Below the pieces are notes generated by a model that was not told the origin of the DNA, ran no database searches, and worked only from the letters and a program-made list of their open reading frames with translations. This document shows, one piece after another, positions 1 through 64,000 of a stretch of DNA of 64,000 bases. The translations under genes and the position numbers were made by a program. Location: the NCBI RefSeq assembly GCF_030295425.1, contig NZ_AP027081.1:1550001-1614000 (forward strand), in the 5' to 3' direction. The DNA is from Mesoterricola sediminis (GTDB lineage Bacteria; Acidobacteriota; Holophagae; Holophagales; Holophagaceae). Numbering within the stretch: the stretch's first letter is position 1; each line of letters begins with the position of its first letter.

Positions 1-1
1 C

Positions 2-142
2 GAGGAACTGGCGCGGGCCCGGGAGGGGGGGGTGGAGATCCTGCCCCAGGCGGTGGCCCTGGTGGCCCGGGAGGAGACGGGGGGCTTGTGGAGCCTGGGC
101 TGGGACCTGCCCGGTCTGCTTCCTTGGCGACCGCGGGTGTGA
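2..142 (+). CDS. C-terminal end of an unidentified protein (SfsA-like?)
   Basis: An open frame enters from the left edge and stops at TGA 140-142, giving the last 46 residues. The tail contains GVEILPQAVAL followed by a short leucine/proline-rich end. This spacing recalls the C-terminus of SfsA-type proteins (a GVEVLA-like strand then a final LP), but the fragment is too short to assign. It ends 71 bp upstream of gcvT on the same strand. The reading frame is plausible from its GC-rich third positions; function is uncertain. Confidence 0.4.
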   Translation, partial: EELARAREGGVEILPQAVALVAREETGGLWSLGWDLPGLLPWRPRV

Positions 143-213
143 AACGGGCAATGCCCTGGGTACAATCAAGGTTCCGGCACGTTCATTCTTTATCCACATA
201 CCTGGGAGCAGCC

Positions 214-1317
214 ATGTCAGAGCTGAAGAAGACCCCCCTCAACGAGGTCCACCGCGCCCTCGGCGCCAAGATGGTGGATTTCGGTGGTTGGGACATGCCC
301 GTCCAGTACCCCACGGGCATCATCACCGAGCATCAGGCTGTTCGTTCGAAGGTCGGCCTTTTCGACGTCAGCCACATGGGCGAGATCTGGGTGAAGGGTC
401 CCCAGGCCATGGCCTTCCTGGACTGGCTGACGCCCAACGCCGTCACCAAGCTGGCTGACGGCCAGATCCACTACACCGCCTTCCTGACCGAGCAGGGCAC
501 CTTCGTGGACGACCTGCTCCTCCACAAGGTCCACGACAACACCTTCCTGCTCGTGGTCAACGCCTCCAACATCGACAAGGACTTCGCCTGGGTGAAGGCG
601 CACGCCGCCCGCTGGGACGTCACGGTCACCAACGAGAGCGATCACACCGGCCAGGTGGCCCTGCAGGGCCCCGCCTCCCTGGACGTGCTGCAGCCCCTCG
701 TGGACATCGACCTGAGCCAGATCAAGTACTACTGGTTCGCCACGGCCACATTCAAGGGTCTGCCCGTGATGATCGCCCGCACCGGCTACACCGGGGAGGA
801 CGGCTTCGAGGTCTACGCCCCCACCGAGGAGACCGTGGGCGTCTGGAACGCCCTCATGGAGAGCGGTAAGGCCCACGGCCTGATCCCCACCGGCCTCGGC
901 TGCCGCAACACGCTGCGCCTGGAGGCCAAGATGGCCCTCTACGGCCACGAGATCGACGACACCACCAACGCCCTCGAGGCCGACCTGGGCTGGATCGTGA
1001 AGCTCCAGAAGGGCGACTTCATCGGCCGTGAGGCCCTCGCGAAGATCAAGGAGCAGGGCTTCAGCCGCAAGCTGGTGGGCTTCCGGATGCTCGAGAAGCG
1101 CGACATCGCCCGCGACCACATGGACGTCGTCCTGGACGGGAAGAAGGTCGGCTACGTCACCAGCGGCGCCCCCAGCACCACCTGCGGCTTCAACCTCGGC
1201 TGCGCCTACGTGCCCGTGAGCCACGCCCCCGTCGGCAGCCGGATCTTCATCGACATCCGCGGCAAGGCCTGCGAGGCCGAAGTCATCCCCACCCCCTTCT
1301 ACAAGCGTGCCAAGTAG
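214..1317 (+). CDS. gcvT: aminomethyltransferase (glycine cleavage system T protein)
   Basis: 367 aa from ATG 214. T protein transfers the methylene group of the aminomethyl-lipoyl arm of H protein to tetrahydrofolate and releases ammonia in the cytoplasm. The N-terminus contains the family start TPLNEVHRALGAKMVDFGGW, then VSHMGEIWV, GYTGEDGFEVY and a C-terminal barrel ending TPFYKR. Length fits the family (about 360-370 aa). The frame stays open upstream to 88, but the homologous N-terminus begins at 214, so the longer start was rejected. It is followed after 24 bp by gcvH, its direct partner; gcvP is not in the window. No glycine-riboswitch-like structure was recognised in the short leader. 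Confidence 0.95.
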   Translation: MSELKKTPLNEVHRALGAKMVDFGGWDMPVQYPTGIITEHQAVRSKVGLFDVSHMGEIWVKGPQAMAFLDWLTPNAVTKLADGQIHYTAFLTEQGTFVDDLLLHKVHDNTFLLVVNASNIDKDFAWVKAHAARWDVTVTNESDHTGQVALQGPASLDVLQPLVDIDLSQIKYYWFATATFKGLPVMIARTGYTGEDGFEVYAPTEETVGVWNALMESGKAHGLIPTGLGCRNTLRLEAKMALYGHEIDDTTNALEADLGWIVKLQKGDFIGREALAKIKEQGFSRKLVGFRMLEKRDIARDHMDVVLDGKKVGYVTSGAPSTTCGFNLGCAYVPVSHAPVGSRIFIDIRGKACEAEVIPTPFYKRAK

Positions 1318-1341
1318 GCCCTTTTCACCCCTGGAGGAACC

Positions 1342-1728
1342 ATGTATCCCGCCGACGTCAAGTACACCAAGAACCACGAGTACCTGAAGCCCCTGGGCGA
1401 CGGGACCGCGCTGATCGGCATCACCCACTACGCGCAGGAAGCCCTGGGCGACGTGGTGTTCGTCGACATGCCCGAGGTCGGGGCCACCTTCGCCACCGGC
1501 GAGGAGTTCGGCACCGTCGAGTCCGTGAAGACGGTCTCCGAGATCTTCATCCCCACCGCCTGCGAGGTGATCGAGGTCAACGGCGAGCTCGAGGGCCACC
1601 CCGAGTTCGTGAACGAGGATCCCTACGGCAAGGGCTGGATGCTCAAGGTCAAGGTCGCCGGCGACCTCAACCCCGAGCTCCTGGACGCCAAGGCCTACGA
1701 GGCCCTGGTCAGCGCCGAGAGCCACTGA
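1342..1728 (+). CDS. gcvH: glycine cleavage system H protein
   Basis: 128 aa, the usual size for the lipoyl carrier of the glycine cleavage system, which shuttles the aminomethyl group between P, T and L proteins. The lipoylation site is seen as TVESVKTVSE with the modified lysine at residue 63, and the HEYLKP and GITHYAQEALGDVVFV signatures are intact. A GGAGG ribosome site lies 5 nt before the ATG. It sits 24 bp after gcvT, so the two are probably cotranscribed. Its TGA stop is followed immediately by the GTG start of the next gene. Confidence 0.96.
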   Translation: MYPADVKYTKNHEYLKPLGDGTALIGITHYAQEALGDVVFVDMPEVGATFATGEEFGTVESVKTVSEIFIPTACEVIEVNGELEGHPEFVNEDPYGKGWMLKVKVAGDLNPELLDAKAYEALVSAESH

Positions 1729-3690
1729 GTGCCGTTCCTGACCCAGGAAGGCCGCAGGCGCGTCCGTGACCGGATCGCGGCCCTCCTCGTCGCGGGGGCG
1801 CTGGGGACGATCGTCCCCGGCGCCTTCGCGTCCGCATTGTCCGCGCCGCCCCGGACCGCCGCCAAGGGCCGTCCCGACGTCGCGCGCCTGAAATCCCTCA
1901 TCGAGCAGGGCGAGAACGCCCTGGCCGAGAAGGACTGGGACGGCGCCTACAACCGGGCCGAAGAGGCCGAGGTGATGGTCGCCGACTGGTCCGACGAGGA
2001 CCTCGCCTCCCCGGAGGTGGCGGCCCTCCTGGCCCGCCTGCAGGAGCTGGAGCAGCACCTGCCCGACAGCGAGCAGGGTCCCGAGGGCGCCGATCCCGGC
2101 CTCAAGGATGCCGCCGAGGTGGTGCCCCTGTCGGGCGAGGCGCTGCGCGCGGAGCTGGAGCAGGTGCGCCAGGCCGAAAGCGGCGTCACCTACGATTTCC
2201 CCATCGACCTCAACGAGAAGGTCCTCGCCTGGGTCCACGCCTTCACCCACGAGAAGCGCGGGTTCATGGAGCGCACGCTCACCCGCGCCACCCAGTGGCT
2301 CCCGATGGCCCGGCAGATCTTCGCGGAGGAGGGCATCCCCCAGGACCTGGCCTACCTCGCGGTCATCGAGTCCGGCTTCCTCAACACCGCCCGCAGCTAC
2401 GCCAAGGCGGTGGGCATGTGGCAGTTCATCCGCTCCACGGGGCGCATCTACGGCCTGAACGGGAACGCCTGGGTCGAGGAGCGGCGCGACCCGGTCAAGG
2501 CGACCCGGGCCTCGGCCCGCTACCTGCGGCGCCTCTACGAGACCAGCGGCGACTGGTACCTCGCCCTGGCGGGCTACAACGCGGGGCCGCTCACCACCGA
2601 GCGCGCCATCCAGAACCTGGGCACCCGCAATTTCTGGGACATGGCCCGGAGCCGGTGGCTGCGGAACCAGACCAAGAACTACGTGCCCGAGCTGTGCGCC
2701 GCCATCCTCATCGGCAAGGACCCGGCCAGGTACGGCCTCAAGGTGGACCAGCTCACCCCCTACGCCTACGAGACCGTGGATGTGGACCGCATGACGAGCC
2801 TCGCCGTGCTCTCGCGCTTCGCGGGCACGGACGTGGAGTCCCTCAAGGACCTGAATCCCGAGCTGCTGCGCGCGACGACGCCCCCGGGGCGCTACGCCCT
2901 GCGCGTGCCGCCGGGCCTCAGCGGCGCCACCGCGCGGGCCCTGGCGCGCATTCCCGCCAGCCAGCGCCTGGACTTCAAGAGCTACAAGATCCGCAAGGGC
3001 GACACGCTGGCGAAGGTGGCCGCGCGCTTCAACATGGCCCCGGACGACCTGCTGGACGCCAACGACCTCAAGAAGGCCCAGTTCAAGCCCGGCCGCACCA
3101 TCAAGGTCCCGCCGCCGTCGCCCCTGCCCATCGACAACCGCGACCTGCAGACCCACGTGGCGCGCGAGAACCGCATCGAGGACCGGCCCCTGGAGGCCCT
3201 GCCCGCCATTCCGGCCTCGGCGCCCGAGCCCGCCAAGGTGGGCGCGGGAACCCCCGCGTCCGGCGCGCCCGCCGAGGTGCCCACCGAGGCCGTTCCCGCC
3301 CCGCCCGCGCCTCAGCCGGCGCCACCCCAGCCGGTCCCCGCCCAGCCCGCGCCGCAGCAGGCGCCACCCCAGCCCATCCCCGCCCAGCCCGAACCCCGCC
3401 CCGGGGTGGCGGAGAAGGCGGCCGATGCGGATGCGCTGCCGGCCCTTCCCGCCTCCGTCACCCGGCCGCGGCCGGCCGCGGCCCGCACCGCGGAGCCCCA
3501 GCCCGCGGCGACCCGGCCCGCCTCCCGCGCCGCCGAGGATCCGCGGCCCCGCACCCACCTGGTGAAGCGCGGCGAAACCCTCTACGCCATCGCCACCCGG
3601 TACGGCCTGGACGTGGACAAGCTCCGCAAGTGGAACAAGGTGCGGGGCAACAAGATCACGGAGGGTCAGCGCCTCCGATTGGCCCCGTGA
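1729..3690 (+). CDS. MltD-like lytic transglycosylase with two LysM domains
   Basis: 653 aa from a GTG abutting the gcvH stop. Residues 14-38 form a hydrophobic signal segment, so the protein is exported. An SLT domain covers about residues 195-320, with the catalytic glutamate at E214 in AVIESGF followed by YAKAVGMWQFI and AGYNAGP, typical of membrane-bound lytic transglycosylase D. LysM 1 lies at about 418-461 (YKIRKGDTLAKVAARF) and LysM 2 at about 607-651 (HLVKRGETLYAIATRY). Between them is a Pro/Ala/Gln-rich linker with near-tandem PAQPxPQ repeats. The enzyme should cleave peptidoglycan to 1,6-anhydromuropeptides in the periplasm. Its proximity to gcvTH is probably positional only. Confidence 0.9.
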   Translation: MPFLTQEGRRRVRDRIAALLVAGALGTIVPGAFASALSAPPRTAAKGRPDVARLKSLIEQGENALAEKDWDGAYNRAEEAEVMVADWSDEDLASPEVAALLARLQELEQHLPDSEQGPEGADPGLKDAAEVVPLSGEALRAELEQVRQAESGVTYDFPIDLNEKVLAWVHAFTHEKRGFMERTLTRATQWLPMARQIFAEEGIPQDLAYLAVIESGFLNTARSYAKAVGMWQFIRSTGRIYGLNGNAWVEERRDPVKATRASARYLRRLYETSGDWYLALAGYNAGPLTTERAIQNLGTRNFWDMARSRWLRNQTKNYVPELCAAILIGKDPARYGLKVDQLTPYAYETVDVDRMTSLAVLSRFAGTDVESLKDLNPELLRATTPPGRYALRVPPGLSGATARALARIPASQRLDFKSYKIRKGDTLAKVAARFNMAPDDLLDANDLKKAQFKPGRTIKVPPPSPLPIDNRDLQTHVARENRIEDRPLEALPAIPASAPEPAKVGAGTPASGAPAEVPTEAVPAPPAPQPAPPQPVPAQPAPQQAPPQPIPAQPEPRPGVAEKAADADALPALPASVTRPRPAAARTAEPQPAATRPASRAAEDPRPRTHLVKRGETLYAIATRYGLDVDKLRKWNKVRGNKITEGQRLRLAP

Positions 3691-3740
3691 TTTTTCCCTT
3701 GCCTTTTTCCCCAACCCGTGGCAAGATTAATACTTCCCCC

Positions 3741-3816
<76 letters not shown>

Positions 3817-3822
3817 AAACAC

Positions 3823-3849
3823 GAGGCCACCACCCGGTGGCCTCTTTTT
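3823..3849 (+). terminator. intrinsic terminator after tRNA-Ala
   Basis: Perfect 9-bp stem GAGGCCACC / GGTGGCCTC with an ACCC loop, followed directly by five T residues. It ends only 14 bp before the ATG of the ABC-F gene, leaving no room for a separate conventional promoter between them. Confidence 0.88.
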
Positions 3850-3863
3850 CTTGTTGATCCCGG

Positions 3864-5834
3864 ATGCTCGCCAGCCTCAATCACGCCTTTCTGAGTTTCG
3901 GCCCCCACGAGGTGCTGAAGGATGTCACCTGGTCGATCCAGGAGGACGCGTGCTGGGGCGTCATCGGGCGCAACGGCGCGGGCAAGTCCACCGTTTTCAA
4001 GGTCCTCCTGGGCCAGTTGGAGCTGGACAAGGGGACGGTGGTGCGTCCCACCGCCGAGCGCGGCATCCGCATGGGCCACTACGCCCAGGACCTGGAACCC
4101 GCCACGGATGGCAGCATCCTGGAGGAGGCCCTGGCGGCCTTCGGGGACGTGGAGGCGCTCCAGCACGAGATGCGCGACCTGGAGCACCGCATGGGCGAGC
4201 CCGGGGCCGACCTCGAGGCGATCATGGCCCGCTACCAGGCGGTCCAGGAAGCTTTCGAACGTCTGGACGGCTTCACCATCCGCGCGCGGGCCGAGGGCAT
4301 CCTGTTCGCCCTGGGCTTCGGGCCCGACCTGCTGGAGAAGAACGTCCACGAACTCTCCGGCGGCCAGAAGAGCCGCGTGATGCTGGCCAAGGCCATCCTC
4401 CAGGGCCAGGACCTGCTGCTCCTGGACGAGCCCACGAACCACCTGGACCTGCCGAGCCTGCGCTGGCTGGAGTCCTTCATCAACGGCACCAGCGCCACGG
4501 TGGCCGTCATCAGCCACGATCGCTACTTCCTGGACCGCATCGCCACCAGCATCCTGGAGATCGAGCTGGGGCGCTCCCGGGTCTACGAGGGCAACTACAC
4601 CGATTTCATCGAGAAGAAGGAACAGGAGCTGGAGATCGCCGAACGGCACTTCGAGCGCCAGCAGGAGTACATCAAGCGCCAGGAGGAGTACATCCGGCGC
4701 AACATCGCGGGCCAGGATACCAAGCAGGCTAGGGGGCGTCGCACCCACCTGGCCAAGCTGCAGCGGCTGGAGAAGCCCCTGCGGGACCGCCGGCGCATCA
4801 AGTTCACCTTCGCCGAGACCCAGCGCAGCGGCGACACCGCCCTCGTCCTGGACAAGGCCAGCGTGGGCTGGGACGGGACGCCCCTGTTCGAGCCCCTGGA
4901 CCACTTCCAGGTGAAGCGGGGCCAGAAGCTGGCCATCGTGGGCCTCAACGGGACGGGCAAGTCCACCCTGCTGAAGGCCATCGCCGGCGAGATCCCGTAC
5001 CTCACGGGCGGCAGCCGCCTCGGGAGCCAGGTGAAGCTGGGCTACTTCGACCAGCACCACCGCAACCTGGATCCCCGCAACACCGTCTTCCAGCAGATCC
5101 AGGCCGTGATCCCCCTGGCGCCCAAGCAGGACGTCCTGGGCTTCCTCGCCAAGTTCCAGTTCCGGGGCGACGACGTGGACAAGCCGGTCACGGTGCTCTC
5201 CGGGGGCGAGCGCGCCCGCCTGTCCGTGGCGACCCTGATCCGCGAGGGCGTCAACCTGCTGCTCCTGGACGAGCCCACCAACCACATGGACATCCACAGC
5301 ATGGAGGCCATGGAGGACACGATCCTCAGCTTCACCGGCGCCGTGGTCCTGGTCACCCACGACCGCTACCTGCTGGGCCGCGTGGCGGACAGCATCCTCC
5401 GGGTCCACGAGGGCCGGGCGGAGTTCAAGGAGGGCGGCTACGAGGACAACCAGGCGTGGGTGGACCTGGACATCGACCAGGACGTGGAAGCGCCGGCCGA
5501 GCCCGAGGAGGCGCCCCAGCGCCGCAAGGCCGAGCCCAAGCCGAAGGCGGCGGACAAGGCCCCCGCGCCCCCCGCCAAGCCCCAGCCCATCGACCGCGAG
5601 CGCCAGAAGACCCTCCGGCGCTGGGAGCGGAAGGTGCAGGAGGCGGAGGCCCAGGTGGCCGACCTGGAGGGCCGGCTCGCCGTCCTCGCCCAGGAGCTGG
5701 CCGTCACGGACCCGGCCCAGTGGGAGACCTTCAGCGCCAAGCTGGACGCCCAGAAGCAGCTGGAAACCGAGCTGGCCTACGCCATGAGCGAATGGGAGCA
5801 GGCCCAGACGGCCCTGGAAGAGGCGTCCAAGTAG
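3864..5834 (+). CDS. ABC-F family ATPase (Uup/YheS type)
   Basis: 656 aa cytoplasmic protein with two ABC ATPase domains and no membrane segments, the ABC-F pattern of ribosome-associated ATPases acting at the E site. Domain 1 has Walker A GRNGAGKST (about residue 35) and signature LSGGQKSRV with LLLDEPTNHLD. Domain 2 has Walker A GLNGTGKST (about 359) and LSGGERARL with LLLDEPTNHMD. A charged interdomain linker carries repeated QEEYI/RQEEYI, and a C-terminal coiled coil runs from about 575. The gene begins 14 bp after the tRNA-Ala terminator, so expression may depend on read-through or on a promoter inside the tRNA region. Which ABC-F subfamily it belongs to cannot be settled here. Confidence 0.93.
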   Translation: MLASLNHAFLSFGPHEVLKDVTWSIQEDACWGVIGRNGAGKSTVFKVLLGQLELDKGTVVRPTAERGIRMGHYAQDLEPATDGSILEEALAAFGDVEALQHEMRDLEHRMGEPGADLEAIMARYQAVQEAFERLDGFTIRARAEGILFALGFGPDLLEKNVHELSGGQKSRVMLAKAILQGQDLLLLDEPTNHLDLPSLRWLESFINGTSATVAVISHDRYFLDRIATSILEIELGRSRVYEGNYTDFIEKKEQELEIAERHFERQQEYIKRQEEYIRRNIAGQDTKQARGRRTHLAKLQRLEKPLRDRRRIKFTFAETQRSGDTALVLDKASVGWDGTPLFEPLDHFQVKRGQKLAIVGLNGTGKSTLLKAIAGEIPYLTGGSRLGSQVKLGYFDQHHRNLDPRNTVFQQIQAVIPLAPKQDVLGFLAKFQFRGDDVDKPVTVLSGGERARLSVATLIREGVNLLLLDEPTNHMDIHSMEAMEDTILSFTGAVVLVTHDRYLLGRVADSILRVHEGRAEFKEGGYEDNQAWVDLDIDQDVEAPAEPEEAPQRRKAEPKPKAADKAPAPPAKPQPIDRERQKTLRRWERKVQEAEAQVADLEGRLAVLAQELAVTDPAQWETFSAKLDAQKQLETELAYAMSEWEQAQTALEEASK

Positions 5835-5901
5835 GCGCCGCGTCCCGGAGACCGGGCCCGGCCGCTATACTTGAACCTTCGAATGCCAGGGAGGTACGAG
5901 G

Positions 5902-6492
5902 GTGTCGGTCTTCTTCCGCTACGGCGCCATGAACGCCGGAAAGAGCATCCAGGTGCTCACCGTCCGCTACAACTACCAGGAGCGCCACCAGAGCGTCTTC
6001 CTCTTCAAGCCCAGCGTGGACACCCGGGACGGGGCCAACCTCATCCATGCCCGCATCGGACTGGACGCGCCGGTGGACGAGCTGATCAAGCCGGACACGG
6101 ACATCGACGAACTCTTCGAGCGCACCAAGGCCCGCCAGGGTCGGCCCGCCTGCATCCTGGTGGACGAGGCCCAGTTCCTCACCCGCCGGCAGGTGGAGCA
6201 GTTCTGCGACCTTTCCGACCGGACCGGCATCCCGGTCATGTGCTTCGGCCTCCGCTCCGACTTCCGCGGCGAGCTGTTCCCCGGTTCCGCGGCCCTGCTG
6301 GCCCTGGCGGACCGCATCGAGGAGCTGAAGACCATCTGCTGGTGCGGCAAGAAGGCGATCATGAACGCCCGGATCGTGGACGGCCACGTCGTGCTGGAGG
6401 GGCCCCAGATCCTCATCGGCGGCAACGACAGCTACACCGCCCTCTGCCGCAAGCACTGGCGGGAGGGGATCCACACGCCCCCCGTGGCCTGA
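5902..6492 (+). CDS. tdk: thymidine kinase (type II)
   Basis: 196 aa, normal for bacterial type II thymidine kinase, which phosphorylates thymidine to dTMP in pyrimidine salvage. The P-loop GAMNAGKS is at residues 8-15 and the DEAQFL motif with the catalytic carboxylate at 88-93. The zinc-binding CWC is at 147-149, with C182 and H185 as likely remaining ligands. The start is a GTG 8 nt after GGGAGG; the frame and family N-terminus support it. It stands alone between the ABC-F gene and an unknown secreted protein. Confidence 0.95.
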   Translation: MSVFFRYGAMNAGKSIQVLTVRYNYQERHQSVFLFKPSVDTRDGANLIHARIGLDAPVDELIKPDTDIDELFERTKARQGRPACILVDEAQFLTRRQVEQFCDLSDRTGIPVMCFGLRSDFRGELFPGSAALLALADRIEELKTICWCGKKAIMNARIVDGHVVLEGPQILIGGNDSYTALCRKHWREGIHTPPVA

Positions 6493-6565
6493 AGACGGCG
6501 GTCCTTGACGGACTGAATTAATTATTTATCTTAACCCTGGGGCCGGGTCCCCAGGGGGGGCCGGG

Positions 6566-7096
6566 ATGGCCATCGTGCGACGCATCGTTTTCCTGTTGGC
6601 GGGCGGCATCCTGCCCGCCGCGGCGCCCTGGCCGGTCCTCATCGTGGAAGCGCCCCAGCCGCCGCCCCGGACGGCGGTGATCGGGGCGCCGACCCTGGTC
6701 CTGGCCTTCTGGATCCCCGTGCCCGGGGGGACCAAGAAGTTGCCCACCTACCTGGTGGGGGGCCTGGAGGGGGCGGCCCGTCCCGGCGAACCCTACCGGT
6801 TCTGCACCTTCGGGGCGCCGCGCGCGGAGGCCCACTACCATCCCGGGCGCATCGCCGAGCTGGAGGCCCTCCTGGAGCGGCGCCGGGACGAGGCGGGCCT
6901 GGCGGTGACCGTGGAGACCCGGGTGGATGTGCCCGGGCTGGGGGGCCGGGAGGTGGCCTTCCACCGGACCCAGACCCTGCCGGCGGCCGAGGTCCGGGAG
7001 ATCCTCGCGCGGCTGCGGACCGGGGGCCTCCGCCTGCGGTGGGAGGGCGAGGCGGGCCGCTTCGAGGGGCTGGGGGACCTGGGCGGCCAAGGTTGA
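6566..7096 (+). CDS. hypothetical exported protein
   Basis: 176 aa. The N-terminus (about residues 5-20, RRIVFLLAGGILPAAA) looks like a signal peptide, followed by a Pro-rich stretch. The rest is soluble and rich in Arg and Glu with no motif I recognise. It is 42 bp upstream of coaX on the same strand, so it may share its transcript. The leader upstream (6516-6535) is a short AT-rich patch in otherwise GC-rich DNA and could hold a promoter. Function unknown. Confidence 0.65.
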   Translation: MAIVRRIVFLLAGGILPAAAPWPVLIVEAPQPPPRTAVIGAPTLVLAFWIPVPGGTKKLPTYLVGGLEGAARPGEPYRFCTFGAPRAEAHYHPGRIAELEALLERRRDEAGLAVTVETRVDVPGLGGREVAFHRTQTLPAAEVREILARLRTGGLRLRWEGEAGRFEGLGDLGGQG

Positions 7097-7138
7097 TCGG
7101 GAGCCCCCCCGTGGGCCATTCTGGAAGGCGGAGTGATT

Positions 7139-7933
7139 ATGAGCCTTCTGCTGGCCGTGGATGTGGGCAACACCAACATCGTCCTGGGGATCTACGATCT
7201 GGACCGGGGCGAGGACGCGCCGCTGGTGCACAGCTGGCGCCTGGCGACCAGCCGTGAGCGGACGGTGGACGAGTACGGCCTCTCCAGTCTGGCGCTCCTG
7301 CGCCACAACGCCATCGAAGCCGACCAGGTGAAGCACGTGGTCATCTCCAGCGTGGTGCCGCCCCTGCACCCGGTGCTGGACGCCTGGGCGCGGGTCTACT
7401 TCAAGGCCGAGCCCCTGTGGATCGAGCCCGGCATCCGCACGGGCCTCAAGGTCCTCCTGGACAACCCCGCCGAGCTGGGCGCCGACCGCATCGTCAACGC
7501 CGTGGCGGGCCTGGAGCTGTACGGGACCCCCCTCATCGCCGTGGACTTCGGCACCGCCACCACCTTCGATGTGGTGAACGAGCGCCGGGAGTACCTGGGC
7601 GGCATCATCTGCCCCGGCCTCAAGATCAGCGCCGAGGCCCTCTTCCAGCGGGCCTCCCGGCTGCCGCGGGTGGAGATCGCCGAGCCCGAGCGGCTGGTGG
7701 GCAAGAGCACCGTCCAGGCCATGCAGTCGGGCCTGTTCTACGGCTACGTGGGCCAGGTGGACGGCATCCTGGCGCGCCTCCTGGCCGAGTACCCCGGCGC
7801 CCGCGTGGTGGCCACCGGTGGCCTGGCCAAGGTCATCGCCGCGTCCAGCCAGCACATCGGCGTGGTGGCCCCCGACCTCACCCTGGACGGCCTGCGCATC
7901 CTCTGGCTCAAGAACCGGAAGGCCGGAAAGTGA
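7139..7933 (+). CDS. coaX: type III pantothenate kinase
   Basis: 264 aa. CoaX phosphorylates pantothenate at the first step of coenzyme A synthesis. Visible motifs are the N-terminal phosphate loop LLAVDVGNTNIVLGIY, the GADRIVNAVAG stretch and the AVDFGTATTFDVV nucleotide-binding strand, all of the ASKHA fold. The frame also offers a GTG at 7133, but the ATG at 7139 has a better spaced GGCGGAG site 5 nt upstream and begins at the family N-terminus. Its TGA overlaps the GTG of birA (GTGA), so the two are translationally coupled, a common CoaX-BirA arrangement. Confidence 0.95.
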   Translation: MSLLLAVDVGNTNIVLGIYDLDRGEDAPLVHSWRLATSRERTVDEYGLSSLALLRHNAIEADQVKHVVISSVVPPLHPVLDAWARVYFKAEPLWIEPGIRTGLKVLLDNPAELGADRIVNAVAGLELYGTPLIAVDFGTATTFDVVNERREYLGGIICPGLKISAEALFQRASRLPRVEIAEPERLVGKSTVQAMQSGLFYGYVGQVDGILARLLAEYPGARVVATGGLAKVIAASSQHIGVVAPDLTLDGLRILWLKNRKAGK

Positions 7934-8628
7934 CCCTGACCCTCCTCCGCCTCGCCACGGTGGACTCGACCCAGGCCTTCCTGGAGCGCCACCCGGAGCT
8001 GGGCTTCTGCGGCGTGACCGCCGGGGAGCAGACCCAGGGGCGGGGGCAGGGGGGGAACGGCTGGGAAAGCGCGCCCGGGGCGGGCCTGTGGCTCAGCGCC
8101 GCCCTGCCCGTGGCGCCCCTGGCGCCGGGCATCCTCCTCCAGCGGGCCATGGGGGCGGTGATCGAGGCCCTGGAGCCCTGCGGGCTGCCCCTGGGCCTCA
8201 AGTGGCCCAACGACCTGGTCGCCTGGAAAGAAGGCAGCCTGGTCAAGCTGGGCGGCATCCTGGGGGCGGTGCGGGGCGGCCGGTTGCTCCTTGGCGTGGG
8301 CGTGAACCTCCACCGCGCCCCGGCCATCCCCGGCCGGGCCATCCCTCCGGCCGCCCTGGCCGACCTGGCGCCGGGCCCGGTGCCTGATCCGGCGCGCCTC
8401 GCCCGGGAGGTGCTGGACCTGTGGGAGGACCTGGACGTGGTCCGTCCCCCCGCCTTCCAGTGGCCGGAGCCGGAGGATGCCCTCGCCTGGGAAGGGGGCG
8501 CGGGGCGCTGCGAGGCCTGGCTGGAGGACGGCCGCCTCGCCGTGCGCACCGCCGAAGGCCGGGTGTGTCTGACCGCCGGCTACGTCCGGGGCGCCCGCCC
8601 CGATGGGCGCGTGGGCCGGCCCGCCTAG
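7930..8628 (+). CDS. birA: biotin--[acetyl-CoA-carboxylase] ligase
   Basis: 232 aa. It attaches biotin to the carrier domain of acetyl-CoA carboxylase through biotinyl-AMP. The biotin-binding loop is GRGQGGNGW at 37-45, followed by KWPNDL at 91-96, VKLGGIL and GVGVNLH. There is no N-terminal helix-turn-helix, so this is a class I enzyme without repressor function. The GTG start overlaps the coaX stop by 3 nt, implying translational coupling. The C-terminal SH3-like part is reduced but present. Confidence 0.92.
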   Translation: MTLTLLRLATVDSTQAFLERHPELGFCGVTAGEQTQGRGQGGNGWESAPGAGLWLSAALPVAPLAPGILLQRAMGAVIEALEPCGLPLGLKWPNDLVAWKEGSLVKLGGILGAVRGGRLLLGVGVNLHRAPAIPGRAIPPAALADLAPGPVPDPARLAREVLDLWEDLDVVRPPAFQWPEPEDALAWEGGAGRCEAWLEDGRLAVRTAEGRVCLTAGYVRGARPDGRVGRPA

Positions 8629-9116
8629 GCGCCGTCGGCGGACCCAAGGTGTTCCCTGACGTGGGTGAAGGGGCAGCTTGTTGGCGAAGCCATCCCATTC
8701 CATCCCCTCCGTCTGGGCTGATCCCTGTTGCAGCAGGGCCAGCGCCGGGATGGATCGTGGGTCGGGTTGCGGGACGTCCCTGACATCGCGTTCCAGGCAC
8801 CCGGCGCCCTGGCCAGGGTTCATGGCCAACCTGCGACCTTCGACCCTGGCTTTTCGTTGACGATCGCGGGATCGGGAGGAAGGGGAATGATAAAATCATC
8901 ATATATGTTTCTAGGGTTCGAAGGAGGCCTCCGGATTCCGATCCGAAGGCTTGGATGGATCGGATCCAGGTTGATATAGCTAATAATAATAGTAACTGAA
9001 GTTCTCTTGCAGCCGCGGCCCGAGGCGCGAGCGGGGTTTCCGGGCCGCCCGGAGGCCGCGCTTTCACCCTGGGCAGGGGCGGGGATTTATTTAATAATTA
9101 ATTTTTCGGAGGTCCC
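8629..9116 (+). other. intergenic region with an AT-rich core
   Basis: No convincing gene is visible here. The stretch 8886-9000 is markedly AT-rich for this chromosome (an ATATATG tract and TAATAATAATAG) and a second AT patch lies at 9090-9106 just before the methyltransferase ribosome site. These are likely promoter or leader DNA, but no clear -35/-10 pair can be named. Confidence 0.4.
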
Positions 9117-9824
9117 GTGCCGCAGGAAACCGGAACCCGGACGCCCCCCCACCGCTGGCCTGTGCATGCTGCCGCCCGGAACACCCACGCGCGGGTCCTG
9201 GAGGTGGTCCGCGCGCACTGCGGGCCGCTGGCGGGGGCCCGGATCGTGGACCTGCCCTGCGGGGCGGGGGCCTTCTCCCGGGACCTGCTGGCCCTGGGCG
9301 CCGACGTGGTCCCGGCGGACCTCGCGCGGAACGAGCCCTTCCTGGGGGACCCGGGCGCCTGGCTGAAGGCCGACGCGAACGCGCGGCTGCCCTTCGCCGA
9401 CGCCTCCGTGGACGCCTTCGTGTCCATCGAGGGCATCGAGCACTTCGAGAACCCCTCCTTCTTCCTCCGGGAGTGCCACCGGGTCCTCAGGCCGGGGGGC
9501 ACCCTCGTCCTCAGCACCCCCAACGTGGACAGCTTCCGCTCCCGCCGGAGCATGTTCACGCACGGGTACCACCGCTACTTCAACCCCGTGAGCGCCGCGG
9601 CGCGGGATTCCGGGCACCTGCACGCCATCGACATGGTGTTCATGCGGGGCCTGATCCGGGACCTGGACCTGGAGGTCCTGGAGATCACGGTCAATCGGGC
9701 CAAGCGGCGCTGGTACTACGATCTGCTCCGGCCCTGGCTGACCCGGCGGCTCCCGCGGGACATGCGCGGGGTGGTGCCCTTCTACGGCGAGGTGATCATC
9801 TACGCCCTCAGAAAGCGGGGGTGA
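9117..9824 (+). CDS. class I SAM-dependent methyltransferase
   Basis: 235 aa. SAM-binding motif I is ARIVDLPCGAGAFS at residues 41-54. The acidic post-I motif is DVVPADL, and the later part has IEGIEHFENPSFFLRECHRVLRPGGTLVLSTPN, broken here only by ordinary residues of the methyltransferase 11/25 fold. The GTG start follows CGGAGG by 4 nt. The substrate cannot be deduced; small-molecule or lipid/polysaccharide methylation are both possible. A conserved-looking tail RRWYYDLLRPWL could be substrate-specific. It precedes a nitroreductase on the same strand by 10 bp. Confidence 0.85.
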   Translation: MPQETGTRTPPHRWPVHAAARNTHARVLEVVRAHCGPLAGARIVDLPCGAGAFSRDLLALGADVVPADLARNEPFLGDPGAWLKADANARLPFADASVDAFVSIEGIEHFENPSFFLRECHRVLRPGGTLVLSTPNVDSFRSRRSMFTHGYHRYFNPVSAAARDSGHLHAIDMVFMRGLIRDLDLEVLEITVNRAKRRWYYDLLRPWLTRRLPRDMRGVVPFYGEVIIYALRKRG

Positions 9825-9834
9825 TGGGGATACG

Positions 9835-10554
9835 ATGGGAGTCCCCGCGTGGAGTCGCCCCATGGACACGCCCCTCCAGGCCGCCCTGGACCAGATCATG
9901 TCGAGCCGGTATTCCTGCCGGGCCTTCCTGGACACCCCGGTGCCCCGGGCGGAAGTGGAGGCCATCCTCGCGGCGGCCTCCCGCGCCCCCTCCGGCACCA
10001 ACACCCAGCCCTGGAGGGTGCACGTGCTGACCGGCGCGCGCCTGAAGCGCCTGAGCGAGCGGATCCTGGCCGTGGTCCGGGATCCGGAGGCGGCCGCCGC
10101 CCACCAGGAGCCCTACGCCTACTACCCGACCACCTGGGTCTCGCCCTACCTGGAGCGCCGGCGGAAGGTGGGCTTCGACCTCTACGCCCTCCTGGGCATC
10201 CCGAAGGGCGACACCGCGCGCATGCAGGCCCAGTTCGAGCGCAACTACGGCTTCTTCGGGGCGCCGGTGGGCCTGATCTTCACCCTCGACGGGGTGATGG
10301 CCCAGGGCAGCTACCTGGACTACGGCATGTTCCTGCAGAACGTGATGCTCGCCGCCAAGGCCCGGGGCCTGGACACCTGCCCCCAGGCCGCCTTCATCCG
10401 CTGGCACCGCGTCATCGCCGAGGAACTGGACCTGCCCGCGGGCCACGGCGTGGTCTGCGGCATGTCCCTGGGCCACGCCGATCCGGCGGCCCCCGAGAAC
10501 CGCCTGCGCACCGAGCGCGCGCCCCTCGCGGACTGGGTCACCTTCCTGGAATGA
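9835..10554 (+). CDS. nitroreductase family protein
   Basis: 239 aa FMN-dependent NAD(P)H oxidoreductase fold. Seen are RYSCRAFLDTPV, the FMN-contact motif SRAPSGTNTQPWRVHV, and the C-terminal VVCGMSLGHAD characteristic of the family. An alternative start at ATG 9862 has a GGAG site 7 nt upstream and is equally possible. Physiological substrate unknown (quinones, nitroaromatics or flavin reduction are known for the family). The stop TGA lies 1 bp before the CTAG target duplication of the neighbouring insertion sequence. Confidence 0.9.
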   Translation: MGVPAWSRPMDTPLQAALDQIMSSRYSCRAFLDTPVPRAEVEAILAAASRAPSGTNTQPWRVHVLTGARLKRLSERILAVVRDPEAAAAHQEPYAYYPTTWVSPYLERRRKVGFDLYALLGIPKGDTARMQAQFERNYGFFGAPVGLIFTLDGVMAQGSYLDYGMFLQNVMLAAKARGLDTCPQAAFIRWHRVIAEELDLPAGHGVVCGMSLGHADPAAPENRLRTERAPLADWVTFLE

Positions 10555-10674
10555 GCTAGGCTGTGTTCGTAATCTAGGATAGTAATGGCTAATACCCATC
10601 CGTGCCGGAGCATGGAGGAGCTGGAATAGTGAGTCTGTGCTGCAGTGCCTGATGGCGCCGCGCATTCGCAGCAT

Positions 10675-11048
10675 CCTATTGGAACGCGGAGGCGCGGAGG
10701 ATCTCGCTGAGGCTCGCGGAGAAAGGATCAAGCCCACAAGCCCCCTCCACTCGATATCCAGGAAAACCTCCCGCTTCACCTTATGGCCGGCCAGTCTCAG
10801 GGAGTGCGCCAGACAGACCTTGTAGGGATCTTCCAGGAGTCCGTGCCCCAGAGCCTTCTGGATCTCGATGGCCTCCCCGATGATGGCCTGGGTGATCTCC
10901 TTGTGCGGATGATCCTCCCCGTCGACCTCTCCCCAATGCCTTCCCATCACGCCTCCCGTTGGGACGTGTCATTGGGAGGTGGCAGGTTCCAGGAGCGCTT
11001 TCCTCCGCGACCCTCTGCGAGATCCTCCGCGCCTCCGCGTTTCATAGG
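10675..11048. repeat. 52-bp inverted repeats bounding a GxxExxY cassette
   Basis: The left arm is 10675-10726 and the right arm 10997-11048. The reverse complement of the right arm matches the left at most positions, including the identical core ACGCGGAGGCGCGGAGGATC and the following TCGC. They enclose the GxxExxY remnant almost exactly. I recall similar GCGGAGGCGCGGAG-type sequences beside such genes in other genomes, but cannot verify that here. Confidence 0.7.
10726..10950 (-). pseudogene. truncated GxxExxY protein
   Basis: About 75 residues from ATG 10950 match the N-terminal half of the GxxExxY family (PD-(D/E)XK nuclease-like fold). The pattern is EITQAIIGEAIEIQKALG, then HGLLEDPYKVCLAHSLRLAGHKV, then REVFLDIEWRG, each typical. 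The family normally continues for another 45-50 residues with the catalytic acidic/lysine core. Here the frame runs instead into the cassette repeat and antisense sequence, so the catalytic half is missing. It is probably inactive and travels inside the IS. Confidence 0.75.
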
Positions 11049-11083
11049 ATCAATGAGGATCCGGAACGCTTGTCACCCTCCGC

Positions 11084-11838
11084 TCATAGCCTCAGCCAGA
11101 TCACGATGCAGGCCAAAGCCACCTGGGCTGAGAAACTTCGCGCCGTTTTGTCGAACCTGGTGGCCAGCGCCCTGAACTGTTTGAGCTTGGCGAACCCATG
11201 CTCGATGGCATGGCGGGCCTTGTATAGGTGTGAGTCCCAGGCCGCCGGATTCTTGCGCCGGGGATGAGGTGGGATGACGGCTGTCGCACCCATGGCCTCG
11301 ATCGCCTTCCTTACCGGGTTCCCATCGTAGGCCCGATCTCCGAACACGTACTCTGCCTGCCAACCGCACAGCAATCCTTCAGCAGACCGGCTTTCATGGG
11401 CTTGCCCCGGAGTGACCAGGAAATCCAAAGGATTACCGTGGGCATCGCAGATCAAATGGATCTTGGTCGAGCATCCACCCCGAGATCGTCCGAGCGCCTG
11501 GTTCCAGAGCCCCCCCTTTTGCCTGCTGAAGGTTGATGAGCGCGAAGGATGGTGCCATCCGGCATGACCCACTCCAGGTCGGCTTCCTTGCGCAGGAACT
11601 CCAGGATCCTTTGCCACACGCCGCGCTTGGTCCAGGCCTCAAATCGCGTGTACACGCTTCTCCAAGGTCCAAATTCCTCCGGCAGGTCCCTCCACGGCGC
11701 CCCAGTCCTGTGCCTCCACAGGATCGCCTCCACCATGGGACGGTTGGGGTGACGGGATCGCCCCATCCCTCCACGCTCTGGCGGAAGGAGCGGTTCAAGC
11801 TTTGCCCACATGGCATCGGTCAGGAAACTTCTCGGCAT
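11084..11838 (-). CDS. IS5-family transposase made by programmed frameshift
   Basis: Two overlapping frames encode one DDE transposase. ORF A (11838 down to 11452) begins MPRSFLTDAMWAKLEPLLPP and carries the DUF4096-type N-terminal region with RHRTGAPWRDLP. ORF B (from within the overlap to 11084) carries the catalytic C-terminal half with GCSTKIHLICD, FGDRAYDG and HAIEHGFAKLKQF. The frames overlap at a run reading AAAAGGGGGGG on the coding strand (around 11510-11522), a typical slippery site for this IS group. Both halves look intact, so the element may be active. Confidence 0.85.
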
Positions 11839-11926
11839 CGTTACCCCAGGAAAATTCGTGGTGTACGAGCCTTTACGTATGAGTACAAGTTAACTATTTA
11901 TCTAATCTATAGATTCCGAACACAGC

Positions 11927-12688
11927 CTAGAGGCTCTGGTCCAGCACCGTCTTGAGGCGGGCGTAGCCGCTCTTGCTGACGGGGAGGCGGTTGCCGTCGG
12001 TGAGGACGGCCACCCAGCTCTCGCTGGGGGTCTGCTCCAGGCGCGCGAGGCGGTCCAGCTGGATGATGAAGCTGCGGTGGATGCGCAGGAAGCGCTTGGG
12101 GTCCAGGCGCTGCTCCAGGCTGGAGATGGTCTGCTGCTTCAGGTGGCTCTTCTCGGCGGTCTTGAGGAGGACGTAGTCGTCCTGGGCCTGCACGTAGTCC
12201 AGCTTGGCCAGGGGGACGAGGGAGACCTTGGCCCCGTCCTTGACGACGAGGCGGTCCAGGGGCCAATCGCTGCGGGCCGCGTCGTGGAGGACCGTGGGCT
12301 GGGGGCCGGTGGCGTCGCCCTGGTCGCAGCGCGCCTTGGCGCGCACGAGGGCCTCCTCGAAGCGGTCGGCGCTGAAGGGCTTGAGGAGGTAGTCCACGGC
12401 GTGGACCTCGAAGGCCTTGAGGGCGTGCTGGTCGTACGCGGTGATGAAGACGACGGTGGGCTGGGGGTCCAGGATCTCCAGCACCTCGAAGCCCGTGAGC
12501 TTGGGCATCTGGATGTCCAGGAACATGAGGTCGGGGCGGTGCTCGGCGCAGGCCTTCACGGCCTCGAAGCCGTTGGGACAGCTGGCGACGACGCGGATCT
12601 CGGGGTGGACGGCGAGGTGCTCGGCGACCACGGCGCGGGCCAGGTCCTCGTCGTCGACGATGATGGCGGTGTAGGTGCGTTCGCTCAT
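11927..12688 (-). CDS. LytTR-family response regulator
   Basis: 253 aa. An N-terminal receiver domain has acidic pair D12/D13, phospho-acceptor D58 in LMFLDIQMP and conserved K103 in LLKPF. A C-terminal LytTR DNA-binding domain (about 150-250) has VKDGAKVSLVPL, YVQAQDDYVLL and RIHRSFIIQLD. It is the partner of the LytS-like kinase immediately upstream, with which it overlaps by 4 nt (ATGA). The IS5-like element lies at its 3' end: the TAG stop is part of the CTAG target site, so the coding sequence was left intact. Confidence 0.94.
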   Translation of the reverse strand: MSERTYTAIIVDDEDLARAVVAEHLAVHPEIRVVASCPNGFEAVKACAEHRPDLMFLDIQMPKLTGFEVLEILDPQPTVVFITAYDQHALKAFEVHAVDYLLKPFSADRFEEALVRAKARCDQGDATGPQPTVLHDAARSDWPLDRLVVKDGAKVSLVPLAKLDYVQAQDDYVLLKTAEKSHLKQQTISSLEQRLDPKRFLRIHRSFIIQLDRLARLEQTPSESWVAVLTDGNRLPVSKSGYARLKTVLDQSL

Positions 12689-13749
12689 GGCTGGACCTCC
12701 GATTTGGCCGGGAAGACCATCAGGACCCTGTGGACGCCTTCCGCCACGCCGGCCTCGAAGCGCATGCGGTCGCCGAAGCGCATCTGCAGCCGGGAGCGCA
12801 CCTGGCGCAGGCCCAGCCCCAGGCCTTCCGCCGGCGGGGTGTCCTCGTCCACGGGGTTCTCGACCCGCAGCTCCAGCGCGTTCCCCTCCCGGCGGGAGGC
12901 GACGCGCACGATCCCGCCCTCGGGCAGGCCCGCGATGCCGTGCTTGATGGCGTTCTCCACCAGCGGCTGCAGGAGCAGGGCGGGGATCTCCTCGCCCTCC
13001 GTGCCGGGCCCGATCTCCCAGGCGACCTGGAGGCGCTCGCCGAAGCGGATCTGCTCGATGGAGAGGTAGGACTTGAGGAGGCCCACCTCCTCCGCCAGCG
13101 TCACGAGGCGCTTTTCGCCCAGGCGCAGGCTGCCCCGGAGGAAATCGGAGAGCAGGATGCACATGGTGCGCGCCCGGGCCGGGTCGAGGGTGGTCAGGGC
13201 GCTGATGGAATTGAGGCTGTTGAACAGGAAGTGGGGGTTGAGCTGGGCCCGCAGGGCCCGGAGCTCCGCGTCCTGGGCCAGGATGCGCATCTCCGCCTCC
13301 CGCGCCTCGGCGGCCTTGTTGCGCTCCATGGCGTCGATCAGGTAGTGGAGGGTGAGCACGGCCAGGTAGAGCACCGCCCCCAGGCCCAGGAGGGTGGCCA
13401 GGGAGGCCCGGGTGCGGTCGTACAGGCCCGACAGGAGGTGGATGTGGCCCAGGCCCCAGGCGAGGCCCTGGGCGGCGGCCGCCCAGATGGCGGCGAGGAT
13501 GCCCGCGGCGGCCATCCATGCCGTCCAGCGGCCGCTCATGTTCTCCGCGGGCAGGGGCAGGGCGCGGCAGAGGTACCACGAGGACAGGAAGAGGAAGGCC
13601 CCGATGAGGCAGAGGGGCAGGACCAGGACCAGGGCCTCGAGGAGGGGCCAGCCCTGGCTCTTGGCGACGAGGACCAGGAGGGCGGCGATGGGGACCCACC
13701 CCAGGAGGTAGGTCCCCGTGCGCGCGGAATTGGCGAGGATGGGGTTCAC
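12685..13749 (-). CDS. LytS-type sensor histidine kinase
   Basis: 354 aa. The N-terminal 140 residues are hydrophobic with about four membrane segments (roughly 14-30, 38-60, 78-98, 115-138) and no obvious extracellular sensor domain. A short coiled coil leads to the His_kinase domain with phospho-acceptor H173 in NPHFLFNSLN. The ATPase has the N box LLQPLVENAIKHG (N266) and a glycine-rich lid GLGLGLRQVRSRL. It lies 1 bp after the LiaF-like gene and overlaps the response regulator, so the operon is a complete two-component system probably sensing the membrane or envelope. Confidence 0.93.
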   Translation of the reverse strand: MNPILANSARTGTYLLGWVPIAALLVLVAKSQGWPLLEALVLVLPLCLIGAFLFLSSWYLCRALPLPAENMSGRWTAWMAAAGILAAIWAAAAQGLAWGLGHIHLLSGLYDRTRASLATLLGLGAVLYLAVLTLHYLIDAMERNKAAEAREAEMRILAQDAELRALRAQLNPHFLFNSLNSISALTTLDPARARTMCILLSDFLRGSLRLGEKRLVTLAEEVGLLKSYLSIEQIRFGERLQVAWEIGPGTEGEEIPALLLQPLVENAIKHGIAGLPEGGIVRVASRREGNALELRVENPVDEDTPPAEGLGLGLRQVRSRLQMRFGDRMRFEAGVAEGVHRVLMVFPAKSEVQP

Positions 13750-13750
13750 G

Positions 13751-14467
13751 TCAGTTGGAGACGACGAGGCCGCCGAAGAGCACCATCCCGGTGATCACCA
13801 GGTGCACCCTGGGGGCGCCCTCCCCGGAGGGCAGGTGGAGGGTCTTGTCGTCGAAGCCGCCGACGATGGCCGAACCCTTCATGGTGACCGCCCAGCCCTG
13901 GGGCACCTTGATCTCGCCGCCCCCGAAGAGGACGAAGGTGTCGATCCGGACCTGGGGGGCCTCGAGGGCCGCCTGGCGCAGGTCCAGCTCGAAGCCGCCG
14001 AAGATGGCCGTCAGCTCGGCGCCCTTGAAGTCCTGGCCCACCACCCGGCGCTTGGTGCCGCTGAACACCGCCGTGCTGGAGACGAAGGCGTCGCTGGCGG
14101 CCAGTTCGGGGGGGACGCCCCGGTTCCGGCGCAGGGCCTTCATGACGACGAAGACGCCCAGGGCGACGATGACGAGGGGCCCGAAGAGCTCGGAGATGTT
14201 GCCGTCGGTGAGGTTATGAACGAGGAAAAAGGCGCCGGCCGCGATGAGGACGTAGCCGCCGATGCCCTTGTCGTCCCGGCTCCGGCTCAGCTTGCCGACG
14301 CCGATGATGATGAGGATGAGGGGCCAGAGGGTGCGGACGAAGTCGTGGCCCTGGAAGAAGGGCATGTTGTCCAGCAGGGCCAGGATCCCGAAGACGATGA
14401 TCGCGATGCCCAGCCACAGGCGGGTCGTAGGGGCCGGAGGGGCGTTGGGGTCGTCGTGGAGGTTCAT
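13751..14467 (-). CDS. LiaF-like membrane protein (DUF5668 / LiaF C-terminal domain)
   Basis: 238 aa. About three or four N-terminal membrane helices (residues 17-120) carry LWPLILIIIGVGKL, typical of DUF5668. They are followed by a soluble beta-rich domain with repeated IFGGFELDLRQA, FVLFGGGEIKVP and IVGGFD strands, as in LiaF and other cell-wall-active-antibiotic response proteins. LiaF is a membrane repressor of a stress two-component system in Firmicutes. Its position directly before LytS-like and LytTR genes suggests that it modulates that kinase; this is inference from context. Confidence 0.85.
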   Translation of the reverse strand: MNLHDDPNAPPAPTTRLWLGIAIIVFGILALLDNMPFFQGHDFVRTLWPLILIIIGVGKLSRSRDDKGIGGYVLIAAGAFFLVHNLTDGNISELFGPLVIVALGVFVVMKALRRNRGVPPELAASDAFVSSTAVFSGTKRRVVGQDFKGAELTAIFGGFELDLRQAALEAPQVRIDTFVLFGGGEIKVPQGWAVTMKGSAIVGGFDDKTLHLPSGEGAPRVHLVITGMVLFGGLVVSN

Positions 14468-14496
14468 GCAGGTCTCCCTTTCAGCCTATCAGATCG

Positions 14497-14622
14497 TCAG
14501 GACCGTCCGCTCTTTTGGGCGCTGGACATGGGAAGGAGCGCCAAAAGGGACGGTGTCAGCAGCGCCGAGAGCCACCACAGGAGGGCGGGGCAGCACGGGT
14601 TGATACCTTGCAGGACATCCAT
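14497..14622 (-). CDS. putative 41-aa small membrane protein
   Basis: Short frame from ATG 14622, which is preceded at good spacing by GGAGAAGGA. It begins MDVLQGINPCCPALLWWL and continues with a leucine-rich hydrophobic segment (about residues 12-32) and a polar tail SSAQKSGRS. It ends 29 bp before the LiaF-like gene on the same strand, so it would be the first gene of the LiaF-LytS-LytTR operon. A vicinal CC at 10-11 could be a lipidation or metal site. Supported only by its ribosome site, hydropathy and position; no homology known to me. Confidence 0.45.
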   Translation of the reverse strand: MDVLQGINPCCPALLWWLSALLTPSLLALLPMSSAQKSGRS

Positions 14623-14802
14623 CGGATCCTTCTCCCTGCACCCAAGTTACGGGGCAGACCCCGCGCCGGGGGCCGCGATTCGGCGAACGCCGGGAGGGGA
14701 TCGGTGAATGGCCGGAGGTCACCGGACGGACCTTTCTGGCGGGCGAGGGAACCCGCGGGTCGGCGGGATCATCTATTAATAGATCATACCAGAGGTCGAC
14801 CC

Positions 14803-17100
14803 ATGCCCCGGTCCTCCCGCCAGCGCCCCCCCTCCCCCTGGGCCCCGCGCCTCTTCCTGGGCCTCCTGCTCGCCCCGACCGCCTGCGCCGAGGTCATCCG
14901 CTTCGAGCCGCCCTTCGCCTTCACCCGGACCGACGGGAGCCGCGTGGCCCTGGAGCGGATCGACACCCGGCTCTGGTCCGCCGAGGACCTGGAGCGGCTG
15001 AGCACCCAGCTCGGGACGGCCACGGTCCGCCCCTTCCCCTACCGGGAGGCCCAGACGGGCCTCAGCCTGGCCCTGGCCGCGGGGGACTGTCTGCCGGCGG
15101 ACACCCCGGGACCGGCGGAGACCAAGGGGGCGCCCGAAGGATGGCCCTTCACGGTCGAGGGCGAGGTCCACCCGGATCGCAGCCGCCGGGGGGCCGCCCG
15201 GCCCATGGCCGCCGCCCTGGGGCCCCGGGGCGAGCTCCGGGTGATGTGGGGGCGGACCCAGCCCTGGCTGGAGGTCTACGCGGACCGGACCCCCCTCGCC
15301 GTCCGGAGCCTGCCGGAGGCGGACCCCGACGCGCCCTGGACCACCGAGGCCGTCCTGGGGGACACCGGGGTGGCCTGGCCGGATCCCGACCGGACCCTGG
15401 CGGTGCTGGACACGGAAAAGGGAGGCCTCACCACCGTGACCCTGCCGGGCGGCGGGACCGAGGCCCTGGGGCCCCTCGCCTGGGGCGAGGGGGGCCTCCT
15501 GTACGCCGCCGACGCCGGGGAGGCCTGGATCTGGCGGATCCCCACCGACCGGAGCCCGGCGACGCCGGAGCGCCTGTGCCGCTTCCGCGACCTCCTGCCG
15601 GACCCGGACCAGGAGGGCGCCGTGCAGGTCCTGGCCATGGCCGCCCAGGGCGCCGACCTCTGGGTCCTGGTCCGCCACCACGGCTACGACCGCATCGTCC
15701 GGGTGGGGAAGGCGCGGACGGTTCCCCAGCGGCCCTTCCGGGCGATCACGGGGCTGCCCGAGGCCCGGATCGCCCTGGCCCCGCTGCCCACGGGCACCGC
15801 CCTGCTGCTGGGGTCCACCCTCCTCCACGTGGACCCCGGGGGGTGCGCCTCGCCCATCCCCCTGGAGGCGGCCTTCCCCGAGGGCCTGGGGGTGCCCCTG
15901 GGGCTCCAGGCCGGTCCCTCGGGCAGCCTCCTGGTGTACCTGGACGAGACCTGGCCGAGCGGGGACCGGACCGGGTCGCGCCGCCACGCCGTCCGAGTCC
16001 TGAAGGCCAAGCCCCCCCGCAGGGCCGCCGGGGACCCGCCCCGGTTCCCCCTCAAGGTGGCCGCCTGGTACGAGGACGGCCAGGGGGACCTGGCGCGCCG
16101 CCTCGCGTTCTGGCCCATCCTCGGGGAGGGGGGGCAGGCCGCCGAATCCCTGGCCGTGCGGCCCGATGGGACCCTCCTGGTCGTGGACCAGGTGAATGGC
16201 CAGGTCCTCGTCGTGGGCGGCGGGGCCCTGGCGGCCAAGGACCGCGTCCTCCGCCTCGGGGGGCGGCACGCGGACCGGTTCAGCGGCGCGTTCTTCGCGC
16301 CCAACGCAATCGCCGTGGACGCCGAAGGGGCCCTCTACGTCTCCGACGGCGGCCTGGAGCGCATCTGCCGGATCTCCGCCGACCTCAAGACCCTGGAGGT
16401 GATCGCCGAGGGCCGCGCCTTCACGGGGGTGGCGGTGGACCCCGCGGGCCACGTGTACGCGGCCTCCGAGGGGCGCATCGCGCGGCTCACGGCCGGAACC
16501 TGGGAGGAGCACGTCCTCGTGGAGGGGCTCGCGGAGGGGGCCTTCCTGGACGGGGCGGGGGAGGAGACCCCGGCCTTCGTTCCCGTCTCCCTCCTCTGGA
16601 ACCGGGACGGCTCCCTGTGGTTCTGCAACGACGCCAGTTCCGGCCCGGGGGAGGGGGTCTTCCGGCTCCTGGGGGCGCGGACCGGGGGCGGTTCGGCGAA
16701 GCTGCGCCTGGAGCAGGTGAGCAGCCACTTCCTCAATCAGCTGGCCCAGGCCCCCGACGGGCGCGTGCTGGGGGTGGGGGAGGGGGGCCTCTTCGCCCTG
16801 GAGCCCGGCGAGGAACACCCTGAGCGCCCCCTGGACACGCTCCACGGCGTGGACCTCGGCGACCTCAAGCGGGTGACCCTGTCCGGCCTCGCGATCGCCC
16901 CCGACGGCTCCGTGGCCCTGGTGTCGCCCCAGGACCTGGCCCTCTACCGCCCGCCCCGGCCGGCCCTGACGTCCTGGCTGGCCCAGCGCCAGATCCGCCC
17001 CCAGCGGACGCCGCTGTGGCCCTTCCCCGCGGAGGCCCTCCTGCCGGAGGAAGCCGCCCCCGCCGAGAAGAAAGAGGAGGCGTCGCCCTCGGGCCGATAG
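14803..17100 (+). CDS. secreted protein with NHL/SMP-30-like beta-propeller repeats
   Basis: 765 aa from ATG 14803. Residues 12-27 (WAPRLFLGLLLAPTACA) are a signal peptide with likely cleavage after ACA. The remainder is rich in short repeats of the form ESLAVRPDGTLLVVDQ, NAIAVDAEGALYVSDG and GVAVDPAGHVYAASEG, spaced about 40-50 residues apart, as in NHL or SMP-30/gluconolactonase propellers. The C-terminus is a charged EKKEEASPSGR tail. The frame is open upstream to 14515, but the signal peptide fixes the start. An AT-rich segment at 14770-14790 may be its promoter. No enzyme motif can be named. Confidence 0.75.
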   Translation: MPRSSRQRPPSPWAPRLFLGLLLAPTACAEVIRFEPPFAFTRTDGSRVALERIDTRLWSAEDLERLSTQLGTATVRPFPYREAQTGLSLALAAGDCLPADTPGPAETKGAPEGWPFTVEGEVHPDRSRRGAARPMAAALGPRGELRVMWGRTQPWLEVYADRTPLAVRSLPEADPDAPWTTEAVLGDTGVAWPDPDRTLAVLDTEKGGLTTVTLPGGGTEALGPLAWGEGGLLYAADAGEAWIWRIPTDRSPATPERLCRFRDLLPDPDQEGAVQVLAMAAQGADLWVLVRHHGYDRIVRVGKARTVPQRPFRAITGLPEARIALAPLPTGTALLLGSTLLHVDPGGCASPIPLEAAFPEGLGVPLGLQAGPSGSLLVYLDETWPSGDRTGSRRHAVRVLKAKPPRRAAGDPPRFPLKVAAWYEDGQGDLARRLAFWPILGEGGQAAESLAVRPDGTLLVVDQVNGQVLVVGGGALAAKDRVLRLGGRHADRFSGAFFAPNAIAVDAEGALYVSDGGLERICRISADLKTLEVIAEGRAFTGVAVDPAGHVYAASEGRIARLTAGTWEEHVLVEGLAEGAFLDGAGEETPAFVPVSLLWNRDGSLWFCNDASSGPGEGVFRLLGARTGGGSAKLRLEQVSSHFLNQLAQAPDGRVLGVGEGGLFALEPGEEHPERPLDTLHGVDLGDLKRVTLSGLAIAPDGSVALVSPQDLALYRPPRPALTSWLAQRQIRPQRTPLWPFPAEALLPEEAAPAEKKEEASPSGR

Positions 17101-17103
17101 AAG

Positions 17104-17718
17104 CTAGGTCCACTCCACCCGGCCGCCGCGGCTGCGCTCCGTCCAGAGGGCCTCGAGGGCCCGCTCCCGGGCCCCGTCCCCGGTCAGGGGCATGCGGAAG
17201 CGGAGGACGGCGGCGTCCCCGTCGTAGTCCTGGCCCAGCACCTCCGCCTCGGGGAAGGCCCCCAGGACCGCGTAGGGCAGGTGGGCGTGGGCGGGGTCCG
17301 CCTGGATGCGCCCGGCGCGCCAGAGGCGCACGGGCTCCAGCAGGCCCTGCTCCCGGGCGGCGGCCAGCGCCCCCTGCACGCCCTCCGTGTAGGCCTTCAC
17401 GAGCCCGCCGGTGCCCAGCTTGGTGCCCCCGTACCACCGGATGCACACCGCCAGGACATCCACCACGTCCTCGCCCTCGAGGACCCGGAGCATGGGCGGG
17501 CCCGCGGTGCCCGAGGGCTCCCCGTCGTCGTCCGCGCCATGGGCGCCGCCGGCCTCGCGCCAGGCCGAGCAGTGGTGGGTGGCGTCGAAGTCGCGCTTGC
17601 GCAGGCGGTGGAGCACCGCCTCCCGCTCCGCCGCGTCGGCGGCGGGATGGAGTTCGGTGAGGAAGACCGAGGCCTTCTCCCGGAACTTGTGGAGGCATGG
17701 CGCCAGGATCCGCTGCAT
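17104..17718 (-). CDS. YigZ/IMPACT family protein
   Basis: 204 aa, the normal length for bacterial YigZ (UPF0029 plus C-terminal DUF1949-like domain). Seen are ATHHCSAWR, the signature DGEPSGTAGPPML and IRWYGGTKLGTGGLVKAY. The family is related to the eukaryotic translation-control protein IMPACT, but its role in bacteria is not well defined. The gene converges with the upstream propeller gene (4 bp between stops). The cytochrome gene on the same strand is separated from it by a strong hairpin terminator. Confidence 0.92.
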   Translation of the reverse strand: MQRILAPCLHKFREKASVFLTELHPAADAAEREAVLHRLRKRDFDATHHCSAWREAGGAHGADDDGEPSGTAGPPMLRVLEGEDVVDVLAVCIRWYGGTKLGTGGLVKAYTEGVQGALAAAREQGLLEPVRLWRAGRIQADPAHAHLPYAVLGAFPEAEVLGQDYDGDAAVLRFRMPLTGDGARERALEALWTERSRGGRVEWT

Positions 17719-17746
17719 GGTTCCAGGATGCCACCACGGCCCACGA

Positions 17747-17778
17747 AAAGGGCCCCCCGCCGGAGCGGGGGGCCCTTT
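17747..17778 (-). terminator. intrinsic terminator after the cytochrome gene
   Basis: A perfect 14-bp stem, AAAGGGCCCCCCGC / GCGGGGGGCCCTTT, with a CGGA loop. Read on the minus strand it follows the cytochrome stop by 13 bp and is followed by a short T run. It separates that gene from yigZ. Confidence 0.85.
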
Positions 17779-17791
17779 CCTGCGGGAGCGC

Positions 17792-19231
17792 CTAGCGGGT
17801 GCCCAGGTCCTTGAGGATCTTGGGATCGGGATCGTCCTGCGCCAGGATGGTGTGGCAGCTGTCGCAGTCGGCGGCGATGGTCTTGGAGCCGTCCTTCGTG
17901 GAGTGGCTGCCGTCGTGGCACCGGAAGCAGCCGCCCTCCTGGTGGCCGATCTGGTTGGGGTGGGTGCCCCAGGTCAGCTTCATCTCAGGGTAGACGTTGC
18001 GGGTGTAGGCGTCCTGCACCCCGGCCGCGGCCGCGTCCACGAGGGCCTTCTTGTCCCGGTAGAGGGCGGGGTACGAGGTCTGGTAGAAGTCCACGATGCC
18101 CTTGGCGATGGCGGCGGCGCCCTCGGCCTGGGTGCGGTAGGGGACCTTCAGGAGCTCGACGGCCTTCTTCTTGATGAAGGGCAGCTCGCGGCTGATCATG
18201 CCCTTCGTGATGCGGTGGTCGATGGCCCACTCGGGGCTCTCGAAGGCGTGGGTGGGCCGGTTGTGGCAGTCCACGCAGTCCATCTTGCGCTCGGGCCGGG
18301 GCTTCTCGCCCTCCTTGGCCTCGCCGCCGAAGTACTCGACCAGGTTGCCCTTGTCGTCGCGGTAGGTGACCTTGACGATGTTCTGCCGGCGCTCGTCGGT
18401 GGCGACGTACGAGATGCGCTCGGAGGTGTCGATGTGCCGGCCGTGGATGCCCGTGTTCTGCTCACCGGAGCGTCCGCCGATCTTCAGCATGAGGACCGTG
18501 ATGGACGGCGTGTTGCCCTCGTCGTCCAGGTAGTGGTTGCGCACGAGGATCTGGTTGCCGTGGAACTTCTGCGGCCAGTGGCAGGCCTCGCAGGTCTCCT
18601 TGGCCGGGCGGAGGCTCTCCACCGGGCTGGGGATGGGCCGGTGGTAGTTGTTGAACACCACCCCGAAGAGCTGGCGCACGCCCGCCATCTTCGCCGCGAA
18701 GAAGGAATCGACGCCCGGCCCGATGTGGCACTGGGCGCAGCCCACGCGGGAGTGGGGGGAGTCGGCGAAGGCCCGGTATTCCATGATCATGGGGGTGTGG
18801 CAGGTGAGGCCGCAGAACTTGCTGGAGTCCATGTACTCGACCCCGCGCACCGTGGCGACGCCCAGGAGGGCGATGTTCAGCCCGGTGGCGATGGCGACCA
18901 TGGTCAGCACCTTGCGGATGTGCCGGCTGGTCAGGTCGACCTTGGGCGTCACCTCGGGGGCCGTGCCGGCCTTGCGCATCTTCCGGAAGCGCAGCCACAT
19001 GCCCAGGGGCATCATGACCAGGCCCACCAGGAAGACGACGGGCAGCAGGATGAAGAGCAGGATGCCCACGTAGGGGCTGGCCGAGTGGGGGCTGGCCAGT
19101 TCCCGGAACCAGGACCACAGCAGCGTGAAGCCGGTGCCCGTGGTCAGGATGCCGCCCAGGATGCTGATCCAGTTGTCGCCGTAAAAGAAGGCGAGCCGGA
19201 ACCAGTCCGTCATCCGATCCTTCCAGTCCAT
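17792..19231 (-). CDS. NapC/NirT-type inner-membrane multihaem c-type cytochrome
   Basis: 479 aa. Three hydrophobic segments occur at about 21-42, 54-80 and 107-128, then a periplasmic region with six haem-binding motifs: CGLTCH (140-145, CX3CH), CAQCH (165), CEACH (214), CVDCH (319), CFRCH (435) and CDSCH (456). NapC/NirT/NrfH proteins take electrons from the quinol pool and pass them to periplasmic carriers. The size, added N-terminal helices and extra haems resemble ImcH-like cytochromes of metal-reducing Geobacter, which have seven haems. A role in extracellular or periplasmic electron transfer is therefore plausible but not proven. The gene is monocistronic, with a strong terminator at its 3' end. 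Confidence 0.88.
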   Translation of the reverse strand: MDWKDRMTDWFRLAFFYGDNWISILGGILTTGTGFTLLWSWFRELASPHSASPYVGILLFILLPVVFLVGLVMMPLGMWLRFRKMRKAGTAPEVTPKVDLTSRHIRKVLTMVAIATGLNIALLGVATVRGVEYMDSSKFCGLTCHTPMIMEYRAFADSPHSRVGCAQCHIGPGVDSFFAAKMAGVRQLFGVVFNNYHRPIPSPVESLRPAKETCEACHWPQKFHGNQILVRNHYLDDEGNTPSITVLMLKIGGRSGEQNTGIHGRHIDTSERISYVATDERRQNIVKVTYRDDKGNLVEYFGGEAKEGEKPRPERKMDCVDCHNRPTHAFESPEWAIDHRITKGMISRELPFIKKKAVELLKVPYRTQAEGAAAIAKGIVDFYQTSYPALYRDKKALVDAAAAGVQDAYTRNVYPEMKLTWGTHPNQIGHQEGGCFRCHDGSHSTKDGSKTIAADCDSCHTILAQDDPDPKILKDLGTR

Positions 19232-19288
19232 GGTGGTCCTCCTATTCGGATGAGATTATCCGATATTGGCCTTTGTTGGAATCAAGGA

Positions 19289-19978
19289 TTAGATCACAAA
19301 TCCGTCGGGCGCGTGCAGTTTACGAAGGCTCCGATCCAGGCGGGCCTTGTAACGGGCGAACAGATCGCCGGCCTGGGTCCAGCGCGCCCGGTCCCAGTCC
19401 AGGGCCAGCACCCCGTCCGGGCCCACCATGAAGTTGGTGGCGTTCAGGTCCGGCGCGTGGAGGCCCCAGGCGCAGAGGGCCGCCAGGAGGCCGCGGACGG
19501 CGGGCAGGGCCTCCGGGGCCCAGGTCCGGGGCCAGGGGTCCCCCGGCGCCAGGCGGGTCAGGTAGGCGCCCTCGCAGCCCCAGAGGCGGGGCCGGAAGGC
19601 GAAGCCGAGGGGTTCCACCGTGGGGAAGCCCGCTTCCCAGAGGGCCCGGTGGACGGCCAATTCCTGGGCGAAGCGGCCGGGACCCGGGTAGACCCGTCCG
19701 TTCAGGTGGCGGACCAGGCCGCCGCGCCGGTACGGCCGGATCACGGCCGCCCCGCACCGGAACACGCCGCCCCGGCCGAAGGCGCCCCCCAGGCCCTCGG
19801 GCTCGCCCGCGGGCATCCGGGCGGGGTCGCCCACGAAGGTCCAGCCGGGGCCGAGGCCCGGCAGGTCCGCCCCCTCCACCCGGGTGAGCGGCGTCAGGGC
19901 CGGCCGGAGGGCATAGGGCCAGGCGGCGGGCAGGGGCGGCGCGCCCGGGATGGGCGGGAAGGGGGGCATGGCAGCCAT
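19289..19978 (-). CDS. Kdo/WaaP-type lipopolysaccharide kinase-like protein
   Basis: 229 aa. The kinase catalytic loop HAPDLNATNFMVG (H174, D177, N182) and the metal-binding LDWDRA (D194) match the Kdo kinase/WaaP family of small protein-kinase-like enzymes that phosphorylate the inner core of lipopolysaccharide. An N-terminal lobe has the RPYRRGGLVRHL stretch typical of KdkA. The ATG at 19978 starts 1 bp after the aat stop (TAGAATG), so the two are cotranscribed; ATG 19969 is an alternative start. The Pro-rich N-terminus is unusual. Family assignment is fairly secure, the exact acceptor sugar is not. Confidence 0.8.
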   Translation of the reverse strand: MAAMPPFPPIPGAPPLPAAWPYALRPALTPLTRVEGADLPGLGPGWTFVGDPARMPAGEPEGLGGAFGRGGVFRCGAAVIRPYRRGGLVRHLNGRVYPGPGRFAQELAVHRALWEAGFPTVEPLGFAFRPRLWGCEGAYLTRLAPGDPWPRTWAPEALPAVRGLLAALCAWGLHAPDLNATNFMVGPDGVLALDWDRARWTQAGDLFARYKARLDRSLRKLHAPDGFVI

Positions 19979-19979
19979 T

Positions 19980-20660
19980 CTACTCGGCCCAGGACCCGCG
20001 GCGGGTGGGCACCTGCAGCGCCCGGGCCAGCCGGTCCAGGAACGCCGCCCGGGAGATCGTCCGGGCCCCCAGGGTCTCCAGGTTGGCGTTGGGCACCTGG
20101 CCGTCCACCAGCTGGAAGTTCCAGGCGGCCAGGGTGTCCAGGAGGGCCTGGAAGGCCGCGCGACTGGCGTAGGCCTCCAGGCTGAACATGCTCTCCCCGA
20201 AGAAGGCCGCCCCGAGGGAGACCCCGTAGAGCCCGCCCATGAGCTCGCCGTCCCGGTAGGCCTCGAAGCTGTGGGCGTAGCCCGCCGCGTGGAGGGCCCC
20301 GTAGGCCGCCTCCATCTCCTCCGTGATCCAGGTGCCGTCCTGGCCGGCCCGGGGCACCCGGGCGCACTGGGCGATGACCTCGGCGAAGCGGGTGTCCCGG
20401 CGGATCTCGAAGGGCCGGCGGGCCAGGGCCTTGCGGGCGGAGCGGGGCAGGCGCCCGTCCCCGGGCAGGAAGACCGCCCGCTCGGGCGGAGACCACCAGA
20501 GGATGGGCGACCCCTCCCCGTACCAGGGGAAGATCCCCAGGGCGTAGGCCTGGACCAGCCGTTCCACGGACAGGTCCCCCCCCACGGCCAGGAGGCCGTC
20601 GGGGGCCGACCGCCGGGGGTCGGGGAAGACCGGGGCCTCGGCCAGCGCGAAGACCGGCAT
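19980..20660 (-). CDS. aat: leucyl/phenylalanyl-tRNA--protein transferase
   Basis: 226 aa, the usual size. Aat adds Leu or Phe from tRNA to N-terminal Arg/Lys of proteins, marking them for ClpS/ClpAP (the N-end rule). Signatures are GLLAVGGDLSVERLVQAYALGIFPWY, WWSPPERAVFLP, HSFEAYRDGELMGGLYGVS, FFGESMFS and VDGQVPN. It follows the SpoIID gene directly and precedes the Kdo-kinase-like gene, forming a tight minus-strand cluster. Confidence 0.95.
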   Translation of the reverse strand: MPVFALAEAPVFPDPRRSAPDGLLAVGGDLSVERLVQAYALGIFPWYGEGSPILWWSPPERAVFLPGDGRLPRSARKALARRPFEIRRDTRFAEVIAQCARVPRAGQDGTWITEEMEAAYGALHAAGYAHSFEAYRDGELMGGLYGVSLGAAFFGESMFSLEAYASRAAFQALLDTLAAWNFQLVDGQVPNANLETLGARTISRAAFLDRLARALQVPTRRGSWAE

Positions 20661-20661
20661 G

Positions 20662-22746
20662 TCAGTACCCGATGGGGGTCAGCTGGATGCCCTGGTAGTA
20701 GTGCTTGAGGATGGCGTCGAAGGCGTGGCCCTCGAGGGCCATGCCGTAGGCCCCCGTCTGGTCCATGCCCACGCCGTGGCCCCAGCCGCGCCCGTAGACG
20801 ATCCAGCGCCGCTGGGGCGCCTCGCCCAGGGTCAGCATGCGGAAGACGTTGTCCTTCAGGCCCAGGAGGTTCCGGATGTGCATGCCCTTGAACCGGTGGG
20901 GCCGGCGCTTCGCGTCCCGCACCACCAGCTCCGTGACCCGGCCGTTGGCGTTGTGGGTGAGTTCCAGGGCCGAGATGGTGCGGACCCCGGCGCGCTGGGC
21001 GAGGCGGTCCAGGAGGTCGGCCTCCTTGATCTCCACCTTCCAGTGGGCCGTGGGGTTGTAGCGGTCCAGGGCCGTGCCGTCCGGGTCCAGGCGCCGCACC
21101 AGGAGGGGCGCGCCGCCGGGGGCGGGGAGCCACTTGAGCCGGTCCCCCACCTGGGCGTCGGTGGCGGCCACCAGGCGGAAGCTGCCGCCGGGGGCCTCCT
21201 CGGCCAGGAGGAACCGGGGCGCCAGGGCCAGGGGGCCCGGACCGCCGCCCTTGACGCGCACCTGGCCGTCCAGGAGCAGGGTGCCCTCCTGGATCTCCGC
21301 AGGCTCCAGTTCCTGCCAGAGCCGCCCGAGCACCTGGAGGGCCTGGGCCAGGGAGGGCGGCGTGCGCCACAGGGCCGGGGGGGCGATGCCCCGGCGCACC
21401 AGGAAGGCCGCCAGGGGCTGGTCCGCCGGGGCGGGGGCCGCGTCGCCCAGGAGGTAGACCGCGTCCTGGGGCCGCTCCATGCCTTCGACCACCTCGCCGA
21501 AGCCCAGGCTCCGGGCCATCCACAGCAGCAGGTTCCGCGCGGGGGGCGCGGGGGCGCGGCCCAGGCGGGAGGCCACGGCCTCGACGGCGGGCTTCAGGTC
21601 GGCGGCCTCCGCGGGGCGGGCCATGCGCGGGGATTCCAGGAGGGACGCGGGCACGGCCCCCGACGCCGCCAGGCGCAGGATCTCCCAGCCCAGCCAGGGC
21701 GTCTCGCCCGCGGGCGCCGACGAGCCCCGGAAGGTGAGGGTGCGGGGCGCCTCGGCGTAGTTGGAGACCCCCTGCAGGTAGGGGGCCGTGCCCCCGAAGA
21801 CGAAGGTGTTGTCGATGGTGGCGCCGCCCGAGTCAGCCATGAAGAGCGCCTGGATGGGCCGGCCCCCGTAGGTGGCGATGAGGCCCGACGTCTCGGACAC
21901 GGCCCGGTCCGTGAGGGACTGCTCCCCGTCCCGGCCCCCGTAGACCTGGTCGGCCACGGTGTCCAGCAGGTCGAAGCCGTCCTTGGCGCGCTTGCCCAGG
22001 TTGGCGTAGGCGTAGGTGCGCGCAGCCACCGCCTGGGCCTTCAGGGCCTCCAGGGCGGGGTACTCCCAGGCGCCCATCTCCCTGGGCACCACGCCCCGCA
22101 GGTAGGTCTCCAGGTCGAGGGCGTTCACCACCGTGAGCCGGCCCTGGGCGTTGGGGAAGATCGTCGTGGCGCCGCGGTAGCGGCCCTTGCCCGCGAGGAT
22201 GGCCAGGTCCCCCTTGGGGGCCAGCGCCACGCCCGTGGCCGGCAGGGGGATGCGCTCGTAGCGCTCCGTCACCGCATACAGGGCCCGGGCCTTCCGGGGC
22301 TCCCCCGCGCGCTTTTCCGTGGACACCCAGAGCTCCTCCAGGCCCACCACCCGCAGCTTCTCCAGAAGGGGCTCGGCCTGCTTCGGATGCTCGTAGTGGC
22401 CCGCCAGGACCCGCCAGGTGCCGCCGTCCGGGACCTCCACCCGGTCGGGGCGCTCCCCCAGGGCCTCCAGGCGCTTCATGAGGGCCTGGGCGTCCCGGAG
22501 GGGCAGGGGGCCGCCCACCTGGACCCGGTACTCGTCCGTGGGGTCGGCCTCTCCGCGGCTGTCCCACCAGATGCGGACCTTCTCGCCCGGGGCCAGGGTC
22601 AGCAGGGGCCGGCCCTCCAGGCTGCGCAGCTCCCCGCCCCCTTCCAGCGACACGACCCATTCCAGGGCCTGGGTGTCGAGGCCCACCCGGATCTGGGGGA
22701 CGGAGGCCTGGAGGGCGGCGGCGAAGAGGACGGCTACGGGACGCAT
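20662..22746 (-). CDS. SpoIID/LytB domain protein
   Basis: 694 aa with an N-terminal signal peptide (about residues 1-16). The SpoIID domain is seen as VVNALDLETYLRGVVPREMG, then EALKAQAVAARTYAYANL, TSGLIATYGGRPIQALFMADSGG, and much later WGHGVGMDQTGAYGMALEGH. A large insertion of about 250 residues separates the two parts of the domain. SpoIID in Bacillus is a peptidoglycan lytic transglycosylase acting on denuded glycans; homologues in non-sporulating bacteria are cell-wall or amidase-enhancer proteins. It is the first gene of the SpoIID-aat-kinase cluster, whose start and stop codons nearly touch. Confidence 0.85.
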   Translation of the reverse strand: MRPVAVLFAAALQASVPQIRVGLDTQALEWVVSLEGGGELRSLEGRPLLTLAPGEKVRIWWDSRGEADPTDEYRVQVGGPLPLRDAQALMKRLEALGERPDRVEVPDGGTWRVLAGHYEHPKQAEPLLEKLRVVGLEELWVSTEKRAGEPRKARALYAVTERYERIPLPATGVALAPKGDLAILAGKGRYRGATTIFPNAQGRLTVVNALDLETYLRGVVPREMGAWEYPALEALKAQAVAARTYAYANLGKRAKDGFDLLDTVADQVYGGRDGEQSLTDRAVSETSGLIATYGGRPIQALFMADSGGATIDNTFVFGGTAPYLQGVSNYAEAPRTLTFRGSSAPAGETPWLGWEILRLAASGAVPASLLESPRMARPAEAADLKPAVEAVASRLGRAPAPPARNLLLWMARSLGFGEVVEGMERPQDAVYLLGDAAPAPADQPLAAFLVRRGIAPPALWRTPPSLAQALQVLGRLWQELEPAEIQEGTLLLDGQVRVKGGGPGPLALAPRFLLAEEAPGGSFRLVAATDAQVGDRLKWLPAPGGAPLLVRRLDPDGTALDRYNPTAHWKVEIKEADLLDRLAQRAGVRTISALELTHNANGRVTELVVRDAKRRPHRFKGMHIRNLLGLKDNVFRMLTLGEAPQRRWIVYGRGWGHGVGMDQTGAYGMALEGHAFDAILKHYYQGIQLTPIGY

Positions 22747-23028
22747 GGCTTCAGCTTACTACCGGGGCGGGGTCGGTTCCGACCGTCTGCTTGGTCAGAG
22801 CCGTGGGATCAGGGGGCGGGCCGGAAAAAGTCGGCCAGGAGGGTTGCGGTCATGAATGGTTAATTTATACTGGGAGGGTCCAACCCCGCCCGTGCCCAGG
22901 AACCTCCATGCTGCGCTGCTGTCCGACCGAACTCATCGGCATCCCGCGCCTGCGGTGGGCGGAACTGAAGGATCTCGTCCGCTGGCGCCGCAGGCGATGC
23001 CGGCGGCGGCGGCGGAGCCTCGATCCCC

Positions 23029-24639
23029 TCAGAGCTTGTCCCAGTGGCTGGGGTCGTAGGTGTGCCGCAGGTGGTGCGCCGTGTCGAGCTGCGCGACCCG
23101 GTGGGAGCCGGACGTGTCGTCCATGACGGCCTGCCACCGCGTGTAGGATTCCAGGGCCCAGGCCCCGGCCTCGCGGCTGCCGTTGCCGCTCCAGCCCGCG
23201 CCGCCGTAGGGGACGTGGGCCTCGGTGCCGCTGGTGGAGGCGTTGATGAAGACCAGCCCCGCGCGGACCTCCCGCTTGAACCGCTCGATGGTGCGCCGGT
23301 CCTCGGCGTAGAGGGCCGCTGAGAAGCCGTAGGGCGTCGCGTTGGCCCAGGCCAGGGCCTGATCCAGGTCCTCCACCCGGCAGAGGTTCACGGTGGGGCC
23401 CAGGATCTCCGTCTGGAAGAGCTTCATCTCGGGCGTCACGCCCTCCCACACGCAGGGCTCCACGAAGTGGCCCTTGACCACCGGGCCCAGGACGCGCGCG
23501 GTGCGGTTGTCCTCGGTGATGCGGGCGCCGCCGCGGACGAGGGCCGCGCCGTCCTCCTGGCCCATGGCCCAGTGGGCCTCGAAGGCCTTGGTGAAGCGGG
23601 CGTTGAGCATGGGCCCGAAGAACACCTCCGGGTGGGTGATGGGGTTCCCGATGGGCAGGGCGTCGGTCGCCGCCAGGAAGGCCTCCCGGAAGGCGGGGTA
23701 CAGGTCCTGGTGGACCAGGATGTTGCCCACGGACGTGCGCCGCTGGCCGGCGGTGCCGAAGGCGCCCCACAGGGCGCCCTGGACGGCGGCCTCCAGGTCG
23801 CAGCCGGGCATGACCAGCAGGGGGTTCTTGCCGCTCAGCTCCAGGCTCGGGACCAGGAGGTTGCGGCCGGCGGCCTCGGCGACCAGCTTCCCGACGGCGG
23901 TGGCGCCCGAGAAGCAGAACTTCTGGTAGAAGCCCTTGTCCAGGCCGGCCACCACGTGCTTCCCGCAGCCGGTGCGGCCCTTGCCGTTGAGGATGTTCAC
24001 GACGCCGGGGGGCAGGCCCGCGTCCATCATGCAACGGGCCAGGAGATAGGCGGTGGTGGGGGCGTCCTCGGAGGCCTTCCAGACCACCGTGTTCCCGCAG
24101 AGGATGGCGGGGATGACCCGGGCCGCGGGGGTGGAGAGGGGGAAGGCCCCGCCGGCCATGACGGCCACGACGCCCAGGGGGCGGCGGTAGGTGGTGATGG
24201 CGCGGTCGGGAAGCTCGCTCGGGATCGTCTGTCCGTGCAGCCGGCGGCCTTCGCCCTGGTAGTAGGCGCAGAGGTCGATGGCCTCCTGCACCTCGGCCTG
24301 GGCCTCCCTCGGCGGCTTGCCCACTTCCCGGGTGATGATGGCCGCCAGTTTGTCCTTGTGGCGGGCCAGGCCCTCGCCGATGCGGCCCACGAGGGCGCCC
24401 CGGAGGGGGGCCGGCGTGGCGCTCCAGGCCGGGAAGGCGGCCGCGGCGGCCCTGGCGGCCTTCTCCACGTCGCGCTCCCCGCATTCGGGGAAGATGCCCA
24501 CCGTATCCCGGGTGTCGATGGGGGAACGGGAGTCGAAGGAGGGGAGATCCCCCTCGACCTCGCGGCCCCCGATCCAGTTGAACCCGATGACAGTCCGGCC
24601 ATGGCTCGCGACCGAGGGGGCGTTCTCCTTCAGGTGCAT
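23029..24639 (-). CDS. aldehyde dehydrogenase superfamily protein lacking the catalytic cysteine
   Basis: 536 aa from ATG 24639 (GGAG site upstream; the longer frame to 24729 lacks homologous sequence). Seen are the Rossmann/NAD region PLGVVAVMAGGAFPLSTPA, VVWKASEDAP, the base E267 in LELSGKNP, and the C-terminal PYGGAGWSGNGSREAG. At the position of the nucleophile, GTAGQRCT in ALDH7-like enzymes, the sequence reads GTAGQRRT: residue 301 is Arg (codon CGC at 23739-23737), one base from TGC Cys. The E267-to-301 spacing equals the canonical 34. The enzyme should be inactive as a dehydrogenase, unless this is a sequencing error. It is divergent from a FAD oxidoreductase. Confidence 0.88.
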   Translation of the reverse strand: MHLKENAPSVASHGRTVIGFNWIGGREVEGDLPSFDSRSPIDTRDTVGIFPECGERDVEKAARAAAAAFPAWSATPAPLRGALVGRIGEGLARHKDKLAAIITREVGKPPREAQAEVQEAIDLCAYYQGEGRRLHGQTIPSELPDRAITTYRRPLGVVAVMAGGAFPLSTPAARVIPAILCGNTVVWKASEDAPTTAYLLARCMMDAGLPPGVVNILNGKGRTGCGKHVVAGLDKGFYQKFCFSGATAVGKLVAEAAGRNLLVPSLELSGKNPLLVMPGCDLEAAVQGALWGAFGTAGQRRTSVGNILVHQDLYPAFREAFLAATDALPIGNPITHPEVFFGPMLNARFTKAFEAHWAMGQEDGAALVRGGARITEDNRTARVLGPVVKGHFVEPCVWEGVTPEMKLFQTEILGPTVNLCRVEDLDQALAWANATPYGFSAALYAEDRRTIERFKREVRAGLVFINASTSGTEAHVPYGGAGWSGNGSREAGAWALESYTRWQAVMDDTSGSHRVAQLDTAHHLRHTYDPSHWDKL

Positions 24640-24795
24640 GGGCTCTCCGAGGCTTTTGATCCAGGTAGAAGCATAGCGGGAGGCGCGGGGAATCGGCACC
24701 CCCCGGCGGCGGCCCGGGCCGGTCCGCAACTTGTGACGGCGATCCTAGCGTCCTTCCGCCCGGGTCCGGCCATACTTGCAGGTTCGGAGGAAGCC

Positions 24796-26037
24796 TTGCG
24801 TAGATTCGACCTTGTCGTTGTTGGCGCCGGCATCGGCGGCGGTTCCCTCGTCTACAACCTGCTGAAGCAGGGGTTCACGGGCTCCATCCTCGTGGTGGAC
24901 CGGGGCGAGGCGGTGGCCACGGGGGCCTCGGCCTATTCCGCGGGCGGCTTCCGGAACCTGTGGACGACCCCCATCAACCAGCAGCTCTGCACGAAGGGCA
25001 TCGAAGTGCTGAAGTCCTTCCAGGAGGACATGGGCGTCAGCATCGGGTTCCGCCAGTGCGGGTACCTCTTCACCTACTACAAGGATTCCTGGGCCCGCAT
25101 CCCCGCCGCGGCCGAGATCTGGAAGGCCAACGGCGTCAACTTCGACCTCATCACCCCCGCCCAGGTGGAGGCCATCATCCCCGGCCTGCGCGCCTCCGTG
25201 GAGGCCGTGGACCCCGACGTCCGGGACTTCCTGGGCATGGAGGACATCGCCGGCGGCGTGCTCGGCCGTGACTGCGGCAGCTTCGATCCCAGCCAGGCCG
25301 CGGCCGGCTACTTCGAGCGCGCCCTGGCCGACTTCAAGGCCCGCCCCGTCCTCGAGCTCAAGACCGAGGCCCTGGCCGTGACCTTCGACGCCGCGGGCCG
25401 CGCCACCGGCCTGCGCCTCAAGGGCCCCTCGGGCGCCGAGGAGACCGTCGAGGCCGGCATCGTCGCCCTCTGCTCCGGCCCCCACACGAACAACCTGCTC
25501 CGGGCCTCCGGGTGCCCCGACACGGACCTCATGCCCATCATCAGCCAGAAGCGCATGATGTTCGTGACCGACTTCCCCGACCAGGACCCCCGCTGGGAGG
25601 ACATCCCCCTCACCATCATCGACCAGGGGATCTACTTCAAGAACGAGAGCGGCAACTTCCTCATCGGCAAGGCCAAGCCCGACACCCCGGACAGCCTCGA
25701 GACCACGTTCGAGCCCGACTACTACGTCGAGGAGATCAACCTGGTGATGCAGGAGCGCATGCCCCCCACCGCCACCTGCAAGCTCAAGAGCGGCTGGGCC
25801 TACCTCTACGACACCACCGGCCCCGACCACAACGCCATCCTGGGCTGGCACGCCGAGCACCCCGGCCTCCTTCTCCAGGTGGGCTACAGCGGCCACGGCG
25901 CCATGGAGAGCCCCGCCGTCGGCATCTCCCTGGCCGAGCTGGTCCTGACCGGCAAGTACGCCTCCATCGACCTCACCCCCCTGCGCTGGAGCCGTTTCCG
26001 CGAGGGCGACCTGGTCAAGGAGACCATCGTCATCTAG
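24796..26037 (+). CDS. FAD-dependent amine/amino-acid oxidoreductase (DAO family)
   Basis: 413 aa from TTG 24796, which lies 5 nt after GGAGG; an upstream open frame lacks any support. The N-terminal dinucleotide fold is VVVGAGIGGGSLVYNLL and is followed by an acidic VVDRG and by ATGASAYSAGGFR, typical of the DAO family (sarcosine oxidase, glycine oxidase, L-pipecolate oxidase). The C-terminal FAD-contact motif is GYSGHGAMESPAVG. The substrate is not determinable. A DAO enzyme divergent from an ALDH7-like protein recalls the lysine/pipecolate (AmaA/AmaB) pairing, but the ALDH here appears dead. Confidence 0.85.
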   Translation: MRRFDLVVVGAGIGGGSLVYNLLKQGFTGSILVVDRGEAVATGASAYSAGGFRNLWTTPINQQLCTKGIEVLKSFQEDMGVSIGFRQCGYLFTYYKDSWARIPAAAEIWKANGVNFDLITPAQVEAIIPGLRASVEAVDPDVRDFLGMEDIAGGVLGRDCGSFDPSQAAAGYFERALADFKARPVLELKTEALAVTFDAAGRATGLRLKGPSGAEETVEAGIVALCSGPHTNNLLRASGCPDTDLMPIISQKRMMFVTDFPDQDPRWEDIPLTIIDQGIYFKNESGNFLIGKAKPDTPDSLETTFEPDYYVEEINLVMQERMPPTATCKLKSGWAYLYDTTGPDHNAILGWHAEHPGLLLQVGYSGHGAMESPAVGISLAELVLTGKYASIDLTPLRWSRFREGDLVKETIVI

Positions 26038-26101
26038 CTCCCTGCGGTTTACACCGTAGAATCGAAGGACCGGGGGCGGTTCCCCGGCCCCGGAGCAGCC
26101 C

Positions 26102-26863
26102 TTGTTCGACAACATCCACATCGCCTCGGTCCTCGTCACGTACGTGGCCGTGCTCTTCTCCCTGAGCGTCCACGAGGCCGCCCACGCCACGGCCGCGTAC
26201 CTCCTGGAGGATGACACCGCCAGGCGGCTGGGGCGCATGACCCTCAACCCCATCGCCCACATCGACCTCATCGGCACCGTGCTGATGCCCCTCATCGGCA
26301 TCCTGGGGAACGTCCGGGTCCTGGGCTGGGCCAAGCCCGTGCCCGTGGATCCCAACCGCCTTACCCGCCGCTTCCGCATGCGGGTCGCCTACGCCATGGT
26401 CGCCGGCGCGGGGCCCGCCTCCAACCTCGTCCAGTCCCTCGTGTTCCTCGTGGCCCTGTGCCTCCTGATCCGCTTCGGCCTGCCCGTGGACCCCGCCCAG
26501 CGGGGCGTGGTCCTCATGCGGTCCATGTACGGCTCCGTGGAGGCCTTCCTGGCCATCCCGGGCCTCTCCGCCGGGACGGCCCTGGCCCTGACCCTCCTGG
26601 GGCGCCTCGTGGCCATCAACATCGGCCTGGCCATCTTCAACCTGCTCCCCTTCGGGCCCCTGGACGGGGCCAGCATCCTGCGGGGCTTCCTGCCCTGGCG
26701 GTGGCTGCAGTCGTACGACCGGGCCCAGCCCATCATCGGTATCGTCCTGCTGGCCTGCTTCTTCATCCTGCCCCAGGTGATCATGGCCATCCTGAGCCCG
26801 TTCTACTTCGTGGCCGAGAACCTGTACCTGTACCCCCTGGCCCGCCTCCTGCTGGGCGTTTGA
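26102..26863 (+). CDS. site-2 protease family protein (peptidase M50)
   Basis: 253 aa with about six membrane segments. The zinc motif HEAAH (H24, E25, H28) lies in the first hydrophobic segment and the third ligand D187 in FNLLPFGPLDGASIL in a later one, the arrangement of small rhomboid-unrelated intramembrane metalloproteases of the M50B group. It starts at TTG 26102 with a GGAG upstream. Substrate unknown. It is followed after 16 bp by trpS, a frequent neighbour of this M50 type in several phyla, though no functional link is known to me. Confidence 0.9.
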   Translation: MFDNIHIASVLVTYVAVLFSLSVHEAAHATAAYLLEDDTARRLGRMTLNPIAHIDLIGTVLMPLIGILGNVRVLGWAKPVPVDPNRLTRRFRMRVAYAMVAGAGPASNLVQSLVFLVALCLLIRFGLPVDPAQRGVVLMRSMYGSVEAFLAIPGLSAGTALALTLLGRLVAINIGLAIFNLLPFGPLDGASILRGFLPWRWLQSYDRAQPIIGIVLLACFFILPQVIMAILSPFYFVAENLYLYPLARLLLGV

Positions 26864-26879
26864 GATCCGGAGTCCCCGA

Positions 26880-27992
26880 ATGGAAGAGAAGTTCCTCCTG
26901 AACAACGACGACCGCGAGCGCGAATCCGCCACGTTCCTCGAGTCCTCCCGGCGGAGCCAGGCCATCTGGGCCGACCTGCCGAAGAACCCCCAGAAGTACC
27001 GGGTCCTCACCGGGGAGCGCCCCACGGGCCCCCTGCACATCGGGCACCTCTTCGGGACCCTGTCCAACCGCGTGAAGATCCAGGAGCTGGGCGCCACCAC
27101 GTTCATCGTCATCGCCGACTACCAGGTGCTCACCGACCGGGACAGCGCGGACGCCGTGGGCACCAACGTCCACGAGGTGATCCTGGACTACCTCGCCGCC
27201 GGCCTCGATCCGGAGAACGGCCGCACCTTCTTCTTCAGCCACAGCCACGTGCCCGAGCTGAACCAGCTCCTCCTGCCCTTCATGAACCTCGTCACCACGG
27301 CCGAGCTGGACCGCAACCCCACGGTGAAGGAGGAGATCCGGGCCGCCGGCCTCAAGCAGGTCAACGCCCTGATGTACACCTACCCCATCCACCAGGCCGC
27401 CGACATCCTCTTCTGCAAGGGCAACGTCGTGCCCGTGGGCCGCGACCAGCTGCCCCACCTGGAGCTGACCCGCAAGATCGCGCGCCGCTTCAACGACCGG
27501 TTCTCCCCCGAGAACCCCGTCTTCCCCGTGCCCGACGCCCTCCTGAGCGACATCCCCCTCGTGCTGGGCACCGACGGCCAGAAGATGAGCAAGAGCCGCG
27601 GCAACACGATCATGATCCGCATGACCCCCGAGGAGACCGCCAAGGTCCTCAAGGGCGCCAAGACCGACGCGGACCGCAACATCACCTACGATCCCGTGAA
27701 CCGCCCCGAGGTGGCCAACCTGCTCCGCCTCATCTCCATCTGCACCGGGGAGGCCCCCGAGGCCGTGGCCGCCGCCATCGGCGACGGCGGCGGCGGCCGC
27801 CTCAAGGCCGCCCTCACCGAGGCCCTGAACGCCTACCTCGCCCCCATGCGCGAGCGCCGCGCCCGCCACGCCAAGGACCCCGGCTACGTCAAGGACGTCC
27901 TCCGCCGCGGCGTCGCCCGGGCCCGGGAGGAGGCCGTCGCCACCCTCGAACAGGTGCGCAAGGCCATGAACATGGATCACGGCCTGCACTAG
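26880..27992 (+). CDS. trpS: tryptophanyl-tRNA synthetase
   Basis: 370 aa class Ic synthetase. The HIGH motif is PLHIGHLFG (HIGH at 53-56) preceded by GERPTG, and the KMSKS loop is at 235-239 (GQKMSKSRGN). ADYQVLTDRD and VPVGRDQLPHLELTR are further family signatures. An N-terminal extension of about 40 residues and the overall length resemble the longer TrpRS subgroup. It is the last backbone gene before the tRNA-Lys island insertion site. No leader peptide or T-box was seen in the 16-bp gap upstream. Confidence 0.95.
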   Translation: MEEKFLLNNDDRERESATFLESSRRSQAIWADLPKNPQKYRVLTGERPTGPLHIGHLFGTLSNRVKIQELGATTFIVIADYQVLTDRDSADAVGTNVHEVILDYLAAGLDPENGRTFFFSHSHVPELNQLLLPFMNLVTTAELDRNPTVKEEIRAAGLKQVNALMYTYPIHQAADILFCKGNVVPVGRDQLPHLELTRKIARRFNDRFSPENPVFPVPDALLSDIPLVLGTDGQKMSKSRGNTIMIRMTPEETAKVLKGAKTDADRNITYDPVNRPEVANLLRLISICTGEAPEAVAAAIGDGGGGRLKAALTEALNAYLAPMRERRARHAKDPGYVKDVLRRGVARAREEAVATLEQVRKAMNMDHGLH

Positions 27993-28207
27993 GCCCGGCA
28001 AGCCGGGGCAGCGCGCGAGGCCCTTGCGCGCCAACCCGACCTGGCGCCAAACCGGGCCGCCTTGCCGCGACCCGCGCCCGAACGGCTTTTTCCAGGCCCA
28101 CGCCCCGCTGCCTTGGGGCCAACCCAACCCGAGCCGCTCGAAGGATTCCGATGTTGGTTTTTCGCTTGCGTTTTCCAGAGTCCAAGGTATTCTAGAACTT
28201 CCGAGTC

Positions 28208-28284
28208 GGTTCCTTAGCTCAGCTGGTTAGAGCATCTGACTCTTAATCAGAGGGTCCAGGGTTCGAGTCCCTGAGGAACCACCA
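28208..28284 (+). tRNA. tRNA-Lys (anticodon CTT), target of two islands
   Basis: Complete cloverleaf: acceptor GGTTCCT / AGGAACC, D-loop AGCTGGTTA, anticodon stem TCTGA / TCAGA with loop CTCTTAA (anticodon CTT, lysine), T-arm CAGGG TTCGAGT CCCTG, discriminator A and encoded CCA at 28282-28284. Its 3' part from the anticodon stem onward is repeated exactly at 37732 and 56642, showing that integration reconstitutes the gene and leaves partial copies downstream. Confidence 0.96.
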
Positions 28285-28288
28285 GAAA
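28238..28288 (+). repeat. attachment-site repeat 1 (51 bp, inside tRNA-Lys)
   Basis: Runs from GACTCTTAATCAG in the anticodon arm through CCA to GAAA. It is identical to 37732-37782 and 56642-56692. Marks the left end of island 1. Confidence 0.95.
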
Positions 28289-28289
28289 G

Positions 28290-28327
28290 AAAGGGCTGAA
28301 ACTTAACGGTTTCAGCCCTTTCCCTTT
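28290..28327 (+). terminator. terminator downstream of tRNA-Lys
   Basis: 13-bp perfect stem AAAGGGCTGAAAC / GTTTCAGCCCTTT with a 6-nt loop, followed by CCCTTT. It begins right after the att repeat, so it was brought in by island 1. Hairpins of different sequence occupy the same place after att repeats 2 and 3. Confidence 0.8.
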
Positions 28328-28604
28328 ATGTTTTAGTCCGTCAATTTTTGATGGGTTTTGTGCGCCGTGATCACGATGTGATCACATCGTGGACCAATCT
28401 CCCCCTCACCATGACCGGTGACGGTTGAGGCGCGATGCTCGGCCCCCATGGCGAGCCAGGGGGGGCGTAGCCATGCGCGGCCGGGGGCCAGGTGGGTCTT
28501 AAAGCATGGATTCATGTTGGTGTAAATGGGAATTGATGCGAAACAAATTGAAAATATAGGCGAACCTTGGTATGATCTATTCAGAAGGGAGGTGATGCGG
28601 AACC
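28328..28604. promoter_or_regulatory. left arm of island 1 with a 20-bp palindrome
   Basis: No gene is seen here. At 28372-28391 lies the perfect palindrome CACGATGTGATCACATCGTG, and a further TGATCAC at 28368-28374 overlaps it. The same TGATCACA motif occurs three times beside the integrase gene at the other end of the island. Likely binding site for the integrase, excisionase or a repressor. The later part (28510-28590) is AT-rich and could hold the promoter of the 40-aa gene. Confidence 0.6.
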
Positions 28605-28727
28605 ATGGCGACCAGGAAAGTGGGCAGGAGTGCCATCACTGGGGAGTTCGTGAGCATGAAGGAGGTGCAGAAGCACCCTAAGACCACGATCGTCCAGAAG
28701 GTGAAGATCCCCAAGAAGGGCAAGTAA
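28605..28727 (+). CDS. 40-aa basic small protein
   Basis: Begins MATRKVGRSAITGEFVSMKE and ends in VKIPKKGK; very lysine-rich. A strong GGGAGGTGAT site precedes the ATG by 8 nt. The pattern (R-x2-R-x-A-x-TGEFV followed by HPKTTIV and a basic tail) is familiar from small proteins of 40-70 aa found in islands and plasmids of many bacteria, with no assigned function. Too short for the usual gene-length cut-off, but the ribosome site and recurring pattern support it. It is the only plus-strand gene at this end of island 1. Confidence 0.7.
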   Translation: MATRKVGRSAITGEFVSMKEVQKHPKTTIVQKVKIPKKGK

Positions 28728-28941
28728 CGTAACGGGGCAGGGCGGAAGGGCTCCCTCGTCGAGGGGGCCCTTTCTGTTTCACGGGCCGGGCAGGCAGGCA
28801 CCAACGGGCCCAGGTGATCCACGCGGACCGGCCCCGCTCGAAGGGACCAAGATAGCCTGATACCCCGGCCTGCGGCGCCCTGCACGTCCCCGCGGGTGTG
28901 AATCGGATTCATCCCTCCGCCACATTTGGGCCCGGGGCACC

Positions 28942-29328
28942 TCACCCCAACTCGCCCCGCCTCGGAACCGGGGCCGGGCGGGGCTTGTGCTTCCTGGCCG
29001 GTGCCTTCCTGGCCCGGCGCTTGAAGGCGCCCCCCACCTCCGCGGCCAGGGCCTCTTGGAGGCGCTCCACCAGCTCCAGGGCATGGAAGTAGTTCGGCCC
29101 TGGCCTTGGGCCCGCTTGGACCTTCGGGAGGGCCCGCCGCGGATCCCCGAGCCCCGCCTTGTAGGCCACATACCAGGGAAGCACTTCCGCCCAGACGTAA
29201 TAGCACTTGGGGCCCGTGCCGTGTTGCGGGAGTCCCGATTTGCGCCAGTGCATGATGCACCTGGTTGTCACGCCGAAGATGGCGGCCAAGTTGTCCTGTG
29301 AAAGGTGATTGGGCTCGAAAACGAACAT
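28942..29328 (-). CDS. HTH DNA-binding protein (Nu1/terminase-small-subunit-like)
   Basis: 128 aa from ATG 29328, with AAGGAG just upstream. The N-terminus LSQDNLAAIFGVTTRCIMHW forms a helix-turn-helix, continuing RKSGLPQHG as in the winged-helix DNA-binding domain of phage terminase small subunits (Nu1) and MerR-like regulators. The C-terminal third is strongly basic (KRRARKAPARKHKPRP). In satellites, such proteins can redirect packaging or regulate helper genes. Without a large subunit in the window, the packaging role is speculative. Confidence 0.65.
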   Translation of the reverse strand: MFVFEPNHLSQDNLAAIFGVTTRCIMHWRKSGLPQHGTGPKCYYVWAEVLPWYVAYKAGLGDPRRALPKVQAGPRPGPNYFHALELVERLQEALAAEVGGAFKRRARKAPARKHKPRPAPVPRRGELG

Positions 29329-29607
29329 TGTTGCTCCTTGCCTAAAGCGTGTATTTGGCGAAGATGCGGACAGGCTTTCCACGGCGCCCACCCTGGCCCA
29401 AGGGCGAAAACCCGTAGCTCACCGCGTCACCCAATTCCCGAAGCCTGCGTCGATTCCCTTGTGCTTCCTGCACGCTGCGCTCCATGGCGACCCGGAAATG
29501 GGTGTTTGGCCTTCAGCTAGAAAAATGGGGCGGGTTCGTGCGACGCCCTCCTGGCGGCCCCATGGAAGGACCCGTAGGGGGAGAGTGGGGGTGGTAGGGC
29601 CCGGGCA

Positions 29608-29880
29608 TCACCGCAGCCCCACCATGTGCTCGGCCTGGTCATGGGGCAAGCCAGCGCAGAAGGTCAGCACCGCAGCGCGCTCCGCCCGCAGGTAGGGGGC
29701 ATCCTCAGGTTGCGTCTGGCACAGGGCCTCCAGGGTCGGGTCCCAAGGAGAGAATGAATCGTTCCCTCCTTCAGGCGAGGGCACCATGCCCTCACCCTCC
29801 TGGCCCGGGACCAGGGGCGCCTCCTGGCCCGTTCCCTCGGGCACCACGGGCCGGGCGAGGAAGGCATCAAGCCAGGTCAT
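29608..29880 (-). CDS. hypothetical 90-aa acidic protein
   Basis: From ATG 29880, preceded by AGGAAGG. It begins MTWLDAFLARPVVPEG and ends LPHDQAEHMVGLR. A Pro/Gly/Glu-rich middle suggests disorder and the second half (LEALCQTQPEDAPYLRAERAAVL) looks helical. It lies downstream of the primase-helicase gene on the same strand, with the iteron-like array in between, so it could be expressed from a promoter within that array. No function recognised. Confidence 0.5.
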   Translation of the reverse strand: MTWLDAFLARPVVPEGTGQEAPLVPGQEGEGMVPSPEGGNDSFSPWDPTLEALCQTQPEDAPYLRAERAAVLTFCAGLPHDQAEHMVGLR

Positions 29881-29903
29881 GGGCGCCCTGCCTTCCTGAA
29901 TCG

Positions 29904-30137
29904 TGTTCCCTTTGTTCCCTTGTTCCCGAGGTCCAAGAGTCAATGGCCATGCGGCTTTGCAGGGAACACGCCCGATTGTTCCCACCGTGTTCCCTGTTCC
30001 CGGGGGCAGGGAGAGCACACACCCGATGGGAAGGCACGAGAGAGGGAACAAAAAGGGAACAAATCAGGGAACACGAATACATGTTCCCTTCAAACCCAAT
30101 CCCCATGCGGCTTTCGGCCCTGGGAACAAGGGGAACA
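29904..30137. repeat. iteron-like array of 13 TGTTCCC / GGGAACA heptamers
   Basis: TGTTCCC occurs at 29904, 29913, 29921, 29977, 29988, 29995 and 30082. The complement GGGAACA occurs at 29962, 30044, 30055, 30067, 30122 and 30131. Several are spaced 11-12 bp apart, close to one helical turn. The array is just downstream of the primase-helicase gene, so it is a good candidate for the replication origin of the excised element (P4-like elements use iterons bound by their alpha protein), or an operator cluster. Confidence 0.75.
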
Positions 30138-30159
30138 CGAAGGATGATCCATCCGGGGA

Positions 30160-32967
30160 TCATTCGTCATCCCCGCCGATGTGCCGCGCGATGCCCGCGG
30201 CCCGGACCACATAGCACCTGGTCTTTCCGATGCCCCATAGTTTCAGGCTCCTGGACGGGTTCCCGTCCGCGCCTGGTTCAAGGATCCCGGCGGCGGCGCA
30301 GGCACGAGCCACGCTGCCGGGGCTGAAACCCGCGGTAGCCTCCTTCCACCCCGAGGGGAGGAAGAAGAAGTCCCACCCTTCCACCGGGCCCTCCGCATGG
30401 CGTTTCAGGCCCGCCCGGTTGTGCACCGTCTCCTCCACGCCCCAGGTCTGAAACCTGGCTTGCTGGTGCCTGGAAATGAAGTCCAGCACCGCCTCAATCC
30501 CCCGGTGCACCTCGGAGGCTCCGGTGAATCCCCGGCGATCAAGCCAGGCTTTGAAACAGACCTGGGCGGCCCGGGATGCCTCGCCCTCGGGCCATGGGAG
30601 GATCCCCATTCCCTGGGCCAACTCCCCTGCTACGGCGACCAGGGCGAATCGCCCCGCCACCCGTCGAACCTGGGCATCGGCCCCCATAGGCACCACCTGG
30701 GCCAGCCATACGCGTTCCATCTCCTGGAGCCGGGCCTGCAGGGCGCCGGCGCCGGGGCCTGCATCACAAAGGCGCCCGAGGAAGGCGCGGATGGGCTGCC
30801 CATAGTGGGCCCGGGCCTGGGCCTTCAGGTGCTCCGCCAGGTGCCCCAGGGAGGGAAGTTCGTGGGCCTTGTCGAACATCCCCGTCTCGGGGCAGGGGAT
30901 GTCAGGGACGCGCACTTCCTGGCCGGCTCGGGCCCGCTGGCCCCCCTCCTGCATCTTGTCCTCAAGGCCCTGTTCCCCGCTGGACAGGAAGACCAGGCGC
31001 CATTGACGCATGGTCCGGGCCCCGCCCTCCCTGGTCGCCCGGGCCTTGGCGCTCCCGTTCGCCAGCATGTAGGCCACGGAACCGGCCTCCCGGGGGTCCA
31101 CTTGGCCCAGCTCATCTAGGGCGAGGAAGCCATCATTCCGGGTCGCGGCGATGCCCTCCAGGCCATTCCCCGTGGCCCGCCAGGTGGGAAGGGGGTCCGG
31201 GCGCCCCCACACGCTGGCGGCAGCCTCCAGGCAGGTGGACTTCCCCTTGGACGAGAAGCCCATGAGGTTGAACCCCCCGCCCCCGTCCGGTCGCACCATG
31301 TCCAGGAGGGGCCCCGCGAAGGCGCAAGCCAAGGCGAATGCTAGGCGGGGGTTCCCCACGGCGAACCGGGCCACACCTTCACGCCATCCCTCCAGGGTTC
31401 CGGCCACCTGGCGGCCCTGGGGCCCGGCCATCTCACCCGCGTAGCGCACGGGCTCCGTCGGGTTCCCGATCACCTCCCCGCCCGGGAGCACGTAGGCGCC
31501 AGGGACCCATCCCAGGGCATCCACCAGCCGCACGCGGGGGCCCCGCTGGAGGGCCTGGGCAGCCCCACACAGGTAGCGCAGCAGGTGGCGGCGTAGGGCG
31601 GGTTCCGGGGGCAGGATGAGCCCGCCCTGGCCCATGGTCCGCGCCAGCTCGGCACCTTCGCCCGTTAGTAGCTCGAAGGGCAGGGCCTCCTCATGCGGAA
31701 TCCGGTCCGGGTCCTGCCAGGCGATGAGTAGGCGCCAGCCGGTGCTCCGTTCATCGCGGACCAGGCCGGGCAGGGTGAAGGGCGGGGCGATCCACACCCG
31801 CTCCGCCGGCCTGGGGTTCCCTTCATCGTCCTTCCCGGCGGGGGCCTTCAGGTGGAACAGGCCTCGGGGCCCCCACTCGAAGCCTCTCACCCGGGGCCGC
31901 GCATGGTCCTGTGGGGTCGGTTCCGAATCTCCTCCCTCCGGGCCCGCCTGACCATGGTCATCATGACCATGGTTTGACGCCTTCGGGCCTTCCCTCCACA
32001 GGCGTCCGCGGGGATGCCCGGCGATCTGGAAGGCATTCGCGGCCTTGTGGCGCAGCTCCTCCATGGACCAGGTGGGCTCGCACAGGGCGGGTACGTTGTA
32101 GTGCTCCGCCACCAGCTCCAACGCCTCCGCCTCGGAGAGGTCGAAGCCTTGAATCACCTTCAGGAAGGCATCCAGCAGGGCCCGGCTCCCATCCTGGCCT
32201 TGGATGGAGGGTTCACCCCGCCGGAGGTAGGCGCCCACCCGCTCCCGCCAGTTTGCGGGGCGGCCCGCGGGGGAGTCGCGTTTCATCCCCTCCTCTGGCT
32301 CGCCCTGGGGGGGGGCGGTGATAGCACCGACCACGGGCGGCGGGAACGCCTCCCGCACCTGGTCCCGGGTCCACCGGGGCCCGTCCGCGGTCACCAGCTC
32401 CACCAGGTGCGGCCCTGCCTTCCGGTGCATGAAACCAGGTACCCGAAGGACCCGGGCCACCTCGCACACTTGGCGATCCGCACCGAAGGGTGCCAGGGCC
32501 TCCCGGATGGTCCGCAGCTCCGCCTCATGCTCCGCCTGGCGCTCGGCGTCTCCTCCGGGCATGGGTTCCAACGGCAGCCAGTAGAGATGCGCCCCGCCCG
32601 GGGTCCTCACCGTCATGGAGGGCGCCAAGGGCAGGCGGGCCGCGTCGAAGGGCTCCCGGGCATCCTTGGAATCCAGGTCCGCCCACCAGGCCCGCAGGGT
32701 CTGGACGTTCTCTTTCTTCCGGGCCCGGCCATCGGTGCCGTTCACCGTTACGAAGATGCCGGCGCCCGCCCCATTGAGGCGCCGCAGCTCGGCCAGGTGC
32801 TCCCGGAGGGATCCATGCATGGTCCGGGCCAGGTCCCGCCGGCGCTCCCCTCCAGGCTTCTCGTCATCAAAGGTCTGCCAGGTCACGGCCTGGTCCAGGG
32901 CATCCGACGGGGCGCACCCCAGGAGGCAGGCCAGGAACGGCAGGGCATGGGTTCGGATCTCATCCAC
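30160..32967 (-). CDS. primase-helicase replication protein (RepB-like primase plus DUF927)
   Basis: 935 aa from GTG 32967, which has AGGGGG upstream; an in-frame TTG at 32997 is possible. The N-terminal third resembles RepB-type primases of plasmids and phages: RAWWADLDSKDAREPFD, a TPGGAHLYW strand and VLRVPGFMHRK. The C-terminal half is a DUF927 helicase: Walker A MGFSSKGKST at roughly residue 570 and the acidic FLALDELGQVDP as Walker B. It should unwind and prime the element's own origin. It overlaps the upstream small gene by 8 nt in a compact minus-strand operon and is followed by the iteron-like array. Confidence 0.85.
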   Translation of the reverse strand: MDEIRTHALPFLACLLGCAPSDALDQAVTWQTFDDEKPGGERRRDLARTMHGSLREHLAELRRLNGAGAGIFVTVNGTDGRARKKENVQTLRAWWADLDSKDAREPFDAARLPLAPSMTVRTPGGAHLYWLPLEPMPGGDAERQAEHEAELRTIREALAPFGADRQVCEVARVLRVPGFMHRKAGPHLVELVTADGPRWTRDQVREAFPPPVVGAITAPPQGEPEEGMKRDSPAGRPANWRERVGAYLRRGEPSIQGQDGSRALLDAFLKVIQGFDLSEAEALELVAEHYNVPALCEPTWSMEELRHKAANAFQIAGHPRGRLWREGPKASNHGHDDHGQAGPEGGDSEPTPQDHARPRVRGFEWGPRGLFHLKAPAGKDDEGNPRPAERVWIAPPFTLPGLVRDERSTGWRLLIAWQDPDRIPHEEALPFELLTGEGAELARTMGQGGLILPPEPALRRHLLRYLCGAAQALQRGPRVRLVDALGWVPGAYVLPGGEVIGNPTEPVRYAGEMAGPQGRQVAGTLEGWREGVARFAVGNPRLAFALACAFAGPLLDMVRPDGGGGFNLMGFSSKGKSTCLEAAASVWGRPDPLPTWRATGNGLEGIAATRNDGFLALDELGQVDPREAGSVAYMLANGSAKARATREGGARTMRQWRLVFLSSGEQGLEDKMQEGGQRARAGQEVRVPDIPCPETGMFDKAHELPSLGHLAEHLKAQARAHYGQPIRAFLGRLCDAGPGAGALQARLQEMERVWLAQVVPMGADAQVRRVAGRFALVAVAGELAQGMGILPWPEGEASRAAQVCFKAWLDRRGFTGASEVHRGIEAVLDFISRHQQARFQTWGVEETVHNRAGLKRHAEGPVEGWDFFFLPSGWKEATAGFSPGSVARACAAAGILEPGADGNPSRSLKLWGIGKTRCYVVRAAGIARHIGGDDE

Positions 32968-33157
32968 GGGGGACCCCCTGGCGCTTGAGGTAGGCAAGCA
33001 CCACGCCCGCCAGAAGGTGGAAATCAGTGGCCCGGGCCTGGAGTCGATCCAGGAGGGCCTCGGGGGAGGGCAGGCATTCCATGGCCCGCATCCTGTCCAG
33101 CTCTTGGAGGGCGAGCGCGGCGGCTACCATGCCGGCCACGGATTCATGGTCGGTCAC
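32960..33157 (-). CDS. hypothetical 65-aa protein
   Basis: Starts at GTG 33157 in a GTGA overlap with the preceding gene's stop and ends within the start of the primase-helicase gene. The sequence is helical (VTDHESVAGMVAAALALQEL, then ALLDRLQARATDFHLLAGVVLAYL). The overlaps on both sides indicate translational coupling within the replication operon. Unknown function. Confidence 0.6.
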   Translation of the reverse strand: MTDHESVAGMVAAALALQELDRMRAMECLPSPEALLDRLQARATDFHLLAGVVLAYLKRQGVPRG

Positions 33158-33492
33158 ATGCCCTCCTGCCAGAGGATCACGCGGTCCGGGGCTTCCGCCT
33201 CCAGGGCCAGGAAAAGGGCGGCGCCCCAGGGCTTTCCGGCGTCCGTTTCGTGGATGCCGACCTTTCCCCGGATGTAGGCCACCCGCACATGCTCGGTAGC
33301 ACCATGCCAAGGGAGCACGACGACGCCTCCCCCCCAGGGCTTGCACTTCCGCCGGGCCCACTTCGGGAGGGCAGCGCGCTCGAGGAGATACCGGGCATGA
33401 TCCCGGAGGCTCACGGGCTCGCCTTTCTTGTTCAACCAGATGTCAATTTGGAAAGTGTCGGCCTTTGTCAGGACCAATGGCTTGGGGGTCAT
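33154..33492 (-). CDS. hypothetical 112-aa protein
   Basis: From ATG 33492, overlapping the stop of the upstream gene by 4 nt. The protein is basic in the middle (LPKWARRKCKPWGG) and has alternating hydrophobic strands (GVVVLPWHGATEHVRVAYI, then AALFLALEAEAPDRVILWQ). No family recognised. Part of the minus-strand replication operon of island 1. Confidence 0.6.
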   Translation of the reverse strand: MTPKPLVLTKADTFQIDIWLNKKGEPVSLRDHARYLLERAALPKWARRKCKPWGGGVVVLPWHGATEHVRVAYIRGKVGIHETDAGKPWGAALFLALEAEAPDRVILWQEGM

Positions 33493-33971
33493 GCTCCACC
33501 CCGCCGGAACCAGGTCAGGCCCAGCCGATGGGCCACGAAAGGCGGAAGGGCTTCATAGGCCTTCGCCATGCTCTCCATATCCCGGAGCACCGATTCCCAC
33601 GTGCTTCCGGGCTCTTCGGCCATGTAGACCGCGAAGAGGAAGAGATTCAGGAACGCCCCAGGATGAGGCCCAGTCCCGGGCATGAACAGCAGCTCCCCGC
33701 GGCCAATGACAGCTTGGACCGCTGGGGCCGCCATCCACCGCGCGGCGCTCCCCTCCTCGGCGCCAGTCCACTCCTCCAGGAGGAGAAGGGCGTCCGCAGA
33801 ATCAGGTTTCCCCCAGCCCCGGGCCTTTTCGATATACCGGGATGTTGCCGGTTCCGGCCACTTCGGTAGGTTCGCGGCCCCCGCCTCCTCATATGCCGCG
33901 AAGGTTTCCAAATCGATTTTCGCTTGATCGTCCGAGGTCCCGCACACCTCGGCCCGCACATGTCCCCGCAT
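33489..33971 (-). CDS. hypothetical 160-aa protein
   Basis: From ATG 33971 near the end of the AlpA-like gene (3 bp gap). Mostly helical and acidic: IDLETFAAYEEAGAANLPKW, ALLLLEEWTGAEEG and WESVLRDMESMAKAYEALPP. Four-nucleotide overlap with the next gene. No motif recognised; probably a replication accessory or regulatory protein by position. Confidence 0.6.
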   Translation of the reverse strand: MRGHVRAEVCGTSDDQAKIDLETFAAYEEAGAANLPKWPEPATSRYIEKARGWGKPDSADALLLLEEWTGAEEGSAARWMAAPAVQAVIGRGELLFMPGTGPHPGAFLNLFLFAVYMAEEPGSTWESVLRDMESMAKAYEALPPFVAHRLGLTWFRRGGA

Positions 33972-33974
33972 CGC

Positions 33975-34199
33975 TCACTCTCCCTTTGCTGTGATCTTCC
34001 GGAGGTTGAGCCACGAGTCCACGTCCGCGCGGCGATAGCGTACCGCGGCGCCGAGCTTGACATAATCGGGTCCGATCCCCTTGGTGCGCCAGTCTGCGAG
34101 GGTGAGGACGGACACCTTGAGATAGGCGGCACACGCCCGGGGATCCATGAGCGGGTCCCGCAGGTCAGCCGAAAGCGTCACTTCTTGATTGGATTTCAT
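33975..34199 (-). CDS. AlpA/excisionase-like helix-turn-helix regulator
   Basis: 74 aa. The core MDPRACAAYLKVSVLTLADW, followed by RTKGIGPDYVKLGAAVRYRRADVDSWL, is the MerR-like winged helix of the AlpA/HTH_17 family (helix, LKVS turn, then the VRYRxxDVxxWL wing). In P4-like elements this family activates integrase and promotes excision. It is the first gene of the replication operon, so it probably also autoregulates the promoter in the AT-rich region upstream. Confidence 0.85.
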   Translation of the reverse strand: MKSNQEVTLSADLRDPLMDPRACAAYLKVSVLTLADWRTKGIGPDYVKLGAAVRYRRADVDSWLNLRKITAKGE

Positions 34200-34518
34200 C
34201 TTGCCTCCATGGGGCCAATCGTGGCCTTTGGGCAGGATGAGGCTGCCTAGCGCGTGGGGCGTTCCAGTGGGCAGACACGCGTGATTCTATTGGTACTTCT
34301 TGAAATTTATGGGTGCGTTGGTGGCTGGGGGTCATTTCCCAGGATAAATGCATTTGTTGATAATAAAGCTACATGACTTTCATGCAATGTCTCAAAGCGT
34401 TCCACATCACTGGAACGGATCGTGATGACTTGACGGCGCGGCGGGCCGGTGCGGGAACCGGCGTTCGGGAGCTACCCTAGCCGCGCCGTTTTCAGGATAG
34501 GTGCCTCGGATCCGCGTT
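34200..34518 (-). promoter_or_regulatory. AT-rich control region upstream of the replication operon
   Basis: No gene is visible. Bases 34275-34400 are clearly AT-rich against the surrounding DNA, containing TTTGTTGATAATAAAG and TACATGACTTTCATGCAATG. This is the expected place for the promoter of the AlpA-replication operon. Exact boxes are not assigned. Confidence 0.45.
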
Positions 34519-34836
34519 TCAAACACGGCTGGGCATGTTCACCGGCGCGGGCCCGGCCTGGGCCTCCATGGTCCGGAGAGCGTAGAACGCAGGCTGGACC
34601 CTAGCTTCCACCCCGTCCGCGATTAGGGAAAGGAGGGAAGGGAGGAGCATGAAGGCAGAGTCCAGGCGTTTCTCAACCTCGTCCGTTTCCTTGACCAGGT
34701 GGAGCGGAATATCCCGGATCTCCGCCAGCATCCGGAGGGACTCCGCAACTTCCAGGGACCCTTGGGCCAGCTCTTGCAGGGGTCCCGCTAGGACTCGAGA
34801 TGTTGCCGCGGTTTGGGGAGCGATTTTCACGGCCAT
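34519..34836 (-). CDS. hypothetical 105-aa helical protein
   Basis: From ATG 34836. Largely alpha-helical with heptad-like spacing: LQELAQGSLEVAESLRMLAE, then VKETDEVEKRLDSAFMLLPSLLSL. No catalytic motif. It follows two DNA-binding-protein genes on the same strand and may belong with them. The longer open frame upstream overlaps the neighbouring gene and was not adopted. Confidence 0.55.
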   Translation of the reverse strand: MAVKIAPQTAATSRVLAGPLQELAQGSLEVAESLRMLAEIRDIPLHLVKETDEVEKRLDSAFMLLPSLLSLIADGVEARVQPAFYALRTMEAQAGPAPVNMPSRV

Positions 34837-34913
34837 GGATGGCCTCCATGAAAAGGCCGGGGGGCAGCCGGCGAGGGGGGGTGCTCGCCAAATTCGGTGA
34901 GCACAACTCAGGG

Positions 34914-35177
34914 TTATTCGGACGGGGAAGTCGTGCGCCGGGGGCGCCCCGGGCCGCGCAACTGTCGGGCCTGGGTCTTCTCTTCGAACCATGCCAGGAG
35001 AAGGCTTTCCTTGAATGCCCATCCCCCTGTGAATGGATTGGTGACCACCGGCAGGCCTTCCTGGCGCACGAGGCGGGTCAGGGCCGGGTACGAAATGCGC
35101 TTTACTCCCTTCATCTGGCCCAGGATTTCGCGGGCCTTGTTCAGGCTGAGGAGGGGCTCGATTTCGAAAGGCTTCAT
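34914..35177 (-). CDS. putative DNA-binding protein, 87 aa
   Basis: From ATG 35177 in a 4-nt overlap with the upstream gene. The segment LSLNKAREILGQMKGVKRIS, followed by YPALTRLVRQEGLPVVTNPF, has the layout of a small winged HTH related to excisionases, ending in a basic RGPGRPRR tail like an AT-hook. Likely a regulator cotranscribed with the ribbon-helix-helix gene. No named family. Confidence 0.6.
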   Translation of the reverse strand: MKPFEIEPLLSLNKAREILGQMKGVKRISYPALTRLVRQEGLPVVTNPFTGGWAFKESLLLAWFEEKTQARQLRGPGRPRRTTSPSE

Positions 35178-35536
35178 TCTCCCATCTCCCGTTTCGCTTG
35201 AGCCAAGGCCAAAGCCTGCGACCATGCGCGCCTGAGGGCGGCCAGGGCCGCGCCGCGGTCCTCCTGGGCCGCCAGGAAGGCGGCGGCCTCCTTGGCGATT
35301 TCCAGGGCGGCAGGAGGCAGGGAAGGGGTCTCCATTCCAGGGACCCCTTTCGGCGCCTGGCTCACCAGGTCCTCCACCAGGCGCCAGGCGGGCACCCCGC
35401 GGGCCTCCGCGAGGTCTCGGAGCTGGCCCGCGACCTGGGGGCTCAAGCGCAAACGCACTTCCTCAACCTCGCCCTCCCGCCGGGGCCGGCCTCCGCCAGC
35501 TCCGCGCCCGGCGCCTGGGTTCTTCGCAACGGCCAT
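35174..35536 (-). CDS. ribbon-helix-helix-like regulator, 120 aa
   Basis: A Gly/Arg-rich leader is followed by VRLRLSPQVAGQLRDLAEARG, then VPAWRLVEDLV, a strand and two helices as in ribbon-helix-helix DNA-binding domains. A helical Ala/Leu-rich C-terminus follows. ATG 35536 has GGCAGGAGGTGAG upstream, a strong ribosome site. It is the first gene of a three-gene minus-strand cluster. The family call rests on pattern only. Confidence 0.6.
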   Translation of the reverse strand: MAVAKNPGAGRGAGGGRPRREGEVEEVRLRLSPQVAGQLRDLAEARGVPAWRLVEDLVSQAPKGVPGMETPSLPPAALEIAKEAAAFLAAQEDRGAALAALRRAWSQALALAQAKREMGE

Positions 35537-35729
35537 CGGCTCACCTCCTGCCGAGGATCATCCCCCCTCGCGCGCGGGAAGGCAAGAAAGATTTCGAGCC
35601 GTAACAACTTTCGATAATATCCATTATGTAACCAAAGAATCGCTTTAAGCCAAGTCATTTCAGCACCGAATTTTCGTGGATTAAGGGTTCGTGTTCTGGG
35701 TAGCCTTTTGGAACCCCCCAGGAGCCCCA

Positions 35730-36191
35730 ATGGCGACCCCATTTCCCATCACCTGTGATGTCTGCGGTGAACTGATCCACCAGCCCGAACACGGGATGCT
35801 GGCTTGGTTTAGCCAGTTGGGCACCCTAAAAGTTCATGATATTCGAATTGTTCATCACGCCATCCACAGCCCGCAGGGGCAAGGACGATGCTGCTTCCAT
35901 ACAGTGGAGCGGGCGGGATTCGTCCCTGGGGACCTTCACCTCTCGGGTGTCGTTGGGCCTGATGGAATCATGGACCTCTTGGAGATGATGAACACCCGCC
36001 ACGCTGACCCTGAGAGAGTTTCGGAATTGCTCAAACGCCTCTTTGTGCCGGGGTACGAGCAGGCCCGGCACCATATCAGCGCGGCTATCCAAGAAGGGGA
36101 ACTGGAGCCGAACCGGGCGCATGGCTACTACTCTTCTGAGCAGATCAAGGCGGTCCTGAAATTCGCGGCAGCAAATCAGGGGCAGGATTAG
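35730..36191 (+). CDS. hypothetical 153-aa zinc-ribbon-like cargo protein
   Basis: From ATG 35730 with AGGAG upstream. It begins MATPFPITCDVCGELIHQPE with a CxxC pair and has later histidine and cysteine residues (HDIRIVHHAIH, RCCFH) that could complete a metal site. The C-terminal half is helical. It is convergent with the integrase gene, 7 bp apart, and stands alone on the plus strand, so it may be island cargo. Composition is less GC-rich than its neighbours. Function unknown. Confidence 0.65.
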   Translation: MATPFPITCDVCGELIHQPEHGMLAWFSQLGTLKVHDIRIVHHAIHSPQGQGRCCFHTVERAGFVPGDLHLSGVVGPDGIMDLLEMMNTRHADPERVSELLKRLFVPGYEQARHHISAAIQEGELEPNRAHGYYSSEQIKAVLKFAAANQGQD

Positions 36192-36198
36192 AAGACTG

Positions 36199-37566
36199 TC
36201 ACGAGGCACCCCTGCCTTTTCCCTCCTTCGCCCTCCGGCGCTCCTCGGCTTCCTTCTCCGGGTCAATGGCGCCCGTGAGAATACCTTCGATTCGGGCGCC
36301 GATCTTCTCCGCAGCCTGGTGCAGGGGATCCGCGGCGCTCCGTGTGTAAATGTCCGTCACAGTGGCCTCTGCATGGCCCAGGAGCTCGCCCACGAAGCCC
36401 TTGAGGCCCAGGTCCGCTCCAACGCTGGCGAAGGTGCGCCGGAGGTCATGGAGGCCCGGGTTGTTCTCAGGGTCCAGGTATTCCCCCGTCTTCTCATCCC
36501 TGGGGGCCAGTCCTGCGGCATCGCGGATCCGCTCCCAGGCCTTCTGGAGGCCCTGGATAGGGGCCCAGCCTGCCACCTTGCCTTCGTCGTTCCGCTCCGG
36601 CCGGCCCGGGATCACGAATGGGCATCCGAGCGTCCGCGGAGCGGCCTTCATGTGTGTCACCAGGGCCTCGCACAGGTGGACCACCCGGGCCCGCTGGGTC
36701 TTCCTGCCCGTCTTGTGGGCCTCCTTCGGGATTCGGATTTCCCCTGCCCGCAGGTCCACCCACTCCCAGCGGGCCCCGGCAACCTCGCCCTTCCGCATCC
36801 CCGCGAGGAGCGCGAGGCGCACCGCCAAGACAAGCTGGGCCGGCTCCGCGGATTTCTGGAGGGTGGCCCCCAGTTTCTTCAACTCAATGTCCGACAGGCG
36901 CCGCTCCCGCTTCACCTCCGGGGCCCTCTGCTTCACCACGGCCACCGGGTTGGAGCCCAGGGGGCGCAGCTCCCATTCCTCGGCCCGCCCGAACATGGTC
37001 CGCATGACGGCCCGCACACGGTTGGCCTGTGTCGGGGTGGCCTGCCTGATCTTGAAGAGCATCGCAGATACGTCCGCGGGGCCCACGGCCGCCACCGGCA
37101 GTTTCCCCAGGGCCGGCAGGATGAAGAGCTTGACCAGGCGCTTGGTCTCATCCCCCCAGCTTTCCCCCAACTCGGGCACGTGCTCCAGCTCGTATCGCTC
37201 GGCCAGGTCCTTCACCGTCACCGCAGCCCGCCGGGCTTCCTCCGCAGCCTTCCTGGCATTCGCCTTCGCCAGGCCAGGGTCCGTGCCGGCGTCGATCTTC
37301 GTCTGGGCCGCCCGGGATGCTTTCTCAGCCATCTCCGGCCCCATGGCGGGATACCGGCCCAGGGTAAGTGACTTCTGGAAGCCCGCGAACCTGTAACGGT
37401 GGACCCAGGCCTTTACCCCCGAGGGCAGCACCCGCAGATTGAGCCCCTGGACAGCCTGGCTCTTGGCGTTCACCACCGGCACGAAGTAAGGGCCCGCTTC
37501 GGGCGCCAGGTCCTCCACAGCGGCCTTCACAAGGCGGATGGGTGGCCTTTCCTTCTTCTCGCCCAT
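36199..37566 (-). CDS. tyrosine-type site-specific integrase of island 1
   Basis: 455 aa of the P4/CP4-57 integrase type, with the N-terminal DUF4102-like arm-binding domain (LNLRVLPSGVKAWVHRYRF, LTLGRYPAMG). Catalytic residues: R258 in LLAGMRKGEV, H373 and R376 in HDLRRTF, H398 in LLGHAEAT and nucleophile Y407 in DIYTRS. All are present, so it should be active. The ATG has GGAGG upstream and lies next to inverted TGATCAC repeats, consistent with self-regulated expression from the att region. It inserts the element into the 3' end of tRNA-Lys and might act on all three att copies. Confidence 0.94.
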   Translation of the reverse strand: MGEKKERPPIRLVKAAVEDLAPEAGPYFVPVVNAKSQAVQGLNLRVLPSGVKAWVHRYRFAGFQKSLTLGRYPAMGPEMAEKASRAAQTKIDAGTDPGLAKANARKAAEEARRAAVTVKDLAERYELEHVPELGESWGDETKRLVKLFILPALGKLPVAAVGPADVSAMLFKIRQATPTQANRVRAVMRTMFGRAEEWELRPLGSNPVAVVKQRAPEVKRERRLSDIELKKLGATLQKSAEPAQLVLAVRLALLAGMRKGEVAGARWEWVDLRAGEIRIPKEAHKTGRKTQRARVVHLCEALVTHMKAAPRTLGCPFVIPGRPERNDEGKVAGWAPIQGLQKAWERIRDAAGLAPRDEKTGEYLDPENNPGLHDLRRTFASVGADLGLKGFVGELLGHAEATVTDIYTRSAADPLHQAAEKIGARIEGILTGAIDPEKEAEERRRAKEGKGRGAS

Positions 37567-37574
37567 GGGGTCCT

Positions 37575-37621
37575 CCAGGATGTGATCATGGCTCCGTGAT
37601 CACAATATGATCACATCCTGG
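37575..37621. promoter_or_regulatory. inverted TGATCAC repeats beside the integrase gene
   Basis: A 14-bp perfect inverted repeat CCAGGATGTGATCA (37575-37588) / TGATCACATCCTGG (37608-37621) encloses a third TGATCACA at 37597-37604. The same motif forms a 20-bp palindrome at the opposite end of the island (28372). Probably integrase arm sites or an operator overlapping the integrase promoter. Confidence 0.7.
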
Positions 37622-37731
37622 GCCATTGTCAGCCTATTTATTCATAGAAGTGCCAACAATGATTTGGCCTAAATGTCTTATTTGCCAGTATTCTCCATTC
37701 TTCACAAATATGGGCCAATGGCTTTCCTTGA

Positions 37732-37782
37732 GACTCTTAATCAGAGGGTCCAGGGTTCGAGTCCCTGAGGAACCACCAGAAA
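37732..37782 (+). repeat. attachment-site repeat 2 (51 bp, junction of the islands)
   Basis: Exact copy of the tRNA-Lys 3' end. The 5' half of the tRNA is absent here, so this is not a functional tRNA gene. It separates island 1 from island 2. Confidence 0.95.
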
Positions 37783-37784
37783 AG

Positions 37785-37816
37785 AAAGCCCCGAAGGTTA
37801 AAAACTTCGGGGCTTT
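37785..37816 (+). terminator. terminator-like hairpin after att repeat 2
   Basis: 12-bp stem AAAGCCCCGAAG / CTTCGGGGCTTT with an 8-nt loop, then CCCTATT. Same position relative to the att repeat as the hairpins at 28290 and 56694, but an unrelated stem sequence. Confidence 0.75.
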
Positions 37817-38204
37817 CCCTATTGGCTATAGCGGGGCGATTCCGGCAAGCCTTCTGGGGTAATCGATACCCCGTTACCACAGTGAGGATTGCGGCTAGGT
37901 AGAGGCACTCCCTGGCTGGGGAGAACTCCCGGAACTTTGTATGGGGTTCTCAAAAGCGTTGGCGGGCTTCCGGTCGAGGGCAGGGCGGGCATGGGATCGC
38001 CGGGGCATTCCGATGGCATATCAGGTCGATGCATCCACCCGGCCGGGGACGGTCGGTTCTCGGGCAGCCCGGTGGCGTTCCTCTGTTTCCAGAAGGCTGC
38101 GTAACACCTATGTGCCCATTAGGGCCAGCCCATTGCTCGCCTCGGTTTGATGCCAGAGGGATTCGGGCTCGAACACGGTTGCAGATGCGGAAGGAGGTGG
38201 GGGG
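37817..38204. other. left arm of island 2, non-coding
   Basis: No convincing gene. Near the edge lie GGTAATCG (37858-37865), GTTACCAC (37873-37880) and AGGTAGAGGCA (37897-37907). Related words CGATTACCAC, GGTTACC and AGGTAGACGCA occur at 56539-56583 beside the integrase start at the other end of the island, so both may be arm-type recombination sites. The remainder is GC-rich DNA without visible structure. Confidence 0.45.
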
Positions 38205-38339
38205 TGTCAAGCGACATCAAAATTGACCCACCAGGCGACACGAAAACTGACCCACCTGGTAGTTGGGAACTGAAGCCGCCGGGGTGTCCGGAGCGGAGGC
38301 CGTAGGCCGTAGCGCAGGACATCCCGGCGGGCGCGGCCA

Positions 38340-39116
38340 TCATCCGGCCACTTCCTTGGCTGGCACGACGCCAGCCCGGCGCTTTTCCTTGAGGCGGTAG
38401 CTCTCTCCCTTGATCGTCACGATATGGCTGTGGTGCAGGAGCCTGTCCAGGATGGCCGTCGCGACCACCTCGTCCCCCAGCATCTCTCCCCAGGAGCCCA
38501 CGGGCTGGTTGCTGGTGATCATCAGGCTGCCCTTCTCGTAGCGCTTCCGCACCAGATGAAAGAACAGATGCCCGGACCGTCGCTCCATGGGCAGGTAGCC
38601 GAGCTCGTCCACGACCAGGACATGGGGGCGGGCGAATACCCTCAGGGCCTCATCCAGCGCCCCGTGGTCCGAGGCCGCCGCCAGTTGGTGGACCAGGTCC
38701 GCGGCGTGGATGAACCTGGCGCTGTATCCCTGCTCGATGGCCTTCCGAGCCAAGGCGATGGCCAGATGGGTCTTTCCCACGCCCGGCGGCCCCAGGAGCA
38801 GGACATTCGTTGCGTTGGCGACGTAGCGTCCCGTCTCCAGTTCCGTCACAAGGCGGCGGTCCAGGCTGGGCTGCAGGCTGAAGTCGTAGTCCTCCATGCG
38901 CCGGTCCAAGGGGAACTTGGCCATCTGGATCCGCATCCGGGCCCGCTTCTGGTCCTTGCTTTCGATTTCCTCCCTGATCACCAAGTCGAGAAAGTCCAGG
39001 AAACTCATCTCGTTCTGGGCCCCGCGGTCCAGGAGGGTGTCCAGGCGCTCCCGGGTGCTGACCAGCTTCAGCCGGGTCAGGTGACGCTCCAGACGTTCGA
39101 GCCGGGGATCTACCAT
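38340..39116 (-). CDS. istB: IS21-family helper ATPase IstB (copy A)
   Basis: 258 aa AAA+ ATPase related to DnaC that assists the IstA transposase in target capture. Walker A is LLGPPGVGKTHLAIALA, Walker B is VLVVDELGYLP, and the sensor motif is MITSNQPVG. Start overlaps the istA stop by 7 nt as in intact copies. Appears complete, though its partner istA in this copy is truncated. Confidence 0.93.
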   Translation of the reverse strand: MVDPRLERLERHLTRLKLVSTRERLDTLLDRGAQNEMSFLDFLDLVIREEIESKDQKRARMRIQMAKFPLDRRMEDYDFSLQPSLDRRLVTELETGRYVANATNVLLLGPPGVGKTHLAIALARKAIEQGYSARFIHAADLVHQLAAASDHGALDEALRVFARPHVLVVDELGYLPMERRSGHLFFHLVRKRYEKGSLMITSNQPVGSWGEMLGDEVVATAILDRLLHHSHIVTIKGESYRLKEKRRAGVVPAKEVAG

Positions 39117-40069
39117 GCCTCACCTCCCACGATGGCGGCGTAGTGGGAGAGTGGCCGCCGGATCTCGCTGGGTTTGCCCACCCGGGCGATGCCGTTGGTG
39201 AAGCTGACGGCGTGACCAGGATCCTCGATGACTTGGCGGCGTCCTGGATGGACCGGATGCTCCGCGATCACCTGGTCCTGGCAGAACACCTGGATGGTGT
39301 CGGCCTCGACGGTCACCTCCAGGGTGGCCCCGATGAACTGGGGCGGGACGCTGTAGCGGTTGGTATCCACATCGATCCGGCCATCCGCAGCCACCGTCCG
39401 GGACAGGTGGCGCACCAGGAGGTAGCTGGGATGGTTCCCAATCGGGCGCAAGGCCGCCTTCTCCGCCGGAAATCGATCTATCGGCCTCTCGCCGGTGGTC
39501 CCGTGGATCCGGGTGTCGGCCACGTTGAGCATCCACCAGACCAGGTGCTCGTCCAGGGCCTCATCGGATTCCCAGCCCTCGCGGCCAAGGGCATTCCCTT
39601 TGGCATAGCCGACGCTCCGTTCCACCTTGCCTTTCGTTTTCGCCCGGAACGGCTGGCAGGCCCTGGGAACTGTGCCCCAGTGCCGGCAGAAGGCGTCGAA
39701 TTCCGGGTGGAAGACGGGGATACCAGCCTTGCGCCTGTCCACCAGTGGCTTGGCATTGTCGGTTAGGAGGATCTCCGGGACGCCCTCGAAGTGCTGGAAG
39801 GCCCGTTCGATGCCCATGATCCAATCCCGCTGGCGGAGGCTTCCGGAGATCTCGATATAGCACCGCCGGCTGTAGCCGAGGGTCGCCACGAACACATAAC
39901 GCTTCTGACGGACGCCCCCGATCTGCAACCACTTCTCCCCGAAGTCCACCTGCATCTGCTTGCCAGGCGGGGTCTCGAACCGGACCGTGGCCTGCTCAGC
40001 CCTTTCGTAGCTCTGCCGGAAAGGGCGGAGGGCTCTCTCGACGGTCCGCAGGCTCACGGAAACGCCGAT
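39110..40069 (-). pseudogene. istA: IS21-family transposase IstA (copy A), 5'-truncated
   Basis: Carries about 315 of 417 residues, starting at VSVSLRTVERALRPF; the N-terminal helix-turn-helix is missing. The DDE core QMQVDFGEKW and LLTDNAKPLVD is present. At the point where intact copies continue upstream (after GCCGAT), the sequence jumps into the end of copy B. The frame remains open into that end but gives no meaningful protein there. Confidence 0.88.
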
Positions 40070-40140
40070 TATCGGGCGACATCCGAAACTGACCCACTTG
40101 CGACACGAATTCTGACCCACCCCCCCGAAAGGAGGAGGGC

Positions 40141-41394
40141 ATGGAGTTCGAACCGCGGGACGCTGGTCTCCATAAGCCGGAGGCCAGAATGCTCGGAGAC
40201 GGTGCAGTGGCCCAAATATTTGCTTTGCAGAACTTGGGCTGGTCGATCCGAAAGATCGCCCGGGAGGTCGGCCTCTCTCGGAATACGGTCCGGGACTGGC
40301 TTCGTGGAGGGCCGGACAGAAGCTATGGAAACGGCTCCCGGGCCGGCCTCCTGGACAGGTATTACTTCTGGATCCAGAACCAGTTCAACGCAGGGGTCCG
40401 GAATGCCGATGTCCTTCGCCAGGAACTGGAGGCCATCGGAGTCTCCGTGAGCCTGCGGACCGTCGAGAGGGCCCTCCGCCCCTTCCGGCAGAGCTACGAG
40501 AGGGCTGAGCAGGCCACGGTGCGGTTCGAGACCCCGCTAGGCAAGCAGATGCAGGTGGACTTCGGGGAGAAGTGGCTGCAGATCGGCGGAGTCCGGCAGA
40601 AGCGCTACGTGTTCGTGGCGACCCTCGGCTACAGCCGGCGGTGCTATATCGAGATCTCCGGAAGCCTCCGCCAGCGGGATTGGATCATGGGCATCGAACG
40701 GGCCTTCCAGCACTTCGAGGGCGTCCCGGAGATCCTCCTAACCGACAATGCCAAGCCACTGGTGGACAGGCGCAAGGCTGGTATCCCCGTCTTCCACCCG
40801 GAATTCGACGCCTTCTGCCGGCACTGGGGCACAGTTCCCAGGGCCTGCCAGCCGTTCCGGGCGAAAACGAAAGGCAAGGTGGAACGGAGCGTCGGCTATG
40901 CCAAAGGGAATGCCCTTGGCCGCGAGGGCTGGGAATCCGATGAGGCCCTGGACGAGCACCTGGTCTGGTGGATGCTCAACGTGGCCGACACCCGGATCCA
41001 CGGGACCACCGGCGAGAGGCCGATAGATCGATTTCCGGCGGAGAAGGCGGCCTTGCGCCCGATTGGGAACCATCCCAGCTACCTCCTGGTGCGCCACCTG
41101 TCCCGGACGGTGGCTGCGGATGGCCGGATCGATGTGGATACCAACCGCTACAGCGTCCCGCCCCAGTTCATCGGGGCCACCCTGGAGGTGACCGTCGAGG
41201 CCGACACCATCCAGGTGTTCTGCCAGGACCAGGTGATCGCGGAGCATCCGGTCCATCCAGGACGCCGCCAAGTCATCGAGGATCCTGGTCACGCCGTCAG
41301 CTTCACCAACGGCATCGCCCGGGTGGGCAAACCCAGCGAGATCCGGCGGCCGCTCTCCCACTACGCCGCCATCGTGGGAGGTGAGGCATGGTAG
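40141..41394 (+). CDS. istA: IS21-family transposase IstA (copy B)
   Basis: 417 aa. The N-terminal helix-turn-helix is LGWSIRKIAREVGLSRNTVR. The rve/DDE domain has QMQVDFGEKWLQIGG and LLTDNAKPLVD, and the C-terminal beta domain has VDTNRYSVPPQFIG. AGGAGG precedes the ATG. Its stop overlaps istB by 7 nt, as usual in the family. All parts are present, so this copy may be functional. Confidence 0.95.
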   Translation: MEFEPRDAGLHKPEARMLGDGAVAQIFALQNLGWSIRKIAREVGLSRNTVRDWLRGGPDRSYGNGSRAGLLDRYYFWIQNQFNAGVRNADVLRQELEAIGVSVSLRTVERALRPFRQSYERAEQATVRFETPLGKQMQVDFGEKWLQIGGVRQKRYVFVATLGYSRRCYIEISGSLRQRDWIMGIERAFQHFEGVPEILLTDNAKPLVDRRKAGIPVFHPEFDAFCRHWGTVPRACQPFRAKTKGKVERSVGYAKGNALGREGWESDEALDEHLVWWMLNVADTRIHGTTGERPIDRFPAEKAALRPIGNHPSYLLVRHLSRTVAADGRIDVDTNRYSVPPQFIGATLEVTVEADTIQVFCQDQVIAEHPVHPGRRQVIEDPGHAVSFTNGIARVGKPSEIRRPLSHYAAIVGGEAW

Positions 41395-42164
41395 ATCCCC
41401 GCCTCGAACGCCTGGAGCGTCACCTGACCCGGCTGAAGCTGGTCAGCACCCGGGAACGCCTGGACACCCTCCTGGACCGCGGAGCTCAGAACGAAATGAG
41501 TTTCCTCGACTTCCTGGACCTGGTGATCAAGGAGGAAATCGAGAGCAAGGACCAGAAGCGCGCCCGGATGCGGATCCAGATGGCCAAGTTCCCCTTGGAC
41601 CGGCGCATGGAGGACTACGACTTCAGCCTGCAGCCCAGCCTGGACCGCCGCCTTGTGACGGAACTGGAGACGGGACGCTACGTCGCCAACGCAACGAATG
41701 TCCTGCTCCTGGGGCCGCCGGGCGTGGGAAAGACCCATCTGGCCATCGCCTTGGCTCGGAAGGCCATCGAGCAGGGATACAGCGCCAGGTTCATCCACGC
41801 CGCGGACCTGGTCCACCAACTGGCGGCGGCCTCGGACCACGGGGCGCTGGATGAGGCCCTGAGGGTATTCGCCCGCCCCCATGTCCTGGTCGTGGACGAG
41901 CTCGGCTACCTGCCCATGGAGCGACGGTCCGGGCATCTGTTCTTTCATCTGGTGCGGAAGCGCTACGAGAAGGGCAGCCTGATGATCACCAGCAACCAGC
42001 CCGTGGGCTCCTGGGGAGAGATGCTGGGGGACGAGGTGGTCGCGACGGCCATCCTGGACAGGCTCCTGCACCACAGCCATATCGTGACGATCAAGGGAGA
42101 GAGCTACCGCCTCAAGGAAAAGCGCCGGGCTGGCGTCGTGCCAGCCAAGGAAGTGGCCGGATGA
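41388..42164 (+). CDS. istB: IS21-family helper ATPase IstB (copy B)
   Basis: 258 aa, nearly identical to copy A. Walker A is GPPGVGKTHL and Walker B is VVDELGYL. Starts inside the istA stop (ATGGTAGATCC), indicating coupled translation. Complete. Confidence 0.95.
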   Translation: MVDPRLERLERHLTRLKLVSTRERLDTLLDRGAQNEMSFLDFLDLVIKEEIESKDQKRARMRIQMAKFPLDRRMEDYDFSLQPSLDRRLVTELETGRYVANATNVLLLGPPGVGKTHLAIALARKAIEQGYSARFIHAADLVHQLAAASDHGALDEALRVFARPHVLVVDELGYLPMERRSGHLFFHLVRKRYEKGSLMITSNQPVGSWGEMLGDEVVATAILDRLLHHSHIVTIKGESYRLKEKRRAGVVPAKEVAG

Positions 42165-42299
42165 TGGCCGCGCCCGCCGGGATGTCCTGCGCTACGGCCT
42201 ACGGCCTCCGCTCCGGACACCCCGGCGGCTTCAGTTCCCAACTACCAGGTGGGTCAGTTTTCGTGTCGCCTGGTGGGTCAATTTTGATGTCGCTTGACA

Positions 42300-42807
42300 G
42301 AGGGCAACACGCCCACCCCCCCCGGTCCGAGGTCCAAGCCTTCGGGCATCCAGGGCGCACCTGCCCCGCTCCTTTCGAGGCGACCCAGGGCTGCTCCCTT
42401 CGGTCCGCTGGCCTGGGTCCCAACCGCCTTTCCAGTCGCTCTTCGCTGCGCTCGCCCGGCACGGGAGCCGCACCCGTGCCGGGTCGATAGGCTTTGGCAG
42501 GCGCATCCTCGATGCCCTCCGGTTCTCCCCCCTTCCCGAGGCGCTTCACCCGAAGGTCTTGCCTTCCTGGTCAACAGGACGATGTCGAGAAAGTGAAGTG
42601 TTGTGCCAGGAGAGGATCCTTGGCGCGCGCCTGCGGTCTAGTCTTTATCTAAAGATAATGAATACATGGTTTACATTTATGAAAGCCAAGAGGGCACGGT
42701 GGCCGATTTCTGTCCAGGAGTGGCCTGCTTGTGGGGAGCAGGCGTGGTCTGATTCTGGAGGGCGGCCAAGTTGAAATTCTGCTTTCCGCTTACTCTGCTT
42801 GGTTGAC
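42300..42807. other. non-coding boundary between IS copy B and AT-rich cargo
   Basis: The left 290 bp are GC-rich with no credible gene; short open frames here have low-complexity Arg/Pro/Ala translations. From about 42600 the DNA turns abruptly AT-rich and remains so through the channel gene. No promoter or terminator can be named with confidence. Confidence 0.4.
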
Positions 42808-43794
42808 CTACTCTTGGTCTGCCTCGAGAATTACGTCTCCCGTTGAAGCTTGTGCTTGGCTTGGGTTGATGATACTGTCAATAATTTTGTGGCAAAGTCT
42901 GTTAGATATTCTTAATTTACTAGCAATGGTCTTGTGAATGTTTTTTGGCCAGGGCTGGAGTGGTAATAGATTGTTTACTGATTTTACTAGTTCTGGTGTT
43001 ATCTCAGAATAATAATGAATTTGCTCGTTGTTTATTTTGGATTTATTGTAGTGGTCAAAAATTCGTTGAATACGGTTATTGATTGGAATAAAGATGTCTG
43101 GTTGATCTTCCTGGTATAGCAAGGCTAGGGTCTTTTTGATCTGCCTCATCAACCGTTCGATTCGAGATTGCTCTCTTGGGGTTGCAAATGCTTCCATGCC
43201 GGCCATGGAAGCAAATTCGGCAGCTCGAATAATCGTGCGAGCCACTTTTAATGAACCTTTTTTTGCCCATCCTTCTCCGATAGCACCAACCCTAAGTTGA
43301 TATCCATAATAATGATTCAGATTGGCGACAATTGTCTCGAGTTCTTCGATGTATCTCATTTTTGAAATATGGTCATGATTTAGCATCGCATTTTTTAGGC
43401 CCTTTCCGCATTCTTCGATAGCAATGAAGAAAGAACTCAGTCTTCTTTCATTGTCGCTGGTGTAAAGCAATTTAATTAGGGTAGAAGTCCGGTCAGATGC
43501 TAACTTTGATACAATAATCGCCATTATTATGATGCCGCTTATTACTTCGAAGGATGCAAAGAGGCGTCCATAGCCTAGGGGAATATAGTCACCATATCCA
43601 AGAGTTGTGATAGTGGTTATGCTAAAATATAAACAGTTTAAAATTGTGATCGGTTCGTTAGGATTGCTTGCATTTCTAATTCCATTCGTTCCTGATGAGA
43701 AGTTGTAGTAATAGGCTGTAAAAAATAATATGTTGCAAATTAAACTTAAAACCCAAGTTCTGGTATTCGATTTGTCGATTATCTTGGTTAACAC
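42808..43794 (-). CDS. potassium-channel-like membrane protein with cytoplasmic domain
   Basis: 328 aa from GTG 43794, which follows AAGGGGAG by 3 nt; an in-frame ATG at 43827 has no ribosome site. A first membrane helix lies at about 13-30. The pore loop ends in the potassium selectivity filter TTLGYGD (about 63-69) and a second helix is at about 80-98, the two-helix-plus-pore (Ion_trans_2) layout. The C-terminal 220 residues are soluble and helical with no RCK/TrkA nucleotide fold. AT-rich and divergent from a PIN-like gene. Channels with a sensing cytoplasmic domain occur as toxic effectors in phage defence, so an effector role is possible; ordinary ion transport is the alternative. Confidence 0.8.
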   Translation of the reverse strand: MLTKIIDKSNTRTWVLSLICNILFFTAYYYNFSSGTNGIRNASNPNEPITILNCLYFSITTITTLGYGDYIPLGYGRLFASFEVISGIIIMAIIVSKLASDRTSTLIKLLYTSDNERRLSSFFIAIEECGKGLKNAMLNHDHISKMRYIEELETIVANLNHYYGYQLRVGAIGEGWAKKGSLKVARTIIRAAEFASMAGMEAFATPREQSRIERLMRQIKKTLALLYQEDQPDIFIPINNRIQRIFDHYNKSKINNEQIHYYSEITPELVKSVNNLLPLQPWPKNIHKTIASKLRISNRLCHKIIDSIINPSQAQASTGDVILEADQE

Positions 43795-43809
43795 GGTCTC
43801 CCCTTGAAA

Positions 43810-44094
43810 GTGCAAATTGAGACTCATTCGAATGATTGTGCGGACAATACGAATCCGACCCTGCAGGTATTAGAAGGTGCGATACTATATCTTGGCACAT
43901 TTCCTCTTGAATCTGGATGGCTGTGTCGGCTTATTTTGAGCGATTGCTGCCGAAAACCCATCGAGATTACCGTCACTGCGTACCTATCAACAGCACGTGA
44001 CGTGAAGGATCCACAGGAGACAGAAGCTTTAATGGAGGACCCTAGGTGGTTGGCAATCGGAATCCGTTTGACGGGTGGGTCCACGCCGATGTAA
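43810..44094 (+). CDS. hypothetical small protein upstream of the PIN-like gene
   Basis: About 94 aa from GTG 43810 (TTG 43804 also in frame); the start is uncertain and no ribosome site is seen. The sequence includes LQVLEGAILYLGTFPLESGW and LCRLILSDCCRKPIEITVTA, which look like beta strands. It overlaps the next gene by 49 nt, and the GGAGG ribosome site of that gene lies inside it, suggesting coupled expression. Its start is only 16 bp from the divergent channel start, which leaves little space for promoters and weakens the call. Confidence 0.35.
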   Translation: MQIETHSNDCADNTNPTLQVLEGAILYLGTFPLESGWLCRLILSDCCRKPIEITVTAYLSTARDVKDPQETEALMEDPRWLAIGIRLTGGSTPM

Positions 44095-45314
44095 CCGAGG
44101 CAGATATTTACTTTTGGCGTGAGCACCCCTGCAATCCGGATGGTGAACTCAGGATCCTGCTTTTCCGGGAACCTGATCGGGTTGTCGGGATGTCTCCCTA
44201 TCCAGAAGAGATCGCAAAATCAAATCGCCTCATCGATTCGTTTGGCCAACGGACCTGCCTTCTGTTGGATCGTGAGAGCCTCTCAGAGCCCATGGAACAC
44301 CGCATCAGGCCCATCATCATGTTCGATTCCAATGCCATCGACTTCATGATCCACCCTTCACGGGCTGAGAATGAAGAAAAGGCCGGGGCTGGTTCAAATT
44401 GGGACCTTGAGAACGCCATCGTGGCTTCAGGGTATGGCTTGAATATAGATTTCTATGTTTACGAAGTATTTATGACAAACGGTATTTCCAAAGAGGTGCT
44501 TGAACGACTTGTTGACCCGATTGAACAACTGTTTAAGTTGCAAAATTGCCAGCAAGAGCCATGGATAAGAGAGCGGAAAAGGGTCGTGGATTTGAATTCT
44601 GCGAAACAGGTCTTTGAGGAAGCAGGAGTGAAGGACTTCAGGGGCTTGGCCAAGGTTCATATAGATATGCTCCTCGCCCGATGGAAAAACGGTATGGCTG
44701 TGACTTTCAAACATTGGGAATCCGCAAGCTATGTGATGCTCCTTAAGGCTGTACAGTTGGGTGCCGATTCCGCAAAGGAAACCGTTGAAAAAATGGAACT
44801 TCTTTGGGAGTTCGAACTTGAAGTGCTTGGTGTAAGTTTCATGCGAGAGAAAATTTTCGCAGCCCTTTACATGGAGGGACGCAGCCAACCTGCGAGGGAT
44901 TTCATATTTAAGAATATTCGCCAATCTGGTCTTCGAAGGAAATTGCGAGGCTCTGCCAGAGACCTTCTCCTTCCCCGCTTTGCCGAACGGAGCCTTGTTG
45001 CACACTTGGGCCAAGGAGAATTCCTGATCCCGCATCTGCTAACGTTTGACCGACCGCTATTGGGACTCTCGAATCCCATTCAACTCCATCACTTATATTG
45101 CAGGAATGGGGACCGCGCCTGGACTGTTGTCTATGATTTTGAACATCTTAGGACGGAATTACTTAAGGCGGTTTCCGCAGAAGTTTTAGAAACTCTCCTG
45201 TCCAATCCGGGGAGAGCCTGCCCTGAAAAAAAGGGGCTCTCCGGGATGGAATGGGATTCCTTGGTGGAGAACCTGGAATCCCAAGTCTCCCGGTTGCTTC
45301 GGGTGGCCGTTTGA
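44046..45314 (+). CDS. unknown protein with PIN-like features
   Basis: 422 aa from GTG 44046, placed 7 nt after GGAGG. At about residue 97 the stretch RPIIMFDSNAIDFMIHP resembles the first strand and acidic residue of PIN-domain ribonucleases. Later acidic positions include YEVFMTNG and a C-terminal LIPHLLTFDRPLLGL, where PIN domains carry their last aspartates. The middle is helical. A PIN-like nuclease fold is therefore suspected, not shown. It is divergent from the channel gene, AT-rich, and sits in a cargo island, so a defence or toxin role is reasonable to consider. No family recognised. Confidence 0.6.
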   Translation: MVGNRNPFDGWVHADVTEADIYFWREHPCNPDGELRILLFREPDRVVGMSPYPEEIAKSNRLIDSFGQRTCLLLDRESLSEPMEHRIRPIIMFDSNAIDFMIHPSRAENEEKAGAGSNWDLENAIVASGYGLNIDFYVYEVFMTNGISKEVLERLVDPIEQLFKLQNCQQEPWIRERKRVVDLNSAKQVFEEAGVKDFRGLAKVHIDMLLARWKNGMAVTFKHWESASYVMLLKAVQLGADSAKETVEKMELLWEFELEVLGVSFMREKIFAALYMEGRSQPARDFIFKNIRQSGLRRKLRGSARDLLLPRFAERSLVAHLGQGEFLIPHLLTFDRPLLGLSNPIQLHHLYCRNGDRAWTVVYDFEHLRTELLKAVSAEVLETLLSNPGRACPEKKGLSGMEWDSLVENLESQVSRLLRVAV

Positions 45315-45492
45315 ACCATCCATCTCCGTCTAAATGGCGAATGGCAACGACATTGGCCTTCCCAATGGGGGCCTCCCTGCCCAGCCCGCAGGATGAGCAG
45401 GCTTGTGTGCCCCGGATCTCTCCGAACAAAATCGTGCAGGAACTTGTTGGAGCCCGGCCTGCTCGACCTAGCCAATGTCGTAGATTCTTGGC

Positions 45493-45852
45493 CTAGCGCT
45501 TCTTCCCATCGCTGCTCTTCGTGGCTGATCCCGCCGCCAGCCCATGGCGATCGGCATATAGTGCAAGCGCTTCCTCGACTACGGTGCCGATGGTTGCTTC
45601 ACCCCGGGCGAGTTCTCCGCGAATCGCTCGGGCCTGGAGGTCTGCAACCAGAAGTTGAAGGAGTTCGGCCGGTCCCTGTCGGAGTCGAAGGGTGAAGGGG
45701 ATGGTCGGCTCCTTCGTTGGCCGCCCCACAGCCCGGCGCTCTGGGGATGGATCCTTGGATGTATCCAGGGCGCTTGCGGCGGCCTTTCCGGACCCTGCCT
45801 TCAGAACCTCCTGGAGTAGGGCGTCCTTCTTGATCTGTTTCGAAGGGGACAT
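45493..45852 (-). CDS. small partition-associated protein (probable ParB-like/RHH partner)
   Basis: 119 aa from ATG 45852. It starts MSPSKQIKKDALLQEVLKAG, has a central GRPTKEPTIPFTLRLRQGPA and then helices ELLQLLVADLQARA and TVVEEALALYADRHGL. The strand-helix-helix near the middle is compatible with a ribbon-helix-helix DNA-binding partner of ParA. It is 40 bp downstream of the ParA remnant on the same strand. GC-rich, unlike the cargo genes on both sides, so it probably belongs to the older scaffold of the island. Confidence 0.55.
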   Translation of the reverse strand: MSPSKQIKKDALLQEVLKAGSGKAAASALDTSKDPSPERRAVGRPTKEPTIPFTLRLRQGPAELLQLLVADLQARAIRGELARGEATIGTVVEEALALYADRHGLAAGSATKSSDGKKR

Positions 45853-45892
45853 TGAAAATTCCGAGCGTCTAGGATTTTTGACATCAAAAAAT

Positions 45893-46282
45893 CTAGACGG
45901 TTTGGAGCCAGGATTCAATCCGGGACCAAAGGGTCTTGGCCTCGTGCGCGGCGGCGCCCCCCAGGTGGACCAGGCTCTTTCCGTCCGCGAAGGCTTCAGG
46001 GAATGCGGCGCGCTCCGAAAGCCGACCCAGCAGCGGCAACTTGGCAAGCCGGAGCCCCTCCTCGACAACCCGATTCCGGGTCGTCTCCCGGAAATGGTTC
46101 AGGACCACGCCGGCCCTCAAGGCGCCGCCCCTTTCGGCAAGTTCATCCAGCGCCCGGATGGCTCGCCCCAGGGCATCCAACTCAGGGCGACCGGAACCTG
46201 ACGGCAAGATGAGGGCGTCCGCCAGGACCACCTGTCCTTGCCCCCTGCGGAAAACGGCTTGATTCATCAAAAGGTTGGACAT
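45893..46282 (-). pseudogene. parA: ParA-family ATPase, N-terminally truncated
   Basis: 129 residues match the C-terminal half of plasmid/ICE ParA proteins: VVLADALILPSGSGRPELDAL, ALDELAERGGALRAGVVLNHF and LPLLGRLSERAAFPEAF, each quoted in part. The P-loop half with the KGGVGKT motif is missing, and the open frame begins where AT-rich DNA of the esterase operon begins (about 46265). The gene was probably cut by acquisition of that operon. It should not be functional as a partition ATPase. Confidence 0.7.
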
Positions 46283-46379
46283 TACGTCTGGAAGGCATGC
46301 GTCAGAGTTTGGTAGAATTAATCAATTCATGCTTGATAAGACCGCTTTGGAGCAATAGGAGGAAGCCCTGGCCGACCTT

Positions 46380-49300
46380 TTGGCATTATCTGGAAGCCCG
46401 GGAGAGGCATCTGTTCATGTTGTGTTTATCCATGGCCTGAATGGAGACAAGCGAAAGACTTGGCTAACTCAAACCGAGCAGCCAGAGCTGTGGCCATGTT
46501 GGTTGACTGCAGATATTGAAAGCGCCTGCACCTGGACTATCGGTTACGATGCGTCACCCACAAGGTGGCATGGCTTCAGTATGGCCCTCCAAGACAGAGC
46601 AGAAAACTTACTTCCTCTCATTATAAATGAAAAGGGCTTATCGACTGGAAATATAGTCTTTGTTGGTCATAGCCTCGGTGGCTTAGTAATTAAACAGTTG
46701 CTACGATGTGCGGACAGGGAAAAAAATTTTAGTAAAGCCGCAGAATTGTTTTTACACCGGGTTAAAGGGGTTGCCTTCTTGGGAACCCCTCACTTTGGGT
46801 CTGCTTGGGCTGGTGTGGCCAGGAAGCTCGGGTCTCTGCTCCGCATGTCACCAGCAGCTGCAATTCTCGAACGTAACAATCCGGCTTTACGTGAATTAAA
46901 CCTTTGGTATAGATCTTTTTGCACTACAAATCAAGTTCAAAATCTTGTTTTGGTGGAAATGCGGCCGATGAAGAGGCTCGGGCTTGTAATTGTCACGCCT
47001 GATAGTTCGGACCCCGGGGTTGGGGTCGCGCCGATCCCAATTGATGCTGATCATGTCGGAATTGCAAAGCCAATGAACCGTAAGGCCGAGGTCTACAAGC
47101 ATTTGATTGAATTTATTAATGGCCCTTTCAATGGAATCCACTCGGACATATTATTGTCAGAATCAATTAAGCAAAATTCCTTGGAAGTCAGAGCGTTAGC
47201 AGATATATCCGAAAAACAGGCACAGGCTATTGATAGATTGGGGCATATTCTCCTGGATGAGCTGCCCCGTTGTGAGAATCCGCAGGTTATGGGGGCCTAT
47301 GGCAGGCAGATTATTGATTCCGAGGCAACAAAAAGGCTCAGAAAAATAAAAATTTCAAGATTTTTTAATGAATTCAATTTAATTGCTTCGATTAACGCTT
47401 TGCTGACAAGCGTTGAAGGCGGGGATCTGGGGAATGTCTCCGATGTCGTAAAGCTTGAAATTCTGGGATGGTGCTCGCGCTTTCTCTCCCTGACTGACTT
47501 GCATAGGGCGCGAGAAATCCTTAACCGTGCGTCAATCTATGGAGACAGCCAAACACTAATAATCGCACGTGCGTTTGTTGAAGTGCAAACGAGCGGTATT
47601 CCGACAGCACTTGGCTTGCTCGCATCCATTGATTCTTGCGTGGCAAGATCGGCTGCGTTCATGATTCTAAGAAATCACCAAGGTCTGCAGTATGCATTTG
47701 AATGGCTGGAGCAAACGGGAATTTCTGTTGACCAATTAGACTCCGAGGGGCGATTTATCGCCCTTCAGGGATGCATGCAGGAAGAGGCATGGGACATGGT
47801 TTTGAAGTTGGCAGATGGGATGGTCGAAAGTGATTTTGAACATACTCCGATATTGATGCATGCTGTTGGTGATGCATTCCTTGCAAGGGCGGTTCCGGTT
47901 GAGTTAAGGGCCAAAGTCTTGCAACAACTTCAATATGGAATCTTCCAATTCCCTCTGGCGAGTGATGCAGAGGCCCTTTCTTTCAGGCGTTCTGCTCAGG
48001 ACATGTATGAAAGGGTAGCTCAATTTGCCATGGATTTGGGATTTCAAAGGGCGGCCAATATTTCGAGCGATAAGGCTCTATGTCTTGCACTTCGGGATGT
48101 CGATCGCGAAGCAATGGCAAGGCTTGAGCTGGAAAAGAGCATGCGTGATCCAGAATGCTCTTTGCGTAGACTTCCCTTGGCGATTCAGTATGGTTTGGAT
48201 GTCGATCTTGCAGCTGCGGAAATCCAGGTTGACCGGCAGACTGTATTGAGTGGGGGCACTTCTGCGGAGGCGGCAATCGCCAGGTTTGCACTAGCTTTGG
48301 CAAAAAAAAGTCCTGCCGAAGTGGCAAGTTATCTAGATCAGCACCGATCACAGCTATTACAGCATTTAGATTCAAAAGCAATTGGGTTTATTGAGGTTGA
48401 GATGCTTTCGCGCTCGGGGCAACTTCAGAAGGCGAGCTTGCGTTTTCAGGAAATGATTTCTCTAGGGATTACTAGCTTAGAAGAATTGCGAATCCGCAAA
48501 ATAATGGACGAAGCAGCTGGGGTAGAACCGTTAACTCATCTTCTGGCGCTGTATGAGAAAAGCGGATCAATTACGGATCTGCGAAACTTGGTTAATGCCT
48601 TGGAAGAGGGCAAAGATTGGAAGAGGTTAATTCTATTCGGTTCTAAGATGTTTGAATTGACCCGGGATTTGTCTGATGCGGTCAGTTATGCAAAAGCTCT
48701 GTATGAAAATGATGAATTTCTCTCATTGGAAAAACTGTTTAATGAATTCCCTGAGATTATTGATCAATCTGAAAATTTAAGGGCTATACGATGTTGGGCG
48801 CTTTATCGGCAGGGGCGGCTTAATGAAGCCCGACTTTCCTTGCCGGGAACGCGTGCAGGTGAATTGAATGATACTGGTGCTGAATTGTTCGCTAACATAG
48901 CTATAGCATCTGGAGATTGGGAATCACTTCATGTTTTTATTGAGGAGCAGTGGGCCGCCCGGAGCACTCGAAGGCCGATGGAGCTCCTTCGTGCAGCCCG
49001 ATTGGCTCAAATGGTTGGCTCTTCAAGGTCAAGGGACTTGGTCTTTGAATCGGCCCGACTCGGTTCCGAGGATCCAAATATTTTGATTGGATGCTACGTG
49101 ATAGCAACAGAACTGGGTTGGGAGGACTCTGTGGAGGCTTCGGCCTGGTTGCAAAAGGCGGCTGGTCTTTCTGGAGAGGATGGTCCAATTCGGCATATGT
49201 CCATGGAAGAGTTGATCAATCGACAGCCTTCCTGGGAAGCGCAAACGAACCAGGTATTTAGAGTGCTTAGGAAGGGTCAGGCTCCGATCTTGGCGGCTGC

Positions 49301-50996
49301 GCAGATGTTAAATCGTTCTCTTTTGAATCTTTTTCTGGTTCCGGCCTTAGTTAACCAAGGCGAGGCTGATATTCGGAAAAGGGTGGTTATTAATTCTTTC
49401 AGTGGGGCGAGGGGACGAAATACGGCTACGCCTCGTTGTATTGCAATTGACGCGACGGCCTTGCTCACCATTGAGCTCCTTGGCTTGTCGGAAGTAGTGT
49501 TAGAACACTTTCGAGAAATAGCTATTCCTCATGGGACGCTCGGTTTGTTGCTTGAAGAGAAGCGGAAGATTCTTTTCCATCAGCCGAGTCTGGTTGCGGA
49601 TGCACATGAGCTGAGGCGCTTGCTATCGACGGGATGCTTAAAAGCATTCGAACCTTCTGTTTTGCCTGAAGCCAAGTTATCTGGTCTGATAGGGGACGCT
49701 CTAGCTGCAATGGTGGCGGATGCAAAAACTAACCATTCTTTGGACGGGAAGCCAAGGTTTGTTGTCCACCCGTTTCCGGTCTTTACGGGCTCACTCATGC
49801 AAGAAGAGGCTGACCTTTCACAATATGAAGACTATTTGTGTGGGTGTATGGCTGTTGTTGAAAGGCTAGCAAATCAAGGTGAACTTACGGCCAGCACCTA
49901 TAAGGATTGCAAAGCATACTTGATGCTTCAAGAGCAGCCATGGCCGAAGAAAAATGAAATCAATGAGCCAGCCCAAATATATTTGGATGATATTGCTGTT
50001 TCCCACTTACAGCATCTCAAGCTTCTTGCATCGTTGGAGAGATGTGGCCTGACTGCATTTGTGTCAAATTCAAAAATTGCAGAAGCTGACGCACTAATTC
50101 GTCATGAACACTATGCTGAAAAGGCAGTGGCGGTAGTTGAAGCTCTGCGGTTGCATTTGCGGGCGGGTATCGAGTGTGGCAAGGTCCGAGTTGGCCAACG
50201 ATTAACCGGAGATGACAAGGAGGGTGAACTCCGGATTGGGCAACATCCTACGCTCGCCATGCTTCCTTTGTCGGTTTCAACGGATGCCATCGTTATTGAT
50301 GATCGATTCTTTAATCAGCATGCAACTGTTTCATTTGATGGGGTTGAAAAGCCCCTGTTAACTACAATTGATGTAATTGACCTGCTCGTTGATTCTGGGG
50401 CCCTGGATAATGAACAGGCATTAACCCATAAGACAACACTACGCCTGGCAGGGATGATCCATGTTCCCCTTAGTGAAGGTGAACTTGCAACTTGCTTGTT
50501 AAACGCTCATGTAAAGGATGGCAAGCTTATCGAAACAGCAGAATTGAGAGCGATTAAAGAAAATATTCTTTTGGCCAGAATGGCTGACGTTTTGCAGATA
50601 CCTTTGGAGGTTTCGTGGCTTGATTCATTCTGTCATGCTTGCCACAGGGTCCTTCAGTCACAGTGGCAGGAGGGAGCGGATTATTGTTCGATTCGTGTCA
50701 AATCGAATTGGTTATTTGATCTGATGAATTTTCGACGATGGGCTCATAGCTATAAGGGGCTTGTCCCCAATGCTGAAGACCGTTATCGATTGCAGGTTGC
50801 AGCTCTGATGGTTCTCCCGACATGTAAATCTAATGAGGTTAGAAGGGAGTATTTTGATTGGTTTGAAAACGAAATATTGAAAGAAATCAAAGAGCGGGAT
50901 CATCCGTTGTTTAGTCTGATTGTTACAGGGGCAGCTAACTTGATTGATAGCTGTCTAAAAAATATATACGCCAATGAGGCACAAAATGACAAATGA
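46380..50996 (+). CDS. SesB-like serine esterase - TPR-like - PIN-like fusion protein
   Basis: 1538 aa. Residues 1-250 are an alpha/beta hydrolase: VVFIHGLNG, TIGYDA, nucleophile S98 in FVGHSLGGLVIKQLL, FLGTPHFGS, candidate acids D208/D211 and H225 in DADHVGIAKP, as in SERAC1/SesB esterase heads of NLR-like proteins. Residues about 280-1000 are helical with TPR-like segments (GQLQKASLRFQEMI, ALYRQGRLNEARLSL). The tail has PIN-like acidic strands: CIAIDATALL (D1024) and AIVIDDRFF (D1307/D1308). No NTPase P-loop is seen. TTG 46380 is far from AGGAGG at 46357; an in-frame CTG at 46368 is better spaced. Translationally coupled to the next gene. Likely a defence effector by inference. Confidence 0.8.
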   Translation: MALSGSPGEASVHVVFIHGLNGDKRKTWLTQTEQPELWPCWLTADIESACTWTIGYDASPTRWHGFSMALQDRAENLLPLIINEKGLSTGNIVFVGHSLGGLVIKQLLRCADREKNFSKAAELFLHRVKGVAFLGTPHFGSAWAGVARKLGSLLRMSPAAAILERNNPALRELNLWYRSFCTTNQVQNLVLVEMRPMKRLGLVIVTPDSSDPGVGVAPIPIDADHVGIAKPMNRKAEVYKHLIEFINGPFNGIHSDILLSESIKQNSLEVRALADISEKQAQAIDRLGHILLDELPRCENPQVMGAYGRQIIDSEATKRLRKIKISRFFNEFNLIASINALLTSVEGGDLGNVSDVVKLEILGWCSRFLSLTDLHRAREILNRASIYGDSQTLIIARAFVEVQTSGIPTALGLLASIDSCVARSAAFMILRNHQGLQYAFEWLEQTGISVDQLDSEGRFIALQGCMQEEAWDMVLKLADGMVESDFEHTPILMHAVGDAFLARAVPVELRAKVLQQLQYGIFQFPLASDAEALSFRRSAQDMYERVAQFAMDLGFQRAANISSDKALCLALRDVDREAMARLELEKSMRDPECSLRRLPLAIQYGLDVDLAAAEIQVDRQTVLSGGTSAEAAIARFALALAKKSPAEVASYLDQHRSQLLQHLDSKAIGFIEVEMLSRSGQLQKASLRFQEMISLGITSLEELRIRKIMDEAAGVEPLTHLLALYEKSGSITDLRNLVNALEEGKDWKRLILFGSKMFELTRDLSDAVSYAKALYENDEFLSLEKLFNEFPEIIDQSENLRAIRCWALYRQGRLNEARLSLPGTRAGELNDTGAELFANIAIASGDWESLHVFIEEQWAARSTRRPMELLRAARLAQMVGSSRSRDLVFESARLGSEDPNILIGCYVIATELGWEDSVEASAWLQKAAGLSGEDGPIRHMSMEELINRQPSWEAQTNQVFRVLRKGQAPILAAAQMLNRSLLNLFLVPALVNQGEADIRKRVVINSFSGARGRNTATPRCIAIDATALLTIELLGLSEVVLEHFREIAIPHGTLGLLLEEKRKILFHQPSLVADAHELRRLLSTGCLKAFEPSVLPEAKLSGLIGDALAAMVADAKTNHSLDGKPRFVVHPFPVFTGSLMQEEADLSQYEDYLCGCMAVVERLANQGELTASTYKDCKAYLMLQEQPWPKKNEINEPAQIYLDDIAVSHLQHLKLLASLERCGLTAFVSNSKIAEADALIRHEHYAEKAVAVVEALRLHLRAGIECGKVRVGQRLTGDDKEGELRIGQHPTLAMLPLSVSTDAIVIDDRFFNQHATVSFDGVEKPLLTTIDVIDLLVDSGALDNEQALTHKTTLRLAGMIHVPLSEGELATCLLNAHVKDGKLIETAELRAIKENILLARMADVLQIPLEVSWLDSFCHACHRVLQSQWQEGADYCSIRVKSNWLFDLMNFRRWAHSYKGLVPNAEDRYRLQVAALMVLPTCKSNEVRREYFDWFENEILKEIKERDHPLFSLIVTGAANLIDSCLKNIYANEAQNDK

Positions 50997-52911
50997 TCTT
51001 GTCCGATACGCATTGATGAACTCAGCTTTGGCATATATGCCACCACTTGTTAAATCGGCTTTGATTGAAGAAAGCGCTTTTATGTATAAACATAACCTGC
51101 AGACGACGGCTAATATTCAATTCAGGGATCTTGGCACTTCTTTCAGTCGAGAGGCTCTTTTCTCTGCGATTCGGGAAGCATTGCGAGAAAAACTTGATTG
51201 TACATATGTTGATGATAAAGATGGGTGTAGTTGGCAAATTATATTTGAAAAGTCCGATGGGGATTGCCGCATTTGCTTAAGTTTGGAAGATAAAAGGGCT
51301 TGGCTACCGCAAAGCTGGGCATTTTCGGAAGATCAGGCCGTAAGAAGTAATGGGTTTGAACGAGACGCGCATTCCGTTAATTTGATCGGCGATGTCGCGA
51401 ACGAGTGGCGGGACCGTCTTTTGAGGGCGCCAATTGAAAATGAGGATCATGAAAAATTGGTAGAACAATTTCGCTTGACTCCATTCCGTCAAACCGGTTT
51501 TTTGGCCTCTCTTTTGCGGTCGGGGGCTTGCGGCCTTCAGGACTTGGTTCCCAATAAGCATTGGTATTACGATCGGTTAGTTGGTTCTATCGAAGCGCAA
51601 GAGGATCTTTCCTCGTTTGCTGGTTCTGGGGCGAAGCACCTCATTGATCAACTTATCGATTGGAGCCGGATAGACGGTTTGAAGTTGGCATTTCTTATTT
51701 CCTCTTATCGGGGATTAAATGTAACAATTGAGAAACATGAATTTAGCGATCTGGAAATTGATGAAATCTTTTCGTGGGTTTTAAAGCAAGGTTGTCTTCT
51801 GTCAAAATTAGGCGCGATTGAACTAGGGCTTGGTATAATAGATAAGCACCCTCGGATCGAATCGTTAATTGAGAACATTGTTTCTGGTATTTTGCGTGAT
51901 GATATTAATGACGAAGATGGCGGATTTTATGCGTTGTCTACCCTTGTTGTGTTTGTTTGTAATGAATTGGCTCGCACTCGGTTGCTGTATGGAAAGCCCC
52001 CTTTTTGGATTCGTCTTGCTGCGATTGCCCAAGCATCAGTTATAGAGCGTGCAATTATCGCCTCGGGAATTAAGCGTTCTGATTTCATAGCTTGGGCTCA
52101 TGAATTTGGAGGGAAGAGATTCTATTTGCAGACTTTAATCGATCTAAGAATAGAGCCGCGGTGGCTCCCGGATTTTGTCAGTCCCCGGCAGTTAAAGTCC
52201 GAATTCCTGGGTAGGATTCTAAATGCCGCAGTGGCCAATGAGGCAAAGATTTCTTCTTCCGCTCTCCGAGAAATCTTGCTGGCTGACACAAATCAAGGAG
52301 GTTTAAAGTCTCAAATAGAGTTCCCATATCCCTTTTTGCCGGGCCCCATTGAAGGTGGAGTAAGGTCTGAAACTTCGATGCCTGACGAATATCTAGCCTT
52401 AATTGAGGAAAAATTATCCTCAAAGGACCTTGGTCCCAATTCATTTGCTGGCTTAGTGAATCTAGCGCTTATTCTACGCCTGGAGGCAGACCATGCTAGG
52501 CTTGCTGTAAATGCTCTACGTGCAGCAAAATATAGGTTGAATGAAGCTGGGGATGAGGAAGAGGTATTTGGACTGCTAAATGGCCTTGCAGTCGTTGCAG
52601 CTGTTACTAGAAGTGTTGAACTTGCGGAAGAAGTTAGCATTTTAAATCGAGTTATTCGGAAACGTGATGGTAAGAGGGACCGTGTCGGTCCGGAACTGAG
52701 GATTGGGTTGATTCTGGCTGCCGCTCACTCGGAACGAGAAAATTGGGCAACTTTCGTTGGTGACTGGTTCACCGAGTTGGCCTTTAATGTTAATTCAATT
52801 GATGATGCAAAAAGGCTTTTGGAGGATTTGCGCTGTATGTGCGAGCTTGAAGCAAGCTTGTCACCTTATTGCGGAAGGGCCGATGCTGCACTTCTTTCGA
52901 TGGTAAAATAG
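50986..52911 (+). CDS. unknown partner of the esterase-TPR-PIN protein
   Basis: 641 aa from ATG 50986, which has GAGG 6 nt upstream; ATG 50974 is in frame. Either start overlaps the end of the preceding gene by 11-23 nt, so translation is coupled. No named domain can be recognised. The N-terminal 170 residues are mixed alpha/beta with a CRICLSLEDKRAWLP strand, the rest is mostly helical with possible repeat structure (ALSTLVVFVCNELARTRLL; LALILRLEADHARLAVNAL). There is no signal peptide or clear membrane helix. Same low GC and codon use as the upstream gene. It could be a sensor, inhibitor or scaffold of the fusion protein; nothing in the sequence decides this. Confidence 0.75.
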   Translation: MTNDLVRYALMNSALAYMPPLVKSALIEESAFMYKHNLQTTANIQFRDLGTSFSREALFSAIREALREKLDCTYVDDKDGCSWQIIFEKSDGDCRICLSLEDKRAWLPQSWAFSEDQAVRSNGFERDAHSVNLIGDVANEWRDRLLRAPIENEDHEKLVEQFRLTPFRQTGFLASLLRSGACGLQDLVPNKHWYYDRLVGSIEAQEDLSSFAGSGAKHLIDQLIDWSRIDGLKLAFLISSYRGLNVTIEKHEFSDLEIDEIFSWVLKQGCLLSKLGAIELGLGIIDKHPRIESLIENIVSGILRDDINDEDGGFYALSTLVVFVCNELARTRLLYGKPPFWIRLAAIAQASVIERAIIASGIKRSDFIAWAHEFGGKRFYLQTLIDLRIEPRWLPDFVSPRQLKSEFLGRILNAAVANEAKISSSALREILLADTNQGGLKSQIEFPYPFLPGPIEGGVRSETSMPDEYLALIEEKLSSKDLGPNSFAGLVNLALILRLEADHARLAVNALRAAKYRLNEAGDEEEVFGLLNGLAVVAAVTRSVELAEEVSILNRVIRKRDGKRDRVGPELRIGLILAAAHSERENWATFVGDWFTELAFNVNSIDDAKRLLEDLRCMCELEASLSPYCGRADAALLSMVK

Positions 52912-53042
52912 ATTTTATGGCTATTTCCTATATGATTATAAACCCAATCGGGTGATATATTGTTTTTAGGTATTTTTCGTTGTTATTGAAATTGACGTTA
53001 TAGGACCGTCCATCTCTGTGTTCCAGGGTGTTGATCAGGCTA

Positions 53043-53358
53043 TTATTTAATTTCTGAGCCAATCCCGAGAAGTCCAGCAATATATTCACCGATTTCCTCA
53101 GCCACCTGAGCAAGAATCGGATCCGACCGTCGGAGATAGGTATCTTTGATCTTGCCTCTGGAGTGGCCCAAGAGGGCATCCACGACGGCCTCGTCATGGC
53201 CGAGGTCAACGCCAATTGAACCAAAGGTTCTGCGCAGGTCGTGAAGGGAGACCGCGCCCTGGGGATTGCTTTCACCTATCGCGGACGCATCTCTGAGCTT
53301 GGTCCAGGAACGCCAAAGGGATCGTTTGAGGACGGTAGGCGGAAGGCTGCCTAGAATT
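53043..53358 (-). pseudogene. 3' fragment of the island 2 integrase
   Basis: C-terminal about 105 residues of a tyrosine recombinase: LPPTVLKRSLWRSWTKL, catalytic HDLRRTF, LLGHSRGKIKDTYLRRSD with the nucleophile tyrosine. It ends at the AATTG duplication flanking IS21 copy C. Joining to the 5' fragment (55589-56494) after removing the IS and one AATTG restores a continuous 405-aa reading frame (STTAKAI + LGSLPP). Confidence 0.9.
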
Positions 53359-53494
53359 GTGTCAAGCGACATCAGAATCGACCCACCAGGCGACACGAAA
53401 ACTGACCCACCTGGTAGTTGGAAATTGAAGCCGCCGGGGTGTCCGGAGCGGAGGCCGTAGGCCGTAGCGGAGGACATCCCGGCGGGCGCGACCA

Positions 53495-54271
53495 TCATCC
53501 GGCCACTTCCTTGGCTGGCACGACGCCAGCCCGGCGCATTTCCTTGAGGCGGTAGCTCTCGCCCTTGATCGTCACGATGTGGCTGTGGTGCAGGAGCCTG
53601 TCCAGGATGGCCGTCGCGACCACCTCGTCCCCCAGCATCTCCCCCCAGGAGCCCACGGGCTGGTTGCTGGTGATCATCAGGCTGCCCTTCTCGTATCGCT
53701 TCCTCACCAGATGAAAGAACAGATGCCCTGACCTGCGCTCCATGGGCAGGTAGCCGAGCTCGTCGACGACCAGGACATGGGGGCGGGCGAAAACCCTGAG
53801 GGCCTCATCCAGCGCCCCGTGGTCCGAGGCCGCCGCCAACTGGTAGACCAGGTCCGCGGCATGGATGAACCGGGCGCTGTAGCCCTGCTCGATGGCTTTC
53901 CGGGCTAGGGCGATGGCCAGATGGGTCTTTCCCACGCCCGGCGGCCCCAGGAGCAGGACATTCGTTGCGTTGGCGACGTAGCGTCCCGTCTCCAGCTCCG
54001 CCACAAGGCGCCGGTCCAGGCTGGGCTGCAGGCTGAAGTCGTAGTCCTCCATGCGCCGGTCCAAGGGGAACTTGGCCATCTGGATCCGCATCCGGGCGCG
54101 CTTCTGGTCCTTGCTCTCGATTTCCTCCTTGATCACCAGGTCCAGGAAGTCGAGGAAACTCATTTCGTTCTGAGCTCCGCGGTCCAGGAGGGTGTCCAGG
54201 CGTTCCCGGGTGCTGACCAGCTTCAGCCGGGTCAGGTGACGCTCCAGGCGTTCGAGGCGGGGATCTACCAT
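53495..54271 (-). CDS. istB: IS21-family helper ATPase IstB (copy C)
   Basis: 258 aa with Walker A GPPGVGKTHLAIALA and Walker B VLVVDELGYLP. Differs from copies A/B at a few residues (LVAELETG for LVTELETG, DLVYQLAAA for DLVHQLAAA, LKEMRRAG for LKEKRRAG). Overlaps the istA stop by 7 nt. Complete. Confidence 0.95.
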   Translation of the reverse strand: MVDPRLERLERHLTRLKLVSTRERLDTLLDRGAQNEMSFLDFLDLVIKEEIESKDQKRARMRIQMAKFPLDRRMEDYDFSLQPSLDRRLVAELETGRYVANATNVLLLGPPGVGKTHLAIALARKAIEQGYSARFIHAADLVYQLAAASDHGALDEALRVFARPHVLVVDELGYLPMERRSGHLFFHLVRKRYEKGSLMITSNQPVGSWGEMLGDEVVATAILDRLLHHSHIVTIKGESYRLKEMRRAGVVPAKEVAG

Positions 54272-55518
54272 GCCTCACCTCCCACGATGGCGGCATAGTG
54301 GGAGAGCGGCCGCCGGATCTCGCCGGGTTTGCCCACCCGGGCGATGCCGTTGGTGAAGCTGACGACGTGACCGGGATCCTCGATGACCTGGCGGCGTCCA
54401 GGATGGACCGGATGCTCCGCGATCACTTGGTCCTGGCAGAACACCTGGATGGTGTCGGCCTCAATGGTCACCTCCAGGGTGGCCCCGATGAACTGGGGCG
54501 GGACGCTGTAGCGGTTGGTATCCACATCGATCCGCCCATCCGCGGCCACCGTCCTGGACAGGTGGCGCACCCGGAGGTAGCTGGGATGGTTTCCCATCGG
54601 GCGCAAGGCCGCCTTCTCCGCCGGGAATCGATCTATCGGCCTCTCGCCGGTGGTCCCGTGGATCCGGGTGTCGGCCACGTTGAGCATCCACCAGACCAGG
54701 TGCTCGTCCAGGGCCTCATCGGATTCCCAGCCCTCGCGGCCAAGGGCATTCCCTTTGGCATAGCCGACGCTCCGTTCCACCTTGCCTTTCGTTTTCGCCC
54801 GGAACGGCTGGCAGGCCCTGGGAACTGTGCCCCAGTGCCGGCAGAAGGCGTCGAATTCCGGGTGGAAGACGGGGATACCAGCCTTGCGCCTGTCCACCAG
54901 TGGCTTGGCATTGTCGGTTAGGAGGATCTCCGGGACGCCCTCGAAGTGCTGGAAGGCCCGTTCGATGCCCATGATCCAATCCCGCTGGCGGAGGCTTCCG
55001 GAGATCTCGATATAGCACCGCCGGCTGTAGCCGAGGGTCGCCACGAACACATAACGCTTCTGACGGACGCCCCCGATCTGCAACCACTTCTCCCCGAAGT
55101 CCACCTGCATCTGCTTGCCAGGCGGGGTCTCGAACCGGACCGTGGCCTGCTCAGCCCTTTCGTAGCTCTGCCGGAAAGGGCGGAGGGCTCTCTCGACGGT
55201 CCGCAGGCTCACGGAAACGCCGATGGCCTCCAGTTCCTGGCGGAGGACATCGGCGTTGCGCACCCCGGCGTTGAACTGGTTCTGGATCCAGAAGTAATAC
55301 CTGTCCAGGAGGCCGGCCCGGGAGCCGTTTCCATAGCTTCTGTCCGGCCCTCCGCGAACCCAGTCCCGAACCGTATTCCGAGAGAGGCCGACCTCCCGGG
55401 CGATCTTTCGGATCGACCAGCCCAAGTTCTGCAAAGCAAATATTTGGGCCACTGCACCGTCTCCGAGCATCCTGGCCTCCGGCTTATGGAGACCAGCGTC
55501 CCGCGGTTCGAACTCCAT
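54265..55518 (-). CDS. istA: IS21-family transposase IstA (copy C)
   Basis: 417 aa, complete, with the N-terminal helix-turn-helix (IRKIAREVGLSRNTVRDWV) and the DDE core (QVDFGEKW, LLTDNAKP). A few substitutions separate it from copy B. A strong AGGAGG lies before the ATG. Possibly still active, which would account for the spread of the element within this island. Confidence 0.95.
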   Translation of the reverse strand: MEFEPRDAGLHKPEARMLGDGAVAQIFALQNLGWSIRKIAREVGLSRNTVRDWVRGGPDRSYGNGSRAGLLDRYYFWIQNQFNAGVRNADVLRQELEAIGVSVSLRTVERALRPFRQSYERAEQATVRFETPPGKQMQVDFGEKWLQIGGVRQKRYVFVATLGYSRRCYIEISGSLRQRDWIMGIERAFQHFEGVPEILLTDNAKPLVDRRKAGIPVFHPEFDAFCRHWGTVPRACQPFRAKTKGKVERSVGYAKGNALGREGWESDEALDEHLVWWMLNVADTRIHGTTGERPIDRFPAEKAALRPMGNHPSYLRVRHLSRTVAADGRIDVDTNRYSVPPQFIGATLEVTIEADTIQVFCQDQVIAEHPVHPGRRQVIEDPGHVVSFTNGIARVGKPGEIRRPLSHYAAIVGGEAW

Positions 55519-55588
55519 GCCCTCCTCCTTTCGGGGGGGTGGGTCAGAATTCGTGTCGCAAGTGGGTCAGTTTCGGATGTCGCCCGAT

Positions 55589-56494
55589 AATTGCCTTGGC
55601 CGTTGTGGAGAGATAGACGCGCCGACACCCTTTGAGGCCAGCCATACCTGCAGGGAATCGGAGAAGTCCCTCCTCGGGGAACTGGTGTTCCTTGGTCATG
55701 TGCAAGACCACGCCTTCGCGGGCGCCCGTCAGCAAAAGAAAGATGGCGGCCGTCTGGAGTGGTTCCTTCTTCTCCCGAAAGAACTTACCGAGCGTTCGAA
55801 TCTCCTCTTCTGTCAATCTTCGCTCCCTCGCCATCTCGGTGTGTCGCTCGAACCCCTTCGTATGGTTTCCGGAGACCTCGGGGAAGCGCAGGCCGGCCCA
55901 GTTGAACATCTTGGACAGCAGGGATTTCACTCGGTTCATGAGCACCGGCCGATCAGCTAGCGTGTCGAGAAAGGCGATCACCTTGAAGGAGTTCAACTCG
56001 GCGATTTTTACGGCGCCTAAAGCGGGGAGGACGTGACGGTCAAGCATCCACCCGTTGTTTCGCTGGGTTGATGGCTTGTTCTTCACGAGGCAGTACTTGC
56101 TATAGAAATCCTCCGCCATTGACCTGAAAAGGGGATGCTTCGGTTCCTCGGGCGGGGCAGGGGCCTGAACCAATTTCTCGGCCTCCTTGATCAACTTCTC
56201 CGCCTGCCTAGCCTTGCGGGGGGCGACCAGGGCTTCGCCATCCGAAAGCCGACGCCGAAGCCTCTCCACTTCGCTTTTGGCTGCAATGGAGTTGACGCTT
56301 GGGTAGCGTCCGATCGTGTAGCACTGCGGCTTCCCGCTGGCATCGCGGTATTTGAATAGCCACGATCGAATGGGTGCCTCCGGTTTCCCGGTCACCTGGA
56401 TGTAAAGGCTCGGGCAGCCATCAATGGGATATCTCTGGACTTTCTTGTCTGGCACTGGAACCAGGGCGAGGATGTTCTTCTCGTTCGCCCTCAT
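55589..56494 (-). pseudogene. 5' fragment of the island 2 integrase
   Basis: N-terminal 302 residues of a tyrosine recombinase from ATG 56494: DUF4102-like arm-binding region (PSLYIQVTGKPEAPIRSWLF, YTIGRYPSV), a core-binding SAM-like domain (RHVLPALGAVKIAELNSF) and the first catalytic arginine in LLLTGAREG (R259). The protein breaks at the IS21 copy C insertion, leaving the HxxR and tyrosine motifs in the separate fragment at 53043. The gene lies next to att repeat 3, the normal position of an island integrase. Confidence 0.92.
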
Positions 56495-56538
56495 GAAACC
56501 GCCTCACAGATCCCTCTTGGATGCACTGGTGGGGCGCA

Positions 56539-56583
56539 CGATTACCACGCGGTTACCTCGAAGAGGTGGTCCAGGTAGACGCA
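56539..56583. promoter_or_regulatory. possible arm-type recombination sites of island 2
   Basis: Upstream of the broken integrase lie TTACCAC, GGTTACC and AGGTAGACGCA within 45 bp. Matching words occur near the other end of the island at 37858-37907 (GGTAATCG, GTTACCAC, AGGTAGAGGCA). Their placement at both ends resembles integrase arm sites, but the matches are short. Confidence 0.4.
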
Positions 56584-56641
56584 GGAATTTTTAAGTCGTT
56601 TAGATGCAATGGGGAATTTTCTGGCTAGAGGGCATTTGCTT

Positions 56642-56692
56642 GACTCTTAATCAGAGGGTCCAGGGTTCGAGTCCCTGAGGAACCACCAGAAA
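56642..56692 (+). repeat. attachment-site repeat 3 (51 bp, right end of island 2)
   Basis: Third exact copy of the tRNA-Lys 3' end. It is the original chromosomal 3' end of the tRNA gene displaced by the two islands, or its replacement. No 5' tRNA half is present. Confidence 0.95.
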
Positions 56693-56693
56693 C

Positions 56694-56727
56694 AAAGGGG
56701 TTAGAGATGAAAATCTCTGACCCCTTT
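56694..56727 (+). terminator. terminator-like hairpin after att repeat 3
   Basis: 14-bp stem AAAGGGGTTAGAGA / TCTCTGACCCCTTT with one G-U pair and a 6-nt loop. Probably the ancestral terminator of tRNA-Lys, now 28 kb away from the gene it served. Confidence 0.75.
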
Positions 56728-57365
56728 CCAATTTGCACCGACCACGCACCGACCTGGGCAGACTTCGCGGGAGTTGGTAACGCGGCTTGGGGAATCCGCG
56801 CTCCTTGTGGCCCGTCAGAATGATTCGATTTGACGCCCGGTGATGCCGCTTGCTCAAAGGCGCGTAGGCACTGTGTTTGGGCCGTGTTTGTCGGGGCAAA
56901 GGGGCGGCAGAATGAATTCCACGGGTCGTCATCGCCTGCTTGTGCAGGGCATCAGAATGGTCGCGACCGTTGCAGGCATTTAGACGAGGCTGGGGGTCCT
57001 GACGGGGGTGGCGGCAGAATGCTTGCGATGGCCGCAGCCATTTTGACGGATCGGCCTAAGGTTGTCTTGCCTGGGTAAGCCGAATGGTGACGGGACGTTC
57101 TCACGGTCGCTCTCCACCATAAGAAGAAAGGGCCATCGGCCTGACTCCTGCCAGACCAGGTGGCCTGTCCCCACTGTTTAGGACCGAGATAAATGTTAAG
57201 GGGCCAGGGGGAGGCTCCTGGGGGGGGAAAGGCGCGGATCCGGGGGATCGGGCGCTGTTTTTTGCCGATTGAGGCCTGGTTTTGTGTTAGGTTCTTCAAC
57301 CGTCCTGACTCATCCACGCCCGCCTGGGCCTCCGGGCCCCGACGGCTTCCCTTCGCGGAGGTCGT
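56728..57365. other. intergenic region right of the islands
   Basis: No credible gene. The word CAGAATG recurs at 56816, 56908, 56953 and 57015, three times after a GGCGGCAGAATG- or GGGCATCAGAATG-like context. Such irregularly spaced short repeats recall the ends of other IS21-type elements and may be a decayed remnant. The last 100 bp probably hold the promoter of the next gene. Confidence 0.35.
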
Positions 57366-59348
57366 ATGAAGCGTTTGGCGAACTGCTTATTGGTGGCAGG
57401 GGTCCTGGGGGTGCCCTTGCCTGCGGAGGAGGCGGCGCCCCTCCCGGTCCGGGTGGCGGGGCAGGGGGTGACAGAAGTGCTGATCACCAACCCCATGGCC
57501 GGCCGTGCGAGCTTGGCGGGGGTGACGGTGGCACTGAAGGCGGACCCGCCGCTGCCGGGCCTGGTCCTGGTGCTGGTGGCACAGCAGGAGGGGGAGGCGC
57601 GGAAGCTGGGCGCGCTGAAACCTGGGGAGCCGCCGCTGGGCTTGGCGGCGGGGGACCTTTCGGCCTGTCGGAACGCTCCGCTCCTGGCCCTGCGCCTCAC
57701 CCCGCCGGCGGGCGCGGGCCTGGAGGGCACCCTGGTCCTGACCTTCCACAGCCCGGGGGGCGCCGGGGTCCTACCCTGGTCCTACGCCCGCGCCCTGGTG
57801 CTGACCCGGTCCGTCCCGACCCGGCAGGGCTCCCCCTTCTCCCTTGCGGCCACGGGGACCCAGGAGGCCCGGGCGGCGATCCCGGCCCCCTTCGGCGCCC
57901 TGCCTGACCTCGTCCGGGTCCGGGCGACCCTGGAAGGGGCCCTGGGCGATGTGCGCGCGGACCTGTGGCAGGTGGACGCTGGGGGCGCCGTTCGCTTGTG
58001 CGGGCTGCCTGGGGGCGAAGGCCAGGATCTGCCCGTCACCCCGGCCCTTCGGACCGCGAACCTGGACCTGCGGATGCGGGCTGGGCGGAACGTACCAACG
58101 GCGGGGGCGGGTTGGCTCCGCCTCGAGGCAGAGGCGGGGGGATCGACCCAGGTGATCCTGTGCCCCGTCGCGTTCACCGCCCTGCCTGAGCCATCGGGCT
58201 CGGAGGCGTTGCAACTCGCCTTTCCCGCCGACGGCAAGGGGCCGGCGACTTGCGTCTTCGAAAACCCGTTCCAGGGCCGGCCCCCCGCCTCCCTCAGCCT
58301 TGCCGTCACCGGCAAGCTGGAGGACGTGTCGCTGGAACTGGCCACCGCGGAGGCCGGAAAGGAGGGGGTGAAGCTCGCCGACCTCGTCCCCGGCACCCCG
58401 GCGGCCCTCGACCCCGCGCGCCTCACGCCCCGGCTCCAGCTCCGGGCGACCCCGAAAAAGCTCGTCACCCTTCCCCAGGTCCTGGACCTCGCCTTCACTC
58501 CGGTCGCCGGTGCCCCGGAGCGGCGCATGGTGGTGTACCCGGGCCAGACGGGGGCAGGGGCCGATCCGGACCCGGCCGCGGGGATCGCGGCGCCCATGGG
58601 TCTCCGGTCATCCCTGCTGCGGGGTTCCCTGATGCTGGGCACCGAATACAGCAACATGTACCGGACAGATCCCAAGGACGGGTTCCTGTCCAAGAGCGCC
58701 GGCATGCTCGAACTGGACCTGGACCACCGATTCAAGTGGGGCAGGCCCGACTACTGCATGCTCGCCCTCAACGTCGGCCTGGGAGGCGCGTTCGGTCCCG
58801 ACACCCGGAAGGACGACACGGGCTCGACGGTGGCGGGCATCGCCTCGGCGACGCGCGCCTTCCGGGCCTCTCTGGCGTTCGCTCCCATGTGGCTCAGGGA
58901 TCGTTCCCGGAATCCGGCCGCGCTGGACGCCGGCGGGATCGCCGCGGGACCGATCGTTGGCGTGACCTGGGCCTCGTACCCCCAGACCACCTCCAGCGAG
59001 GGCCAGGAAGACAGGATCCGCAGCATCCCCCGGGCCGGCCTGCGCCTGGAGTGGGCCTACGGGGCCTCCACCCACCTGGATTCCTATGCTGAACTTACCT
59101 GCCAGAAGGATTCGCTCTTTGTTCAGCCGTGGCGCTTCTCGGCCCTGGGGCGCCTGACCTACCGGGCTCCGGACAGCAGCTTCTCCTTCTATCTGGAGGG
59201 CGAGCTGAACAACGGCTTCGGCGGCGCCCGCCGCGACCCCGGGCACATCACCAAGGATGTGGGCTCCCTCCGGGCGGGGATGGTCCTGAGCCTCACGAGT
59301 CTCTTCAAGGCACCCGCAAGCAGCAAGACCCCGGCCTCGGGCCGATAG
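57366..59348 (+). CDS. exported protein with probable C-terminal outer-membrane beta-barrel
   Basis: 660 aa. Residues 1-21 (MKRLANCLLVAGVLGVPLPA) are a signal peptide. The first 410 residues look like beta-sandwich repeats rich in Leu, Pro and Gly. From about 415 the pattern changes to alternating amphipathic strands (SLMLGTEYSNMYR, CMLALNVGLGGAFG, RAGLRLEWAYGAS, SFYLEGELNNGFGG, SLRAGMVLSLTSLF), typical of an outer-membrane barrel with a short C-terminal tail. Its stop codon overlaps the ribosome site of the patatin gene 8 bp downstream, so they are coupled. Function unknown. Confidence 0.75.
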   Translation: MKRLANCLLVAGVLGVPLPAEEAAPLPVRVAGQGVTEVLITNPMAGRASLAGVTVALKADPPLPGLVLVLVAQQEGEARKLGALKPGEPPLGLAAGDLSACRNAPLLALRLTPPAGAGLEGTLVLTFHSPGGAGVLPWSYARALVLTRSVPTRQGSPFSLAATGTQEARAAIPAPFGALPDLVRVRATLEGALGDVRADLWQVDAGGAVRLCGLPGGEGQDLPVTPALRTANLDLRMRAGRNVPTAGAGWLRLEAEAGGSTQVILCPVAFTALPEPSGSEALQLAFPADGKGPATCVFENPFQGRPPASLSLAVTGKLEDVSLELATAEAGKEGVKLADLVPGTPAALDPARLTPRLQLRATPKKLVTLPQVLDLAFTPVAGAPERRMVVYPGQTGAGADPDPAAGIAAPMGLRSSLLRGSLMLGTEYSNMYRTDPKDGFLSKSAGMLELDLDHRFKWGRPDYCMLALNVGLGGAFGPDTRKDDTGSTVAGIASATRAFRASLAFAPMWLRDRSRNPAALDAGGIAAGPIVGVTWASYPQTTSSEGQEDRIRSIPRAGLRLEWAYGASTHLDSYAELTCQKDSLFVQPWRFSALGRLTYRAPDSSFSFYLEGELNNGFGGARRDPGHITKDVGSLRAGMVLSLTSLFKAPASSKTPASGR

Positions 59349-59356
59349 GAGGACGC

Positions 59357-62300
59357 ATGGACGCCTCGATCGCGGCAGTACCGAAGTCCCGGCCGCATGG
59401 GTTCGACATCCCGCCGACGAAGGAGATCCGGATCGCGGTGGTGATGTACGGGGGTGTTTCCCTGGCCATCTACATGAACGGCGTGACCCAGGAACTCCTG
59501 TCCCTCGTCCGGGCCACGAGCGGGGATCCGCCCCGGGATGGGAGCACGGAGGCGGTGTACCTCGAACTGGCCCGCCACCTCGGCGGCGGCCACGACGGCC
59601 CTGGATGGGCCCGGTTCGTGGTGGACCTCATCTCCGGGACCTCCGCGGGCGGCATCAACGGGGTCTTCCTGGCCAAGGCCCTGGCGAAGGGTGGCGACCT
59701 GGCCCCCCTCAAGGACGTATGGATCGAGGAGGGGGACCTGGGCAAGCTGCTCAACGACGGGCTCTCCGCCGACCCGTGCGTGCCCCCCCAGGTCCCGCCC
59801 CGCTCCCTCCTGAGCGGGGAGCGGATGTACGTGAAGCTTTTCGAGGCCCTGGCCCGGATGGACGCGGCGGCGGTCCCCGCCAGACCGCTGGTGGAGGACC
59901 TGGAACTGGCCGTGACCGCGACCGACCTCCTGGGCCGGGTGGTGCCCCTCTCCCTTTCGGACGGGCTGGTGTGGGAGCGCAAGCACAAGCATGTCTTCAG
60001 GTTCCGCTATTCGTCCGAGGACGGCGCGGACGATTTCGGCCAGGCCGACACCCCCTTCCTTGCCTTCGCCGCGCGGTGCACCTCCAGCTTCCCGGTGGCC
60101 TTTGAACCCATGCAACTGGCCACCGTCCGGAACCTGGTCGGATTCGGGAAGGTGAGCCCCGGCGCCTACCCCCTCTCCGCTCCCGCGGTCTGGGACCAAT
60201 CCCTGGCGCGCTGGCAGGTCTTCTTCGGGGAGCCCTGCGGCGGGGTCCGGGACGCGGACCGCTACTACACGGACGGCGGGGTGCTCAACAACCGGCCCTT
60301 CTCGCCCATCCTCGAGGCCCTGGACCGGGTGAAGGCCGATGTGCCCCACGAGCGGAAGCTGTTCTACATCGAACCCTCCCCTGAACATCCGGAATGGGAC
60401 CCCTCCGGGAAGGACGCCGAGGGCAGGCCGAAAAGGCCCGATGCCCTGCAGAACGCCCTCGCGGCCCTGGTGGGATTGCCCAGCAAACAGCCGATCCGCG
60501 ACAGCCTTCTCCAGCTCAAGGACCGCAACGCCCTGATCCGCCGGATCGGGACGATCGTCACGGACGTGGTGGAAACCCTGCTCGGTTCCTTGGACCTGGG
60601 GGAGGACTACGAGGCCCGGGCCTTCGACACCGGGCGGTTCCGTGACGAGGTGGCCACCCATCCCGCGCTCCGGGCCTACCAGGGCCTGAAGACGGCTACG
60701 GTGATCGAGGACCTGGCCCGTCGCGTGGCCCGGGTCCTGGGTTACCCGGACCGCTCGGAGGAAGTCCTCTCCCTCCAGGCCCTGGTCCGGGCATGGTTCG
60801 AAGTGGAGTATGGCCACGACACCATGGCCTTCCTGATCGAGGTGGACATCAGCTACCGGCTGCGGCGGATCCAGTTCGTGAAGGGCCGGATCCAGGCCCT
60901 GCTGCGGAAGGATCCGGAGGCCCTGCGCCTGGCGGCGAAACTCTTCGGCCAGGCCGCCTCCGAGGTGGGCACCCCCGCCTTCCGGAGCGAGGCCATGGAC
61001 CTCTGGCACCACCTCAATCATGAGTATCTTGTGCTGCTCCAATGCTCCCGCAAGGCCCAGTCGGACGCCGCGGGCGGGATCCATGTGGCGATCCGGGACC
61101 TGAAATTGGCCCCGGATGACCTGTACTACATCCTCACCGGGAAGTGGGGGGTCCTGGCGGGATCGGCCGTTCCCGCCGACCTGGAACAGATCTCGCACCG
61201 GGAGGAGCGGGCCCGGGAACTCCTGCGCAAGGAGGCGATCCGGCTGGGCCTCGACGGCGTGCGGGACGCGATCGTCAACCACTACAGGCCGGCTCTGGAG
61301 GTCTCCCGGCAGCACATCAGGAAGGAGCTCGCGGACAGGACGGGCGGCTCTCCCCGGGCGATGGTGCGCCGCGCCGCCTTCCTCTTCTTCGACAACTTCG
61401 ACTACTTCGACGCCGCCATTCTCCCCATCACCACGGGAACCGACGCCGGGGAGCTGGTCCCGGTGGAGGTCGCGAGGATCAGTCCGGAGGACGCCGTCGC
61501 CATCCGGAACGAGGTCCAGGATCGCCGGCCCAAGCTTGCGGGAACGGCCCTGGCCCATTTCGGGGCCTTCCTCGAGCGGTCCTGGCGCAGGAACGACCTG
61601 CTCTGGGGCCGGCTCGACGGCGCCGAGCGCCTCATCCGCACCCTGGCCGCGGGTCATATCGGGAGCCCGGCGCTGGTGGACCGGCTCATCGACAAGGCCC
61701 ATCAGAGGATCATTGCCGAGGAACTGTCCGCGCAGGCGCAGGCCGACGCGGCCGGGCTCGTCCTGGGATCCCTGCTGGAGGACCTGGCGCCCTCGGGCCG
61801 GCAGAGCGGCCCGGCGGCGCGGGAGCAGCGGGAGTTGGTGAAGCGCCTGACCGGACTTCCCGTGGGGAGTCCGGATCCCAACCCCGGGCTCATGGCGTTC
61901 CTCCTGGGGGCCCTGAATCCCGCCGGGCTGCGGCGGGCGCTCCAGGAGTACGCGCCCTCCCGCGAGCCGAACCGGAAGAACGCGCTGGCCTACCTCTCCC
62001 GGTCGGTGCGCATCCTGGGACGGATCCTCGAGGACATCGGGCAGGCCAATAAGCTCCACGGCCAACTCGGCGCGCACCTCGCGCAGGCCGGGAGCTTCCT
62101 CTGGGGCCTTGTGCAGGTGTCCATTCCGGGCTCCATGGCGGAGGCGGTGTTCCGCCACTTCACGGCCATGGCCTGCCTGTTCGGGGCGCTGATGGTCGCG
62201 ACGGGCCTGGCGTTCTCCCTGCCCGTGACCCAGGCGGGCTACGCCATCCTCGTCCTCGCCGTGGCCCTCCATGTCCTCACGCGCGCAGTCCGCTACCGCC

Positions 62301-62419
62301 TCCTCGGGCGACCCTGGGCCCGGGTCCTCGCCGCCCTCGGGGGGATCCTGGTCCTCCTCGGTCTGGGCTGGTACCTGCTGCCCCAGGTCCAGGCCAAGGT
62401 GCATGGGCTGGTCCGCTAG
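59357..62419 (+). CDS. patatin-like phospholipase (DUF3376 type)
   Basis: 1020 aa from ATG 59357, preceded by TAGGAGGA. The patatin domain has MYGGVSLAIYMNGV (oxyanion region), the nucleophile elbow GTSAGG with S96, and the dyad aspartate D306 in YYTDGGVLNNRPF. The long C-terminal region (about 400-900) is helical, and two hydrophobic segments near residues 930-1010 (AMACLFGALMVATGLAF; VLAALGGILVLLGLGWYLL) suggest membrane anchoring. The domain layout fits the patatin-like/DUF3376 family. It is coupled to the beta-barrel-like gene upstream, suggesting a shared envelope lipid function. Confidence 0.9.
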   Translation: MDASIAAVPKSRPHGFDIPPTKEIRIAVVMYGGVSLAIYMNGVTQELLSLVRATSGDPPRDGSTEAVYLELARHLGGGHDGPGWARFVVDLISGTSAGGINGVFLAKALAKGGDLAPLKDVWIEEGDLGKLLNDGLSADPCVPPQVPPRSLLSGERMYVKLFEALARMDAAAVPARPLVEDLELAVTATDLLGRVVPLSLSDGLVWERKHKHVFRFRYSSEDGADDFGQADTPFLAFAARCTSSFPVAFEPMQLATVRNLVGFGKVSPGAYPLSAPAVWDQSLARWQVFFGEPCGGVRDADRYYTDGGVLNNRPFSPILEALDRVKADVPHERKLFYIEPSPEHPEWDPSGKDAEGRPKRPDALQNALAALVGLPSKQPIRDSLLQLKDRNALIRRIGTIVTDVVETLLGSLDLGEDYEARAFDTGRFRDEVATHPALRAYQGLKTATVIEDLARRVARVLGYPDRSEEVLSLQALVRAWFEVEYGHDTMAFLIEVDISYRLRRIQFVKGRIQALLRKDPEALRLAAKLFGQAASEVGTPAFRSEAMDLWHHLNHEYLVLLQCSRKAQSDAAGGIHVAIRDLKLAPDDLYYILTGKWGVLAGSAVPADLEQISHREERARELLRKEAIRLGLDGVRDAIVNHYRPALEVSRQHIRKELADRTGGSPRAMVRRAAFLFFDNFDYFDAAILPITTGTDAGELVPVEVARISPEDAVAIRNEVQDRRPKLAGTALAHFGAFLERSWRRNDLLWGRLDGAERLIRTLAAGHIGSPALVDRLIDKAHQRIIAEELSAQAQADAAGLVLGSLLEDLAPSGRQSGPAAREQRELVKRLTGLPVGSPDPNPGLMAFLLGALNPAGLRRALQEYAPSREPNRKNALAYLSRSVRILGRILEDIGQANKLHGQLGAHLAQAGSFLWGLVQVSIPGSMAEAVFRHFTAMACLFGALMVATGLAFSLPVTQAGYAILVLAVALHVLTRAVRYRLLGRPWARVLAALGGILVLLGLGWYLLPQVQAKVHGLVR

Positions 62420-62469
62420 CCCCCGATGGGGCGCTGGTCCCGGGCGGGCTTCGGCGCCATACTCCTCCC

Positions 62470-63603
62470 ATGAATCGCCAACTCGAAGCTGCGCTCGATC
62501 GCTGGCTGGAGGCCCGCCTCCTGGAGCCGGGCCAGGCGGAGGCCATCCGCCGGTTTGAAACGGAAGGGGAGGGGGCCGGGCGGCTCAGGTGGCCGGTGAT
62601 CCTCGCCCTGGCGCTGGGCGTCGTGCTCGTGGGGGCCGGGGTGCTCCTTTTCGTGGCGGCCCACTGGAACGCCCTGGCACCGGGGACGCGCTTCGGGCTG
62701 GTGCTGGCGCTCGGGGCGGGCTTCCACCTGCTGGGCGGGGCGGCCAGGGAGGGGTTCCCGCGGCTGGCCACGGCCCTCCACGGGGTGGGGACCGGGGTGC
62801 TGGGGGCGGGCATCTACCTGGCGGGCCAGATCTTCAACCTGGAGGAGCACTGGCCCGCGGGCCTCCTCCTGTGGACCCTGGGGGCCCTCGCGGGGTGGCT
62901 GATCCTCCGGGACTGGGTGCAGGGGCTCCTGCTGGCCCTCCTCGCGCCGGCGTGGCTGGGCTCGGAATGGGTGGAGGCCATGGACGCCGGGGTGCGCGCG
63001 CACCACGTGTCCCAGCGGGTGCTGGCGGCGGGGCTCCTGGGCTTCGCGGTGACCTACCTCTCCGCCCGCAGGGGACCCGGCGACGGGCTGATGCGGAAGG
63101 CCCTGGCCTGGGCCGGGGGCCTGGGCCTCCTTCCGTTGGGGATCCTGGCGGCGGCCCTGGGGTCGGAGCGCCTGTTCTACGTGGCCGGGCCGGATCCGGC
63201 GCCCGGCCTGGTCTGGGCGGGATGGCTGGGGGCCCTGGGCATTCCGCTGGCGGCGGCCTGGGCCCTCCGGGGCCGGGAGGCCTGGCTGAACGGGGTCGCG
63301 GCCCTGTGGATCCTGGGGCTCCTGAGGCTCGCCAACCATGCCTGGTTCGTCTACGGCTGGTGCGCCCTGGGCGCGGTGGGGCTCGCGGCCTGGGGCCTCC
63401 GCGAGGGGCGGCGGGAGCGGGTCAACCTCGGGGTGGCGGGCTTCGCGCTCACGGTGCTCTGCTTCTACTTCTCGGACGTGATGGACATGCTGGGCCGGAG
63501 CCTGGGGCTCATGGGCCTGGGGATCGTCTTCCTGGCGGGGGGCTGGGGGCTGGAGCGGGTCCGGCGCCGGCTCAACGCGCGCATCGGGGGAGGTGCGGCA
63601 TGA
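62470..63603 (+). CDS. DUF2157 multi-pass membrane protein
   Basis: 377 aa with about ten hydrophobic segments. The N-terminus (LDRWLEARLLEPGQAEAIRRFE, in part) and the first membrane segments VVLVGAGVLLFVAAHWNAL and FHLLGGAA match DUF2157. Such proteins are often encoded next to a GDYXXLXY protein, as here, and the two overlap by 4 nt (ATGA). Function unknown. A short terminator-free gap of 50 bp separates it from the patatin gene. Confidence 0.88.
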   Translation: MNRQLEAALDRWLEARLLEPGQAEAIRRFETEGEGAGRLRWPVILALALGVVLVGAGVLLFVAAHWNALAPGTRFGLVLALGAGFHLLGGAAREGFPRLATALHGVGTGVLGAGIYLAGQIFNLEEHWPAGLLLWTLGALAGWLILRDWVQGLLLALLAPAWLGSEWVEAMDAGVRAHHVSQRVLAAGLLGFAVTYLSARRGPGDGLMRKALAWAGGLGLLPLGILAAALGSERLFYVAGPDPAPGLVWAGWLGALGIPLAAAWALRGREAWLNGVAALWILGLLRLANHAWFVYGWCALGAVGLAAWGLREGRRERVNLGVAGFALTVLCFYFSDVMDMLGRSLGLMGLGIVFLAGGWGLERVRRRLNARIGGGAA

Positions 63604-64000
63604 GGCTCGCGGGCCGATCCCTTCTGCTGGCGGGGGTCCACCTCGCCCTGCTCCTCAGCCTGGGCGGGAAGCTGCTCGTGGACAGGGCCACCCGGCCCCG
63701 GGGCTGGTTCCGGGCGGCCCCGGTGGACCCGATGCTGCCCGTGCGCGGGCGGTACGTGGCCCTGGCCCTGGAGGTGCCCTTGCGGGGCGCCGCGCCCGCG
63801 TCGGCGCTGACGCCCCCGCGTCCCGGCCTCTTCGGGTCCCGTTCGTTCCCGGTGCGGCTGGAGGCCGACGGGGGCATCCACGCGGTGGCCGCGCCGGCGG
63901 ATTCCCGGGGGCCGGACCTGCACTGGGCGACCCTCCCGGACGCGGCCCTGGCGCTGCCCGAGGACCGCCGCTACGTGCGGATCTCCGAGGGGATGGCCTT
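63600..64000 (+). CDS. GDYXXLXY family protein (5' part)
   Basis: The first 133 residues are in the window; the gene continues beyond the right edge. Residues 5-27 form a signal/membrane segment (GRSLLLAGVHLALLLSLGGK). The family motif region reads LPVRGRYVALALEV, a variant of GDYxxLxY in which GD is GR. The ATG overlaps the DUF2157 stop. These paired membrane proteins have no established function. Confidence 0.8.
   Translation, partial: MRLAGRSLLLAGVHLALLLSLGGKLLVDRATRPRGWFRAAPVDPMLPVRGRYVALALEVPLRGAAPASALTPPRPGLFGSRSFPVRLEADGGIHAVAAPADSRGPDLHWATLPDAALALPEDRRYVRISEGMA

Follow-up and report, generated by a model that had tools for sequence, protein, structure and literature searches.

A mirrored heptamer array behind a DUF927 primase-helicase gene is a probable iteron-type origin of a PICI-like element in the Holophagaceae

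Results

The window analyzed here, a stretch of 64,000 nt from the 4,524,604-bp genome of Mesoterricola sediminis, carries an integrated element of 9.5 kb (28238–37782), bounded by exact 51-bp direct repeats at 28238–28288 and 37732–37782, the left copy being the 3′ end of a tRNA-Lys gene (28208–28284). The recognized genes of the element all lie on the minus strand. They encode a tyrosine integrase with an arm-binding domain (36199–37566; PF00589, E 1e-13; PF13356, E 2e-13) and an AlpA/excisionase-like helix-turn-helix protein (34914–35225; a weak HTH_17 match, E 0.003, under the curated cut-off), followed by small unknown genes, a primase-helicase that we call Rep (30160–32997), an array of heptamers, and a small gene just beyond the array (29608–29880) that has no family match. 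Last comes a possible terminase-small-subunit (TerS)/Nu1-like gene (28942–29328), whose match is weak (phrog_57, E 7e-5; Phage_Nu1, E 0.001, sub-cut-off) and whose fold model (pLDDT 57) was too poor and was left out. No tail or lysis family was matched among the element genes scanned, and a search of the genome for a helper-phage terminase with the two families GpA_ATPase and TerL_ATPase found none. Near the element ends we also observed a near-identical palindromic pair, GTGATCACnATnTGATCACAT, in direct orientation at 28367–28387 and 37596–37616; these may be arm sites for the integrase or sites for a regulator.

A third exact copy of the tRNA-Lys repeat, at 56642–56692, delimits a second island of 18.9 kb (37732–56692) in tandem with the first element. 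Its integrase gene (53043–56494, minus strand) is interrupted by an IS21-like insertion (53495–55518) that separates an N-part (55544–56494) from a C-part (53043–53498), and two head-to-head IS21-like copies, the left one without a transposase N-terminus, lie immediately right of the first element (38340–42164). On the plus strand, the region 46380–52911 encodes a protein of 1538 aa whose N-terminus is DUF676 esterase-like and which has HTH_upstream_double_PIN and PIN-TPR-GreABC domains, after which comes a Permuted_GreAB-C protein; these genes look like a predicted TPR-GreAB-C-PIN conflict system.

Rep combines a RepB/archaeo-eukaryotic-type primase with a DUF927 AAA+ helicase. With TTG as the start codon, its gene encodes 945 aa, while the 935 aa given in the initial annotation would be obtained from a possible later start. 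The DUF927 match is strong (E 2e-62), and the RepB_primase match, weak in the window Rep, is above the curated cut-off in a 61%-identical protein of Geothrix paludis (L028, see below). An AlphaFold2 model covering the residues encoded by 30163–31794 (mean pLDDT 78) found as its best solved match the initiator helicase Rep of SaPIbov1 (8tch; Z 26.4 over 445 residues, with an rmsd of 8.5 that probably reflects several domains across a long alignment) and as its second the Cch protein of SCCmec (5dgk; Z 25.8), the next structural matches being MCM helicases at Z about 12. At the C-terminus (30163–30474, minus strand), the model shows a strand-helix-helix-strand-strand arrangement with pLDDT above 80, which, as modeled, is the order of a winged helix; we consider this domain the putative iteron reader. 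A comparison with the C-terminus of P4 alpha, weak because alpha was used as a single sequence, detected no homology to the DUF927 C-terminal domain.

The array begins 22 bp 3′ of the rep stop codon, immediately downstream of the replication gene as initially described. It consists of 13 perfect TGTTCCC/GGGAACA heptamers within 234 bp (29904–30137), seven forward (29904, 29913, 29921, 29977, 29988, 29995, and 30082) and six reverse (29962, 30044, 30055, 30067, 30122, and 30131), exactly the count first reported. In 20 Markov-simulated 64-kb windows of the same composition, no heptamer of any kind exceeded 7 copies per 234 bp. A pattern search of the whole genome placed all seven TGTTCCC-N0..5-TGTTCCC doublets inside the array, and the reversed control pattern had zero matches in the same 4.52 Mb. 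Simulation and doublet search thus led us to reject chance clustering. We also rejected coding through the array, where the ORFs at 29754–30326, 29867–30163, and 29903–30214 are open frames with no other support. Inside the element, the single TGTTCCC beyond the array lies within rep, at 30971, and a second heptamer cluster comparable to ori1 of P4 was not found, leaving one cluster only.

Along the plus strand, the heptamers are ordered +++-+++ and then ---+--, forming a left half-array (29904–30001) and a right half-array (30044–30137) on either side of a G+C-rich centre of 42 bp without heptamers (30002–30043). The spacings are 7, 8, 9, 11, 12, and 15 bp, together with two gaps of 40–41 bp; the 11–12 bp noted initially do occur, but they do not dominate. 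Read from the outside inward, they run 9, 8, 41, 15, 11, and 7 bp on the left and 9, 40, 15, 12, and 11 bp on the right, such that the array is nearly its own mirror image, a symmetry absent from the initial annotation: 10 of the 13 sites have, within 1 bp of the mirrored position, a counterpart in the opposite orientation. When gaps and orientations were shuffled 500 times, no shuffle matched this, giving p 0.002, the lowest value attainable. Around the array, A+T content over 40 bp peaks in the right half (30046–30085; 62% A+T, vs. 34% in the surrounding 14 kb), and both long spacers contain an 11-bp direct repeat, CATGCGGCTTT (29948–29958 and 30104–30114), which is present nowhere else in the window.

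DUF927 genes were gathered in related genomes and on plasmids, phages, and viral contigs. Scans of the genome and viral contigs with single proteins gave no match and an alignment of 25 sequences was too diverse as a search query, whereas narrower alignments succeeded. Relatives of Rep are present in 18 of 77 Holophagaceae genomes, the source genome included. Among the search matches, the named records were Geothrix terrae SG184, Geothrix paludis SG195, and an uncultured Holophagaceae bacterium. In 60 of the 82 distinct homologues (distinct C-termini with enough 3′ DNA), a significant array of short repeats, with one word in mixed orientation, lies no more than 500 bp past the 3′ end of the gene; no such array lies upstream of the gene in any of the 76 with enough upstream DNA. 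No significant array was found in the other 22 of the 82, including a relative from the same family (L031, 45% identical). Among the array-bearing homologues are some from small plasmids and some from satellites, P4-like or capsid-bearing, and in unrelated elements with different genes downstream the array keeps its place 3′ of the DUF927 gene.

The repeat word varies among homologues: GGGAACA in the window becomes GGAACACCT in L028, TTGTCCC(A) in L030, TGGTAACA in Salmonella (L048), GGTGGAACA in E. coli (L054), TGGGACA in Legionella (L049), GGTGTGACA in Methylobacterium (L056), TGAACCAAC in Klebsiella (L061), GTTACAC in Photobacterium (L062), and GTGGACA in L065, and GGGAACA itself is found again in Halomonas and Pseudomonas elements (L082–L085, L052). 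These words have in common a loose, GGTGnnACA-like scaffold, and the 9-bp spacing recurs across most of the other arrays. Arrays without mirror symmetry are common; the symmetry reached p below 0.05 in 23 of 59 scored arrays, counted by eye among arrays of which the related ones are not independent. Hence, of the conservation next to homologous primase genes considered in the initial annotation, place and style hold in the 60 homologues while the word itself diverges, and the mixed orientation, which is indeed present and had been thought unusual, is normal for this kind of rep-ori, as seen in the homologue arrays and in crr of P4.

Geothrix paludis carries a sister element of 7.2 kb (L028, 6456–13705), with 36-bp repeats at a tRNA-Glu gene and the same order as in the window: integrase, HTH_17 gene, RepB_primase-DUF927 Rep, array, small gene, and Nu1-like gene. 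There, the match of the HTH_17 gene, which lies between integrase and rep, is above the cut-off (E 2e-9), the ORF in the place of the 29608–29880 gene (12369–12737) is similar to it by eye, and the protein in the place of the TerS-like product of 28942–29328 is 37% identical to it. Separately, the Photobacterium toruni plasmid pCECT9189-4 (L062), which carries a 13-copy GTTACAC array behind its DUF927 gene, also encodes a protelomerase in the same record; this style of origin may thus serve a hairpin-ended linear replicon too.

We then asked which part of Rep reads the word. Across all homologues, word similarity tracks helicase identity (Mantel r 0.40) as well as C-terminal identity (0.37); neither the global Mantel test nor partial correlations separated the C-terminal domain from the helicase, and a comparison of same-word with different-word pairs was not significant. 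Since these tests failed to discriminate, the assignment to the C-terminal domain rests on three cases, from enterobacterial relatives rather than the Holophagaceae lineage, in which the C-terminal domain and the array are exchanged together and the word is changed, the rest of the protein being about 95–100% identical. One contig, L060, is possibly chimeric, as less than 80% of it is found in any one region of a complete E. coli genome, and we therefore sought independent contigs, L187 and L188, which showed the same exchange. Compared with L168, their helicase parts are 99.7–100% identical in protein, vs. 47% for the C-terminal domains, and their word is TAACCCA instead of AACCAAC. At the DNA level, L187 and L168 are 94–100% identical up to about −300 relative to the stop codon, 39–62% identical between there and about +300, and again 82–98% identical across the 400 bases that follow. 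The pairs L202/L205 and L208/L214 display the same pattern of exchange, with new words. Between L180 and L168, a quarter of the C-terminal positions differ, but the word is the same and the SGRGYQ-KSPRIDGRQINVYV stretch is mostly retained. The C-terminal domain and the array therefore behave as one specificity cassette. Given this co-exchange, the array is likely bound by the C-terminal domain of Rep rather than by the AlpA-like protein, which had initially been named as a candidate binder alongside the primase-helicase; for the window Rep itself, the role of the domain as reader is predicted by homology.

Discussion

Based on these results, which support the origin suggested in the initial annotation, we propose, with a probability of roughly 0.88, that the array at 29904–30137 is the iteron-type replication origin of a PICI/satellite-like element, read by the C-terminal domain of the element's own Rep, and that its mirrored halves load two hexamers. 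The array and its symmetry, its place 3′ of rep, the fold class of Rep, the arrangement conserved in homologues, and the co-exchange in relatives all speak for an origin, as do the published origins of PICIs and SaPIs and crr of P4; the centre of the array, which is not A+T-rich, unlike published PICI origins, counts against it. From this evidence we infer a course of excision, binding, double-hexamer loading, melting, and priming. The integrase would excise the element as a circle, the winged-helix C-terminal domain of Rep would bind GGGAACA in either half-array, and the mirror-image halves would place two Rep hexamers face to face. The AAA+ (DUF927) motors could then open and unwind the DNA, either between the hexamers or next to them, and the primase domain, at the opposite end of the same polypeptide, would lay primers for the host polymerase.

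The dense operator that the initial annotation offered as an alternative is the strongest rival, though an unlikely one. The array would then mainly allow Rep, the AlpA-like protein, or another regulator of the element to control the 29608–29880 gene and the TerS-like gene. The small gene probably starts about 24 bp beyond the array, its promoter may be in or beside the array, and iterons often double as autoregulatory sites; the array may have an additional operator role. However, its position 3′ of the DUF927 gene across unrelated elements with different downstream genes, its absence upstream of rep in all 76 homologues, the change of word upon exchange of the Rep C-terminal domain, and the presence of 13 sites in a two-half mirror, which is more than normal operator design, all argue against a mainly regulatory function. 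Still less probable, in our estimation, is that the array is an incompatibility or copy-control locus, a helper region like crr of P4, with the true start elsewhere in the element. In P4 the repeats beside alpha form crr and the annotated origin is a different type I cluster, at a distance of about 4.7 kb, whereas the present element has one cluster, its sole extra TGTTCCC being the copy in rep, and the SaPI/PICI origin is a single 3′ site (PMC6092414). Another kind of DNA handling, such as pac/cos-like packaging by the TerS-like protein, is hardly credible: a weak TerS/Nu1-like gene does follow the array and terminase sites can be repeated, but array and word go with Rep, also in plasmids and elements with no such gene annotated nearby.

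Read as the origin of its element, the array is of a known kind, here in a family of bacteria that is not among the groups from which that kind has been described. On this reading, the Holophagaceae (Geothrix and relatives), beyond the PICI groups of the cited papers, harbor a satellite-like island whose origin is read by its own protein, and the combination of array position and DUF927 provides a simple route to the origins of such elements. A more interesting lead than a single origin is the exchange of cassettes with a readable word code. In this broader proposal, to which we give even odds, the C-terminal domain and the iteron array of DUF927 satellites and plasmids would form an exchangeable specificity cassette of roughly 0.6 kb, each element having its own word on the GGTGnnACA-like scaffold; the Holophagaceae element would bring PICI-like satellites into the Acidobacteriota, and the words could serve as a code predicting which elements are incompatible or open to in-trans replication. 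Nature provides dozens of Rep/array pairs, several differing mainly by the exchange of C-terminal domain and array, and the DNA-reading rules of initiator helicases are therefore directly testable.

Among known systems, classical iteron plasmids of the Rep_3/RepA type likewise have multiple short initiator-binding repeats at the origin, but their iterons are about 20 bp long and in one orientation, and their Rep has neither helicase nor primase. The Cch protein of SCCmec has the same fold as the window Rep (5dgk, Z 25.8) without a primase fused to the helicase, and SCCmec recombinases are of the serine type, in contrast to the tyrosine integrase found here. For Cch2, it is the C-terminal domain that binds short repeats lying 3′ of the gene (PMC7581432), and the word read is AAGTG, in direct repeats. 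In P4, crr is annotated beside the 3′ end of alpha and type I repeats occur in both orientations. P4 thus resembles the window in having two-orientation repeats beside the 3′ end of a primase-helicase gene, with a type I word, GGTGAACA, very similar to the window word. It differs in that alpha consists of Toprim primase, D5_N, and Pox_D5 instead of DUF927 and a RepB-type primase, in that crr is a direct 120-bp duplication, and in having a second cluster (ori1), which the window element does not.

The likeness is closest to PICIs and SaPIs. PICI origins lie directly 3′ of rep, with two iteron sets around an A+T-rich region, and pri-rep-ori of EcCICFT073 sustains a plasmid (PMC6092414); in SaPIs, the iterons, which lie 3′ of rep, are read by the C-terminal domain of Rep (PMC7581432), and DUF927 has been placed with the satellite ‘Primase’ family (PMC10111431). 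The window element likewise has short iterons directly 3′ of rep, two iteron sets (29904–30001 and 30044–30137), and a DUF927-type Rep with the SaPIbov1 Rep fold, in an island with a tyrosine integrase, a weakly matched AlpA-like gene, one transcription direction, a specific att site (51-bp repeats, tRNA-Lys), and no tail genes matched. Some PICIs also carry a terS homologue, for which the window element has a weakly matched candidate, and PICIs are induced and packaged by a helper phage. The whole element is here called PICI-like. It differs by the archaeo-eukaryotic-type primase fused to Rep, by the word GGGAACA, by a host outside the Proteobacteria and Firmicutes, and by the G+C-rich centre of the array (30002–30043), where the published sets flank an A+T-rich region. 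Since an A+T-rich centre is missing, we call the module related to a PICI rep-ori and probably working like one, rather than a textbook member of that class.

What the first reader, a model, noticed from the sequence alone, without database searches (positions are those of the whole stretch)
46368..52911. Two-gene operon with esterase-TPR-PIN fusion: candidate new defence system
The first protein combines a SesB/SERAC1-like serine esterase head (GHSLGG, catalytic His near 225), about 700 residues of TPR-like helices and a PIN-like tail with acidic strands, without a visible NTPase P-loop. It is translationally coupled to a 641-aa protein with no recognisable domain. Esterase heads on repeat scaffolds are known from NLR-like immune proteins in fungi and bacteria. 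Here the usual NACHT/NB-ARC module is absent and a second putative effector is at the other end. The operon is AT-rich, in a tRNA-borne cargo island, and has cut a parA gene. I know no named system with this layout.
Basis: partly seen in the sequence, partly recalled or inferred. Interest (0 to 1): 0.85.

Follow-up and report, generated by a model that had tools for sequence, protein, structure and literature searches.

The report
Split esterase and double-PIN defence operon
On a mobile island in a bacterial chromosome sits a two-gene operon that looks like a self-destruct or RNA-cutting defence against invaders; it is a rearranged version of a defence type already predicted from sequence but, as far as the papers read here show, not yet tested.

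Summary
ORF1 (46368/46380-50996) is a serine-esterase head, a long helical region, an HTH and two PIN domains; no P-loop. ORF2 (50986-52911, 641 aa, overlapping by 11 nt) is not featureless: it carries a Permuted_GreAB-C domain one bit over Pfam's cut-off, then a helical solenoid. The operon lies in the second of two tandem tRNA-Lys islands bounded by three identical 51-nt repeats, beside a parA fragment without its P-loop. The layout is not nameless: it is a variant of the TPR-GreA/B-C-PIN conflict system predicted by Kaur et al. 2021 (PMC8195603). All 23 loci I accepted, window included, have the ORF2 region next to or fused to the double-PIN core. Seven encode both in one gene; ORF2 matches the C-terminal half of that gene (E 2.8e-5 against 0.25-0.44 for three controls). 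Heads swap: esterase, membrane, HNH, caspase, REase-like, PNP. Defence is the best reading, untested. New relative to the text I read: esterase head, paired PINs ahead of GreAB-C, and the split into two coupled genes.

The parts
46368..50996 (+). ORF1: esterase head + helical/TPR-like region + HTH + double PIN; 1538 aa from TTG 46380, 1542 aa from CTG 46368
46419..46808 (+). serine-esterase core (DUF676, residues 14-143 in TTG numbering); Ser98 in GHSLGG; His225 (in ADHV) lies beyond the model match
   Evidence: PADLOC head model DUF626_VIII E 1.9e-33, residues 13-282
47367..49169 (+). helical, probably TPR-like scaffold (approx. residues 330-930)
   Evidence: weak: TPR-type families match relatives, mostly under cut-off, none over cut-off in the window protein; bounds are my estimate
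49203..49412 (+). HTH_upst_double_PIN (PF24407), residues 942-1011
49422..49949 (+). first PIN domain (approx. residues 1015-1190); acidic residues conserved in 12 of 12 aligned rows: D1024, E1060, E1143, D1145
   Evidence: the PF20698 model falls on this half in relatives L009 and L010, under its cut-off; bounds approximate
49980..50327 (+). second PIN domain (PF20698, residues 1201-1316); conserved in 12 of 12: D1203, E1254, D1307, D1308
50986..52911 (+). ORF2 (641 aa; longest frame starts at 50974): GreAB-C-like domain + helical solenoid; overlaps ORF1 by 11 nt
51133..51276 (+). Permuted_GreAB-C (PF24388), residues 54-101 in the numbering from 50974
   Evidence: 28.0 bits, cut-off 27; relatives 31.7 and 39.6 bits
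51334..52908 (+). alpha-helical solenoid
   Evidence: AlphaFold2 model, mean pLDDT 81, helical from residue 121 on; helical-repeat matches in the fold search
45893..46282 (-). parA fragment without P-loop, next to the operon's 5' end
   Evidence: (CbiA slightly under cut-off)
37732..56692 (.). second tRNA-Lys island, which carries the operon; bounded by two of three identical 51-nt repeats
53043..56494 (-). integrase gene of that island, in two pieces (53043-53498 and 55544-56494) either side of an IS21-like element

Best explanation
A mobile two-gene conflict (probably anti-phage or anti-plasmid) system of the TPR-GreA/B-C-PIN kind. Shown by sequence: ORF1 joins a swappable effector head (here a serine esterase) to a constant helical-HTH-double-PIN core; ORF2 is the GreAB-C-like plus helical half that cyanobacterial relatives carry in the same polypeptide, so the two products very probably form one complex. 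Inferred: the pair is held inactive until infection; ORF2, through its GreAB-C-like domain and solenoid, senses or docks on transcribing RNA polymerase (the proposal of Kaur et al. 2021 for the parent system); the paired PINs then cut RNA; and the esterase damages membrane lipids or another ester to stop growth or kill the cell before the invader spreads. Likelihood by step: conflict system 0.8; one complex 0.8; PINs are active RNases 0.65; esterase is a suicide effector 0.5; docking on RNA polymerase 0.3.
For: Pfam models of the predicted system match above curated cut-offs in both genes and in both genes of two plasmid relatives, with one PIN match just under its cut-off (26.5 of 27.8). Partner constantly linked, in loci that were found by the core and not by the partner: 13 two-gene loci with an intact-looking, overlapping partner, 3 two-gene loci with a cut or broken partner just downstream (L012 judged by eye), 7 fused loci; 23 of 23 accepted. 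ORF2 profile aligns colinearly with the fused C-terminus, E 2.8e-5, probability 74%, against 0.25, 0.44 and 0.31 for three controls. Head swaps on one core: esterase, membrane, HNH, caspase, Mrr/REase-like, PNP, or a short N-terminus. Acidic residues of both PINs invariant in 12 of 12 rows; esterase Ser and His kept in the 4 intact esterase heads, by eye. Patchy and mobile: 3 of 297 genomes of the window's phylum, the window's included, hold a convincing core; 0 of 59 other relatives hold a detectable ORF2 (single-sequence search, so remote relatives could be missed); found on plasmids and behind a recombinase cluster. 6 of 10 hand-picked neighbour proteins, in 4 of 5 loci, match PADLOC models, one weakly.
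Against: No functional data. Window ORF2 clears the GreAB-C cut-off by only 1 bit. Fold search of the double-PIN model gave nothing at E <= 0.001 and no row titled as a PIN protein (a long multi-domain model); PIN identity rests on profiles and conserved acids. No TPR family over cut-off in the window protein. The neighbour scan had no random-gene control, and the two neighbours of the window's own operon that I scanned matched nothing in PADLOC. No relative in phage records, in 3 pattern scans of viral contigs or, by DNA of L017, in E. coli genomes.
Confidence: 0.6

Rival explanations
1. Suicide RNase/esterase module whose partner is only an inhibitor, a large toxin-antitoxin pair: ORF2 restrains ORF1, with no RNA polymerase docking, and serves island maintenance as much as phage defence.
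For: Two overlapping genes, toxin-type domains (PIN, esterase), sits on plasmids and islands.
Against: The partner follows instead of preceding the toxin and is 600+ aa; in 7 of 23 loci it is part of the same polypeptide, odd for a labile antitoxin; heads swap while PINs stay, typical of sensor-effector systems.
Confidence: 0.2
2. The esterase is the only effector; the double PIN is an RNA-binding sensor that recognises invader RNA without cutting it.
For: Every accepted core keeps the PIN region (split over two frames in the degenerate L019) while the head varies, so the PIN/partner part could be the sensor; HTH in front of the PINs.
Against: Acidic residues at catalytic-type positions are invariant in 12 of 12 rows in both PINs, more than RNA binding alone should need; two relatives have only a short N-terminus and no recognised head.
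Confidence: 0.15
3. Housekeeping RNA-processing pair of no defence relevance.
For: GreA/B-C and PIN domains are also used in ordinary transcription and RNA turnover (established knowledge).
Against: Rare and patchy, mobile, swapping toxin-like heads.
Confidence: 0.05

Closest known systems
TPR-GreA/B-C-PIN conflict system (Kaur, Iyer, Burroughs, Aravind 2021 eLife, PMC8195603; section 7 read whole, passages)
   Same: Same PIN version (PF20698), GreA/B-C-type domain, helical repeats, swappable N-terminal effector; predicted defence with a suicide head.
   Different: The paper gives one polypeptide with TPR, GreA/B-C and a C-terminal PIN, mostly stand-alone genes. Here HTH and two PINs come first, the GreAB-C is of the permuted type in a second gene, and the head is an esterase. 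No word beginning with 'esterase' occurs in the main text, and the one passage found with alpha/beta-hydrolase outside the references concerns another domain family; of the 13 heads the text names only some, and Figure 2K and its source data I could not see.
DS-3 and DS-5 of DefensePredictor (PMC13092281; passages only)
   Same: PIN-containing anti-phage systems shown by experiment; DS-5 needs both its proteins.
   Different: DS-3 is one protein with a split PIN; the DS-5 partner has DUF5830 and an AcrIF4-like domain. Sequences not compared here.
Esterase/DUF676 heads on NLR-like and other immune proteins (head-only plasmid hits H9-H27, among them NB-ARC, AAA-like, TPR and ABC-three component proteins)
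   Same: Same type of esterase head on a larger scaffold, 26-42% identical, mostly over 15-16% of the query.
   Different: No NTPase switch here; core is double PIN plus partner.
GAPS6, a GMT-encoded anti-phage system (recalled; the paper, doi 10.1038/s41564-024-01840-5, is not held)
   Same: Recalled as a two-protein system with TPR and PIN parts.
   Different: Could not be compared; the first island gene beside L018 matches GmtY only far below its cut-off (25.7 of 340 bits).

Membership tests
TPR-GreA/B-C-PIN conflict system (Kaur et al. 2021) | The specific PIN version of the system | tested here: met
   PF20698 43.7 bits, cut-off 27.8, two stretches
TPR-GreA/B-C-PIN conflict system (Kaur et al. 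2021) | GreA/B-C-type domain | tested here: met
   PF24388 28.0 bits, cut-off 27, in ORF2; 31.7 and 39.6 in two relatives; in fused proteins only one sub-threshold match (18.5 bits, 1 of 4 scanned). Permuted type, and in the partner protein
TPR-GreA/B-C-PIN conflict system (Kaur et al. 2021) | TPR repeats between head and core | tested here: inconclusive
   No TPR family over cut-off in the window; weak TPR-type matches in relatives
TPR-GreA/B-C-PIN conflict system (Kaur et al. 2021) | Variable N-terminal effector on a constant core | tested here: met
   esterase, caspase and PNP over cut-off, HNH just under (20.4 of 21), REase-like and membrane heads by likeness
TPR-GreA/B-C-PIN conflict system (Kaur et al. 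2021) | Domain order TPR, GreA/B-C, PIN | tested here: not met
   Order is helical, HTH, PIN, PIN, then GreAB-C, in split and in fused relatives
TPR-GreA/B-C-PIN conflict system (Kaur et al. 2021) | One polypeptide (the paper says 'mostly occur as standalone genes') | tested here: not met
   Two genes here and in 15 other loci; one gene in 7
TPR-GreA/B-C-PIN conflict system (Kaur et al. 2021) | Acts on RNA polymerase and transcripts | not testable with these tools
   Prediction of the paper; needs binding and cleavage assays
NLR/STAND immune receptors | NACHT/NB-ARC-type P-loop NTPase | tested here: not met
   No NTPase family, no Walker A motif in either protein
VapBC-type toxin-antitoxin | Small PIN toxin with small antitoxin gene just upstream | tested here: not met
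   1538 aa and 641 aa, partner downstream
GAPS6 (recalled) | Sequence homology to the published pair | not testable with these tools
   Paper not held; no NCBIfam model matched either gene at E <= 1

The most novel reading that the evidence does not exclude
A defence machine that uses the cell's own RNA polymerase as its sensor: the GreAB-C-like partner sits on transcribing polymerase, recognises a hijacked or stalled complex, feeds the transcript to a tandem pair of PIN nucleases and, if that fails, releases the esterase head against the membrane, giving two graded responses in one NTPase-free complex. The splitting or joining of the partner and the head swaps would make it a modular chassis.
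Probability: 0.2. Interest if true: 0.75.

Novelty: new variant of a known kind. Interest (0 to 1): 0.42.

Why it matters
The parent system has been a paper prediction since 2021 and, in what my paper searches found (one search was rejected for its wording; most subscription papers are not in the library), I saw no experimental test of it. A naturally split version lets the supposed polymerase-binding half and the nuclease/effector half be expressed and mutated separately, which makes the prediction directly testable. It also links an esterase effector familiar from NLR-like proteins to an NTPase-free sensor.

Tried and rejected
Rejected: NLR/STAND membership (no P-loop); VapBC; membership in GMT islands for the L018 neighbour genes (GmtY far below cut-off; Phage_integrase matches in three genes, only the first over cut-off, plus a sub-threshold DUF6262 match).

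Led nowhere: PDB sequence searches with both profiles (one chance-level hit: none; with the head: a putative serine hydrolase at E 0.0049 and an RTX toxin chain at E 0.05); Foldseek and VIA-align of the two models gave mostly helical-repeat matches, and no row shown is titled as a PIN or Gre protein, but both models are long multi-domain chains and the small domains were barely tested; viral contigs, phages (80, 81) and E. coli genomes (79, DNA of one L017 stretch) had no relative; promoter scan found 1 site against a mean of 8.5 in shuffles, terminators as in shuffles. The first profile comparison of ORF2 with the fused C-terminus, on 3 and 4 sequences, was weak (probability 2%, E 0.024); only the larger alignments gave E 2.8e-5. 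PIN1 against PIN2 by profile: probability 10%, E 0.003, reversed control 0.25: suggestive of a duplication only.

Dropped before counting: L025/L028 (26.8-bit HTH hit, 35.5 with neighbours, in an ankyrin-like frame; not found by my core profile), and L004, L005, L023, L024, which repeat the window, L026 and L027. Plasmid hits H2 and H5 look like duplicates of H1 and H6 and were not counted. H9-H27 match only the head. L012's partner was judged by eye in one frame of its last stretch. L019 was left out of the tree, which has 22 rows.
Full report
What is there. ORF1 runs from 46380 (TTG) or 46368 (CTG, five bases behind AGGAGG) to 50996; ORF2 from 50986 (or 50974) to 52911. ORF1 holds a DUF676 serine-esterase head with Ser98 and His225, a long helical region, the HTH_upst_double_PIN domain and PF20698, the 'PIN domain associated with the TPR-GreAB-C-PIN system'; the three named domains are above curated cut-offs, the helical region matches no TPR family over cut-off. 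ORF2 holds Permuted_GreAB-C, one bit over its cut-off, followed by a helical solenoid in a model of mean pLDDT 81. There is no P-loop in either.

Two PINs. In an alignment of 12 cores, invariant acidic residues include two sets: D1024, E1060, E1143, D1145 and D1203, E1254, D1307, D1308. The PF20698 model falls on the second half in the window and on the first half in L009 and L010, there under its cut-off. The two halves align end to end by profile, weakly (probability 10%, E 0.003; reversed control 0.25). The fold search did not confirm a PIN fold, so this rests on profiles and residues.

The partner is the other half of a single machine. I accepted 23 loci: the window; L001-L003 and L006-L008 from plasmids; L009-L022 from the genome scan, 14 of 20 pattern matches; L026 and L027 from the window's phylum. 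All were found by the core, not by the partner. Sixteen are of the two-gene type: in 13 an intact-looking partner lies directly downstream and overlaps the core gene (by 4 to 50 nt from the longest possible start), and in three (L011, L012, L019) the partner is cut or broken but present, L012 by eye. Seven are fused: six cyanobacterial, one from the window's phylum. The partner profile aligns colinearly with the fused C-terminus over 354 columns with E 2.8e-5; reversed and unrelated helical controls gave 0.25, 0.44 and 0.31. A first try on fewer sequences had been weak. ORF2 relatives on plasmids occur in 3 records, all with the core (two of the three are near-copies). Several loci are near-copies of each other (L007/L021, L001/L013, L014/L015), so the 23 are not independent.

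Heads. The core carries an esterase in the window, L001, L010, L013 and the degenerate L019; a hydrophobic N-terminus that looks like two membrane helices (read by eye) in L002, L014, L015, L017, L018, L020; HNH in L026 (just under cut-off); PNP in L027; caspase in L003; a REase-like N-terminus in L006-L008, L021, L022 (Mrr match E 0.059 in one; otherwise by likeness to it); and a short N-terminus in L011 and L012. L009 has no head in frame and L016 is cut by its contig. In a tree of 22 cores (L019 left out), fused, membrane-headed and esterase-headed loci each form one group with starred support; the headless L009 falls among the esterase loci and the cut L016 among the membrane ones. The window lies with the esterase loci of Pseudomonadota (98/99), on a long branch whose place the program flags as unsure. 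This fits transfer between phyla with the head inherited along.

Setting. Three identical 51-nt copies that include the tRNA-Lys 3' end (28238, 37732, 56642) bound two tandem islands; each has an integrase gene next to its right-hand repeat. The operon lies in the second. Its integrase gene is split by an IS21-like element. GC falls from about 70% to 44-50% over the operon. Among 60 genomes searched with the single ORF2 sequence, the window's included, only the window's matches; of 297 genomes of its phylum 4 match the HTH model and 3 of these, the window's among them, have a convincing core.

What it most likely does. Kaur et al. 2021 (section 7 read whole) predicted that such proteins dock on RNA polymerase by GreA/B-C, cut the transcript with the PIN and, failing that, release a suicide head. 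The window's version fits that idea with the parts re-ordered and divided over two coupled genes. I rate a conflict role at 0.8, a single complex at 0.8, active PIN RNases at 0.65, a suicide esterase at 0.5 and polymerase docking at 0.3. Candidate defence neighbours exist (PDC-M66A/B directly upstream in L010, PDC-S21 just downstream in L020, HEC-05 and a phospholipase-effector match in L013, a weak ThsA match in L001; none for the one protein of L002), but these are 10 hand-picked proteins from 5 loci without a control, and the two scanned neighbours of the window's own operon matched nothing.

Known or new. The kind is known as a prediction; Pfam already names the double-PIN HTH and the permuted GreAB-C. 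Order and gene number differ from the description I could read, so I file it as a variant, not as a plain member. I could not see Figure 2K or the source data of that paper, nor the paper on GAPS6, which I recall as a two-protein TPR/PIN system; either may already contain this layout.

Noticed in passing
window 28238-37782 and 37732-56692: Two tandem tRNA-Lys islands with three identical 51-nt att-like repeats, each with an integrase gene at its right end.
   Followed up: partly
window 53043-56494: The second island's integrase is split by an IS21-like element, so the island has probably lost its own excision.
   Followed up: partly
window 38205-42299 and 53360-55603: Three IS21-like copies, 97-98% alike; two face each other 365 nt apart.
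   Followed up: no
window 34420-34487: int-alpA RNA (RF02996, 41.7 bits) on the minus strand of the first island.
   Followed up: no
window 42808-43827: Ion-channel-like protein (Ion_trans_2, E 1.1e-15) in the AT-rich part of the second island, next to a 422-aa orphan at 44046-45314.
   Followed up: no
L011:4531 and L012:8036 (N-termini): A short shared N-terminal motif (GD.STN..A.RD.NI) stands where others have an effector head; meaning unknown.
   Followed up: no
L017 and L018, about 2450-7730: A cluster of recombinase genes directly in front of the pair, behind a probable ssb gene (read by eye). In L018, three match Phage_integrase, only the first over cut-off, and the fourth DUF6262 below cut-off; L017 by likeness of its frames.
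   Followed up: partly
L016: Contig labelled Roizmanbacteria groups tightly with gammaproteobacterial cores; possibly a binning error.
   Followed up: no
L019:6653-14384: Degenerate Mesorhizobium copy: esterase head and core in different frames, partner N-terminus missing.
   Followed up: no
window 59129-62419: Patatin-like phospholipase with DUF3376 just outside the islands.
   Followed up: no
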